Assembly (NCBI RefSeq): GCF_965363235.1
Contig: NC_134846.1
Location: forward strand, 77,536,724 to 77,600,723
Direction: 5' to 3'
DNA from: Mytilus galloprovincialis
Taxonomy: Eukaryota; Mollusca; Bivalvia; Mytilida; Mytilidae
Length of the DNA: 64,000 nucleotides
The position numbers and the translations under genes were made by a program. Below the pieces are notes generated by a model. That model searched no databases and was not told the origin of the DNA. It saw nothing but the letters and a program-made list of their open reading frames with translations. Of the stretch, positions 1 to 64,000 are shown one piece after another. Position 1 is the stretch's first letter; every line of letters starts with the position of its first letter.

Positions 1-410
1 TCAAAGTGCTTGCAAGCACCGAAGGGTAAAGATTGTTTTATTTTTTTCAGTGAGCAGTGCATTGTATGAAGCATTGGTTGCTGTTGATTCAACTACAATT
101 ATGGACAAAGGAAGATAACTCCAATTAAAAAGAAATAATTTTACAATTACATCATTGATAATTTTAGAACAGATATTAGATTCCTATTTTTCCATTTGTA
201 AAGGAGCATAACTCTAGAACGGTTGAAGTTACACCACCAAAATTCAAACTTGATCTGTGTTTTGTGGTAGTAAGCATTTTGTATAAGTTTCATAACATGT
301 GGTTGAAGTAAACTAAAGTTAGAGAATGGAAACCAACTTTGGACCTAGGTACAGACGGACAAGGGTGACACTTAATGCTCCCTCCGCTACGGCAGGGGCA
401 TAAACATCTG
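1..410 (+). repeat. Mixed dispersed repeat fragment (families B and E), cut by the window start
   Basis: Bases 1-160 resemble the internal part of the 2-kb family-B repeat (GTAAAGATTG, GGAAGATAACTCCAATTAAA). Bases 190-400 are the family-E unit (GGAGCATAACTCTAGAACGG, then ACAGACGGACAAGGG and GGCAGGGGCAT). Confidence 0.7.
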
Positions 411-867
411 TGCATGGCTTATAACCCAATACAAACTAATGAACATTATGTTTACCCTTAAGGCAATGCTTCCTCAACTTTCATTTACTGGTATGTTTGG
501 TTTAGATTTCTTATATGTGTACCAAATCGATGTTCAGGACATTTTCAAGATAGTATCATATTCCTTCCACAACATCCTTAATGAATGGACAACGGTCTAA
601 ATTAATATGAACTCTATTTTCAAATTTCGGAGCAACATGGATGGCTGTCAAAATAGTATCTATTATTTATAATGAGATTTGTTTCTTTCAAAGCTGACCC
701 AAAGGGTGACTGGGAATAGAAATATGATTGCTTTTGTTCTTTCGGGGGTTTCTTTTGGTTACTGGTAAGTGGGATGTAAATACACAGTGACATCGTGCCA
801 GAATGGCAACATTCAATTTGATGCCAATGAGTAGAGTGATTGCCATTCTCTCTACACGCTGATATCA

Positions 868-957
868 TTGCAACAACCCTTTAAAGGGTCAGCAGATTGT
901 CTGTTGCAAGGCTTCTCAACCCTTTTAGAGGTCAGCAGATTGTCTGTTGCAAGGCTC
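868..957 (+). repeat. 43-bp tandem duplication
   Basis: GTCAGCAGATTGTCTGTTGC occurs at 888 and again at 931. Confidence 0.8.
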
Positions 958-1254
958 TATCTCTGCCCCTATCCAATAAACCCTTATTTCATACAAGTTG
1001 TGATTCTGGAGAATTTTTGGAAAGAGATCTGTTGGGGCATTTCTCCATAAATCTGTTAATGTCAAAAGTTGTTATGTTCTAATATTGAAGCTACAAAGTA
1101 CAAATCTGAAATGTGTGATAATCATGTAACACTTTTGTTCAATACATAACAACTCTTGTATTTCAAAGAGTCCTGGAATATGTTGATATTTTAGTGTGCC
1201 ATTAATTGACCAAGTCCAAGTTTTACCTTGAAAGTAGAACCTAATATTTAAATA

Positions 1255-1645
1255 AATTGGGAATGTTTTCATGGGACACAGATGATGCCCCTGCTTGCAT
1301 ACAATCTTATAAAGAGACATAACTCAAGAACGGTAAAATTAAGTTACCCAAATTTATACTTGATAATAATTTTGTGGTAATAAGCATTGTGTTTCATAAC
1401 ATTAAGTTGAGGCAAACACAAGTAAGAGAGTGGAAACAAAATTTTGTAAAGGAGCATTACTCTAGAACAGCAAAAGTGATGCCACCAAAATACAAACTAG
1501 TGTTGTGTGGTTATAAGCAGAATGTATAAGTTTCATAACATTTTGTGGAGGCAAACTAAAGTTGGAAAACAGAAACCAATTTCAGGACATACAGACAGAC
1601 AAGTGTAAAACTTAACGCCCTTTCCACGACGGCAGGGGCACGAAA
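1255..1645 (+). repeat. Family-E dispersed repeat, two internal units
   Basis: It begins near GATGATGCCCCTGC and ends at GACGGCAGGGGCA, so TGCCCCTGC and GCAGGGGCA form subterminal inverted repeats. It contains two related units with GGAGCATTACTCTAGAACAG-type text and an ACAGACAGACAAG stretch near the end. Confidence 0.7.
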
Positions 1646-2366
1646 ACTATATTTATAATAAAGTATCTCTCTTCTTTAATCTATACCAGTAGACCCCAAT
1701 TACATTGTATTTGGAAGTAATACATGATCTACATAGAATAACTGCAATATGGTTTTGGAAAACAAGTGCTCTCTGCATCATAGAGCTGTTTTTAGACTTC
1801 TGAAGGTTTTGGAGAAAGAAAACAAACACAGGATACAAAATGATACTCGCAAGTGAGTATGTAATTTTTAATTTAAGATAATGTACATCACTTCAAAAAT
1901 TTAGTTTAATCTACAATTACAATAATGTAGATTTGTTTATAAAACAGTGTATTTTTCAAAATCTACAGTGAATTCTTTTCACCAAACATCTAAATATAAT
2001 AAATCATACATAAGTTTTGGATCATCTGTAACACTTCATGTCTGCCTACTACATTTCTCAGTATGATGACCTTGAGGTGATTAGGTCTGGATTTGGACAT
2101 GAAATGTTTTACATCTACTGAAAACTAGTATTGTACTTAAAAATTTTGTTTCACATGTTTTAAAAGCATATCCTTAATTGGAAATGAAAAGTAATCATCT
2201 TTTAAGAGGTTTACCCAATGAAAAGGTTCATTTATACAGCTCCCTTAAATATCACTTTCTACATTTTCAACCCCTTTAAAACAAATTTGCCTGTCATGAA
2301 ATCAGTTATCATGTATACCAAAAAATGTCTTGTAAAAATAAGTTTAACAGTATCTATCTAGAAACA

Positions 2367-4472
2367 ACCAGGTGCTCCGCAGGGCGCAGCTTTATACGAC
2401 CGCAGAGGTCGAACCCTGAACAGTTGGGGCAAGTATGGACAAAACATTCAAGCATGATACAGCTCTGAATTTGGATTGTGATCAAATTTTTGACATTACA
2501 TGGTTTTTTTTTACACAAAACAAATGCCAAGATTTTACAAATCAATTAAAGATTTCTTCTTCAAACTTTTTAAATCTAAAATTAAATAGTTGACACAGCA
2601 TAGGTTTCTGACACAGAATGAATGTGGTCTAATGAACTTAAAAGGTTTTTTTTTTGCCTTTGAGCAATTCACTATGCTGTTGAATATTAATCCTCTCAAA
2701 AAAATGTTTGAAGAAATTTTCTTTTTATTTATGAAATCTGAAATGAGAAAAATTTAACCCCCCCCCTTTTTTTTTCACATCCCCGTTTCCCTTTTTCAAA
2801 ACTGATATCAATTCAAATTTCTAATGGAGTTTGCAACAATAACTTCTCATTTAAATACATCATAAAATATTAAGATGTAAAAAAACTGCTTGTTATCACT
2901 GAATGGTAAAGATTATTTAAATTTATCAGTTGGTAGTAAAAAGTGTATATACATTGTATATTGTATATAACAAAGATTTAAGTTGATTCTGGACAAAGAA
3001 AGATAACTCCAATTAAAAAAAATTCTTGCTATTACACAATATTGTGCAATAGGATATTTCTTGCTTACTATTCTGGACAAAGAAAGATAACTCTAATTAA
3101 AAAAAAATTTGCTATTTCACAATATTGTGCAATTAGATATTTCTTGCCATTGCACAATACTGTGCAATTGAAAAGACTTGCTATTGCACAATACTTAATA
3201 TAATAATTTTAGATCCTGATTTGGACCAACTTGAAAACTGGGCCCATAATCAAAAATCTAAGTACATGTTTAGATTCAGCATATCAAAGAGGCCCAAGAA
3301 TTCAATTTTTGTTAAAATCAAACTTAGTTTAATTTTGGACCCTTTGGACTTTAATGTAGAATTTGAAATTTGAAAACAGGACCAAAAATGAAGAATCTAC
3401 ATACACAGTTAGATTTGGCATTATATCAAAGAACCCCAAGGATTCAATTTTTGATGAAATCAAACAAAGTTTAATTTTGGACCCTTTGGACCTTAATGTA
3501 GACCAATTTGAAAACTGGACCAAAAAACTTCAATAATCAAGAATCTAAGTACATTTTTAGATTCAACATATCAAAGAACCCAACCGATTCATTTTTTGTC
3601 AAAATCAAACTAAGTTTAATTTTGGACCCTTTGGACCTTAATGTAGACCAATTTGAAAACGGGACCAAAAGTTGAGAATCTACATATACAGTTAGATTCG
3701 GCATATCAAAGAACCCCAATTATTCAATTTTGATGAAATCAAACAAAGTTTAATTTTGGACCCTTTGGGCCCCTTTTTCCTAAACTGTTGGGACCAAAAC
3801 TCCCAAAATCAATACCAACCTTCCTTTTATGGTCATAAGCCTTGTGTTTAAATTTCATAGATTTGTATTTACTTATACTAACGTTATGGTGCGAAAACCA
3901 AGAAAAATGCTTATTTGGGTCCCTTTTTTGCCCCTAATTCCTAAACTGTTGGGTCCTAAACTCCCAAAATCAATACCAACCTTCCTTTTGTGGTCATAAA
4001 CATTGTGTTTAAATTTCATAGATTTCTATTTACTTAAACTAAAGTTATTGTGCAAAAACCAAGAAAAATGCTTATTTGGGCCCTTTATTGGCCCCTTATT
4101 CCTAAACTATTGAAACCATAACTCCCAAAATCAATCCCAATCTTTCTTTTGTGGTCATAAACCTTGTGTCAAAATTTCATAGATTTCTATTAACTTAAAC
4201 TAAAGTTATGGTGCGAAAACCAAGAAAATGCTTATTTGGGCCCTTTTTGGCCCCTAATTCCTAAAATGTTGGGACCAAAACTCCCAAAATCAATACCAAA
4301 ATTCCTTTTATGGTCATAAACCTCGTGTTAAAATATCATAGATTTCTATTCACTTTTACTAAAGTTAGAGTGCGAAAACTAAAAGTATTCGGACGACGAA
4401 GACGACGCCGACGCCAACGTGATAGCAATATACGACGAAAATTTTTTCAAAATTTGCGGTCGTATAAAAACT
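2367..4472 (+). repeat. Family-B dispersed repeat, copy 1 (~2.1 kb)
   Basis: It starts ACCAGGTGCTCCGCAGGG and ends GCGGTCGTATAAAAACT. TTTATACGACCGCAG near the start is inverted at the end. Internally there are units with AATTTTGGACCCTTTGGACC, then ~165-bp units with GGGCCCTTTTTGGCCCCTAA, then a GACGACGAAGACGACGCCGA microsatellite. Full-length relatives lie at 32,590 (plus) and 56,579 (minus). Confidence 0.88.
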
Positions 4473-6804
4473 GAGTTGTTTTTTGTTCATTACATTTATA
4501 ACTGATATTAAAACTACTACATTTATAGATGGTTTGCTGCATTTAGTTACCACAATTAGGTGAAGTCTGAGTATTCAACTGAAATGCTTTTAGAATGGTT
4601 GTTTCATAAATATTTGTGTAAAACCCAGTTTCCCCCAAGTCCTTCACCCTAATACTAGTATATCAATAAAGGTAATACATTTCATGTCCAGTTTAGTTGT
4701 ATATTCAGCACTTATGACTTGCAACATAAAAAATATAGCACTTAGAATGGATTAAACATAACCATTAGTTAATCCTATAAAATTCTGTACATTCCCAATC
4801 TCTTAGACATGTGGGTTAGTTACCAAGAATTGCCAGCAACTCTTTATATTAACCCAACTAGAGCACTCTCTCTCACTCACCCTTAGTAAAATCATCATCA
4901 AAAATATTTCACAAAATAAATCCCAAGTACTATATATTGCTTCGAGATCTAAACTTGGCATTTGAAATAACCAGAAAATAAACAAAATACTACAAGCCAG
5001 ACAGTGTTATAGTAAAAGTAATGGCAGCTAAAAATGAACATGGAATTCTTATTACCAACAATGACAAAAGGTTTAAGGGTGCTGAAATTCTGATAATACT
5101 AACACTTGTAACATTTGATTGATAATAATAATTGAAATATTTAAATAGTTGACTTCAAAACATAATTTTTTCTTTTTAATCAACATATTAGAAAGTTGTT
5201 TTTTTTTTTAAAAAGAGCAAAAAATAAATAAATCCCTTTTTGGTGCTTAAACCAAAATCCAATAAAATGAAAGTGAGAATGAATTTTATGATATCAGATG
5301 GTAACACACAAAGATTATATTAACTCTGTTGTATACACTAATATGGTGATATACAATGAATGTTAGAAATTATCATTAAAATTTAAATCTTGTTGTACAA
5401 ATCCATAAGTTTGTGACAGTTAACCCAGCACTTGTTTGATATCTAACAATTTTATAGCATTGAACTAAATATAATTGATGTGAAACTATATTTTTGACTC
5501 CAAAAAGAGAAATACCAGTGTTTTTTAACATGTAAATCATTTGTTTATTCTTGAAGCATTTTCTATAGCTTTAGTTACTGATATGGAAGAATTCTTGTTA
5601 ATAGTATTAAGCTCTTAACTGGTTTTGAATGTCTTGCTTGACTGATGACAGAAGTAAACAGTTAAACACAATGTTCAAGGTCAATCAATGACGCACCAAT
5701 ACATTTTGTACTTTCTATGGTACATAACACAATTACAACTTACATAGTTCTTACATTGGGGTTGTATAAATCAAATGAAACAACCCTAGACTGCAGCCAA
5801 AGCATGATGGCTTGGACACCAACAAATCTATGGTAACAAAATGTTATACTTGAAACAATAATTTAGAAAAGAACTATTTTTATTTTTACTTTACAATTTT
5901 TCTGAGATTTTATTAAGGAATTCCAATCTTTGATAATGCTTAATATTTGATTGTCTACATAACATGCTGCTGACTGCAAAAAGGGAAAACATAAGAAATT
6001 TGGTGAAAATTATCACAAATTCAATTGCAATTTTCTTTCTTACCAAAATCACAAAAAAAACCAACAAAATCATAAATATTCACAACACTAAAAATGGTAT
6101 AACACTCTATACAAAGTATGAGTACATTCTCCTAAAAAATGTCTAATTATAACAAGGTACAGGATATTTTGTATAGTTTTGTATGAAAACATGAGTCTTT
6201 GCCTCCCTTCAACAATCTTTCCCCCACAGTTATAAATATCAACTATAAATGTAAATTAGTCAAACCCAATGATATTATTATTTTCTGTCAGTTTAATTAT
6301 ATAGAAACACATTGAACGAACAAAATTAAAAGGAATCCCATTAAGTTAATCCTTACTGCATGGAAAGTGTATTAAACAAAGCATATTGATGATATATGTT
6401 GATATAGACTATCATTATAAGAAAGCCTCTAAAACTATTACAAGAAAGTCCATATATAGATAGCCTGAATTTTTACATGTGAACATGATATGAAAAATTT
6501 ACAATACAAGGGAATTGCACTTCTAAAAACAACTTGAAAAAGGTCTTGAATATACATAGAATGCACTAATCATAGAAGTTGTACTATGGACTTTTTATAA
6601 AACGATACAGACTTTGCAAATTGAAAAATTATCAAAATATTTATTGATGCTAAATTGTACAACAGTAAAAAGTTATAAGTTAGTGACAAGTGTTAGAAAA
6701 AAAACTTAAAAATGAAACATTATGTTTTCTAGCATTATTTCAAACTAAATTTCCAATTGTGCAATTTGTAATTAATTACTTAAAATGAAACAATACAACT
6801 TGGT

Positions 6805-6935
6805 GTCTTTTAAAGCCTATTATGTACTATGGGTTATACTCATTGTTGACGGCCATATAAATGTTAGCTTTTATGTCATTTGGGGCAGAGTTGTCTCATT
6901 GGTAATCATACCACATTGCTTTTTATGTATATTAA
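6805..6935 (+). repeat. Fragment of an abundant mussel-type repeat tail
   Basis: GACGGCCATATAAATG, then GTCATTTGGGGCAGAGTTGT and CTCATTGGTAATCATACCAC match in wording the better preserved copy at 43,185-43,300. Confidence 0.6.
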
Positions 6936-8051
6936 GAAATCTAGCTTATATATCTCAACAGATTTTTATCATTGGAGGTACCAATATTTTCTGTTCTCAC
7001 AATTATGCAATTCTGACCTTTATTATGAAACTATTTGTACATAGAAAACAAACTCTGATAGTATCATACAAATCGTCTTTAAAATTATTAAAGGCATTAG
7101 TAGTTTTCTTCTTGGAAGTCAAAATAAAATTCATATAATTTAATTCGCCTTCAAACAATTCTTAGGACTATGGGTAATGTTACTGTCCATACATCTTAAT
7201 TAAATTAATGTTAGACCATTGGCTGCTTTTTTATTGTTGAGGACAACACTAACCGATCAGAATGTTTTGGAAATAATACAATGTATTACTTGGATTCTGA
7301 AACTGCAAATTATCAAACTGCTTAACAAAATATATAACATGTGCCTTTTACATATTTATCAATTCCCTGAATTTTACAATTTGATTTTCAAGAAGGCACT
7401 CTTGTGGTAATAATTTAATATGTTTCTCAGTCACTAAATACCATTATGTGACTGAAAAGAAGGCTGATCCTCAACATCGTTCCAATATTTCAATACATTA
7501 AAGCTAACAAAGTAGAAGTTTCAAAAGTGTCAATCTAAAATATACTGTAATAAAATATAAATGAGGAAAATGTGACTGGTATCTCTCATACTTTATAATC
7601 ATAATTACATAAAGCATCAGATTGAATAATGTTGATCACGTTACAGAAAATGAAATGAAAAAAAATGTAATTACATTAAAAAGAATTGGTATGGAATGCA
7701 AGTACTTTATCGAAAATTGTGAGAAGACAAAAACTAGTTTACTATAATATACAATGCACACTCCTTAATGCTTTCAAAGGTGATATAAACAAAAGAATTA
7801 AATGTAACTATGTTAAAAAATAACTAAACAGTTTCTAACTGAACTAACTTGAATACAAACTTTGAAACTTAACAAAAAAATATATTTTATTTAAATCATA
7901 AAACAATAAATTTCAATATTTAGCACTAAATCTTTTTCATTTGATTAAATTTGTCAAGAAATGTAAATGGCACACACTGTGATAACTACAAACAGATTGC
8001 AAGAGTTCTTACTTAAAATAACTGTACAAATATATTAAATGAATCAACTGG

Positions 8052-8182
8052 CAGTCCCTGTATATATCTATGACAGAATTTACACTACAAATGTCATGGC
8101 CTATGTAGTTACTTTAGACGTCCCTGTATATATCCATGACAGAAAATATGCTACAAAGGTCATGGCCTATGTAGTAACCTTT
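8052..8182 (+). repeat. 66-bp tandem duplication
   Basis: GTCCCTGTATATATCTATGA at 8054 repeats at 8120 with few changes. Both copies end GTCATGGCCTATGTAGT. Confidence 0.85.
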
Positions 8183-8629
8183 AAATATTTTCTGTTGTAT
8201 AATTATAACTTTTTTAAATAATTCTAGCCATTTCTTTTTTTAATTTCTTTCTTTGGACATAATACAGGGATAAACAGTTGTATTGATATTTCTTAGAATA
8301 AGTTTTTCATTATAATTTAAATACTTTGTTCAAGAACAATTCTTAGAAACTAATCTGCTAGAGAGAAAATACACATGTAGCTTGGAAATTCTCCCCCTTC
8401 ATTTTTTAATAAAGGTTTATCAAATAATAAATAATCTTGCAAGTTAACTAAATAAGACTCTTAACAACCTTAAACACTGTATAATCAATAATAATTGGAT
8501 GCAATTTTGCCATTTCTATACAAAATACCACTTTCACATTTTCTTGTAATAATCACAATTGGCTCAAATTGCAAAATATAAAGTTTTTAAATATCTAACA
8601 TGAATTTGAAGATCCTAGACACACCTATA

Positions 8630-8809
8630 TTACAACCGGTATCCACCAACACTTAAAGATCGTGAAATCTGTGTGTGACATATAGGACAGTTCATTGCTT
8701 TGGACGAACATGTATCACATAACACTCGATGACTACACGGTAGGGGGGAACTACTTTTCATCTTGTCCTGACATAAAGCACACCGGACACTCTGCTGATA
8801 AAGGATCAT
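8630..8809 (-). CDS. unk: unk coding exon 16 (RING finger and stop)
   Basis: Acceptor TTTTAG; 60 codons including TAA at 8632-8630. It encodes QQSVRCALCQDKMKSS, then PLPCSHRVLCDTC and MNCPICHTQISRSLS. The RING is C-x2-C, C-x-H-x3-C-x2-C, C-x2-C, the compressed form typical of UNK/UNKL rather than a standard RING-HC. Ligase activity has been questioned for this family. Confidence 0.97.
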   Translation of the reverse strand: MILYQQSVRCALCQDKMKSSSPLPCSHRVLCDTCSSKAMNCPICHTQISRSLSVGGYRL

Positions 8810-11800
8810 CTAAAATCATAAATATATACATTCAAACTGAGAACTACTGTAGGAAAATAAAACAATGTATTTAATATTAAACTACATTGTGTAAGAATCC
8901 ATTAAATGGTGAATTGTTTTTTTCATGTCATACCCTTTCAAGCCTTTAATTTATTTTCATGGTTTTGTAACTTTTAAGGTGTATTCATATCAGAGAAGAT
9001 CATAGTTTGAAAAATTTGTGACGGTTTATATCCAAATTATTTATAGATTCACGAAAGTCATGTAAATAAATCATTCAAAAAAATAAGTTTTTTACAGCAT
9101 TTCATATATTTTTTCGTATTTGTGGTTGCCACTTTAAATGGCAGTTATCGTGATAAAGATTTGTATATCAAACATTTTTTACCCCCATAAGCTAGCTTTA
9201 TTTGTCTTGTCAGGAATTTCTTATTGAATTTCATATATTTATTTTATCACTATATGTTCTTTTTACAGGAATGCAAGCTATTCAAGTAAGTAGGCAGGTA
9301 AATTAGACATTTTTTTAAACAGCAAGGTTTTTTTCTCCATTACAATTTGGTAAGCACAGTAAGATAACTTTTTTCTTTTAAACAAGACCATTTCTTACTT
9401 ATAAAAAATGTTTATTAACATAAAAACATCCCATTTCAATTCAGATCTCACAAGCTCCTTTAAATTTTTGTAGGCTGAGAGACAAACTGAGTTTTGAATT
9501 CAATCTAATGATTCTTAAGCTATAGACAAATGTCTAGGTTGTGTTCATTTTATTAATGAGTTCCACATGTTGACCAGAGGTTGATTGGCATAAATGATAT
9601 CATTGAAAAATCTTAAACAATCGGTTCTTATTGTGACATATTGATATATTGTGATATAGGAAATGTACAGAGAATTTGAAGGCTGACAATACACTACCTT
9701 TTCCATTCTTTCCAAATCCATTTTAAGTTGCTGTTGTACTTGTCTCATCTGTGTCAGAGATAAGGAATCCAGCTCATTTATACGTGTTAAACACCTGATA
9801 CTGTTACTGCTCACTATCTCCAGCTGTTGTTGAATTAGTTTACATCTTTGTATTGCCTGCAAATAATCAAAGAGCTGAAAGCTCTGAAGAAAAATGACGC
9901 CACTGTCTCTAATATTGGGATAGTTTTTATGCAAGTCTTGATTTTCACATACCGTAATTAGTTTAACAATGCAAAATGTATCGTGAGCATATAATTGATA
10001 TTCGTATATGCGTGTGTGTGTGAAGTGAAGGTGACAACTGGCTGGTTTTTTAAGACAAATGAATAGGTCAAGACTAGCTGAATTGTACAAATAAATACCG
10101 TAGAAAGGCTTGTATATTTCTCACTGGTACATAGTCTGAATCTGGGTCTGTTCGCTTCCATTCACGTTTGCGCCCACTCATTTTCACCCCTTTCACTTTC
10201 ACACCCTACATTGTTCGCACCCAATCTTAATTGGTTTTGTGTTTAATGACTCTGTAAGCAAGTGTTTTCTTATAAGTATAATTGTTGTCATTGTCTCAAA
10301 ATAAAGTGAGACAGCAATTTTTATGCCCCACCTACGATAGTAGAGGGGCATTATGTTTTCTGGTCTGTGCGTCCGTTCGTCCGTTCGTTCGTCCGTTCGT
10401 TCGTCCGTCTGTCCCGCTTCAGGTTAAAGTTTTTGGTCGAGGTAGTTTTTGATGAAGTTGAAGTCCAATCGACTTCAAACTTGGTACACATGTTCCCTAT
10501 GATATGATCTTTCTAATTTAAATGCCAAATTAGAGTTTTGACCCCAATTTTACGGTTCACTGAACATAGAAAATGATAGTGCAAATTTCAGGTTAAAGTT
10601 TTTGACTTCAGGTTAAAGTTTTTGGTCAAGGTAGTTTTTGATGAAGTTGAAGTCCAATCAACTTGAAACTTAGTATACATGTGCCCTATGATATGATCTT
10701 TCTAATTTAAATGCCAAATTAGAGTTTTGACCCCAATTTTACGGTTCACTGAACATAGAAAATGATAGTGCAAATTTCAGGTTAAAGTTTTTGGCTTCAG
10801 GTTAAAGTTTTTGGTCAAGGTAGTTTTTGATGAAGTTGAAGTCCAATCAACTTGAAACTTAGTATACATGTGCCCTATGATATGATCTTTCTAATTTAAA
10901 TGCCAAATTAGAGTTTTGACCCCAATTTTACGGTTCACTGAACATAGAAAATGATAGTGCAAATTTCAGGTTAAAGTTTTTGGTCAAGGTAGTTTTTGAT
11001 AAAGTAGAAGTCCAATCAACTTGAAACTTAGTATACATGTTCCCTTTGATAAGATCATTCTAATTTTAATGCCAAATTAGAGAATTTATTCCAATTTCAC
11101 AGTCCTTTAAACATAGAAAATGATAGTGTGAGTGGGGCATCCGTGTACTGTGGACACATTCTTGTTTTTTTTGTGTTGAATAAATCTTAATCATGTTTTG
11201 GATAAGGTATTGCTAAAAATAATAATCCTTTCTAAATAAAGTGGTATTTTGTCAACGTTTTATTTTGTGTTGAATAACTCTTAATCATGTTTTGGTTAGT
11301 GTATTGCTATAACTTGTTTCATTGACTTGTTTCAAAATGAAGTGAGATTCTGACTATGTTTATTTCTGCGTGTTGAATAAATTTTATCATGTTTTGGTTA
11401 TATTAGTGGATTGCTATGTTTTATTGTTTCGTTGTTTCAGATCAATGGGACCAAGCTGTTAAAAACAATTATCTTTTGTGTTTTTTCCTTTTAAATCTTC
11501 AATGTTTTACTCATACCAAGCTATAAATACATTCAGTATTTACACCAAAGCAATTTAAAACAACAACCATGATTTTCCAATTATTCAACTTGAATTTGAA
11601 TTAAAATTGGGCGCGAATGAGTAGAGTGTGAATGTGCGAACGTGTAGGGTGCGAAAATGTATTGGGCACAAACAGACCTGATACCACACAGTCTGAACCC
11701 CCTTCTCCCACAAAATATTAAGTAAATAATTTTTTTGTTACTGCTATCAAAGGTCTAATGAAACTCAGATAGTTTCAAACATTTGTCAAAGAATTCTAGT

Positions 11801-14800
11801 CAAACTGGCACCTAGTTAAATTGGCACCTGGACAAATCAGCACCTGGTTAAAATCGACACCTGATATAGTCAATTCGTCACCCATGTTAAATATATATTT
11901 TTAACAGTATTTTACGCAATAGGGTAAAAATAAGAAAGGGGTTGCCAGAATTTTTTTCAGTATTTAAGCAAAAAGAGTTTTAAAATACTAACTTTCACAT
12001 TTTTGGGTGTTCATGTACATTTTGTATATATTTATTTTTCTCAACTAATGACTTTTTTGGTGTATTTTTAATGATACAGTATATATATATATGAATAGTC
12101 CAAATAATTATTACGTCTGGCAAGGCTTTTTAATTTTATTCTGGAACACCTTCCTATAACCGCAAGGCTATGTTAATTTTTTTTCTGGGACGCCTTCCTA
12201 CGAACGTCGTATGAAGGTGTCCCAGAAAAATAATAAAATAGCCTTGCCAGACGTCATAATTATTTGGACTAATACATGAGATATTGTGTATTTTTCTGCA
12301 TTATTTCGACCAGTTGAGCATTTTACAGGATTGTTGGTTTAATGCTGTTCAAACTTTAATACTGAAAGACAAACACCTTAAATTTGCTAATTATTTGGCA
12401 TGAAAGTTTGATTTATTGAAAGGGACTCATAGTTTTCCATTTTATTTTAATAATTGACTTGTTTTTACAATTACACAAATTGTCTAATTGTTAAAACAAC
12501 AGCTTTTGTAAGGGCTTCGTTGTTTACCTTTATACACTACATATTCACTTTCGTTTCGTGGTTTACCAAAATACACAACAACATATTCACTATGTACTTG
12601 GTAACAGTAATTAATTAATTGAATAGAAAATATTATAACAAATATTATTGGATGCCGAATTGACGTCGAATAGGTGCCGATTTGACTAGATGCCAATTTA
12701 ACCAGGTGCCGACTTGACTTGTACGTTTCAATTCCTCTGCGATCGTTTGCGGTATTTTCTTAAGAAAACCTATTTTCCATCATCAAAGAGAAGAAGAAAC
12801 TGCTTTAAAATGATTCTGGAACGCTTCATGATTGTTAAAATAAGTTTAATTCACTCAAAAACAATTTTAAAACTTGCGATTAAACAGGAAGTTTCCAAAG
12901 CACGTGTAAAAGAAGAAATTAACCGGTGAGAGTGGAAATCCGTATATGACAGATATCCCTATAGTACGACTTTGAAAGTAAAACAGTTCAATCCTTTTGT
13001 AAAACAATCTTTAATATACCTATCACATTAATGTTTGAAGGGTCTTAAGCTTATTCAAACCATATAAGTCGGTATGAAACACCAAAACGGAATGAACAAT
13101 AACCGATTACGTTTTGTAGTTTACAAATTTTAAAACTGGTTCCCGTCAAACTACAACACTTTGTTCGAGTGTAGTGGAATACAAGCAAAAACCAGTGTAA
13201 ACTGGGTCCTGGCTGAATTAATACTACACAATGATGCATAATGATAACACAAGCAGATTCCAGTTTGTATGGAAAATAGGAAATACGAAACCAAGCGCGG
13301 TAGGCAGAGAAATGTAATGAAGTTCAGGTCGGCAGTTATGGAACAATGACTGCGTCATTTTCCAAAAATGTGTAAAGATTAAAAAGCTAAAACATACCTA
13401 TTCATAAATTTACATTTAAATTTTAATGTTTAATTTTGTATTTTGACAATTTTAAGGTTAAAACATATAGAATTTGACCTCATTTTGATCCATATCTATT
13501 CATAAATTTAGATCTAAATTTTAATGTTTAATTTTGTATTTTGACAATTTTAAGGTTAAAACATATAGAATTTGACCTCATTTTGATCCATATGTATATA
13601 ACCTGTGATGAGACTGCAGTTGGAGATTTTTTTAGCATGTGTTCAGTATGTTTAGATATTGAAGTATGTTTAGATATTGAAAAAGAATTTAATCTAACGA
13701 GGTAAAACAATGTTTGTTGGCATCAATGAAAGATTAAGCTTGCAAAAAAATATCATTCTCAAACAGGTATAACAATGATTTACACATCAGTTTATCCTTG
13801 GTATATATAGCAGGCTTATACTAATAAACCTTCAATGGAAGCATTTGTAAAATCAAATATGCAAAGAGAATTGTGTTATGTTAAATAATGCACTCTCAAA
13901 AGAATAATTTGATGTCTACATGTAAGCTTTGTCAAGTTTCTTTGGTACAGACCAATTGTAAAGCTTTGGAGTTAAAATATAAATTACCTCATCTCTCTGT
14001 TTTATTGCATGATTTTTTTCATCATCAGAATTCCTGGTCTTTCTCATAGATTCTTCTGCTTCTTTCTTCCAAGCTTCACAAGCCTAAAATCAAATTATAC
14101 TTACAATTCATACATGTATATAAATGCATTTAATATCTTTTTAAGGTAGATAGGGTTTCTTCCTCCATCTTGGATTTAGAAATCCCAGAAAACAAGGTAT
14201 AGATCTTTAATAGAATGTGCAAATTTTGAGACTAGAAAATTCATGTGTAATAACGTTCATCTAAAGAAAATAACATGTTTTATCATATTTATGGTTGTAT
14301 TTTACAAAAAACAGAAAACTTTTCTTTGATTAATTTTTTCCAATTTTACCACATAAGGGGAGGCAACTCAGATGCAAGGGCAGATAATTCAGATAAAGGT
14401 ACTTTTACAATAGAATGTGTTAGGAATTTACATATTTTGTTATGTAGCAAGAAAACAGGTCCGGTGACCCCATTTTTTTCTTTTTCTTCACTGAAAGCTA
14501 TCTTCTCATAAGTTATCTCAAAATTCTATGGTGTAGTTTACGCTTTATTGCAGAAAATCTATACAAAATCTGTCAATTTTGAACACCGTGTAGCGTGAAA
14601 ATAAGCCCTGTGACCTATTCTTTATATTATTTTTTTTTTAAAAAGCATGATATTTACTACAATTTGGCAAATTATTAAAAAATTCTATCAATCTACCTTA
14701 ATTCTATGTTTTTTTAAAAGTATATTTGCTTGTGCAATCATATGTTCAGAAACGGTAGACAGACTGTTGTCTCAATTTTTTTTAATTTTAATTTTTTTAT

Positions 14801-17800
14801 TGTGTAACTTCTCCTATATATGCTATGTTATAAGTCTTTGAATGTATACATATACATTCATATGCATTTTAAGTGTGTTATTTTGAGTTCAAGCATCACT
14901 GTTTTGATCATACAGTTATGATAGATGTTCTTGTATGGTTGCAATCTTGATTGTTGGCTGTTTTTTAATGTTTCAGACATTTTACCCATATCTCTTTGAG
15001 TCTAATTCATGGCAGATTAATATATACTATCAAACTTACACATTTAGCTTGTAAATAAGCATGTTCCCAGTGATCAACTTTAGCTTTGTGTGTTGCTGAC
15101 TCTTCTCTAAGCTTGTGTAATTCAGCAGCAGGGGTACTATTTGATATACTAGAAGAATAAAGAGGCGAGTGAGGTCCAAGAGGTCCACTTCTCGGAGACA
15201 TTGAATTCACATCTGAATGTAACGTAGAATATTTACTGTTGTTATAATTTAATAAAGATGATATCTGAAAAAGAAGTAGAAATTATAATCTCAATCATCT
15301 AATCAAAGCATCATCAGTGCTGTGAGCCAGCCAAAAAGAAAGTATAAATTATTAATCCTCAATTATCAAGTCAAAGCATTGCAAGTGCTGTGAGCCAGCC
15401 AATCTGACTTGAACATTCATTCAGGCATATTGTTACATTTAAAAAGTCATTTTGAACAGATATATCATGTTAAGGAGGGGTATTTGCGAAAAATACCAGT
15501 CGAGAGAATGTTAAATTTCACGAGCCGTAAGGCGAGGGAAATTCATTCTCAAGACTGGTATTTTTCGCAAATACCCCTCAATAACATGATATATCTGTTT
15601 AATTACACCGAAAGTGTACTAAAACCCATTGATGATCGTGACGTTACAAGCGTCCAGTCGGATAGAGTATTTTTTGGCAAATACCACGGCAGAGAGGGTA
15701 AAAAAGGCATATACTTTTAGCAAATACCCCAGCGCCGTTAAAAAATGAACGATATTCATTTGATAACAGTAAATTGGTGAAAAATACACTGGCTATTAAC
15801 CAATCAAAACCCCGGATTCTTACATAAGGTGTAATTACTGTATAAATGTTTTGTTCAAAGTAATAAATAGAAGCCTCTTCCTTTAAATTACTGAAAGTGA
15901 TATACAATGTACCTGCCATTGGATAAGATTTCAATTGATCTTTACCAGCAGGTAAGTAAACTTTTGTGGATGGTTGTCAATCATACACCATCATGACCAT
16001 ATTCTCATTTTAAAATCGTAAATGTCAAATGTTTTTTTATTTTGTCAAATGTTCAGACATGTCTACCAGAATATTTTCATAATTCTTTTACATTGAATAT
16101 ATTTATATATACTATAACTGAAATTTGTTCAATATAAGTAGTTACAATATCTTCAAGTATATTTTGTAATTAAAATGTATGAGATTTGAATACAAATGCT
16201 GTAGATACATACATGATCATCATTCTTTTGTTGATTTGTCAACAGCTGATGAGGAAAGCTGCCAAAAGGAGAGGGTGGAGACTGTGAAAGACTTCCTACA
16301 CTACCCCGCGGTAGGCCTCCTGGTATACCAATGGGTAAAGACGAGTTTCCACAACCATAACCTACAATACAATAAATTGTCATCATTTTTTATTTCATTT
16401 TTTTTTCATGTTATCTGATAATAAATTGACATGAACAAATCAATAATTGCATAAAAATTTGTGGCTGCATTTTATCTTGGGGACAAACAATTTCATAGTT
16501 GAGGAATTTATTATCTGATCTTAATCAAATAACTGTTTAAGATTTACATCGCACTGCAAAGATGAGTCATTTCAATATCTTAATTATTAAAATACTAACA
16601 TCAACAAAAGCACCACAAACTCTGCAATTCCCCTTATATTCTAATTTTTTTTTTTATTATGCAGTTAGATGAACTTGTCTTCTAGATCTGACCTTAATAT
16701 GAATAAATTCATCAAATGCAGTGTTCCAAGTTTCATCTAGTATTGCAGGAAATTATTGAATTCACAAACAATATACAATTTAATGCCTGTTTGTTGAACA
16801 GAGACAATAACGAAGTATGTGTGTATAAATCCATTAGGTTTTACCCTTATTTTGTAACATATTTCAACATTTGTATATTTATCAAATAATTTTACCTGAG
16901 GAGATACCAGCACTAATAGAACTGCTTAATGAATTTGTATCGTCACGATCTAATTCTTTGTCTAAACTATTCAAATCAATATCATCTAAACATAGATCTT
17001 CTAATGCATGGCCTATAAAATAAACAACATTGTAATAATTTCTTGTGTTTAATTCGGAGTTTAGTATGACGTCCATTATCACTGTACTAGTATACATTTT
17101 TTTAAGGGGCCAGCTGAAGGACGCCTCCAGGTGCGGGAGTTTCTCGCTACATTGAAGACCCATTGGTGGCCTTCGGCTGTTGTCTGCTCTATAGTCAGGT
17201 TGTTGTCCCTTTGACACATTCACCATTTCCTTTTTAAATTTTATATATCATGGGTCAAAATACTGAAATGTCTCACTTTCCCTACTAATTACAATTGCAT
17301 TCTGTGTTAAAAGTCTTTAAGATTGAGGTCTTACTATCTTAAATTCACCAATGATCCATGAAATTAAAGTCTAGGTCAGATAGCGATAGGTACGGTTTTA
17401 TTTTTTTTTTAAATATGAATGGATTATTTAATAATAAACTCAGTAAAAGAATTTGCCTGGAGATTTTTAGTTACCAAAATTTAAACGACAAAAAAAAAAA
17501 AATTTACAAATTAACCCCTTCCCCTTTACACCCTTTTCCCAATTAAATTGGTGTAGACTGAATTATATATACAAAGTTTAACTATTATCATGGCACTGCT
17601 GTATCAGCTGTTTATTTTAAATGTCTATAAATATCCAGACAGGGTTGTCTGTTTTTAAGGGGTTACCCAAAGTATTTTCCCGCCAAAAATGATCATGTGA
17701 CATGTTTGTCAACAAAAGAAAACATGTGGTCAAGGAATTCATTTAAAGCATTTGTATACAAAAAAAAATAGTTTGCAAACAATTTTTACTTTTCAATTTG

Positions 17801-20800
17801 ACAAATGGGTCATGATTTTTCATTGGCTTGTTCAACCATGCAAACAATGTAAATTATAAATCTATCAGCTGTCAAAACTATTGATCTACGCATCCCATCG
17901 ATTTTTTGACATAGACTTCCTGTTTAGTTTCTTGTCAAAACAATGGCTCAAAATAATGTCGAATCATAAATTTTCTAGGCAAAACGATGTTTCTGGGACT
18001 CCGGGGATTCAATCAGGACTGGTCCCAGGGACTCATGGGTTTCTAAAATGATGCGTCCAGCTCGATTTCCATGCGTCTTAACGAGAACCCTGCTAATATA
18101 TCATTGTTTATGCAACAGTTATAAATAACCCATATTCACCTATAACTGATCCTACTGTATCCGCTGGTGGGTAAAAGGCTGGTGCTAATGGAGACATATT
18201 TGATGAGGACATTCCCGTAACACTTGCATATGAAGATGTATTAACTGCACAATTGACTGCACTGACTAATATTAAATTCTGTTTCCGTTTTGCCTTTTCT
18301 ACAGTGTCTATTGTATGATCACCATCTATAGCTGCTAATTGTTGTTTTAATCTAAACTGCTACAGAAAGAAATTAGACACATTATTCAGTATTACATATT
18401 ATAATATTAAAAGCATGAAATTGTTATAACTTTTCTTTTCATGTTGTCAATGTTGTTAAGATAAACAAGAATGTGTCCACAGTACACGGATGCCCCACTC
18501 ACACTATCATTTTCTATGTTTAAAGGACTGTGAAATTGGAATAAATTCTCTAATTTGGCATTAAAATTAGAATGATCTTATCAAAGGGAACATGTATACT
18601 AAGTTTCAAGTTGATTGGACTTCTACTTTATCAAAAACTACCTTGACCAAAAACTTTAACCTGAAATTTGCACTATCATTTTCTATGTTCAGTGAACCGT
18701 AAAATTGGGGTCAAAACTCTAATTTGGCATTTAAATTAGAAAGATCATATCATAGGGCACATGTACAGTACAGGTAGGGACTTATTTTTATGGATGCCTT
18801 AATCCGTCTAGATGTCAGACTGGTCGGACAGTTGTCCCAGTGTAATAAACACCTGCTGTGCAATATCCAAGTGGAAGGTCGTAAATCAATCTGTACCAGC
18901 TTAATTAGAATTAAATTTTACCTGTACAGATATATTAGTATTTATGGAGGATAGATAAATGTAAAATATTGTTTTGATATTCAAAGAGAAAGAATTAAAA
19001 TTAAAATTAAATATAAGAAATAAAATTAAAATTAAATATAAGAATAAAAATTTAAATTAAATATAATTTTATTTTTTTTATAATTTGAAAATGAAATAAA
19101 GACGATTTTTAACAATATATTGTGTTGCCAATTATTTCAATAGTTTTGTGCCAATAAACTATTTAAGGTCTTTCCTCTCCTTGAGGAAAGACCTTATTGT
19201 TTTTTGTATTTGTAAACCGTAAATATTTCATCTAATTCAAAATAATAAGCCTAATAACAACCAAGACTGTTTTCAATAGAAGTTTAAATCAAATTGTTGA
19301 GACTTCAATCCCGTAAATTATACGAGTTTTCGTTGATGGTTATATTATTTCCCTCTTTTAACGTCCTGTTCCTTTATATGTTATTATAAGAAACTCAATT
19401 TTAAGTATAAGGCCAACATATCGTATTTATGAAATATGTATAGGCATTGTGAATTAAGTTATTTTTCCTTTTGATACAACTTTCCCCGTCGGAGCCTCTA
19501 CATCTATTCACACCTGTCAATCATTTCTCGCAAGTGAAACATTTTGGTCAGACAGATCACTCGTGCTTTCTATTTTGACATATTTCCCGTTAATCTCTTT
19601 GAAAGTAAAACAATTGGTTTCCTTTAATACAATATTTATAACGCCGAGATCATATTTCGATTCCTATTATTTTTTTTTTATTTAAAATTGTTGACACTAA
19701 GATATAAATATGCCTTTCTATTTTCATGTCAGAAATATTTTATGAAAATCGCCGGTGTTATAAATATATTTTACAAATTGTATCAAATCGATACACGAAA
19801 ATGTATTAGATAAAATACAAAGGTAACAAAGAAACAGGCCGGTAACAACCGTTGCCGGATAGTTTTTCTGCACGAGTAGTCAGGTCAAGGTCCGAGGCGA
19901 TAGCCGAGGACCTTGACCTGACTACAAGTGCAGAAAAACTATTCGGCTGGTTGTTACTGGCCTGTTTCTTTTGTTACTTTTGTTTTTTATCTGACTTGTA
20001 CGACGTTTCAAGTAATAATACGTTAAGCAAGACTTAACATTTGAGAATCTTTGATAGCCATAAAGCAGTAAATGTAAGTTATAGTATAAACACATTTTTT
20101 TTTTCATTTCCCTTCAACCGAGATTTTTTTTCAAGAAAAAAAATCAGGAATCTAATAATTTGATAAAAAAAAGAACCATTTCAAGTAAAATATAAATGTT
20201 GTACACATTTAAGACTTTTTAAAATGCAACTTCGTAAAAAAAGTAATATATTAAGGAATATTTTAGTGGTAAGTAAGATAATGTTTGATTTTTATGAATA
20301 AAACGGAAAGCGGGGAGGGGGAGGGGGGCTAATTCATTTTAAAATACACAGGCTGTGATCTTTATATTTGATGAAAAAATGCAGGATGAGCCATTAAATC
20401 CCGCCATTCCCCCTTAAAAAAATCGTAAAAATCGCGCGTTTGTTGCCAAATACATGAATTTAATATGCAGTGGTGGGGGTCCCGCGGGTTGGAACAACCC
20501 TTTTTTTGAAAATCAATGCATTTAAATGGGGACATAAAGTTGGACCCCCCCCCCCCCCCCCCCTGTTTTGTTCTGGATTTAGACATGGATCCGCCACTGA
20601 TATAAATTCGATAACAATATAAAGGTATCAAAAGAATGAATTTCCTACTTCATTAGTGAATGAATTATTTATGAAAAAAATGGATTTTGTCTTAATATTA
20701 TATATATTCAGGAATATACTTTGATTTTTTTTTTTAATTCATGCTCGTCTCTAGATCTGCAAGTGTTGATCGGGATTAAACACGTGTTACCATATGATCC

Positions 20801-23800
20801 AATCGCAGCTTACCACCCAAAATTGATGACAAGTTGAATGATTTTCTTCCAGATTTGCTGCTTATTTGGACGTGTATTACATGAACACTTTTTGTTTATA
20901 GGATCAATCGTGCATTGGTGAGTTGATAGGTATTTTATCTTTTGATATTAGATTTGATTTTTATTTACTTATTTCCTGTCTTATTTTTTATTGAAATGTT
21001 CACGTCAGTATCATCCTTTCTTTACTTTCAGCATTGTCCAAATTACTATTCATGTCCATATATTTAAGAAAACATTTATTGACCGAATATTTTGCTTCAT
21101 AAAGGGGGCGGTATGTTCTTTTTTGAGTATATTAACTATTTACTTTTCAACGCCATCACCCAAATGTTTTTGTTTAAATTAACACCAGGGGCGGATCCAG
21201 TCATTTTAAAAAGGGGGGTTCCAACTATATGTCCCCATTCAAATACATTGATCGGCCAACAAAAAAGGGGGTTCCAACCCCCGGACCCCCCCTGGGATCC
21301 GCCAATGAGCACTATTAACGATATTTGGAAAATCAGGAATCATTCAAAACATTAATTTGTCATCTGCTTGACCATAATAATTTTTTTCTCATATAATTTG
21401 GGACCAAAATATCTATTTTAGGAGAAAATACCCCCCACTATTGAAGTTAAATGTCTAATCCCTTAGTGTACTGATGTGAATAGTAATTAACTGGAAATGT
21501 TTGAAAAAAAAGATATTGATGTTGTTCAATAAAAAGACGAGAAATAAGTCGGTGAACCAAAAAGTTCAAATCTAATTGAAAGATAAAGTGCCCATGAACT
21601 CACTGAGCATGCACGAGTGATTCTATTCATAAAAAGTGTCCGTGTAACAACTAAAAAGAGTCCGTGTATCGTCTAAAAAGAGTCCGTGTAACACCCGTTA
21701 ATGTACTGTTTTTCTATAGCTCTGCGGGGGGCAAAGTCGTACAACAAAGTTTAACCTTATATAGTTTATTGACTAAATGCACATTTATACCCCAATGGGA
21801 TTGAAGGCTAGTCGTACTAGTCATGATCAGCTGTCTTTACTTTTTCGTCGTACTTCTAGTCATTCTAAAGCTCGCGCAGTCAGTATGATTTTTTAAATCG
21901 ATGTTGTATTATTTCCGAAGTTTAAAGGAGGTCTCCAAATGGGAATCCGGGAAATGACTGATAAAAATAAAACAAAAAATAGTTAAAGAAGACTAAATCG
22001 TGGTTTGATTATACATGTATGTAAATCGATTAAATTTCTATTCTGGTAAATCGACCAAGAGCCTCAAAACTAAAACACAATACTGTCAATCATTCCACAT
22101 CAAATTTAATCATGAATGAATTTTCCCACGGTCGGTCAGTAAGGTCACCTGTGTTTACTGTTACGACATTTCCCGCCATATAAAAATCTCGTGCAGTGGA
22201 CAAAATCGATCTTTAATATCTTTTATTAGCATTCAATATTATTGCGAGTGGAGTCAAGTTAAAGTTCAACCACGTGCACACGCTGTTGATCACTGATATG
22301 TGTATCATGGAATTGTCTTTTCACGGCAATTTTTTCTTTTAGATTGCTATAAAAAATATAACATACAAGTTTCCTTTTTTACATGGATTGTGCGTAAATT
22401 GATATTATGCAATTAAGTTCGGGATTTCGGGATTAACCCTTTCGGGATCTGGGAATTCTTTTTTCGCGATGTCGGGATTTAAATTTATTTAAATTCGGGA
22501 CCTTGGGACTTCGTGTTTTTAAGCCCGGGATTTCGAGATCCGGACCTATTTTACCCCCTACCCCAAATGCAGATCAATTATATTAATTTAGCATAATGAA
22601 CAAACACGGAAATCTTAAAATAAACTTATGCCCGGGAAGAATCAATATTTTCTTCTAGTGTTATTATATGCGTTCTATTTTAGTCATAGTCATCACCAAC
22701 TTTCGGACAATATTTGTTTACAGTAAAAAGTAAAAACTACAAAGAATCATCAAGCTACTAATAATATACAAGTGTTGCTCACTGTAATTTATTTTTATCT
22801 CCGAACTGACACAACAGACTGAATATTAAATACAAATTATAGAAATATTTTGCATGTGACCGCGTCAAACTAAAACGTATGCAGCAGCACTTGAGACAGC
22901 ATTCTGCTAATCAATGGATTTACGTGGAAAATAAATCAGTAAAATAAAAATAACCGTAAGCTTCAAGAAATAGAATACATGTAAAAATATATTGTTTAAA
23001 AAATTTATGCAAACAAATAAGAAAAAGATCCAAAAAAAACAAAAAAAAAAAAACGAAAAGGAACATAAAATAAAAATAATTTTTAGGAACAAAGAAAATA
23101 AATATTAACAGTTGAAATATCAAAACCATAATTAACAAAAATAGGCTATTTTTATTAAACAAAGTTTTCTCCAGTACTTCACCTGTAAAAATATTTTATG
23201 TCAAATACGATGTAGAACTAATATAATCAATAAAGTGACTGAGAGGTTAAAATTACAGGTAATCTGATTCTGGAATCAGTGAACCGTAATTCTAGCAACA
23301 CCGATTAAGATGAAAGGACCATTCACACCTGGATCTGTTGTTTAATGAACATACTACCTACCATAAAAATGTCGGATTATTCAAATCCGACTAGACGGAT
23401 TAAGGCATCCATAAAAATAAGTCCCTACCCGTACTGTATACTAAGTTTCAAGTTGATTGGACTTCAACTTCATCAAAAACTACCTTGACCAAAAACTTTA
23501 ACCTGAAATTTGCACTATCATTTTCTATGTTCAGTGAACCGTAAAATTGGGGTCAAAACTCTAATTTGGCATTTAAATTAGAAAGATCATATCATAGGGC
23601 ACATGTATACTAAGTTTCAAGTTGATTGGACTTCAACTTCATCAAAAACTACCTTGACCAAAAACTTTAACCTGAAATTTGCACTATCATTTTCTATGTT
23701 CAGTGAACCGTAAAATTGGGGTCAAAACTCTAATTTGGCATTTAAATTAGAAAGATCATATCATAGGGCACATGTATACTAAGTTTCAAGTTGATTGGAC

Positions 23801-26800
23801 TTCAACTTCATCAAAAACTACCTTGACCAAAAACTTTAACCTGAAGCCAAAAACTTTAACCTGAAATTTGCACTATCATTTTCTATGTTCAGTGAACCGT
23901 AAAATTGGGGTCAAAACTCTAATTTGGCATTTAAATTAGAAAGATCATATCATAGGGCACATGTATACTAAGTTTCAAGTTGATTGGACTTCAACTTCAT
24001 CAAAAACTACCTTGACCAAAAACTTTAACCTGAAATTTGCACTATCATTTTCTATGTTCAGTGAACCGTAAAATTGGGGTCAAAACTCTAATTTGGCATT
24101 TAAATTAGAAAGATCATATCATAGGGCACATGTATACTAAGTTTCAAGTTGATTGGACTTCAACTTCATCAAAAACTACCTTGACCAAAAACTTTAACCT
24201 GAAGCCAAAAACTTTAACCTGAAATTTGCACTATCATTTTCTATGTTCAGTGAACCGTAAAATTGGGGTCAAAACTCTAATTTGGCATTTAAATTAGAAA
24301 GATCATATCATAGGGCACATGTATACTAAGTTTCAAGTTGATTGGACTTCAACTTCATCAAAAACTACCTTGACCAAAAACTTTAACCTGAAGCCAAAAA
24401 CTTTAACCTGACATGGGACAGACGGACGAACGGACGAACGAACAGACGAACGAACAGACGGACGAACAGACCAGAAAACATAATGCCCCTACTACTATCG
24501 TAGACGGGGCATAAAAATAGAAAACTCTACAACGATTTATTTTCACAGATACTTTATTTCATGTTAAGTACTTTTTCATGTTAAGTACTTTTAAGCTGTT
24601 AACTATCAATATTTTCAAATTCGTCTTGGTGTGTTTTTCTTAAGAAAGAATCAGATGTGAAGAAATATTGTAAATCATGAGCAAAAGGAGGTAAAATTTA
24701 GTTTCCCCAATATTTTTTGAAGCCTCTCTAGGGTATGATAGGATATCTTCACAGATTTGATGTATACCAGGTTTTGTCTTCTGTCACTATGATACTCTGG
24801 ATGTATAAGAATTTACTGCTTACCTGTGAATCTTCTCTCTCTGAACCAGGTGCTCTTGGATAAAATCCTAGTCCTAGTCCAGAATCTGATGTTATGCTGC
24901 TTGATGTACTACTAGATCTACCTTTACCTATAGGTTCAGGTAATGGACTACTTGTATGGCTAGGTATACTGCTTGATATACTACTGTTATTCTGTAAATC
25001 AAAGGAGTAACTTCGATAAGATCCTAAAATGGCCATTTCTGGCTAAAATTTGAAATAAGGATTAATTTACCAAAGCAAAATAGATCAAATCATCAAGCTA
25101 CATAAATTTCTGAAGAAACAGACAGTTTTTGAGAAAATGCACAAATTTAACCTTACAACATCCTTATAACATGTATTTTCTTGATGATGTCAATAAAAGC
25201 ACAAATCTATCACCAGGTCCGAGTACACAGTTATTTCGTAGTGCATTTCTTTTAGACAATAAATGAAAATTAAAAAAATCCAACCTGCGCTTTCTCAATA
25301 ATATTTTTACAGTGTGTTGTACTACTTTTGGGACAAATTATATCAAAGTTATAGAAAACTTCATCAGCTCTAACTCAAAATATGGACAAAATTGTGTTAA
25401 GGGGGGCTTGAAATCTTTTGACAGCTTCCGAAGTGCTAATTTTTGACCTTTTTCAGCTGGACCTAATCACTACTTTACATTAATATTTATGACCCAAATT
25501 GTTTTAGTGTCATTTCACCCCCCAACTTGCTATATGAGGCATAAAACATAGAGAAATAAATTTGGAAGGGGTATAACAAAAATTGGCAAGTAACACACTG
25601 TCCACACTAAGGACTATATTCGTGGACAACGAAAATCAAAGGACGATAACTGTGTACTCGGACCACCAAAACAGAATGTCTTTCCACATTTCATGTTGGA
25701 ATGAGGGAATCTCAAATCCAGTTACTTTTCCAAATGTATTTAATGACACAATTTTGAACATTGACATTTAAATTGATAGATTTTAACTTACACAATTATA
25801 TGGTACACTATTAGCTCTTTCCTTTCCAATAGGATCTGGAAACTTCCACTGGCTTGAACCATTGAGATCCTATAAATAATTAAATATTCTTCAGTGTGCA
25901 TTATGTAACTTCTGTTCAATTCAATTCAAATATTATTCAATGTCAATTTGTGTTAACTTCAAAGCTTAAATTATGAACTTCAGTCTTCAGTCAAGTGAAG
26001 TCCACACATTAACTGGACCGAATGTCTGCTAATGCATGGAAGACCTTTGGAATAACTGACAGTTACAGGATTTTTTAATTGAATTTTACCAGAGCTATAG
26101 ATATATATACATACATAAGAAATATGAATATTAATGATAAAATAAGTTTATTCCACAGTTAACACTACCTATGCTTACCACTTTTTGATTAATTTGATTT
26201 CCCTCTGAGATAACACCATTACTACTTGTTGTTACTATGGTAATTGGGTTAATATTACTAATGGTAGGGGGAGGTAACACTGTCGAGACAAATTCAGCCA
26301 ATGAATTCTCATTACTTGAACCTACATCTCTAGCTGTTGTTATTTCATCTGAAAATAAAAATATTTTGAAAATAATTTACTTAATCCAAGCAAAAGGTTA
26401 ATTTGTAAAAGCAAAGAATACCACAATAATACAACTTAAATTCATTGTTATTATACTGTAAATTCAGAAATTATTGCGAGGTTTTTATCATTGCAAAAAT
26501 TGCGATAGAGTTGTAAACCCAATAATTTAAACTCGCATTTTAAAATGTTTTATATGAAATAAGCAGGATTTTTCCCCAAAATAGTAAAAATTAAAATCGC
26601 ATTGATGTCTAAAATGACAAAATTGCAATAATTTTTGAATTTACAATATTCATATGCATTAAAACAAAAGTAAGGAAATTAATTTAACTGTGAGCTATAA
26701 TTTGCTCATTAATGATTTCTCTGCTGTATTTCAGTAAACAGAAAATTGATAAGGGTTGGGGTGGGATAATATTGAAATAGAAAAAGAATGTGACCAAGGA

Positions 26801-29800
26801 CTTGAATCCCTGGCTCAATCTTGGAAATTTTCCAAGTTTAAAAAAAACACAACTCTTAAGTGGTAAATGACTCCTTGCCATAATTATAACTTTGTATGCG
26901 TGCTGGGTTTCTCAGCATTGTGTTTGAGTTTCATAATAGTTGGATCAGATAAACATAAGTTATAGTGCACAAGTTAGAAAGGGACATAACTAAAACAAGA
27001 ATGTGTCTATAGTACACGGATGCCCCACTCGCACTATCATTTTCTATGTTCAGTGGACCATGAAATTGGGGTCAAAACTTTAATTTGGAATCAAAATTAG
27101 AAAAATCATATCATAGGGAACATGTGTACTAAGTTTCAAGTTGATGTAACTTTAACTTCATCAAAAACTACCTTGACCAAAAACTTTAACCTGAACGTCG
27201 CACTATCATTTTCTATGTTCAGTGGACCATGAAATTGGGATCAAAACTATAATTTGGCATTAAAATTAGAAAGATCATATCATGGGGAACATGTGTACTA
27301 AGTTTCAAGTTGATTGGACTTCAACTTCTTCAAAAACTACTTTGACCAAATACATTTAACCTGAAGCAAATGGACGGACGCACAGACGAACGGAGGCACA
27401 GACCAGAAAACATAATGCCCCTCTACTATCGTAGGTGGGGCATAAAAACAGTTGATGACATAAAGTCAAAATCTAAACTAAGATTGTGTGTTGTCAGTGT
27501 TCCAGCTAGGTTTTCAAAAGGGCAGGGTGCCAATCCTGAAAAAGGGCATTTAACGCGCGATATGATAATATGAAAAGGGCATATTTTAATAAAAGATGTT
27601 AATCAAACATTTGTGTTTATTCGTTGAATCACAGGTTATACAAGAACAACATCTTTAGCCCATATAGAACTCTGTCTTTCTACTTTTAAGGCTGAAAAAC
27701 TTGTCAAGCAGCTTGTCACACAAGTTTTTTTATCATTGCTTGGCACAGTTGAACTTTATATGCAGTACGTTTTGAAAGGAGATCTGTTTCATACTGTTTC
27801 TATGGTCTACCACATTTTACCAGTTTCACCTTTCTACTTCTGCTGTGCTTGATGGCAATACAGCACAAAACAGCTGTGCTCAGTAAATTCACAATTTTAG
27901 GATATAAAGCAACAGTGAAAAATAATATCAAAAATAAAGAATACAGAAAAAGATGACCAAGGCACCCTACCAACACTGCTACTAAGACCCTCTTTAACTT
28001 TTCCCATAACTCAAAATAAATACCTAAACATATATATTCTTAAGCAAGAAGTATGGAGACACATTTTAGAATATGTAAATGGGTTACTCAATGCTAGGAA
28101 AAAAATCAGATTGAGTTATCTTTCTTTATTCGGGTGTGCTCCTTCTTTGGAGGATTATAAACAGTACGTAAATATGATGTAAATATGATCACAATATGGC
28201 GGCCGATTTTGTTATTTTCATATCAAAAATGAAGGCAGTCAATGACAAATACGTCTGAATTTTCTGTTTATTTTACAGAAAACAAGTAAAACAATGTCTT
28301 CAACGAGTTTATAATGGTTTTCCAACTTTCTGTCATTACGTTTCTTCCATGAAACTACGGTAAACATCGCAAATTGTGCCCAAGTTGTTGTATGCACATT
28401 TCTTCAAAGATAATTGCCGACTGACCGATTCTATTTGAACGAATTAATGTTGATGATCATTAATGACCCATCCGATAAACGGATTACCTATAACAACAGA
28501 TTATGACACCAGTTGTAACCATTGATAAGCTTGGGGTGGTAAACAAAGTCATAATCTTTTCCCCAGGTAAAATTTAGTAATTAGCGTATCATATCAATAC
28601 GCAAATTAATATGCAATCGATCTTCAAAGAAGGCAGGGGGCCCTGGAAACTGTAAAAAGGGCACAGGGCGCCACTCGGAAAAGGGCGGGCGCCGCGCCCT
28701 CTGAAAACGGCCTAGCTGGAACACTGGTTGTGATTTTAAAAAATTGTGTTTGAATTTTTATAAAATTTGCATGAAAGAGCAGAAACTATTTTTTTTTGGC
28801 CATTAATATCCAAATTAAAAACTCAAAACAGTGTGTGAGTGAATGAAAGTGGATGGACTTAAGGTTGGTCAAGGTTAATGGCCCCTATTGCCTTTGGGAG
28901 ATTGGCATAAACAAATCTTTATATACCCCAAAAATAAAGGTAAATCAGTGTTTGAGCATCAGTTGAAGAGTATACTTGATTTTATCACAATGATACATAC
29001 TCAGATTTCAAGCGATGGAAATGAACAAATACAAATAGCCACAAGTTTTATACGAAATAAATACAATGAATGGTTTTGAATAAATATTTTTTCAAGTTTT
29101 ATAACTTAATTTCTCCTTCTCACTATAAATCATCACTTTGTGTATCAAATCATAGCAAATTAAAAGCAAACAATCCCCTCATAAACTAATGCCCTTATTC
29201 ACCTAAATTGTTTACATTGTTTTCAGTATGTTACATAATGTTAATTTACAATTTAAATGCATAGCTTGGCAATTATTTGATTAACTGGCTTCCTTGAGAA
29301 CTTTATTGCATGTAAACATGTGTGCAGGTAAACAATTTTCCTTGAATTTTATCCTAGCAGTATAGCCATTTTTAATTTTCTTAGGTCTAGGACTCCGATA
29401 GTCACAAAGGGGATCACTTTTTTTATCCACTTAAACCATCTGAGAGACACATGTATGTTTATGACAGACTGGGGCAAAATATCTTTTTTTAATTGCATAG
29501 TTCTTTAAAATTGTCAATAGATAGAAAATGCTTTATTTTCCAGCATGTAATCACAAGTTTTGGATTGAATGACCCACTAGATACAAGTTCAATTTATTCC
29601 CCAACTACACTTACTTATAATCAATAGTAAATTAAAGATTGCTAATAATTGAATTGTATACATGTACATCACAATATATATACATCACAATACATGTACT
29701 TGAAAGGTCATCATAACCATTATAAATCTACTTCCTGAATAAACAATAAAGTCACATATAAATAATAACAGTATGACCATTAATTCTACATTTCATGAAA

Positions 29801-32800
29801 TCATGTTCCAAGCAATTGCAACGTATGTCAGACAAAGCCTTTTTATGCCAGAGCTATATGACAATAATACATAATGACTTCAAAACAATGAAATGAGAAT
29901 AAAATATTGAAAGTGACATTTTCTGAACTGGTCTTATTTGCTTTCATCAATTCAGTCTATATTGCGAAGGAACTGATGCATTTAACATAAAAATAAGAAG
30001 ATGTGGTATAATTGCAGGAAACTCTCCACCCTGGACCAATTGACATAAAAGTTTACAGCTATAGTTCACCGTACAATCTTCAACAATGAGCAAAACACAT
30101 ACCATATAGTGAGCTGTAAAATGTAAAATAATTCAAATAAGAAAACTAACAGCCTGAACGATGTACATTTTTTGGGGGTACCAAAAATGAAAGCCTTAAA
30201 GGCATACATACATTTGTATCTGTACTTACTTTCAACATGGGCAAAGGCACAGAAAGGTCCTCTAGGGCAGTGGTTAGTTTGTACCATGTCATTACATTTT
30301 GTTGATTTATAAATCTGAAATAGACATGTTAGACTTAGTATTCTTGTACACTCATGTACAATGTACACTGTGGCTAAAATATGACTTGCTTTTCAGTCTG
30401 TCGATGGTTGTGGGTAATAAATTGCAATAATTTTCTTCATAAAACCTTTGGTATCTTCTTAGGTATTAAGTTTATTAACTATAATTGGTTACTTTAAGGC
30501 ATATATTCAAATTTGTATAGACAAGAATGTTACAGTAAGTTCTAAATTTATAACATGAGTATGAGCTTTTCCTTCAGAAACATTCAAGGGTCAGGTCCTT
30601 AGAAAAGGTTATTTCTGTAAAACTCGGCACAAGTTATTGAATATGTTTTTAAATCTGATGTATTGTAAATGTGGCTTTATTAATTTCCAAGAAACAATGC
30701 CTATTCAAATCAAATGATGAAAATTCTATGGCGAATACTGCATTTTGATTGTTGAACTCATAGTTTTTGTTTTTTCACAGAGCAAATTTAAGAAACAAGA
30801 TTTTACCTCTGGGTGAAACTGTTGTTCTGTACGTGTATGACAGTAAGCACAGTTATCTCCATTTTCACACTGTGTTGGATCACTCCAATCATCTCCATGT
30901 TTAACATTAGGGCAAGGTGTAGACCTGCAAAACAATTAATTATAATTTCTTATATACAATGATACAGTCTCTGATATACATGTACTAGTATGGATTAATT
31001 ATATTTCCCAATTATAACCAGTGATTTGCTGTTGTTGCAAAATGTTGTCTATTCAGATCAATAAAACATTTGTAAGGCTGTTTTTGCTGATTATATGATT
31101 TTCTTTGTATAAACTTTTACTGTAATCTCAACATAAATAGACACATGCAAACATGAAATACTGGTAACTATAATTTTATAATTTGTATTAGTGTATTTTC
31201 GTTGTGAAAATTCCCACTGAAGTTACATGTAGTTTAAATTTAAACTGCCTCAGTCTCAAGATCATCAATTGATCAAATATAAATTGATCCTTGTAAATGT
31301 CATCTTGAGGTTATAACACCAATCAGAATTATACAATAAATCAATTTTCAAGTTCATTTTCACAGCAAACATTTCTTAATTTTTTTAACAAATTCTATTT
31401 GAATTTCACCAGTAAGTTGAGAAAAACATAATTGCGCCAATATATACATGATATATATATATATATACCTATTTTTTTTTCTAGTTGCAAAAGAAAGTTT
31501 TTAAGTCAAGACCAAATACATCATGAAAAGATTTTCAAAATTTTACCACAGGTTTCACTGATCTAACCAAACCACAAAGCATAACCAAAATAAACAGCTG
31601 CACCATGATACATACGCCTGTCGCTTTCAATAACTTCTCAATGTCATATCAGTAATTCTTGAAAAAATTACAAATACAAACCATGCATAAAAGTTTCATG
31701 ATATTACCAATGTTATTTCAACTGATTGGGCAGAGCTTTTGTTTTAATTTGCACAAGAACAGTCTATTTGAATATCAGTGTTACCAAACGCATATACAAA
31801 AGAACTAAGTGTATGATAAGAACCAATAACTGGACACTTCATTGATGAGTTTATCCCAAAACACCTGTCTATAGATGGACTGGTCTTAAATAAGGGACCA
31901 TCACTCATAAACCCTGCCCAGTCAAGTGAAATAAAATCACATAATACCAAAAACGTAAAATCTAAAATTGATAAAAATCAAAAGGTAGCTTATGTCAATA
32001 AATATAAACAATTCAACAAAGTTTCTTGACGATTGGTGAGTGTTTTGGGAAAATCCCCCTCATCAAATGAAAAAAAAAAAAAAAAAACTTGCGAACTTAA
32101 AATTGAAAATAATCAAAAACGAATGGGAGCTTACATCAATAGATATTAACAATTCAACAAAGTTTCATACATTTATGAGTTAATGTGACATGTTGATGAT
32201 GGACAGACGGGCAATGGTATACCATAATATGTCCTGTAAACGGGCATATAAATAATCCTCATTTAAAAAATGTTGGTTTGTTTCTGAATAGCACCATACA
32301 ATATAATAAGACATTAACTTAGAGATCATACTGCTATCAATGCTTACAAAGTGATACCCCAAGCCCTAAAAATTTGGTTTATTATATAGGGAATCACTGA
32401 AGCATGACAGGAGCCCCCGCCCCCCTCCTTATGAAAAGTTCTGGATCAGACACTGTTCTTGGTGATTCAAAATGTACAATTGTATAGAAAGACAAGTGGT
32501 GAAATGTCATCCAAATAATTAGAAAAATAAACTAACTGAAAACAGTTAAGATGCAGATCTGTAAAGTCCCCTCAAGCTGGCAAAGTATAACCAGATGCTC
32601 CGCAGGGCACAGCTTTATACGACTGCAGAGGTTGAACCCTGAACGGTTGGGGCAAGTATGGACACAACATTCAAGCTGGATTTAGCTCTAAATTTGGATT
32701 GTGATTAAATAGTTGACACAGCATAGGTTTCTGACACAGAAATGAATATGGTCTAATGAATACAAAATTTTTTTTTGCCTTTGAGCAATTCACTATGCTG

Positions 32801-35800
32801 TTGAATATTAATCCTCTCAAAAAAATGTTTGAAGAAATTTTCTTTTTATTTATGAAATCTGAAATGAGAAAAATTTAACACCCCCCCCCCCCCATTTTTT
32901 TTTTCTCATCCCCCTTTCCCTTTTTCCAAAACTGATCTCAATTCAAATTTCTAATGGAGTTTGCAACAATAACTACTCATTTAAATACATCATAAAATAT
33001 TAAAATGTAAAATAAAGTGCTTGTTATCACTGAATGGTAAAGATTGTTTTAATTTATCAGTTGGTAGTAACAGTGAATATACATTGTATATATGTTGTGT
33101 ACAAGTTATCATTTTGTACAAAAATATTGTACAAATTATAATTTGTATTTTGACTTTGTACAAATTATAATTTGTACAAAACGTGCCTGTACAAATTACA
33201 ATTTGTACAAAATTTGACCAAAATTCACTTATAACTTGTACAACAGTTTTAAATACGAATTTTGGTGAAAAATGCAATGATTAACACGATATATTGTATA
33301 AAACAATGATTTAAGTTGATTCAACTACTATTCTGGTCAAAGAAAGATAACTCCAATTGAAAATTTCTTGCTATTGCACAATATTGTGCAATTATATATT
33401 ACTTGCTATTGCGCAATACTGTGCAATTGAAAATATTTGCTATTGCACAATACTGTGCAATTGAAGATTTCTTGCTATTGCGCAATACTGTGCAATTGAA
33501 AATTTCTTGCTATTACACAATACTGTGCAATTGAAGATTTCTTGCTATTGCTGAATACTGTGCAATTGAAAATTTCTTGCTATTGCACAATACTTAATAT
33601 AATAATTTTGGATCCTGATTTGAACCAACTTGAAAACTGGGCCCATAATCAAAAATCTAAGTACATGTTTACATTCAGCATATAAAAAAGCCCAAGAATT
33701 CAATTTTTGTTAAGATCAAACTTAGTTTAATTTTTGACCCTTTGGACTTTAATGTATACCAATTTGAAAACCGGACCAAAAATTAAGAATCTACATACAC
33801 AGTTAGATTTGGCATATCAAAGAACCCCAATTATTCAATTTTTGATGAAATCAAACAAAGTTTAATTTTGGACCCCGATTTAGACCAACTTGAAAACTGG
33901 GCCAATAATCAAAAATCTAAGTACATTTTTAGATTCAGCATATCAAAGAACCCCAAGGATTCAATTTTTGTTAAAATCAAACTAAGTTTAATTTTGGACC
34001 CTTTGGACCTTAATAAGACCAATATGAAAAATTAAGAATCTACATACACAGTTAGAATCGGCATATCAAAGAACCCCAATTATTCAATTTTTGATGAAAT
34101 CAAACAAAGTTCAATTTTGGACCCTTTGGGCCCCTTATTCCTAAACTGTTGGGACTAAAACTCTCAAAATCAAACCCAACCTTCCTTTTATGGTCATAAA
34201 CCTTGTGTTTAAATTTCATAGATTTCTATTTACTTATACTAAAGTTATGGTGCGAAAACCAAGAATACTGCTTATTTGGGCCCCTTTTTGGCCCCTAATT
34301 CCTAAACTGTTTGGACCTCAACTCCCAAAATCAATCCCAACCTTCCTTTTGTGGTCATGAACCTTGTGTTTAAATTTCATTGATTTCTATTAACTTATAC
34401 TAAAGTTATTGTGCGAAAACCAAGAATAATGCTTATTTGGGCCCCTTTTTGGCCCCTAATTCCTTAACTGTTGGAACCAAAACTCCCAAAATCAATCCCA
34501 ACCTTCCTTTTGTAGTCATAAACCTTGTGTAAAAATTTCATAGATTTCTATTTACTTAAACTTAAGTTATAGTGCGAAAACCAAGAATACTGCTTATTTG
34601 GGCCCCTTTTTGGCCCCTGATTCCTAAAATGTTGGGACCAAAACTCCCAAAATCAATCCCAACCTTCCTTATGTGGTCATAAACCTTGTGTTAAAATTTC
34701 ATAGATTTCTATTCATTTTTACTAAAGTTAGAGTGCGAAAACTAAAAGTATTCGGACGACGACGATGCAATGTGATACCAATATACTACCAAAAAAATTT
34801 TCATTTTTTGCGGTCGTATAAAAACTCTCATACAATGCTGTATGATTGTAATAGTTTGATTCTAGATATGTAAATGTATGTACTCTTATTCTCCAGTGAA
34901 CAATCATTCATTTTTTTTCTTATAAAAATAGCCAATTATTGTTTTGTAGTTGCAAACAATTCATCTTTCATTTTTGCTTCTTATTAAAATACAGTCAATT
35001 GTTTTGAAGGTGTTTTAGATTTGTTTATTTTACAATTTATCAAAAAGTGAAATATTTAGGTTAATTATGTTTTAATACATAAACAAACACAACCAAAGAT
35101 TACTAAAAAGTATAATTATACATAAGTTATTATTTAAAGGTAAAGGTGCCTTCACAGGTAAAATCTTTCTGTCCAAATTCATATATCATTTATGACATTG
35201 TTCAGGTTCCTACAGGCATAGACAAAATTACATCTTGAGTCAGTCTGACTTTTTTGGCTAAAGTATAGTATCTAATTTATTCAAAAACCTAAAAGTGAAT
35301 CTATTATCAAGGTCACAAATCAAGATCAGCGAAAGTTTATCAACTTATATCTTATTGTCCTTTGCCATGGTAAAAAATTTGGTCAACTCATACTTTGTAG
35401 AAAAAGATTTATAAACAAAACATACATGTAAGGGCAGTCTGCACCAAAAACTTTTTCAACTACTAGTCCAAGACCAATATTCTGACATTTTTCTTATTGC
35501 TCCAGACAAAGTTTTGCAAAAACTTACTAGTCCTAATGAAATTTTACTAGTCTGGGGCTTCGGACTAGTGGCTAACCGTGCAGACTGTAAGGGACCATTT
35601 CAAAAGACTCGTTTTCATTGCCTGAAAGGTTGAAATAAGTAATGGTGTGCCAGACACAATTTTTGATTTAGTGGATATATATTCTTTCCACGAAATAAAC
35701 AAAATTAAATCCTCCACGGAAATTTCTGCTTCTACAGGTACAGTATGTCACTTTTCTAAAATCACATATTTCACAAATTATATAAGTGAATTGTGCAATA

Positions 35801-38800
35801 GACAATTTTTCATGTCAACATGTCCTCTTATTCACAATTACATGTATATAGAAATTACATGTACATTACCTGTATTTGAATAATTTCGGACTTCTTCTCC
35901 TATCTCTTGTATTATGATAAGAAGGACAGGCATAACCTTGTCTACATAATCTAGGTGGTCTTTTGCATTGCTCTGTTTTATAATTCTCAAGTACATAGTT
36001 GGTATCTGAAAAGAAAAAAAAGCTACTTTATTTTTTTATAAATAAGACACATGTTAGTCTTTAAGACTTGTATATCAACTCTGTACAAGCATGCTTTTTC
36101 TAAGTATTTAGAGAAGAGAATCTTGAGACAGGTTGGGGGGGGGGGGTCCTATCTAAAACGTGTTTCTATGACATTGGGAAAAGGTTGTTTCAAATGTGTG
36201 AGTTCTTTTCATATTAGAATCCCTTCCGTTGAAACTAGTTTATTTTCAACTGCACAGAACACTACTTTCAGAAAATGATTTTATTGTCCATTTGACAACT
36301 ACCAACTACATGTACATGTAGAACAGCATCACTCATTCAATTTTGTTATTAACTACAAATAACGTATGAGCTATTTATAAACTACAGTAATGACTCAAAA
36401 TTGCCTTACCATATCTCAGCATTTTAAAGCCCAAAACAGAAAAAGGTACTATTATCATAATAATGTATAAAATCATGTGTGTTTATTCAATTTACTGATG
36501 ACATTATATATTATATACATGTACCAAGTAATTTTGTTTTGGCATAACACATTGGTTGTCTAGTATGTTTTCATATAAGTAGCTAAGGTTCAAAAGAAAA
36601 AAAACGTTTTATAAAAACTGCACTACAAAGCTTTCACTGCCAAGAACAAGTCTTGCACACATTTGTGCAAGGGAGGCTTTGTTAATTCTTATCATGCTGG
36701 TACAAACAAAGTATTATCCATTAAATAGGATTTATATTCTTATACATTTAATAACAAGAAAAATTTCTGGGTATGTAATAATCAAGTTACAAAGTGAAAA
36801 TCTGAACTGAACGGGTTTTTTTATTATTATGGCAGAAATTCCATAATAAAGCTTAAACCTATTGAACAAATTTCATTGAAATAAAGAACGAAAAATAAAT
36901 TTCACAATTTATTTTTATTTATTAACCATTCAAGAACAAACAAACAAAAAACTCAAAATTTGTGACTTATTAACAATCCTATACCACTGTCCAGAAGGAA
37001 TTTCTCAACTATTTGAGTATGCATGGGAATCTTTCGCCATCATCAATTTTCACACCAAGAATCAATTTGGAATGTAGCATATAAATGTACAAACACATCA
37101 CATCAGTTTTCATTGAAATCCTAATCAGTCAGGGGACTTACTTAAATGAGTGATTTTCTAAATCACTGATTCAAGTATCATTATGTTCACAAAGGTTGGA
37201 AGTAAGGGTTGTCTTTCTTTAATAATCACTTATTTAAGTACATGTAGTACACTTTTATCACTAGACTAAGTGATTTAATTTTATTGCAGTTTTAAATATA
37301 GAATACTAATGATCCAGGGACTAATTATGTTGCTAAAATTATCAGAACCAACATCTGTGTTGTCTAGGATGACCAGGTCATGTCAGGTGATGATATTGTA
37401 CTGAATCTAGGATAATGACATAAAAATCACTTGTTTAAGTATCATACCTCAATTTCCTTAAAAAAAAATCACTACTTTAAGTATCATTATTCTAATAACC
37501 CCATCTAATTTCAACACCCCTCAAACAGTGAAATTTTTATCGCGAACAGTAGAATTTTATTACATAATCTGAAAGATGAAACCTTGAACCTTTCAGGAAA
37601 AATACTTCCACTGCTGGGAAAAATCTGTTAGGAAAGTATCAGTTCATTAAGTTAGACTCTTATTATAGCATGTTATCCACTAAAATAGATTTGCAACTTA
37701 ATTATTGCACCAAAGACATAAACCTCTCTACTTAAAAGAAGCAAAAAGTTCTTTTTTTTTCAAATTTACTAATGAAAAGATATAATCTAAACCTATGTGT
37801 TTAAAATTTTGGTTTAACTACAAAATCACCATTATCACAATTTATGACAAAATTTCGAATTTGCTACTTAAATAAGTGATTTAAAAATCACTTATTCAAA
37901 TAAGTCCTCTGACTGCTTATACAAACTGTTGTTTCTTCAAATTTTGGAACAAAAATAAGTTTTTTCCCCAATTGTTAATAGGACCCCAAATGAAATGCTT
38001 CTGAAGTACATGTCACATGTTGTGTATTTTTAGTTTCAATTTTACAAATAATGAATTAATATGTACATGTATGACTATGACATACATGTACATATTAAAC
38101 ACCAAGAAGACAAAAAAACCACACCAAGACCAGGTTAAGGGGGGGGACCCAGTGGATAATTTAATAGCAGATACATTGTCATGAGCTAGTTTAGCACAAT
38201 GGACCAACTTAACAACTAAGGCATGACTGATCTGAAATTCTGAATTGATAATGCAGTTAATGTTGAAACAATATTTATGTCATTACCCAGCTCAGATCAT
38301 TCAAATTGCATGAAAACAGAGTTTGTATTCACCTGTAGCTACATAAAAAGCAGTACAAGTCCTTACACTAACTATGTACAAATTATGAATGGAATAAAAA
38401 TTTTGCATTTTAAGAAATCCAAATTAATCTTCCTTCTTTAATCTGTCATTGTTTTGTATTCCATAAAAAGATATTCTTTACTTAGTGGCTTAAGGCTGAT
38501 TAAAATTTTTATAGGTTATGATATGCTAGACAAGGATAATTCCTCTCTGCATGCATGAATGCAGTTCTACTTACATTAGATTTAGCAAACAGTGATGTTG
38601 AAGTGAACATGCTTTTACTGCATAAACTTGATGACATAATGAATGCACATTTATGTTACTAATTAAAATCAGGATTATAAACAAAATTTATCCTTTTCTG
38701 AATATTGTCCAATGTACCACAAAACGAGGTCAAGTCGGATGAAACCTGTCAGTCGGACATAAACATACATTGTACACCTTACAAATTTTCTGGTCACCAT

Positions 38801-41452
38801 ATTAATAAAGTTGACATATAGATTCTTGTACATGTATCTGAGATATGGACTTGTCCACTTTACTTTTAGCCTTGATCACTGAGTGATCCATGGAATAAGG
38901 TTGAGGTTAGGTCAACCTTTTCATGATAGACATGTCAACCTTGCAAGGAACCTACATGTATATTCTAAATCTAGTTATATAATTTCTCTTAATAAGCATT
39001 GATAAGCAACCTTTTACTTACAAAATAAATGGGAAAATGTGTTCATTGAACACAAATGATGCCCCCTATGCTGCAGACATGTATAATGTTATATAGGGAT
39101 ATAACTCAAGAACCTTAAAAGTGACTTTACCCAAATTTTTAATTGATCTGAGTTTTATAGTACATTATCATAAGCAGTGTGTATACCTTTCATAAAATTA
39201 GGTTGAGGCAAATTAAAGGTAGAGAGCAAAAAAAAAAATCAGCAATTTTTCCATTTGTAAAGGGGCATAACTCCAAAAAACAGTAAAAGTGACGGCACGC
39301 CACAAAAATTCAAAATGTATCTGTGTTTTGTGGTGATAAGAAATGTGTGCAAGTTTCATTACATTTGGTTAACTAAAGGCAAACTATAGTTAAAGAGCAG
39401 AAACCAATTTTGTACTTACAGATCACTAGACAAGGGTAAAACTTCATGCATTAAAATGTGAAAATGGAGCCAAGGACAATGGACATATTGCAGACAGAAA
39501 TTTTGAATCAAAAGGTGCACATAAGGTATGAAACATCCAGTTCAACCTCCTGAAATATAAAGCTTTTAATAAACAGTTTACAGCTTCACAGTTGGTGTAA
39601 GGTAAAACCCATGTGCCATTTTCATGCATGGCAGGCAACAAAAATTGTTTCATTAAAACTTACCATTCCATCTAGGATCTTCAGCTAAAATTTTATCCTT
39701 TTCTAAACTACTTGGTGTTCCTGATATAGAACTAGCATTGGAACTCTTATCACAACTAATATTTATGGTATCAATAGCTTGTAATTCTCGAACATCATAA
39801 ATGGGTGGCCTCAAATCATGGGCACCATGTGCAAAGGCACAATGAGGGCCATTCTTAACACAATTTCCTTTGCTATCTGTCTCATAAACACATGTACCAG
39901 TCTTGTAATACCGAAGATGATAACGTCTTTCTGTATCTCCTGCAGTTCTGTGTAAGTATGGGCAACTGTAAAATATAATATAAACATATATTAATTAAAA
40001 TAAATTAATTAATAGTCATGTTTGAAGTTAACCAAATTTCAACAAGACAAAAGTTTCTATTCTACAGGCACATTGCCCAAATAGACAGTTGTGTGCATGA
40101 TCTGTATGACTGAGTATAAATATGTATAAACATATAAATTAAATGCAACCAAAATATATAATGCACACATATGACTAACCTTTTAAAATATTGCAAAGAA
40201 CTATGCAAAAGAAGCATGTGTGATTTAAGATCAGTTATTGATAATTACCTATCTGTCATAATGTCCCTGTAGGCAATTTGCAAGCAAAAATCTCACTATT
40301 ATATTCCCTCTTCCAAATGCATTCTTTTTTAGTTTACACTAATTAAACATAATCCTCATCAACAGAAAGACCTGATTACAATGATCACCATTTCCTTTAT
40401 ATTGATTCTGAACTTGTAAACACTTTCTATAAATAAAATCTGGGTCAAGGCCAAGAAAAATTCTTCCAAATAACATCTACGCATGTCTTTTGTAACCAGC
40501 TGATTCAGTAATTTATTGTGTTATATCAAAACTAAGTCAATCACATTCTTTTAATCATGACAACTTATTTCTTGAATCATATATATTTGTAAATACAAAT
40601 TCAGCTCTTGCAAAATCAATCTGAAACTTTTCATTCATTTAAAAATAAAGATCTGCTATTTTAACAAAGGATGCAATCTGATATTCTAATTCTCACTAAA
40701 GTTCATTCAATTTAAAGGGGAATCTCATACACAAATTTTGCATTAATAACAGTCTTAAAAGGTCAGACTAATACCATACCCTACTAAAGTCAATTAATTG
40801 TTCATTCAATAGATTATGGGTTAGTTTACAAACAATGACGGAGATGTAAATAGACGTCCGCCATATTTGTTTACAACATGTTATGCCATAATTAAAACAT
40901 TTTAATGCTGAATAAGCGGTTTGCAACTTCGTGCACTTGCTATAAAATTTACCGGTTTCGAAGAATGGATCAACTTATATAGCTGTCATGTTTTGATTCT
41001 TAACTTAAGAAAGTAAAAGCAGGTTGAGAATTTCCCCCTGGGTTTCCCACCAAAATTTAAACATTTCGATATTTGACAGTTCTCTATATTTACTTACTCG
41101 TCACCATCTGGACAGGCTCCATTTGTCTCGTCATATTTTGTACAGTAGACATCAGGACTGTAATTGAACGTTCCATCGCGTTTTCGAACAGGTCTTCGTC
41201 TTCGTTGATTTAGAAAATGCCAATGGAAACAAGTAAAGGGTCGGTGTTGAGTGCATTTGTGTTGCAGAAAAAGAGGACATTGCTGTGTTCGAAATTCCTT
41301 CAAATACCTGCAATATATCGAAGACATTTTAACCATTTACAGATAAACAGAAAGCCACACTAGCTGTCAGTATTGAGATATGAATCATTTACTCACAAAT
41401 AATGCTGTGGTTTCTCAGTTTGAGCAGCAACCACCGGGCTTTCAGACGGCAT
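8630..41452 (-). CDS. unk: Unkempt: CCCH zinc-finger/RING RNA-binding protein (complete spliced gene, 16 coding exons)
   Basis: Joining 16 minus-strand exons with GT..AG boundaries gives one open frame of 822 codons plus stop; vertebrate UNK is about 810. Coding order: 41452-41397, 41307-41098, 39965-39664, 36005-35870, 30924-30807, 30314-30230, 26348-26179, 25869-25792, 24991-24824, 18359-18140, 17012-16896, 16361-16213, 15264-15040, 14083-13988, 9856-9698, 8809-8630. Six CCCH fingers lie in residues ~25-302 (for example TCFHWHF, CAYCHTRTEQQFHPE, CPRGPFCAFAH). They are followed by a Ser/Pro-rich linker, an ALEDLCLDDIDLNSL segment (~515-530), a coiled coil (~640-765) and a RING (~773-806). 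Known for the family: the finger clusters bind UAG and U-rich mRNA sites and repress translation; fly Unkempt is linked to TOR signalling and neuronal timing. The protein should act in the cytoplasm. Intron sizes range from under 100 bp to about 6.5 kb and hold most of the repeats. The start is chosen because no earlier in-frame homologous sequence is seen and the N-terminus length matches the family. Confidence 0.96.
9698..9856 (-). CDS. unk: unk coding exon 15 (coiled coil before RING)
   Basis: Acceptor TTGCAG, donor GTAGTG; 53 codons, phase 0. It encodes QRCKLIQQQLEIV, then INELDSLSLTQMRQVQQQL and DLERMEK. This corresponds to the LEALSLSTLYSLQKQL and LEQVDK segment of vertebrate UNK. Confidence 0.95.
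10145..11685. mobile_element. TIR element (~1.5 kb) in unk intron 14, carrying a nested pearl-like element
   Basis: The left end (GGTCTGTTCGCTTCC, then TTTGCGCCCACTCATTTTCA) and the right end (GAATGAGTAGAGTGTGAATG, GGGCACAAACAGACC) are imperfect inverted repeats about 80 bases long. The interior is largely the family-A copy at 10,321-11,165, which must be younger. Boundaries are approximate; target duplication unclear. Confidence 0.6.
10321..11165 (-). repeat. Family-A (pearl-like) element, reverse copy
   Basis: It starts TTATGCCCCACCTACGATAG with a GGGGCAT hairpin partner, then a CGTTCGTCCGTTCG microsatellite, then ~169-190-bp units (TTTTTGGTCAAGGTAGTTTT, AATGCCAAATTAGAGTTTTG). It ends GTGGGGCATCCGTGTACTGT. 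Confidence 0.85.
11800..12725. mobile_element. TIR element whose ends are built of ~16-bp iterons
   Basis: The left end repeats GGCACCT..TTAAAT-type words (GGCACCTAGTTAAATTGGCA, CACCTGGTTAAAATC). The right end carries the reverse complement (GGTGCCGATTTGACTAGATG, AACCAGGTGCCGACTTGAC). About 0.9 kb, in unk intron 14, no ORF of note; a foldback at 12,096 is nested in it. Confidence 0.7.
12096..12271. mobile_element. Foldback (long inverted repeat) element
   Basis: The left arm TAGTCCAAATAATTATTACG, TCTGGCAAGGC, TTCTGGAACACCTTCC is matched on the right by its complement ending GTCATAATTATTTGGACTA. Arms are ~65 bases, the spacer ~45. Confidence 0.85.
13401..13596 (+). repeat. 98-bp tandem duplication in unk intron 14
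   Basis: TTCATAAATTTACATTTAAA at 13401 repeats at 13499, and the following ~75 bases are almost identical. It lies just downstream of exon 14 on the minus strand. Confidence 0.88.
13988..14083 (-). CDS. unk: unk coding exon 14 (coiled coil)
   Basis: Acceptor TTTTAG, donor GTAATT; 32 codons, phase 0. It encodes ACEAWKKEAEESMRK and AIKQRDE, close to the vertebrate ACDAWKKEAEEA and REQRD blocks. Confidence 0.95.
15040..15264 (-). CDS. unk: unk coding exon 13 (start of coiled coil)
   Basis: Acceptor TTTCAG, donor GTAAGT; 75 codons. After a Ser/Pro-rich part (MSPRSGPLGPHSPLYSSS) it enters AAELHKLREESATHKAKV then HWEHAYLQAK. This aligns with the vertebrate AAELARLRQEL and KQWEESWKQAK coiled-coil start. 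Confidence 0.95.
15455..15600. mobile_element. Foldback element with GCCGTAAGGCGAG centre
   Basis: The left arm AACAGATATATCATGTTAAG, GAGGGGTATTTGCGAAAAAT, ACCAGTC and its complement on the right are ~56 bases each, separated by ~33 bases. Confidence 0.88.
16213..16361 (-). CDS. unk: unk coding exon 12 (Gly/Ser/Pro-rich)
   Basis: Acceptor TTGTAG, donor GTATGT; 149 nt, fitting the incoming phase. It encodes GNSSLPIGIPGGLPRG then SQSPPSPFGSFPHQLL, the low-complexity part of UNK. Confidence 0.9.
16896..17012 (-). CDS. unk: unk coding exon 11 (acidic ALEDLDLNE-type motif)
   Basis: Acceptor TTATAG, donor GTAAAA; 117 nt. It encodes HALEDLCLDDIDLNSLDKEL, matching the vertebrate ALDDLDLNEF region, then a Ser-rich tail. 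Confidence 0.94.
17033..17230 (+). repeat. Mussel-type dispersed repeat tail
   Basis: GGCCAGCTGAAGGACGCCTC, CAGGTGCGGGAG, ATTGAAGACCCATTGGTGGC and GTTGTCTGCTCTATAG. Related copies are at 47,590-47,835 (plus) and 43,985-44,110 (minus). Confidence 0.75.
18140..18359 (-). CDS. unk: unk coding exon 10
   Basis: Acceptor TGTAG, donor GTGAAT; 220 nt. It encodes QFRLKQQLAAIDGDHTIDTV, a basic KAKRKQN stretch, and APAFYPPADTVGSVI. The last matches the vertebrate FYPTSDTVESVI motif. It is separated from exon 9 by the ~6.5-kb intron holding the nested satellite and TIR element. Confidence 0.93.
19164..19196 (+). repeat. Hairpin AAGGTCTTTCCTC / GAGGAAAGACCTT
   Basis: A perfect 13-base stem with a short loop, possibly the terminal hairpin of another repeat family inside the 4.67-kb element. 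Confidence 0.6.
19812..19989. mobile_element. Foldback element with GAGGCGATAGCCGAG centre
   Basis: The left arm GTAACAAAGAAACAGGCCGG, AGTTTTTCTGCACGAGTAGT and CAGGTCAAGGTCC is mirrored on the right by GGACCTTGACCTGACTAC, GTGCAGAAAAACTATTC and GGCCTGTTTCTTTTGTTAC. Confidence 0.88.
20468..20599. mobile_element. Short MITE with GGATCCGCC ends, copy 1
   Basis: It begins CAGTGGTGGGGGTCCCG and ends GGATCCGCCACTG. It shares a GGTTGGAACAACCC / GGGGACATA text with the copy at 21,186. A run of about 19 C lies inside. Confidence 0.6.
21186..21306. mobile_element. Short MITE with GGATCCGCC ends, copy 2
   Basis: CAGGGGCGGATCCAG at the left and CTGGGATCCGCCAATG at the right; the interior has GGGGGGTTCCAAC and GTTCCAACCCCC. 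Confidence 0.65.
21630..21700 (+). repeat. ~24-bp tandem repeat
   Basis: Three units of AAAAAGAGTCCGTGTAWC type; AGTCCGTGTAACA recurs. Confidence 0.75.
24824..24991 (-). CDS. unk: unk coding exon 9 (Ser-rich linker with YPRAPGSERED)
   Basis: Acceptor TTACAG, donor GTAAGC; 56 codons, phase 0. It is Ser-rich (RSSSTSSSITSDSG) and ends GFYPRAPGSEREDSQ, resembling the KKAPGFERED block of vertebrate UNK. The frame stays open upstream of the acceptor, but homology supports the splice. Confidence 0.9.
25792..25869 (-). CDS. unk: unk coding exon 8 (short linker exon)
   Basis: Acceptor TTATAG, donor GTAAGT; exactly 26 codons in phase 0, so it could be skipped without shifting the frame. It encodes DLNGSSQWKFPDPIGKERA. 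Confidence 0.83.
26179..26348 (-). CDS. unk: unk coding exon 7 (low-complexity linker)
   Basis: Acceptor TTTCAG, donor GTAAGC; 170 nt, which fits the phase left by exon 6. The product is Ser/Thr/Asn-rich linker (ENSLAEFVSTVLPPP, then ITIVTTSSNG). The sequence is weakly conserved, so the assignment rests on phase, splice sites and position. Confidence 0.85.
26994..27449 (+). repeat. Family-A (pearl-like) element, short copy
   Basis: It starts AACAAGAATGTGTCTATAGT and ends with GGACGGACGCACAGACGAAC and TACTATCGTAGGTGGGGCAT, with two ~168-bp internal units. It lies in unk intron 6. Confidence 0.87.
27495..28726. mobile_element. 1.23-kb TIR element with CAGTGTTCC ends and GTTGT target duplication
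   Basis: CAGTGTTCCAGCTAGG at the left is perfectly inverted at the right end. GTTGT flanks both sides (27,490-27,494 and 28,727-28,731). The right end is GC-rich (GGGCGGGCGCCGCGCCC). No transposase. The termini look hAT-like, but a 5-bp duplication does not fit hAT (8 bp), so the superfamily is open. Confidence 0.8.
28732..30229. other. unk intron 6 remainder; nothing recognised
   Basis: AT-rich DNA. A 63-codon plus-strand ORF at 28,888-29,079 has no recognised homology or splice support. Confidence 0.4.
30230..30314 (-). CDS. unk: unk coding exon 6 (CCCH finger 6)
   Basis: Acceptor TTTCAG, donor GTAAGT; 85 nt. It encodes IYKSTKCNDMVQTNHC then PRGPFCAFAHVE, a C-x8-C-x5-C-x3-H finger closing the second finger cluster. 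Confidence 0.97.
30807..30924 (-). CDS. unk: unk coding exon 5 (CCCH finger 5)
   Basis: Acceptor TTGCAG, donor GTAAAA; 118 nt. It encodes STPCPNVKHGDDWSDPTQ, then CENGDNCAYCHTRTEQQFHPE, nearly identical to vertebrate UNK finger 5. Confidence 0.97.
30925..32589. other. unk intron 4, unique-looking part
   Basis: No gene seen. It holds a (TA)n run near 31,450 and an A-run near 32,070. ORFs of ~60-70 codons lack any support. Confidence 0.4.
33095..33245. repeat. Palindromic repeat cluster TTTGTACAAATTATAATTTG
   Basis: Several copies of a TTGTACAAATTATAATTTGTAC-like perfect palindrome, present in family-B copy 2 but not in copy 1. Confidence 0.8.
33360..33598 (+). repeat. Tandem iterons with ATTGCACAATACTGTGCAAT palindrome
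   Basis: About seven to eight units of TTTCTTGCTATTGCACAATA then CTGTGCAATTGAAAA. Copies 1 (3,030-3,190) and 3 (57,360-57,535) carry two to four similar units. Confidence 0.85.
35435..35587. mobile_element. 153-bp MITE, CAGTC ends, 6-bp target duplication TAAGGG
   Basis: CAGTCTGCAC at the left is inverted as GTGCAGACTG at the right, with GGACTAGTGGCTAA near the right end. TAAGGG flanks both sides exactly. A relative is at 59,547. Confidence 0.85.
35870..36005 (-). CDS. unk: unk coding exon 4 (CCCH finger 4)
   Basis: Acceptor TTTCAG, donor GTAATG; 136 nt. It encodes NYVLENYKTEQCKRPPRL then CRQGYACPSYHNTRDRRRSP. The finger is C-x6-C-x5-C-x3-H, and the RDRRRSP basic tail is family-specific. 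Confidence 0.96.
37126..37915. mobile_element. 790-bp TIR element with internal AATCACTTATTTAAGTA iterons
   Basis: Left CAGTCAGGGGACTTACTTAA, then GAGTGATTTTCTAAATCACT. Right AATCACTTATTCAAATAAGT then CCTCTGACTG, its complement. More iterons lie inside near 37,223, 37,427 and 37,468. Flanks CTAAT and CTTAT may be a decayed target duplication. It lies in unk intron 3. Confidence 0.78.
39028..39440 (+). repeat. Family-E dispersed repeat, third copy
   Basis: ATGATGCCCCCTATGCTGCA near the start, then two units with GGCATAACTCCA and GGTGATAAGAAATG-type text, ending AGACAAGGGTAAAACTTCATGC. Confidence 0.65.
39664..39965 (-). CDS. unk: unk coding exon 3 (CCCH fingers 2-3)
   Basis: Acceptor TTACAG, donor GTAAGT; 302 nt. 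It completes finger 2 (CPYLHRTAGDTERRYHL) and contains finger 3, C-x9-C-x6-C-x3-H ending CAFAHGAHDLRPP, then DVRELQAIDTI and the EDPRW motif that precedes the second finger cluster in UNK. Confidence 0.96.
39966..41097. other. unk intron 2; nothing recognised
   Basis: Unique-looking AT-rich DNA with no repeat family or ORF that I can support. Confidence 0.4.
41098..41307 (-). CDS. unk: unk coding exon 2 (CCCH finger 1 and most of finger 2)
   Basis: Acceptor TTGCAG, donor GTAAGT. It encodes YLKEFRTQQCPLFLQ, then a C-x7-C-x7-C-x3-H finger and the RRRRPVRKRDGTFNYSPDVY block, which is almost identical to vertebrate UNK. The first part of finger 2 ends at PDGD. Confidence 0.96.
41397..41452 (-). 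CDS. unk: unk coding exon 1 (start codon)
   Basis: ATG at 41452 opens MPSESPVVAAQTEKPQHY, ending two bases into the next codon before the donor GTGAGT. The PQHY end aligns with the vertebrate PQHYTYLKEFR block, which supports this start. Confidence 0.92.
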
Positions 41453-41520
41453 TTTAGTTGTCAATAATGTTTTAATGCGCATTCATTCTGACGCAGATTC
41501 GCAAATTTAAGGCTTTTTCG

Positions 41521-41542
41521 ATTGGATGATTCAAGACACGTG
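41521..41542 (-). promoter_or_regulatory. unk upstream E-box CACGTG plus CCAAT box
   Basis: Reading on the minus strand, CACGTG (41542-41537) is followed 11 bases later by CCAAT (41525-41521), about 70-90 bases before the unk ATG. The motifs are seen; factor binding (bHLH-ZIP, NF-Y) is inference. Confidence 0.45.
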
Positions 41543-42880
41543 CTAAAAGTTATTGTTTTTATGCGCGCACCTGTCAAACTGAGAAAGTAAATAAACAAAC
41601 GTGCTTAACGGAATCAAGCCTAAATGAGTTAAAAAAGATGAACTTGCAATATCTTTAAACGCATATTTAAATACTGAACGCCCTATTTACCCTTTACTTT
41701 GTTTATACTTAGTTTGATCCGGTGGAAGCCTTCCATGATTTGTATAGAAGTATATGTAATTCATTCAAATAAAAAAATGCTGACTGTCAAATCCTTAGCA
41801 TATGGACTATATAGTAAAAAATATCGGGCATGGAACAACTGCAAAAACTGAAATGAAATATTAAAAAATAAAGTACCATGGTTATACACGTGAAGAAAGT
41901 GTGTCCCATTCTAATTTGCAACAAAAAAGTTAGTGTCCCATATGTTACTTTACGCGTACAGTATATAATATACTGTCCTTCCAAACCAATGTGCGAGACA
42001 AACACATCATTCAAATAATACTGGCGTGTGGTTTTACTATTGTTGAAGCCTACCAGGTCACACAGTTTACAAGTCTAGTAACTTGATATTGTACCATATG
42101 ACTATAGACATCAGTTTGCCAATATCTTTCAAAATATTTAATATTTTAATCAATATATCAGTGTAACATATACATGATATATCATTTTAAGTCTTGAAAC
42201 TTCTTTGGCAAACGGGCGAATACGTCTTCATCTGTCTATTGTTCAACATTGGAAACTTTCTACAACTGAAGTGCCCTCCTTTTTGGAATCTGTATCAAAA
42301 TCTGTGTAATAAGCTTCAATAATTAAATCTGTATACGGTCATTCTTTGTCAGCAGTATTTGTTTTCTATTTGGGTAGAACTGCGTGTGTTTGATTGCTTT
42401 GAATCACCTTGTTGGTTAAGATAGTAACTAGTGCTATTAAAATAATGCATAATTTTAACCCGATGATTTTTCTTTTCTGTATTTTTTTGTGTGAACCTGC
42501 AACAGGAGGCAACTGCCTTCATGCCTCTATGTAATTTACGGCTGAGGAGTTCCAAGAGTAGAACTAATATACCTAAATCTAGGAAAGGATCGACATGTAT
42601 TGCTGTTTATATTTTAAGTACTGTTGATTTTGAAGATAAATTGAATTTTGGTGGTTCTTTACTGAATTTTGGGTTTTAACTGTGATTCGATCATTACAGT
42701 AACGGAAAAAAATTGCTGTTAAAGAAGCGCAATTGGTACCCATAGGAGTGCATTCTTTTGTTTCTCGATTTCGCGTTTTCGCTTTCTCGCTTTTTCGATT
42801 TCTCTTTTTCCGATTTCACGTTTGCAAATTAAAAGGAGAAAAAGTGAAAACACGAAAAGAGGAAATGTCCGCATCCGGTC
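41543..42880. other. Intergenic, upstream of unk; nothing recognised beyond the proximal motifs
   Basis: AT-rich. Around 42,760-42,860 there is an imperfect TTTCGCGTTTTCGCTTTCTC / GAGAAAAAGTGAAAACACGA inverted repeat. Confidence 0.35.
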
Positions 42881-42959
42881 ACCATTAGTTTGTGCTTGTG
42901 TTAGAAGTTTTCAGTTTTTTTCTGCATAAAATTGGTCCAAAACTTTTGATACTCAACTG

Positions 42960-43330
42960 CCTCTCCTTTAAGGGTCGGTAATTCACGTCCCTGGTCACTA
43001 TTATTTTGCCTGTCCCAAGTGAGGAGCCTGTAATTCAGTGGTTTTACTTTGTTGCTGTATATCATATTTGTCTTTCGTTTATTGTTTTGTAAATAAATCA
43101 GTTCGTTATTTGTTTAGTTGTATTGCTTTATGTCATTTCAGGACCTTTTAAAGTTTACTATGGGGTATGGGTTTTGTTTTGTTGTTGAAGGCCGTATGAT
43201 GACCTATAGATGTTTTAAACTTCTACGTCTACGTCATTTGGTCTCTAGTGGAAAGCTGTCTCACTGGCAATCATACATCATCTCCTCATTTTATATCGCT
43301 GCTCTGCTTGTAATCATTAAACTGTATGGG
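42960..43330 (+). repeat. Mussel-type dispersed repeat (retroelement-like 3' tail)
   Basis: It includes GGTCGGTAATTCACGTCCCT, GAAGGCCGTATGATGACCTA, GTCTCTAGTGGAAAGCTGTC and TCACTGGCAATCATACATCA. Fragments recur at 6,805 and 55,965. Confidence 0.7.
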
Positions 43331-43984
43331 TCGGAACGACACGAATTGCCCCGCTCGCAAAAAAAGTCATTTTAGGATTGGAAATTCAGTGTAACTGTTA
43401 TTTGTATGACATTTTCAATGTCCTAAAATCAGGAACCAAACGTAAACTCGATCTGTAACTCAGAATGGTAGACTCTTATACTAAAATAAGCTCGAAATGT
43501 GAAGGCGTTAGAAAAGTCCGTTTAACTGTTGCAGAATGACGAATAATATAAGGATAATTAACAATCTGTTTAGCCCTGAAAATCAACTAATATGGTTATG
43601 AGAAAGAATGACTCAAATCACTTCAAATGATTACGGTCACCTCCACGAATTGGTTAAAGGTCAAATATATGTTCACCGATCTGACTAATTATCGTATTTG
43701 ATAAACAACATTTTATAACGTAAATGTAAATTTGAAAAAAGAGTCTAAAATAAACATTTTATAATGCATGGGCTCGTTAATATGTATCAACATTTTGGTG
43801 TACATTTTAGTCAAGACGCCATCTAATCGATGTGATATCTGAAAACTGCCGATGGCCATCTGAAAGGAACATAAGAAGAGATATGAATAGCGAATTCGTG
43901 CACTGGGATTTGTCTGGTTCTGTTTGATTTCATAATCATAGGTTAAAATAAAATCGAGATTTGAAACGAGGGATGTGCCTAAAA

Positions 43985-44110
43985 GACAACAACACGACAA
44001 AAGAGCCAAAAAAATGAAGGTCACCAATGGGTCTTCAGCACATCGAGAAAATACCCCAACCGAAGGCGGGCTTCAGCTGGCCCCTAAATGAAAATGTATA
44101 CTATTTCAGT
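43985..44110 (-). repeat. Mussel-type repeat tail, reverse copy
   Basis: CACCAATGGGTCTTCAGCAC, CGAAGGCGGGCTTCAGCTGG and GATAATGGACGCCATG are the complement of the text at 17,097-17,230. Confidence 0.7.
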
Positions 44111-44429
44111 GATAATGGACGCCATGTACTAAACTCCAAAACATATAGATAAACAAAAAGTCATGGAAGATCTCAATCCTCCCCTATACCTCTAGCCACT
44201 GTAGAAAAACAAAAAACACACAGCAATATGCACAGCAAAACTCGGTTTAAAAGAAATCCGAGTCCGATGTCAGAATAGGTAACAAAAGAAACTAGGCAAA
44301 ATGACAATAATACATAGATTAACAAAGGACTACTAGCAGTTACTGACATGCTAGCTCTAGACCTCAGTTAACCTGATTAAAAGATTATGTTTTCATCATA
44401 AGAAAACCAAGCACAATCTTCCCCGATAG

Positions 44430-45129
44430 GGGTTAGTATCATACCATCATAAAATATATGAGAAGAAAATAACCCGTAGCATGCCAACAACTGGTTTACG
44501 AATACATATGTTTATATCCGATGCAAAGACTCTATGAGTGAATCAATATTAATACCAAAATACGCCATCTTCAATGTCCTTACAACAGTATCGTAACTAT
44601 ATCCCTTCGTAATAAGTCTGTTGAAAGGTTTTGTAAGCTTTTGGGGTGAATGCCGACAGTTTTGTGCTTTATAAAGAGTATTACCATAAGAGATTGGATG
44701 TGAAATACCTTCACGTATGATACAAAAACAAGTCTGCTATTAAAGGGGTGCAACTGTTGCCCATAGGAATACATACAACCTGTCGACAAACTGTTTTGCC
44801 TAAACGTAAAAAAATAGTATCAAGGAGAAAATTAACAGCTTCGATCATCTCATCACATCTCCAATAAGTAAACTAGCATATTTACCTTTCTCATTAGAGA
44901 ATAAGGCTTTTAATAAGTTACAGTCAATATATTTGCATTCAGATTTACCAAACGACCATTTAATAATATAGGAACACTTTTGTTTGTTAAAATTGTTTGA
45001 AAGTGTAGTGTAATGAGTTGAAAAGTAAAAACTGTCAACAGAATCAAAAGAACCACCAAAAGCACGTAATCTATCGAAATCATCCAAAGACTTTTTACAC
45101 TTCGAAATAGTTAATTCTACTATGTTCAT
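44430..45129 (-). pseudogene. Decayed reverse-transcriptase-type retroelement remnant (Penelope-like?)
   Basis: Two minus-strand frames survive. 45,129-44,845 contains FDSVDSFYFSTHYTTLSNNF, SYIIKWSFGKSECKYIDCN and LFSNEKGKYASLL. This resembles the part just before the catalytic motif in GIY-YIG-type bivalve RTs, but the catalytic motif itself is missing. 44,789-44,580 contains QLHPFNSRLVF and PKSLQNLSTDLLRRDIVTIL, which could be the C-terminal part. The tail repeat follows at 44,110-43,985. The assignment is from memory of the family and only moderate. Confidence 0.5.
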
Positions 45130-47236
45130 ATATTTTATTACAAAAGTTTATGATAAGTTCTTTGATAGTAGTTAATGAACTATAGTTAAAAGCACTGACA
45201 GATTAGTTGTAGAACACTTACAAGAGGCCGAGATGAACCGATATTTGACGGGTTTGTTTTGTCTGTGTAGTTAAGGTAACCAATACATAGAAGGGACCTT
45301 CAAATGTTCGAAAGAAGTCTATAGCTGTGATGTGGTTACGACATGTTTGTTTTCTGTATAACTATCGGTGGAGCGCACGGACTTAAATGTAGATGAATTT
45401 GGAATTTCACTCTTAATAGAACAATGTCTGTGTATTATTTACGGCACATCGCCACCACATTATTGGCTGCTCTGTCGGCCGGTTTAAACACAAACCGCTT
45501 TGAAAGATCTTGAAGATTATGCATTTGCGTTTTATCAACATAACATACCAAAAATCATTGTATATATAAAAAACAAAAAAACATTCAATAAATTTATATA
45601 CAGCTAAAAAGAATTTTCCCCATCATGCTTGTGTCAGATTGACAACAAAACTCCAAAAGGGTGGGTGGGAGTAAATTCCCTACAACAACCATGACTCCTT
45701 CTAACAGATACATCAGGTGGTTTAAAAATAAAGTTTCGGTCTTCACAAATTGAAACAATCTGTAATGGTACAGTTCCTCAGACTATTCACCACTAGAGGA
45801 ATATGGTTTTCAATTTGAATCCACTAGAACAAAAACTAATTGAAGAATTTCGGTCAAAATTTAAACTAGTGTTCCATCTAAAAAAAGTTTAATTTTCTCA
45901 TTCTCTATCAATTACCCAGAAACGTATACTATATTTTTTTATGATATGTCTGGTTTATATAAATACTTTTTTTTCTGATTTTGTCGTTTGTTCGGAAGAA
46001 CTTTGAATGGAAATGTAAACATATTTCCATGACGTTGGTAAATTTTCTTAAAATTACAGGTATACAACTATTAAAAGTAAAAAGCGGAAATGTCTTGCCA
46101 ATTTTGTTCATGTGTATCAAAGTTAAAATGTCCATATAATGTTGCAGCGCAAATGTCACTTAGAAATACAGGTGAAAAAGCGCAAATGTCCTCCTGCATC
46201 AGTCTGGTCACGCCCAAGATAATGCGTTGCCCGATTTTTCACGATACATTTTAATAAAAAATCAACAAAATTAAAAGTTTTTGAAATAAAAAAAAATATC
46301 AAGGGAAAAACCTTTTATGTCACTGTACTGACTGACACACATAAGATTCAGTTTCAAATATATCATTATTTATTTGAATGTGATCATTATAGGTACAAAA
46401 CGTGTTGTTCTTTTTCCCATAGACTTGTGTTGCACCTTTTTGTGTTTTCTCCTAAAGTACTGCATATTTTCTAAATCTTAGAAGTTGAATGACATTGGTT
46501 TTTTTTGGGAAAAGGGGGGGGGGTCCGCGTTAAAATACTTTGAAAATACAGCAGGTTTTTTTTTTTATAGATTTTGAAATATTAATTAGATTTACAATCT
46601 ATTGTATTCACTATCCAATACCGAGTCTTTCACGATCCAATCGCAATGCTTTGACCGCCCGTTATATAAATATTCTTTCACGATTGTTTTTCTCGATATA
46701 ACGAATGACAGCCGTGAATACGCACTGAAAAAAATATCTAGTCAGAATGACTAGTCTGTCTAATAATCTCAGATAGATGTCTAGTAGATAATCATGATAA
46801 TATCGATATGATTAACATAGCCAAAACACTATACCAAAAATAAAAAATAAAAACAACAGCAGCCACACTAAACTATGTGAATTACCTGGTTTTTTTTTTC
46901 TTCCTAAAAACCAAAAGTCTTAGACTGAATCTATATTTTGCTTTGAGACCACACTGTTGTCAAAAATATAGGTTTAATAAAAATTGCGTTTCATATTAAG
47001 AAAGGGTCCGTGATCGGCGAATATCATTTGCCTCACTTTTAAAAGAGGCTAGTTATGACCCTGCTTTACTGATATGTTTTCATATATTAAACAGTATTGA
47101 CTTTTTGTTTTTGTAAGTATTTAATGTATGAAGTTTTGAATACAAAAAGATTGACTTCCAGCTTCCAGAGGATGATGATTAATTTGGATTACATTGTAAA
47201 TGATGACTTGACTTAAAAATTGTGTATTTTCAGATG
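45130..47236. other. Intergenic; nothing recognised
   Basis: AT-rich, with scattered short ORFs lacking support. A G-run is near 46,515 and CTAGTCAGAATGACTAG, a short palindrome, near 46,739. Confidence 0.35.
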
Positions 47237-47418
47237 TTATAATAAGAATGATGAAAATAAATAATCAGTCCCTTGTTTTAGTGAAAATATGTCCTTATAG
47301 CCCTTTGGAATATAAAATGATCGTTCCCTCAACAAAATACTGATGCGTAATCCTTGTTTATGCTTTAAAAGGTAAGAGATGTAGACTTTCTCATAGACTT
47401 CTCTTAAACTGAGTTTTA
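47237..47418 (-). CDS. Weak candidate for a downstream/terminal exon of the unknown gene
   Basis: After a CACAG acceptor the correct phase gives 60 codons ending in TAA, including LSLREVYEKVYISYLLKHKQ, then GLRISILLRERSFYIPKGY. It reads like protein, but the region before the acceptor is purine-rich, not a good pyrimidine tract, and no homology is recognised. It may be chance. Confidence 0.15.
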
Positions 47419-47589
47419 CTGTGCGCATTGTTGTTTTTTTTTTTCTACATTGGCTAGAGGTATAGGGGGAGGGTTGAAATCTAAAAGAAAAAGCATGTTT
47501 AACCCCGCCGTATTTTTGCGCCTGTCCCAAAAAAAAAGCCTCTGGCCTTTGTTAGTCTTGTATGATTTTTAATTTTAGTTTCTTGTGTA

Positions 47590-47835
47590 TAATTCGGAGT
47601 TTAGTATGACGTTCATTATCACTGAACTAGTCTACTTAAAATTGAGAATGGAAATGGGGAATGTGTCAAAGCGACAACAACCCGACCATAGAGCAGACAA
47701 ATATATTTGTTTAGTGGCCAGCTGATGGACTCCTCCGGGTGCGGGAGATTCTCGCTGCTTTGAAGACCACTTGGTGGCCCGCTTCGGCTCAGGTTGTCTG
47801 CTCTATGGCCGGGTTGTTGTCTCTTTTGTTTTATT
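47590..47835 (+). repeat. Mussel-type dispersed repeat tail
   Basis: TTCGGAGTTTAGTATGACGT, GGCCAGCTGATGGACTCCTC, CGGGTGCGGGAG and GGTTGTCTGCTCTATGGCCG. It contains an internal inverted pair (GACCATAGAGCAGACAA / GTTGTCTGCTCTATGGCC). Confidence 0.75.
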
Positions 47836-48049
47836 TTTCATGTTAACGCAATCATAGGTTTTAACGTTGTTTTCAATTTAGACATGTTTATATCTTTTCT
47901 TTTGGTCTTGCATTATATTTGCCTTTGGGTTTATATGATCCATTCATCCTATTTCTACTCTTTAAATTCAAGAGTCTATCCTAAATTGAGGTAAAATTAT
48001 TTGGCCTTCCCGATACCGTTTCGATTCTTAACATCACTGAAGAGACACA

Positions 48050-48372
48050 ATTGTCGAAATCCGGATATGATGTACTACTTTTTGCACCTCGGTTTGTTTG
48101 CGGTCTACCATCTTTTTGCAAGTTTATTGTTTTCTGTTTGGTATTAAATTAATGATTTTAACATATTCATTTTGTTACATCTGGTGATCCGTTTATTGAT
48201 CTTTATTAACAATTGCTAGTCAAATACATGAACGTTGATTTCAATTTAGACTTGTATACTATATATACGTAACAATGTTTATACAAGCAAAAAACAATAA
48301 ACTTGCGGAAAAGATTGTAGACCGCAAACAAAAGGTGCTAGTACACCATATCCGGATTTTGACAAATGTATA
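48050..48372. mobile_element. Foldback element with ATCCGGATAT arms
   Basis: The left arm TTGTCGAAATCCGGATATGA, GTTTGCGGTCTACCATCTTT and GCAAGTTTATTGTTTT is inverted on the right (AAACAATAAACTTGCGG, GTAGACCGCAAACAAAAGG, CATATCCGGATTTTGACAA). Arms are ~85 bases, the spacer ~150. Confidence 0.85.
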
Positions 48373-48644
48373 CATATATATTGTAGACCGCATTGCTTGA
48401 ACGTTGTTTTCAATTGAGACTTAAGTTATTTATATTTATTCAGCGGAAAGGAACATCATCGAGGCGAGTTTGTGACTGAACTTTTTATTTTTAAAATGTT
48501 GGCGAGTTGAAGAGATGGGGCGAGTTTGTTGTAGGGCGAGATGTCCTTTTTCTGTCTTTGTTAATCCGTAGTTTCAATCACACTCTTCTAACTTTACAAA
48601 GGTTGGAAGTAAATTAAATTTATAATTTCAAGAATAAAGAATAT

Positions 48645-49100
48645 TTCTACAGTCATTTAAGAGGAGTTGTGCTTACAAGACCTATTGCAACACATTGTGA
48701 AATTTAAACTAAGCAACATCAATTATCTCCCTTGAAAAAAAATCTGACCAGAAATATCCTCATGCACATCTTATATTTGTGCAAAACAACTGTGTAAAGT
48801 GTCATCAATCAATTAATTAATCCCTTTAGGAGTAGTTGTGCTTACATGTACAAAACCTGTTGCCATTTATTACTATATTAATACTAAGTAGTTTCAATTA
48901 TCTCCCTTGAAATATTTCCAACCAGAAATATTTTCCTTCATGTACATCTTCAGGTTGTGTACTACAATTGTGTAAAGTTTTAACAATATTAATCTATCCT
49001 TTAAGGAGGACTTATGCTTACATGGCATAAGGACACACAGATAGACAAAGTGATACCTATATACCCCAAAACTGGTTTATTTTGGGGTATAATAGAAATA
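48645..49100 (+). repeat. ~170-bp tandem repeat array ending in a hairpin
   Basis: Three units begin GAGTTGTGCTTAC, GAGTAGTTGTGCTTACA and GAGGACTTATGCTTACA (about 48,664, 48,830 and 49,005). They end at TATACCCCAAAACTGGTTTA / TTTTGGGGTATA, a terminal hairpin. Same hairpin-plus-long-unit layout as families A-C and E. Confidence 0.75.
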
Positions 49101-49128
49101 GATATAAATGAAAAACATTCTTTCTTAC

Positions 49129-49239
49129 CTTGGTTGTCCGTGTTATTTGGGGACTTGAACTCTACTTCTTGAGGGTACCATACTGGTCTGAAACACTCAA
49201 TTCCCCAGAAACCTTTCAAAACCTTTTTTCTTTTGTACA
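49129..49239 (-). CDS. Unknown gene, coding exon 7 (last exon placed with confidence)
   Basis: Acceptor TAACAG, donor GTAAGA; 111 nt. It encodes VYKRKKVLKGFWGIECFRPV then WYPQEVEFKSPNNTDNQ. The donor is only ~30 bases from a hairpin and a ~170-bp tandem repeat array downstream. Confidence 0.83.
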
Positions 49240-52095
49240 CTGTTAAAAAATAATATTGTAATAAATATAAGTTTTGCAATTGCTTTAATAAAAGTTTAAG
49301 AAAAAACTAAACAAATAAGTATAAATGATTTCATTATGTCACAATAAATGTGAATAAAATATACAGTTGCACATTTTTCCCCACACCTTCGAAAACTGAT
49401 TTCAGAAAATGATAATAATAAAATCAAAATTTTACTTTCAACCATTCTTTGTCTTAGAAAATCAAAAGAATAAAAAGTCCATGTATATAAGTGGCCTAAT
49501 ATCAAATAGCTTTTGGAATAGAGATTTCATGCTTGTGTAATTGATGTGCATTTTTAAATAACTCTTCAATAATAAAAAATAACTATACCATCTGATGCAA
49601 CAATATTAGAAATAATCTTCCTCAAGTTTGCCAAGTTGATGTCTTCAATTTCCATAGTTGGCAATCCTAAAAAAAAATATCATAAAATTAAATGAAAAAA
49701 GCAAAGGATTAAAAAGATATCATCTATCTATATTAAAATATTACAGGAAGCTCTTTCAAATTAAACAAAAATGTGGAAAATTTCATATATTTTTATCACA
49801 TTTCATAATCAAACTTTAAACATCAATGTTTTTTAAAGCACTACAAATATAACAAGTCTGGTAGCATTATGTTTTGTTGATAAGCACACAATTCCTTTAT
49901 TTGGTTCTTAGTTTTATACATAACATAACAAACAATGTGCAAATTATTACATTATATAAAAAATTAACATACCAATAGGTACTACTGCCATTTCCTCTCC
50001 ATTAGAAATGCCATCCCTTTCAGCATATTTCAAAAATTTGTTTATCACGTCCACATCTGAACCAAATGGTTTCATGAATGAAGGACCTAAAATTTTTCAT
50101 TAATATATTGTTTTTCAATATAATGTATTCATAATATAAAAAGTCCAATATTTCACAGATGATGATGTTCCTTACATGTTTTATTCTGAAATATTTATGA
50201 CTGAAATTCAGGAAAAAAAATCTTGGCAGGAATTTTTGTAAACAAAATGTTTTAAAGCCACTACACATAACATTCCATTCAATCATGCATCCATAAAATA
50301 CTATATTTTAAATAATGCTAATATATTTTTTAACAAAGTGTACTAAAAAAACCTGCATAACTTCTAATTCCAATAAGCATGATAAGGACTGATCAATGTT
50401 AAAATTTCAAAAAAAAATTCAATTATTTTAAGAGTACAGAGTAAAATATTAAAGTTACCTGCATATTTCACTTTCTTGCTCTTTAAATCTAGTTTAAGGC
50501 AAACAACAACTTCATCTTTGCCAGCCCATTCTTTAGTCTTTAAAATTAAAAACATATTTAAGTGTTTTTCAAAACATCCATATAAATGTCACTTTAATTA
50601 AAAACCAATTGTTCAAATTGAAGACCTTTCCACCAGTAAGGATCTATTTTGATATGAAAAATATTAAAATTAGGTTTTTAGACATGTTAATTCCAGCTTC
50701 AAATGTCAGCTTCATGTATGCTGATTCCAAAATTATAGGGTTTATATTAAAAAAAAATATAAGGGAGATAATTCATTACTTAAAAATAACGATACCTTAT
50801 ACCCGAGCGCCTGTGTTCAGGTGATTAAATTTTAAAACTGTGTCTTTTCATTCATTTCTATAATAGTTTTTATTTGATAGTAATAAGACAATTGAATTTT
50901 ACATTCCAATTTGAAGTATCCAACTAAAGTGCAAGAGGCCACATAACAGAAATAAGATTACATACCATTTCTTGTATCTTAGTCCATTTATCTTTCTTTG
51001 CAAACGAAGACATCTAAAATAATAAATCTTAGAATTGAGATGTTATATTCATATTCATCTATGATTTATGTCAACATAATTGAATCAATTTAAAAAGTAT
51101 TGTAATAAATTACTTCATGTGCCCTTTAATTAAATTACAAATATCCTATTTAATCTTATAAACATAGAACATAAAATTAAAAAAATCACCAATTATGACA
51201 TTAACAAAAAATAATATATAATGGGAAAGTCTAAACAAAAGTTATTTTACAATGTTTTTTATATTACATTTCAAATATTTCAAAAATATTTTGCAGGTCA
51301 ATTCTCTCTAATCTGGACCCTACTTGCTGTCATATTAACTGTATTCTATATAGTTTTAAAAAATTGATAAAAGAATAACAATTAGTGAAGTTCTCTCCTG
51401 CAAAGGGAAATATACCAAATAAAAATGTGCACTATGTCAAAATAACTAATACAGCAACCATTTCATTTTCTAGGGCACTATGGAATTTTCCCCAGACAAA
51501 CATAATATTTTGGGGAAAAGAAGAAAACAATTCTAGCATTAAATATAGTGGCAGCTGAGGGTGAAACCAATTCTTTTCTCAGAAGCTAAAAAAAACTGGA
51601 AATAAACTTTTTTTCACAAAAAATGTACAGCTCCTCCCAGAAAATCAAATGATTGCAGCTGTGTATCACAAGGTTAAAAAGAATCTTAGGGAAAATACTA
51701 ATTAATTATATGAAAATAAAAAGAAAAAGAAAAATCAATAAAAGAAAGAAATATACCTGTACCAATAAACAAAAAACATAGGAATACACTCTAATGAATG
51801 AAGTATTTGAAATAATAAGCTGAAAAATCTTTACCTTTAAAAAGTCTGAATCTCTATAATAATCAATGTTTATCCTTGAAAATCTTAGGGTGAAGTGTGG
51901 TGATGAAACTGGGACACAAATATTCAATACTTAACTACAAACAACTATTGTTATATTGGGTGGCTTCTGAACATAGTTCCTTTGATCTTTACCAGAAGAA
52001 ACTTTTGTCATGCTGGTTATCTTCTGGACATACATCAATCTCCTAATCTTCTCCAGACTTGTCACAGCAGGTGCATATTCCATTCTCCAAAACAT
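49129..52095 (-). CDS. Unrecognised spliced protein gene, 5' part (seven exons, 3' end not placed)
   Basis: Seven minus-strand exons join in a single frame: 52095-51993, 51908-51835, 51013-50966, 50537-50459, 50086-49973, 49666-49589, 49239-49129. All have GT donors and AG acceptors, and all phases match, giving about 202 codons. An in-frame TAA lies 7 codons before the ATG at 52095; a second in-frame ATG sits 4 codons on, so the product starts MFWRMEYAP or MEYAP. Features: an N-terminal basic helix-like stretch (LEKIRRLMYVQKITS), a Lys-rich block (MSSFAKKDKWTKIQEM), DEVVVCLKLDLKSKKVKYAG, an acidic/hydrophobic MEIEDINLANLRKIISNIV, and an aromatic motif GFWGIECFRPVWYPQEVEFK followed by SPNN. 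I do not recognise the family. The gene is head-to-head with TSC2, with the 33-bp minisatellite between them. A phase-correct reading makes it a real gene; the function is unknown. Confidence 0.8.
49589..49666 (-). CDS. Unknown gene, coding exon 6
   Basis: Acceptor TTTTAG, donor GTATAG; 78 nt. It encodes LPTMEIEDINLANLRKIISN then IVASD, probably an amphipathic helix. Confidence 0.84.
49973..50086 (-). CDS. Unknown gene, coding exon 5
   Basis: Acceptor TTTTAG, donor GTATGT; 114 nt. It encodes PSFMKPFGSDVDVINKFLKY then AERDGISNGEEMAVVPIG. Confidence 0.84.
50459..50537 (-). CDS. Unknown gene, coding exon 4
   Basis: Acceptor TTAAAG, donor GTAACT; 79 nt. It encodes TKEWAGKDEVVVCLKLDL then KSKKVKYA, a beta-strand-like alternation followed by a basic patch. 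Confidence 0.82.
50966..51013 (-). CDS. Unknown gene, coding exon 3 (micro-exon of 16 codons)
   Basis: Acceptor TTTTAG, donor GTATGT. It encodes MSSFAKKDKWTKIQEM in phase 0/0, so it could be skipped cleanly. Its ATG right after the acceptor might be taken for the start, but exons 1-2 join in frame. Confidence 0.78.
51835..51908 (-). CDS. Unknown gene, coding exon 2
   Basis: Acceptor TCCCAG, donor GTAAAG; 74 nt. It encodes SSPHFTLRFSRINIDYYRDS then DFLK and ends in phase 0. Confidence 0.72.
51993..52095 (-). CDS. Unknown gene, coding exon 1
   Basis: 103 nt from ATG to donor GTAAAG (34 codons plus 1 nt). It encodes MEYAPAVTSLEKIRRLMY, then VQKITSMTKVSS. The net positive charge could suit a mitochondrial or nuclear signal; this is not decidable by eye. 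Confidence 0.72.
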
Positions 52096-52129
52096 CCTTT
52101 CATATAAAGATAATTAGATGCAAAATTTG

Positions 52130-53880
52130 TATAGATATAGATTGTTAGATAAGAATGGTCTGTGTAGACTGAATTTATTAAATAGGTACATGTATGGTCT
52201 GGGTGGGGGGGGGGGTTGCACTTCAATATTTTTTTGAAATGGTCTGTAAAGACTGAGGTTGTTAGATAAGAATAGTCTGTGTAGACTGAATATATTAAAT
52301 AGGTACATGTATGGTCTGGGGAAGGGGGGGGGGATGTTGCACTCCAATATTTTTTTGGAATGGTCTGTAAAGACTGAGGTTGTTAGATATGTATGATCTG
52401 TATAGACTGAGGTTGTTAGATAGGTATGATCTGAATAGACAGGTTGTTAGATATGTAAGGTCTGTATAGACTGAGGTTGTTAGTTTTGTAGTTTCTGTGT
52501 AGACTGAGGTTGTTATATAGGTTTGGTCTGTATAGACTGAGGTTGTTAGATTGGAATGGTCTGTATAGACTGAGGTTGTTAGATTAAAATGGTCTGTATA
52601 GACTGAAGTTGTTAGATTGGAATGGTCTGTATAGACTGAGGTTGTTAAATAGGAATGGTCTGGATAGTCTGAGGTTCTTATCAGGGAATGGGCTGTATAA
52701 ACTGAGGTTTTTATAAGGGAATGGGCTGTATAAACTGAGGTTTTTATAAGGGAATGGGCTGTAAATAGACTGAGGTTGTTAGGTAGGTATGGTCTGTATA
52801 GACTGAGGTACTTAGAAAGTTATGGTTTGTAACTCTGTATAGACAGGTTGTTTAATGGGAATGGTCTGTATAAACTGAGGTTGTTAAATGGGAATGGTCT
52901 GTATAGACTGCATGAGGTTGTTAGATAGGAATGGTCTGTATAGACTGAGGTTGTTAGATGGGAATGGTCTGTATAGACTGAGGTTGTTAGATGGGAATGG
53001 TCTGTATAGACTGAGGTTGTTAGATGGGAATGGTCTGTATAGACTGAGGTTGTTATATAGGTTTGGTCTGTATAATATACTGAGGTTGTTAGATGGGAAT
53101 GGTCTGTATACACTGAGGTTGTTAGATGGGAATGGCCTGTATACACTGAGGTTGTTAGATGGGAATAGTCTGTATACACTGAGGTTGTTAGATGGGAATG
53201 GTCTGTATACACTGAGGTTGTTAGATGGGAATGGTCTGTATACACTGAGATTGTTAGATGGGAATGGTCTGTATACACTGAGGTTGTTAGATAGGTTTGG
53301 TCTGTATAGACTGAGGTTATTAGATAGGTATGGTATGTATAGACTGAGGTTGTTATATATGTATGATCTGTATAGACTGAGGTTGTTAGATAGGAATAGT
53401 CTGTATAGACTGAGGTTGTTAGATAGGTATGGTCTGTATAGACTGAGGTTGTTAGATAGGTATGGTCTGTATACACTGAGGTTGTTAGATGGGAATGGTC
53501 TGTATACACTGAGGTTGTTAGATTGGAATGATCTGTATAGACTGAGGTTGTTAGATAGGAATGGTCTGTATAGACTGAGGTTGTTAGATAGGAATAGTCT
53601 GTATAGACTGAGGTTGTTAGATAGGAATAGTCTGTATAGACTGAGGTTGTTAGATAGGTATGGTCTGTATAGACTGAGGTTGTTATATAGGTATGGTCTG
53701 TATAGACTGAAGTTTTAAGATGGGAATGATCTGTATAAACTGAGGTTGAAAAGTGGTGATGATCTGTATAAACTGAGGTTGAAAGATGGGTATGGTCTGT
53801 ATATACTGAAGTTTTCAGATAGGTTTGGTTTGTATAGACTGAGGTTGTTAGATATAAATAGCTTGTATAGATTAAAGTTA
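52130..53880 (+). repeat. 33-bp minisatellite, about 45-50 units
   Basis: The unit is GGTCTGTATAGACTGAGGTT followed by GTTAGATGGGAAT. The left part (52,130-52,800) is diverged and interrupted by two PolyG-containing inserts; the right part (52,880-53,720) is highly regular with periods of exactly 33. Because 33 is a multiple of three and the unit lacks stops in some frames, long ORFs run on both strands. It lies between the unknown gene and TSC2. Confidence 0.93.
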
Positions 53881-53929
53881 TTGCAATAAACAAGGACAAA
53901 CAGCTGCTGATTCCAACCCCTCGTTTCAT
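52820..53929 (-). other. 369-codon ORF through the 33-bp minisatellite (doubtful coding)
   Basis: ATG at 53929 opens MKRGVGISSCLSLFIAITLI, a basic start plus hydrophobic run resembling a signal peptide. About 30 repeats of TTSVYTDHSHL follow. The plus strand is also open for 276 codons (LRLLDGNGLYR repeats), which argues that the openness comes from unit length. Reported for its secretory-like start; coding status is unproven. Confidence 0.15.
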
Positions 53930-54187
53930 AAAAGTAATGAGATGATAAAACTGAAATTAAGAAAAAAATATTTATAACAATGTAAATTTTAATTCTAGCA
54001 ATCGATAGAAACCCTTTCTTTAAAATTTCTTGATCACATCGACAGGTTCTAACTTAACATAAATAAAAATAAATAAACAAAACATTTAATACAACAGAAA
54101 TAATATAAACAAAATATCTAACATAACATAAACAAAATATATACCTTTCTCGATATTACTACTACCAATATATAAATATTACTCATC

Positions 54188-54193
54188 CACGTG
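54188..54193 (+). promoter_or_regulatory. E-box CACGTG upstream of TSC2
   Basis: TCCACGTGTT lies 215 bases before the TSC2 ATG. It is a palindromic E-box core of the type used by MYC/USF/MiT-TFE factors. The motif is seen; regulation is inference. Confidence 0.35.
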
Positions 54194-54234
54194 TTAGTTA
54201 TTTATATATTATTTGTTTACATTTTTTCTATTAA

Positions 54235-54331
54235 CCAATCAGAATCATTGTTATAAAATTCAGCTTGTTGTGAATCAACCAATCAGATTGAGGTTGAATC
54301 AACCAATGAATGTGAGGTTGAATCAACCAAT
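54235..54331 (+). promoter_or_regulatory. Four CCAAT boxes upstream of TSC2
   Basis: CCAAT occurs at 54235, 54279, 54303 and 54327, the last two within AACCAATGAATGTGAGGTTG repeats. The cluster ends 76 bases before the ATG. Multiple spaced CCAAT boxes are a usual NF-Y promoter layout; that this is the TSC2 core promoter is inference. Confidence 0.55.
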
Positions 54332-54350
54332 GAATGTGAGGTTGATAACA
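54272..54350 (+). repeat. 24-bp tandem repeat carrying CCAAT
   Basis: About three units of the form GAATCAACCAATSARWKTGAGGTT, 24 bases apart. Copies 2 and 3 are identical and copy 1 is diverged. Confidence 0.85.
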
Positions 54351-54407
54351 AGGTTGATAGATGGTATACTGCTTTTATATTATACCTCGCCATTCGTGGC
54401 GAAGAAC

Positions 54408-54542
54408 ATGTCAAAGAAAAATGAAGACAATTTAAAGGATAAGATAAAGAATTTACTTGGTTTCTCAAAGGAAAAGGATAAACCGATCACCTTCCAAAAA
54501 AGCCAAACTAAGGAAATAGTTTTCACCCCAGAACGTTTAAGG
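54408..54542 (+). CDS. TSC2: TSC2 coding exon 1
   Basis: 45 codons from ATG to donor GTAAGA. It encodes MSKKNEDNLKDKIKNLLGFS and ends EIVFTPERLR, paralleling the LKEKFKILLGLG and FIITAEILRE segments of vertebrate tuberin. Confidence 0.88.
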
Positions 54543-57500
54543 GTAAGATCCGATTCAAAACACATATCTTTGGCTCGAAAATTTATCTCAATGGGGGTTT
54601 TAGTGCACGAATGTATGCGATTTGTAAGGTAAACAACTTTTTTTGTGGTGCATTTGCGAGAAGGAAGAATTCAGGTATGTTCTGGGGTTGGAATTCCCCC
54701 TTTTAGATTGCCAACTAATACGTTTGTCTAGGGACATACATGTATGTTTGAATACCCCCTTTTTATATGTGTAGTATGGTTTTGAAATCTCCATTATTTA
54801 AAACAGCGTGATTTGTGCATGCGTACAATTACCTTAATTTGATAACTGCTATGAGGGTGGTAGGTTATTTTCGTGCAACGTGATCGACGTTTTTTATTTC
54901 ACTTTCATCGTGTTTTTACTTTTTTATTTCACGTTCAGTCGTGCAAGACGGGTGCCTCATTCAATGTGTTCTGCTTTTTTTAATTTTACATGCATCGTGA
55001 TTTTCAAAGTCTTATTTTGCGTGCTCGGTATTTTTCAAATAAAATTCAAACACTTGGCAGGGTTCGTCAAGAAATACTTTTTTAAAAGCCGTAAACCAAT
55101 TATATCATAAATATGTATACTAAATCGGGATTATCAAGTAAAACAAAGAGTTAATATATACAAGAAGACAGTGACTCAGTCACAAAAGGTTCACATAAAA
55201 GTATTTATTTTTCGTGCAACGTTCATTAAACAGGTTGGGAACAAACCCCCTGTATGGTGATTATACCTGTATAGAGGGATAATCCTTCTTTAGAGGGTAA
55301 AAATTATCCCTCTATAGAGGGGTATTTTTGTTTGCACTGGATTTAAAGCAAATTAGGGCAGAATGGCATTTTCTAGTTATATTGGCTATAATCTCTAGCA
55401 TTATATGCATCAACATATGCACTTTACTAAAAATTGGGATAACCAGTTTTCTGCTAAAGTGACAAAACTTGCAATCTATTGTATACCTATCTGAACACCT
55501 GATTAACAACAAAAGGAATAGTTGACCTTTAAATTTCATGTTAAATCTAACAATAGAAATTCTGTTCAGTGAGGCATAAGTGAGTAGAATTTACCTGATC
55601 ATCACAGCTTTCAATCATGGTTGACAATAGATTTTATATTTAGTCAGATAAGCATCAAACTGGGCATGTGCATATTAAATTAAGTACATCAATTGGTGCA
55701 TCAACTGTTCCAGGTTACTGCCATAATAAGAAGAGAATGCCATTCTGCCCTAATTTGCTTTAAATCCAGTGCAAACAAAAATACCCCTCTATAGAGGGAT
55801 AATTTTTACCCTCTAAAGAAGGATTATCCCTCTATAAAGGTATAATCACCATATAGGGGGTTTGTTCCCAACCTGTTAAAGAAACTATTTCACGTTCAAC
55901 GTGAAATTATGTCTTATTTCACGTTTTTTCATGCTAGCCCCCCCCCTTTACCACCCTCTGCTATCATGTCTATGTCATTTTGTCTCTGGTGGAGAGTTGT
56001 CCCATAGGCCAGTCTGGGATATGGTTTTCAGAGGAATCTGTCATGTGACTTTAATATGAGGCAGACATTACCTGTTAATGGGGACGAAGTCTGTATGAAT
56101 TATTTTTTTTTTTCAACATGTAAAATAAAAGAAACGGGAATACCGTAACGTTTCCGATTTGGATCTGTTGTTAGGGATTTAGTTGTGATGTTATTTAAGT
56201 TATGATGTCATATTCAATGTAAACAAAGAAACGCTTTCATCAGGTAATGTTTTATTCATATCAAACAATTACTAAAAATGAATTGGGCCAAAATAAAAAG
56301 ATTGTATGTTTGCCCAAACGCGACCGACCCAAAATAAACCTGCCGACTCAAATTCTTTTTTTGACGTTTTTTGGAAGAATTTTTTTTCTTTCGGATTTAT
56401 TTTGGGTCCGCTCCGTCATCGTACAAAACTTAATGTTTGTCGTCTTTGCGTTTGAAAGTAACTGTGAATAAGATTAAAAGAAAGCGTATAAGAGACGCAG
56501 TTAATCGATATTCGATGTTCTCTGTTTTTATTTTCTGATTTAACGAACGTAAAGAAGTAAAACATGTGAAGTGGCACAGTTTTTATACGACCGCAAATTT
56601 TGAAAAAATTTTCGTCGTATATTGCTATCACGTTGGCGTCGTCGTCGTCGTCGTCGTCCGGCGTCCGAATACTTTTAGTTTTCGCACTCTAACTTTAGTA
56701 TAAGTAAATAGAAATCTATGAAATTTAAACACAAGGTTTATGACCATAAAAGAAAGGTTGGGTTTGATTTTGGGAGTTTTGGTCCCAACATAATAAGGGG
56801 CCCAAAGGGTCCAAAATTAAACTTTTGTTTGATTTCATCAAAATTGAATAATTGGGGTTCTTTGATATGCTGAATCTAACTGTCATGACTGTGTATGTAG
56901 ATTCTTAACTTTTGGTCCCGTTTTCAAATTGGTCTACATTAAGGTCCAAAGGGTCCAAAATTAAACTTAGTTTGATTTTGACAAAAAATGAATCAGTTAG
57001 GTTCTTTGATATGCTGAATCTAAAAATGTACTTAGATTCTTGATTATTGGCCCAGTTTTCAAGTTGGTCCAAATCGGGGTCCAAAATTAAACTTTGTTTG
57101 ATTTCATCAAAAATTGAATAAATGGGGTTCTTTGATATACCAAATCTAACTGTGTATGTAGATTCTTCATTTTTGGTCCTGTTTTCAAATTGGTCTACAC
57201 TAAAGTCCAAAGGGTCCAAAATTAAACTTAGTCTGATTTTAACAAAAATTGAAATCTTGAAGTTCTTTGATATGCTGAATTCAAAAATGTACTTAGATTT
57301 TTTATTATGGGCCCAGTTTTCAAGTTGGTCCAAATCAGGATCTAAAATTATTATATTAAGTATTGTGCAATAGCAAGTCTTTTCAATTGCACAGTACATT
57401 GCGCAATGGCAAGAAATATCTAATTGCACAATATTGTGAAATATCAAAAAAAAAATTAATTAGAGTTATCTTTCTTTGTCCAGAATAGTAAGCAAGAAAT

Positions 57501-60500
57501 ATCTAATTGCAAAATATTGTGCAATAGCAAGATTTTTTTTTAATTGGAGTTATCTTTCTTTGTCCAGAATCAACTTAAATCTTTGTTATATACAATATAC
57601 AATGTATATTCACTTTTTACTACCAACTGATAAATTAAAATAATCTTTACCATTCAGTGATAACAAGCAGTTTTTTTACATCTTAATATTTTATGATGTA
57701 TTTAAATGAGTAGTTATTGTTGCAAACTCCATTAGAAATTTTAATTGAGATTAGTTTTGGAATAAGGGAAAGGGGGATGTGATTAAAAAAATTGGGTTCA
57801 ATTTTTCTCATTTGAAATTTCATAAATAAAAAAGAAAATTTCTTCAAACATTTTTTTGAGAGGATTAATATTCAACAGCATAGTGAATTGCTCTAAGAGA
57901 AACAAAAATTTTAAGTTCATTAGAACACATTCATTCTGTGTCAGAAACCTATGCTGTGTCAACTATTTAATCACAATCCAAATTTAGAGCTGAATCCAGC
58001 TTGAATGTTGTGTCCATACTTGCCCTAACCGTTCAGGGTTCAACCTCTGCGGTCGTATAAAGCTACGCCCTGCGGAGCATCTGGTTTTATGCTGTAGTTG
58101 TTTGTACTACCAAACCCTTACCTATATGCTCAATGTTAATTTCATCGTGTTATCGAATATCTGATAAGAATATTCAGGTAGATTTGTTCAAAACCATGTG
58201 CAATCGAATATTTTCAATGTTATTCTGACAGGAAATGGATCCGGAAGTTGCGAATTTACAATCTTGCAAGAAGATTTTGTTTTTACTTAATAAAAAGGAA
58301 TTATTTCTTGATAAATTGTTGTCTTTAATTATAATTTTCCTTTATCATGTAAATTAGATGCCCTTTTATTCAAATAGTTCAAATTTACAAGTCTCATTAG
58401 ACAGTCAGTACGTTGCTGTTTGGGAGAATTTGATAAAACTATAATTGCTCACAGAATCAGAAATATAATCTTAACTGAATGTAACTCCTTCTGAATAATT
58501 TATTGCAATATAAATATAAATCCCTTTTGACAAGAGAAATCTGACTTTTGTCAGAAATATTTTTTCACATGTGCAAAAGTAAAAACATGCTATGGATGCC
58601 ATATTGGATTTTTATACAATTTGTGAGGTAGCCTCTAGAACCATGACCTGAAAATAAAGTCTTCAGAAAACGTTAACTTTATGCAATTATATTTTATCAA
58701 TAATGATTATTTTCAAAAATTTAAACTTGATTATTTAAAGAAATAAAATTATAACAAATACGTTTTTAGTTTGGAGATTCTACAGAACATGCTTTGATCT
58801 ATTTATAGCCAAATTAGTTTACCTGTGTGATAATGTAAAATATAAATTTGTTTTCAAAACATGAAAAAGACACAAACTAAGGATGGTAGATAATAATTCA
58901 TATAAAAATTTAATCTATTTTAATAGAAATAGGATTTAAAAACTGCAAGCAAATTTAATCATTACATAATCAGCTGATATTTTTTTTACACAAACATCGT
59001 GTTGATGGAACTGTTGAAAATCACTTCACAAATCCAACAGCCCTTTCACACAGTTAGCAATTGTCAGGGTTATAAACATCTCAGGATACAAATCATATAG
59101 TAGACTAATTTATTTATAGAGGTTTTAAATTCATGGCTTTTGGTTGTCTCTACAAAGGTTTGACAGAGAAAAAAAAGATATACTGTTTTAAGATCTTTTA
59201 ATATTTTCATGCAAATTCGGATAAAAAAAAAAAAAAAAAAGAATTTGCCTACCTACCTACCCACACCTAGTCATCATGGGTCGGGTTTGGGCAAACTGAA
59301 ATATTTTTAATTGTGGCCTTAGTATGGAGTGCCAATCCCAAATTTTACTAGAATGATAAATATATATTTTATTCAAACTCTCATCCAAACAAGACCAGAA
59401 AAGGACGTAAATTTCTGCGCAAATGCAGGGATTTGAAAAAGTCTGAAATAATTAATTATTTAAAATATCAGACCGAAGGCTCATATTAAGAGTTCATTGG
59501 TTCATCTGATGGTGCCCTTGACCTCATTTACATGGTTTATTGGTAACAGTCTTCACGCTTAAGTTTTGAGTCCAGAAGCCCAATTTTTGGAAAATTTTAG
59601 TTGGATTTTGTTGGCTTGTAGAGGAGAATTTTACAAGCCCAAAAGCAATTTTACATGCCAATGCCGTAGGACTTGTGGTTAAGCGTGAAGACTGTGGTAA
59701 TGTTGAGTTTATATGTGATTCACCAGACTTTAAACATAAATTGAATCATGATATTAAAGTAAAACGGGTCAACCATTTCAGTGTGTGCACTCTTGTTTCT
59801 TAATAATTTTTTAAACAAGTTTTCTTATCTCATTCATGTCATTAGGCCTTGAAGGCTCAAATTTAGTAACATGTTGCTATTTTGTCTACCTTGGTGTTCT
59901 CTGATTTTAAAAGAATATGTAATATATGTGATGCTATAGTTTTAGGGAAAGCAGTGCTATTTTCAAACCTCATGGTCGTATCTGAAATTTCTATGGAAAA
60001 CAATAGACCACTTTTGAGTTCATCCTTCACTGGAAAAAAGTCAATTATGCAAGGCACTTACCAGATAGACAGGATCACCTGTATCCCTGCACTTTTAACG
60101 TTCATTAAGTGTACTAGTGATCGTCATTGTGCAGTATAAACTAGAAATAATGTTTGTTTTATAAGTACTTAATCACAATTCCCTAATGACAGCAGTAACG
60201 CTGATTGTCAATTATGAGAATTTAATTTACCGAATAAATTATGCAATACAGAATTTTAGTTTTCCAACTACTTGTTCAACATTGGAACAGAAGTGACTAT
60301 GCCCCTACATTGTAAACGCATGAATGATGTTCACTAAAACCAGAGTTTTTGACGAAAATGCATCGAACTCGAAAGTTGTCTATTGCATTATGCCTCTGCC
60401 ACTTCTAAGGAAAAAAAATACTACAAGATTTTGCTTTATATACATTTGTACATGTACATTTGTATATGTAAGCATAATTTGTTACTTTTTTCAATCATGT

Positions 60501-62648
60501 ACAATTATGTTTGTTTCACTTTTTTTTTCATTTTTGCAGGAGATTGGCCCTGAAAGTCCTGCTAACAACAGACTTAGAACAATAAGAGAGCTTAGTGAAG
60601 TGGTTCTAAATAAAAGATTAGAGGAGGTAAGAAATTCAGTACAATCACCAAGATTAAATTTGGTTGAAAAGGTATAGCAAAATATATTTGAACCAAAATT
60701 TTTTCCCAATTTCAACAGTTTTGAAATTGATCTGTTTTGTCTTAGGGTTACAAATGGAGATAAACTTAGAATGGGTAATATCTTGAATTTCTCTTTTAAT
60801 ATTTCCAGCAGATGTCTTATAAACAATATTTTGCTTTACATATCCATTTTAAAGTCAAAAGTCAAATTTCAAATATTTATATATATTTTATATTGAATAT
60901 CACTGATATTGGACATATACTTTTTCATAATGAGGTAAAGAAGGAATTGACTTCCAGATGTAAACAAGGAATATTTCAAAGACCTGAGGTGGATGACAAT
61001 TTGCTAATTGATTATAATTGGCCTTATTGTTGGTACCAAAAAAAGTTTTGGCTTTGATATGGGATTGTTTGTTACATGTTTCTATTCACTATGTCTTCTT
61101 GTACTAGATTATTGATCCACAATTGATGGTTCTTTTACAGAATGCAATTGAAGCATTATGGCATAGTATAAAAGATTTAGTACAGAGTACTTCACCATCA
61201 GAGAGTAGAATTGTTGCGTTACATTTCCTGAAATGCCTTCTAGAAGGACAGGTAAAGTGTTGTCTATAAACAATATAATTCAATTTAATATTTTGATGCT
61301 TTTAACTCAATCATAATTCATTTACTTTTATTTGCAGCTTCATTGTTTTCTGCCTCGAATCTTAAGTGTTTAAGGAAAGGAAAACATATTTAATCACTTA
61401 CTACTTACACCAACTGTTATGTGGAAAAGTTTTCCAGGTTTGCAATGCAAATGTGTATCAGAAAATATAACATGTGTTTATACTACAATGTTTTTTTTTC
61501 ATTTCTAAAATTGAATGGTTTTTTTAAATTTTATTGAGGTGTAAAATCACATCTTGTAAAATTACTAAAATGTGTACTCGCTCAACTTTTTTTATGCCCC
61601 TATAAATTTGATTAAAGAAGCATTTAATCTTATAATTACTTTCTCATGTTTCAACGTCAAAGTCATGAATTAAATCAAGCATTTTGTTTGAGATTCTATG
61701 CATTGTTTTAACATTTTCACAAAGCGCATGTGAAGTCATAGATGATGTATTTTATACTGAATGCCTTTACAAATCAAAATTACGAAATTATTTCAATATA
61801 ATTTTATTATTTGATAATAATTTTTATTATTTCCATTTTAGTATCAGTATTTAGGGATCCTTAGAGCATTCTTTTTCCATGTGATTGAAAGTTTAACCGT
61901 ACCAAGTGATACTGCATACAGGTATGTCTATAACTTTATTTTACTTCATGACAACATTATCAGTTAGAGGAGAAATTGTGACTTGTATCAATGTTTTATA
62001 TATTTAAAGAATGACTGTAAAAAAATATCTGTCTATGAAGAAATAACATCAAAAATGTGGTGCACACTGAATAACGCGTGTAGCAGGTTATTTAACAGTG
62101 TTCACCAGATTTTTTATGTTATTTCGAGTAGATAGAGAAAAAAATTACAATCATTCCTTATAATTTAATTCTAAATTCAATTTAAAAGGAGTTAATCATG
62201 AAAAAACGTTGATGATGTCAGTCATATGACAAAATAATGTCTATGAGCTGATCAACAAATTCCCTCAGCCTATCAGAAGATGTGTTACATCCAAAATTAA
62301 ACTATTACCTGATGTTCAAATCTGGTAACTTGAATATTCAAACTAAACGAAAAACATCTGAGCAAATGACATGAACTCCAAAAGAAGTGTGACAAGGCTT
62401 CAACAGGATAAGTAATTTGCAATGATTATATTTTGTAGTTTCTATTGATATGGTCACATCACTGTGTCAACATTTAATTGGCTATTTTAGGTTGGATTTG
62501 TTAACTCTGAGCGGACATGGAAGTAATTACAGTTTGTATAGACAAGTTGTATCTCTGTGTCAACATTTTATTTACTATTTTAGGTTGGACTTGTTGTTAA
62601 TCCTTAGTGAACATGGAAGAAATTTACATGAGTTTGAAGAAGATGCAG
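54408..62648 (+). CDS. TSC2: Tuberin (TSC complex subunit 2), N-terminal exons only, gene runs off the right edge
   Basis: Five plus-strand exons join in frame: 54408-54542, 60540-60626, 61141-61251, 61842-61921, 62584-62648 (alternative start 62491). They give about 159 residues of a protein that is usually ~1,800 long. Matches to vertebrate tuberin: LKDKIKNLLGFSKEKDKP, IVFTPERLR, SPANNRLRTIRELSEVVLNK, NAIEALWHSIKDLVQ, LGILRAFFFHVIESL and LILSEHGRNLHEFEEDAG. This N-terminal HEAT-like part binds TSC1 (hamartin). The C-terminal GAP that turns Rheb off and so restrains mTORC1 lies beyond the window. The start ATG at 54408 fits the family; the same frame is open back to 54,213, but that stretch is promoter-like and unlike tuberin. 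Intron 1 is 6.0 kb and holds an inverted-repeat element, a dispersed repeat copy and a MITE. Confidence 0.93.
55229..55877. mobile_element. Inverted-repeat element with 142-bp arms in TSC2 intron 1
   Basis: Left arm 55,229-55,370 (AACAGGTTGGGAACAAACCC to CAGAATGGCATT) and right arm 55,736-55,877 are complementary with only a few mismatches; the interior is ~365 bp. Each arm holds a nested palindrome ATTATCCCTCTATAGAGGG. TTAA-like flanks suggest a possible TTAA target, not certain. No ORF. Confidence 0.9.
55960..56020 (+). repeat. Fragment of mussel-type repeat tail
   Basis: GTCATTTTGTCTCTGGTGGA followed by GAGTTGTCCCATAG matches the copy at 43,225-43,265. Confidence 0.6.
56579..58086 (-). 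repeat. Family-B dispersed repeat, copy 3, reverse, ~1.5 kb
   Basis: It starts AGTTTTTATACGACCGC and ends GCGGAGCATCTGGTT, mirroring copies 1 and 2. A CGTCGTCGTCGTCGTCGTCC microsatellite lies beside the terminal hairpin. A 180-codon minus-strand ORF runs through its 120-130-bp units. It lies in TSC2 intron 1. Confidence 0.88.
58087..59540. other. TSC2 intron 1, unique-looking part; nothing recognised
   Basis: AT-rich, with no repeat family or ORF I can support apart from an A-run near 59,225. Confidence 0.4.
59547..59694. mobile_element. 148-bp MITE, CAGTC ends, 6-bp target duplication TGGTAA
   Basis: CAGTCTTCACGCTTAA at the left is perfectly inverted at the right, and TGGTAA flanks both sides. 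It shares CAGTC ends and the GGACTTGTGGTTAA text with the MITE at 35,435. Confidence 0.88.
60540..60626 (+). CDS. TSC2: TSC2 coding exon 2
   Basis: Acceptor TTGCAG, donor GTAAGA; 29 codons, phase 0. It encodes EIGPESPANNRLRTIRELSE then VVLNKRLEE. The vertebrate counterpart is the [22 protein letters not shown] region. Confidence 0.93.
61141..61251 (+). CDS. TSC2: TSC2 coding exon 3
   Basis: Acceptor TTACAG, donor GTAAAG; 37 codons, phase 0. It encodes NAIEALWHSIKDLVQSTSPS then a helix ending LHFLKCLLEGQ, like AVEALWKAVADLL and LLKAIVQGQ of vertebrate tuberin. Confidence 0.95.
61842..61921 (+). CDS. TSC2: TSC2 coding exon 4
   Basis: Acceptor TTTTAG, donor GTATGT; 80 nt. It encodes YQYLGILRAFFFHVIESLTV then PSDTAY, matching the GVLRALFFKVIKDY segment. 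Confidence 0.95.
62444..62540 (+). repeat. Upstream copy of a 93-bp tandem duplication of the TSC2 exon-5 acceptor region
   Basis: The stretch from CTGTGTCAACATTTAATTGG through the acceptor at 62489-62490 to GGACATGGAAGTAATTACA repeats, 93 bases later, as CTGTGTCAACATTTTATTTA, acceptor 62582-62583, and GAACATGGAAGAAATTTACA. The second copy keeps the tuberin reading; the first is diverged and has lost the donor. Confidence 0.85.
62584..62648 (+). CDS. TSC2: TSC2 coding exon 5 (with an alternative upstream 3' splice site at 62491)
   Basis: Acceptor TTTTAG, donor GTACAA; 65 nt. It encodes LDLLLILSEHGRNLHEFEED then AG, like [20 protein letters not shown]. A diverged copy of the acceptor and exon start lies exactly 93 nt upstream and reads in frame through to this exon, so use of the first site would add 31 residues. 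Confidence 0.92.
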
Positions 62649-62743
62649 GTACAAATATAAAAATTTGTTTAAGATTGGACAGTTGTATACATATAATGAA
62701 AAAAGTCATTGAAATGGACCAATGCTGAAACAGAGTCTCATTT

Positions 62744-64000
62744 TTAGCTCACCTGGCCCCAAGGGCCAAGTGAGCTTTTCCCATCACTTGGCGTCCGGCG
62801 TCCGGCGTCGTCGTCCGGCGTCCGTCGTCGTTAACTTTTACAAAAATCTTCTCCTCTGAAACTACTGGGCCAAATTAAACCAAATTTGGCCACAATCATC
62901 ATTGGGGTATCTAGTTTAAAAAATGTGTGGCGTGACCCGGCCAACCAACCAAGATGGCCGCCATGGCTAAAAATAGAACATAGGGGTAAAATGCAGTTTT
63001 TGGCTTATAACTCAAAAACCAAAGCATTTAGAGCAAATCTGACTGGGGTAAAATTGTTTATCAGGTCAAGATCTATCTGCCCTCAAATTTTCAGATGAAT
63101 CCGACAACCCGTTATTGGGTTGCTGCCCCTGAACTGGTAATTTTAGGGAATTTTTGCTGTTTTTGGCTATTATCTTGAATATTATTATAGATAGAGATAA
63201 ACTGTAAACAGCAATAATGTTCAGCAAAGTAAGATTTACAAATAAGTCAACATGACCAAAATGGTCAGTTGACCCCTTTAGGAGTTATTGACCTTTATAG
63301 TCAATTTTTAACCATTTTTCGTAAATCTTAGTAATCTTTTACAAAAATCTTCTCCTCTGAAACTACTGGGCCAAATTAATCCAAACTTGGCCACAATCAT
63401 CTTTGGGATATCTAGTTTAAAAAATGTGTGGCGTGACCCGACCAACCAACCAAGATGGCCGCCATGGCTAAAAATAGAACATAGGGGTAAAATGCAGTTT
63501 TTGGCTTATAACTCAAAAACCAAAGCATTTAGAGCAAATCTGACATGTGGTAAAAGTGTTTATCAGGTCAAGATCTATCTGTCCTGAAATTTTCAGATGA
63601 ATCATACAACCTGTTGTTGGGTTGCTGCCCCTGAATTGGTAATTTTAAAGAAATTTTGCTGTTTTTGGTTATTATCTTGAATATTATTATAGATAGAGAT
63701 AAACTGTAAACAGCAATAATGTTCAGCAAAGTAAGATTTACAAATAAGTCATAATGACCAAAATGGTCAGTAGACCCCTGAAGGAGTTATTGCCCTTAAT
63801 AGTCAATTTTTAACCATTTTTTCATAAATCTTAGTTATCTTTTACAAAAATCTTCTTCTCTGAAACTACTGGGCCAAATTAAACTAAACTTGGCCACAAT
63901 CATCATTTGGGTAACTTGTTTAAAAAATGTGTGGCGTGACCTGGCCAATCAACCAAAATGGCTGCCACGGCCAATAATAGAACATAGGGGTAAAATGCAG
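62744..64000 (+). repeat. Family-C dispersed repeat with ~502-bp tandem units, cut by the window end
   Basis: It opens with the hairpin AGCTCACCTGGCCC / GGGCCAAGTGAGCT, then a GGCGTCCGGCGTCGTCGTCC microsatellite. Units starting TACAAAAATCTTCTCCTCTG follow at about 62,839, 63,341 and 63,843. ORFs inside (AAFRANLTGVK-type text) come from the repeat. Confidence 0.88.

Follow-up and report, generated by a model that had tools for sequence, protein, structure and literature searches.

The DNA considered here, a stretch of 64,000 nucleotides from Mytilus galloprovincialis that is referred to as the window, harbors several families of repeats that share one architecture and yet appear unrelated in sequence, which raises the question of what kind of machinery has dispersed them. 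An earlier note on this DNA had described the common arrangement as a terminal hairpin, a GC-rich short tandem repeat and an array of long units, had pointed to Helentrons, and had suggested a single mobilizing machinery that is indifferent to its cargo. We consider, with a probability of about 0.9, that families A, B and C belong to the HINEs, the non-autonomous members of the rolling-circle Helentrons, whose ends are recognized by an autonomous Helentron protein, and that family C arose by shortening of a Helentron type of around 17.3 kb.

Anatomy of the three families

The window contains three copies of family A, three of family B and one of family C. Their common layout begins on the left with a T-run, which is followed by a palindrome starting with A, a CpG-rich short repeat and an array of long units; on the right it comprises a subterminal inverted repeat, a hairpin and the sequence CTNGTT. 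In family A, a complete copy on the forward strand (10323..11166) displays the left hairpin ATGCCCC..GGGGCAT, CGTC/CGTT repeats, units of 169 and 189 bp and the right end GTGGGGCAT..CTTGTT. A reverse-strand copy (18464..24512) is split by a 4.67-kb TIR element into a right part (18464-18765) and a left part (23437-24512), and a short reverse-strand copy (26994..27443) has both ends present. The family B copy at 2366..4465, on the reverse strand, consists of the left hairpin ATACGAC..GTCGTAT, GACGAC repeats, units of 120-165 bp, a non-repeated 3' part and the right end TGCGGTCGTATAAAGC..CTGGTT; a second reverse-strand copy (32589..34819) has a mutated left hairpin arm, and a third, on the forward strand (56585..58086), has both ends. 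The left layouts of hairpin, short repeat and long units, recovered for both families as the earlier note had them, start at 10323 (+), 24512 (-) and 27443 (-) in family A and at 56585 (+), 4465 (-) and, with the mutated arm, 34819 (-) in family B.

Families A, B and C have no mutual match in a self-BLAST of the window. A scan for a T-run, a perfect 7-nt palindrome and a CpG short repeat found six places in the window, all of them in A, B or C and all reading TTTTTA, as against none in 60 simulated windows (order-1 Markov); because the scan was written after the families had been seen, it tests chance and not independence. One architecture in unrelated sequences is thus borne out for these three families. 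Palindromes of any kind after T-runs number 31 in the window, nine of them being one motif repeated within family A arrays, compared with a simulated mean of 9.4. Family E and an array at 48.6 kb, which had been put forward as further members, account for none of these 31, and family E, with its arms TGCCCC/GGGGCA plus ACAGACGGAC, does not, by eye, end in CTNGTT; neither is retained here.

The right ends read GTGGGGCATCCGTGTACTATGGACACATTCTTGTT in family A, TGCGGTCGTATAAAGC..CTGGTT in family B and GGTGAGCGACACAGGCTCTTTAGAGCCTCTAGTT in family C. The left-end sequence recurs in inverted form about 33 nt before the right end, perfectly paired over 9 bp in A, 14 bp in B and 8 bp in C, the repeats of A and C being shorter than the published 11-15; these subterminal sequences differ from family to family. 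The left palindromes fold far better than shuffled sequences (z -5.0 for C, -5.4 for A and -5.1 for B), with the typical family C palindrome folding at -13 kcal/mol. For the hairpins on the right, the energies speak less strongly (z -2.7 in C, -1.9 in B and -0.02 in A). The 3' palindrome is clear in C, moderate in B and, by energy, no better than shuffles in A. The canonical Helitron features, which are a 5' TC, a 3' CTRR and insertion between A and T, were not found in A, B or C, whose left ends start with A, whose right ends are CTNGTT and whose targets are T-rich.

Other repeats are also found in the window. The element nested in the second family A copy spans 4,671 bp (18766-23436), has TIRs of about 50 bp (92% over 50) that begin CAGTAC, shows a TA duplication at its site and lacks open frames of at least 110 aa; it looks like a non-coding Tc1/mariner-like element. 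A 33-bp minisatellite of about 45 copies occupies 52357-53854. An inverted pair of 165 bp with 94.5% identity (55222-55386 and 55720-55883, some 330 bp apart) is likely a MITE with long arms. Finally, the second family B copy includes a 131-bp self-complementary stretch of the TTGTACAAATTATAATTTG type (33120-33250) that, by eye, is missing in the other two.

Family C and its insertion sites

The single family C copy of the window lies on the forward strand. Its insertion point is the TTTTT at 62741..62745, directly followed by the left terminal palindrome AGCTCACCTGGCCC..GGGCCAAGTGAGCT (62746..62776), a CpG-rich short tandem repeat (GGCGTCC/GTCGTC, or GTCCGGC/GTC as first described) at 62790..62831, and an array of units of about 502 bp (spacings of 501-503) from 62832 to 64000. 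All three components are where they had been claimed to be. The array is cut by the window end, and the copy, when fetched from the genome (L009), extends 547 bp past base 64000 to the right end GGTGAGCGACACAGGCTCTTTAGAGCCTCTAGTT. Just upstream lie four exons of a host gene, a tuberin (TSC2) homologue (60540..62648, forward strand). Joined and translated, these exons match residues 56-167 of tuberin (9ce3_A, E 2.7e-20). Because the tuberin-matching exons end just before the element, family C has probably inserted into an intron of this gene, in the same direction as the gene. Within the host-gene region, 62458-62531 is a partial duplicate of 62551-62628 with 82% identity.

In the 1.38-Gb assembly (331 contigs), family C occurs elsewhere in at least 40 places on 13 contigs, these being the places scored among 9,813 first-look candidates, with the window's own copy excluded. 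The query of 1,257 bp is covered in full, apart from one match that begins at base 26, with an identity of 94-97%. Twenty stretches were fetched, one of which (L019) stops short of the left end; the hairpin forms the left end in all 19 that reach it, with one changed base in two. CTAGTT closes the element in 18 fetched copies, whereas the first right end met in L022 lies at L022:4772. Genome-wide, the 34-mer of the right end, GGTGAGCGACACAGGCTCTTTAGAGCCTCTAGTT, has 5,082 exact matches and its reversed control has none. The typical length is about 1.8 kb (1.79-1.83 kb), and mutual identity is 97.5% among 15 copies; the same 15 of the 19 underlie the identities between family C and its partner given below. 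The short repeats and arrays differ in length between copies. The C hairpin has no match in a scan of viral contigs.

In 17 of 18 copies the hairpin comes after a run of five or more Ts, the run being exactly five long in 16. When the flanks of family C copies were joined, four of 18 gave a match spanning the junction, and the empty sites of three of these (L013, L017 and L025; L021 was left aside) are T-rich and lack a target duplication. The relatives of L013 read TTCTT rather than TTTTT, while the empty sites of L017 and L025 carry longer T-runs. The TTTTT at 62741..62745 is therefore probably the host T-run that served as the target, although it is possibly derived in part from the element. 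One copy of the autonomous element described below (c10) sits inside a C array, for which the window itself, at 63255-63377, supplies the empty site, ungapped and with 94% of 123 columns identical; of the three autonomous copies tried, this one was clean, one had gaps and one had no match. A family A copy within another array has an empty site that fits to within one T, again without a target duplication. A two-sided empty site was not found for family B.

These observations bear on two explanations that do without a Helentron. Inverted subterminal motifs at both ends could suggest TIR transposons or MITEs moved by a cut-and-paste transposase, as the pearl elements were first named, but the ends are asymmetric, target duplications are absent at all five empty sites (three of C, one of the autonomous element and one of A), and C ends are found on elements encoding a Rep and a helicase, so that we consider this very improbable. 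Still more remote is the idea that the families are convergent satellite arrays, with hairpins and short repeats arising as by-products of array instability: the variation in array and short-repeat length would be in keeping with it, whereas the sharp, identical ends of dispersed copies in unrelated flanks, the existence of empty sites and the thousands of exact right ends are not. The hairpins at the ends and the T-rich, duplication-free targets instead agree with the Helentron relation that had been proposed.

An autonomous element with the ends of family C

The PF14214 profile has 138 matches in the genome, many of them within frames of 2,000-3,100 aa, and four Rep representatives were fetched. 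The Rep element at C2:32.8 Mb ends in ..TCTAAGGTGAGCGACACAGGGTCCTTGGACCCTCTAGTT. This right end is present in all four windows that reach it, from five copies fetched, and similarity between copies ceases there. Upstream, similarity among three copies begins at TTTTTAGCTCACCTGGCCC and continues into the short repeat and 502-bp array of family C. The extents set by both ends are C1:130081293-130098570, C10:34551659-34569121 and C13:65962975-65980273, or about 17.3-17.5 kb. The autonomous Rep/helicase element with matching ends that the earlier note had sought is thus found for family C, in the form of an element of about 17.3 kb with a Rep/helicase frame of about 2,650 aa.

In the C2 frame, Helitron_like_N, DUF6570 and PIF1 score above cut-off, and there is a Herpes_teg_N match at the N-terminus. 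The C-terminal endonuclease (Exo_endo_phos) matches are weak (E 0.0005 and 0.002, below the Pfam cut-off); the sister protein of L031 has an endonuclease match at the same C-terminal place with E 1.9e-9. By eye, the Rep region contains HIH, and MGDFN and SDH are found at the C-terminus. As judged from its predicted domains, the partner combines a Rep (HUH), a Pif1 helicase and an endonuclease in one protein, as Helentrons do. At least four diverged Rep proteins, with identities of 28-42%, coexist in the genome, the C2 protein being 41% identical to that of L031 over 1,853 columns and 28-30% identical to those of L032 and L029.

Family C and the partner have identical left hairpins, and over the left 1.6 kb two partner copies share 92% identity with family C, a third copy 84%. 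The short repeat and the 502-bp array of family C look inherited from the parent, since both are also at the partner's left end. On the right, 30 of the 34 terminal bases and 40 of the last 60 are equal, with GGTGAGCGACACAGG and CCTCTAGTT common to both; the partner, too, closes with this subterminal repeat, a hairpin that pairs, and CTAGTT. The right hairpins, GGCTCTTTAGAGCC in family C and GGGTCCTTGGACCC in the partner, differ at two stem pairs, each altered on both sides so that pairing is kept, which is a single comparison and not a covariation statistic. Two partner copies on different contigs (L030 and L049, at C2:32808548 and C3:100591013) are identical over their last 657 bp and have different right flanks, so that the partner has likely moved recently.

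The association between these ends and one type of Rep was followed on contigs C1-C6. The exact partner-type right end has 170 matches in the genome (reversed control, none), and its positions on these contigs were listed in full, giving 99 rows. Of 67 Rep rows on the same contigs, 63 were typed, the other four being further pieces of typed Reps; type was judged by the match range on the Pfam profile (positions from about 70 on), not by a tree. Twenty of the 63 are of the partner type, and 14 of these are followed on their own strand, at a distance of 6.5-7.8 kb, by an exact partner-type end. On reading, two of the six misses carry this end with one changed base, which brings the total to 16 of 20, as against 0 of 43 for the other Rep types (exact ends; mutated ends were read only for the partner type). 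The remaining four lack an exact end up to 10 kb away, and on C1-C6 no partner-type end lies on the opposite strand within 10 kb of any Rep. Across the genome, where the partner-type Rep has 33 matches, 29 ends stand in a partner context; 23 of them are preceded by a partner-type Rep at a distance of 3-10 kb, and none has one on the wrong side. The hairpin core GTCCTTGGAC is found in 27 of the 29, and one- or two-base variants of it in the other two; the core of the HINE, CTCTTTAGAG, is found in none.

For families A and B no partners were found, and all 11 right ends of A in the fetched loci and the window follow an A array. For the Rep types of L029, L031 and L032, the 2.5-6.8 kb followed beyond the frame held no acceptable end; L029 does have a hairpin with CTTGTT there, but it was rejected as an element end because similarity between copies continues past it. 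Downstream of the Helentron frame in L031/L046 (reverse strand), exon-like stretches resemble, by eye, an RPA/OB-fold protein. The 5' region of the autonomous Helentron also holds an array of units of about 160 bp (L036, reverse strand, oriented 1503-2771; L038; L034; L033), which in L036 begins TTTTTATGGCCC..GCCAT, has an ATTCCG short repeat and carries a family A element nested inside; this array could represent a further HINE family or else a second array native to the Helentron. Further arrays lie downstream of other Rep frames, in L047 at 841-3501 (885-900-bp units) and in L032 at 7925-9999 (units of about 358 bp), their place being given relative to the frame only, as element right ends were not found there.

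Mobilization, origin of the arrays and known systems

In the mechanism that we propose, a Helentron protein with HUH Rep, Pif1 helicase and endonuclease domains would recognize both ends of an element, namely the left palindrome, the sequence of which recurs inverted near the right end, and the right hairpin followed by CTNGTT. The enzyme would then nick and peel off one strand, which would be joined at a T-run without target duplication. The partner enzyme would act on family C in trans, and families A and B would be mobilized by partners of their own.

How far this machinery is indifferent to sequence is the point on which the original proposal stands only in part. The families do share HINE anatomy and family C does have an autonomous partner; C ends, however, go with one Rep type, and the supposed cargo is already present in the parent. 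That a single Helentron enzyme mobilizes A, B, C and others by hairpin shape and CpG-rich repeat, in any sequence, would account for the layout, T-rich target and CTNGTT end common to the three, and the hairpins of C and its partner, which differ in sequence and yet pair, do imply some freedom. It is nevertheless improbable given the confinement of the C end to one Rep type on C1-C6, the family-specific subterminal sequences and the coexistence of several diverged Rep proteins. Somewhat less doubtful, if still unlikely, is that the ancestor of family C was a sister type of Helentron, lost or not found, with the reported type a relative unable to move it. The identity of 92% rather than 99% favors this, and, as the HINE hairpin is absent from all partner-context ends, the founder of C may indeed derive from a sister type; the shared left hairpin and right-terminal motifs, and the recent look of the partner copies, speak against it. 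We keep to the partner as the parent type of family C, while noting that, with an identity below 95% and differing hairpins, there may be, or may once have been, a sister type closer to it. A more tentative extension, which we would not yet favor over its negation, is that arrays belong natively to autonomous Helentrons, in which they have a working role, and are not captured cargo, with HINEs being internal deletions that keep the left end with its array and the right end, whose hairpin is read by shape. In the partner type the 502-bp array does lie directly behind the left hairpin, the arrays behind the frames of L047 and L032 add two further Rep types with long units of their own, and native arrays, if real, would explain why dispersed bivalve satellites occur in Helentron frames.

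The significance of these findings lies in the matched pair. Non-autonomous Helentrons are known to disperse satellite-like repeats in bivalve genomes, as described in 2020 for an oyster, in the parts of that study drawn on here, without an autonomous relative (PMC7492417). With family C and its thousands of exact right ends on one side and a defined Rep type on the other, it becomes directly testable whether mobilization occurs in trans, how ends are recognized and where the arrays come from, and for family C the pair favors an array inherited from a parent element over one that was freely captured.

Among known systems, the mussel repeats are of a kind already described in oyster. In the published sections drawn on here, the Cg_HINE elements of Crassostrea gigas have the same layout, with a left subTIR and inverted repeat, a GTCY-like microsatellite, a satellite-like array, and a right subTIR and palindrome; they likewise have T-rich targets without duplication and form several families, some of them unrelated in sequence (PMC7492417). 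In its layout and its units of about 169 bp, family A fits the bivalve pearl type (CvA, CvE, CvG; PMC7492417, PMC11136912). As far as the same parts of the literature go, HINE targets in general are T-rich and duplication-free (PMC4067079; PMC7492417), and HINE/DINE-1 elements and Helentrons resemble A, B and C in their palindromic subTIRs, 3' hairpin, boundary T-run and TT or T-rich target (Thomas 2014, PMC4067079). The non-autonomous copies also outnumber their Rep/helicase/endonuclease partner in both cases, but those partners are more than 95% (Culex) or 98% (DINE-1) identical to their HINEs, compared with 92% for family C and a hairpin that is changed but still paired, and in family C, unlike in HINE/DINE-1, the long-unit array is also found in the autonomous element (PMC4067079). 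In the oyster, no relation could be established between the HINEs and ten autonomous elements from Repbase (Vojvoda Zeljko 2020, PMC7492417), and a limited literature search, confined to portions of the sources, found no autonomous partner of a bivalve HINE. What appears to be new, and what sets the mussel apart from the Cg_HINE system as presented in those portions (PMC7492417), is the assignment of a putative autonomous partner to family C.
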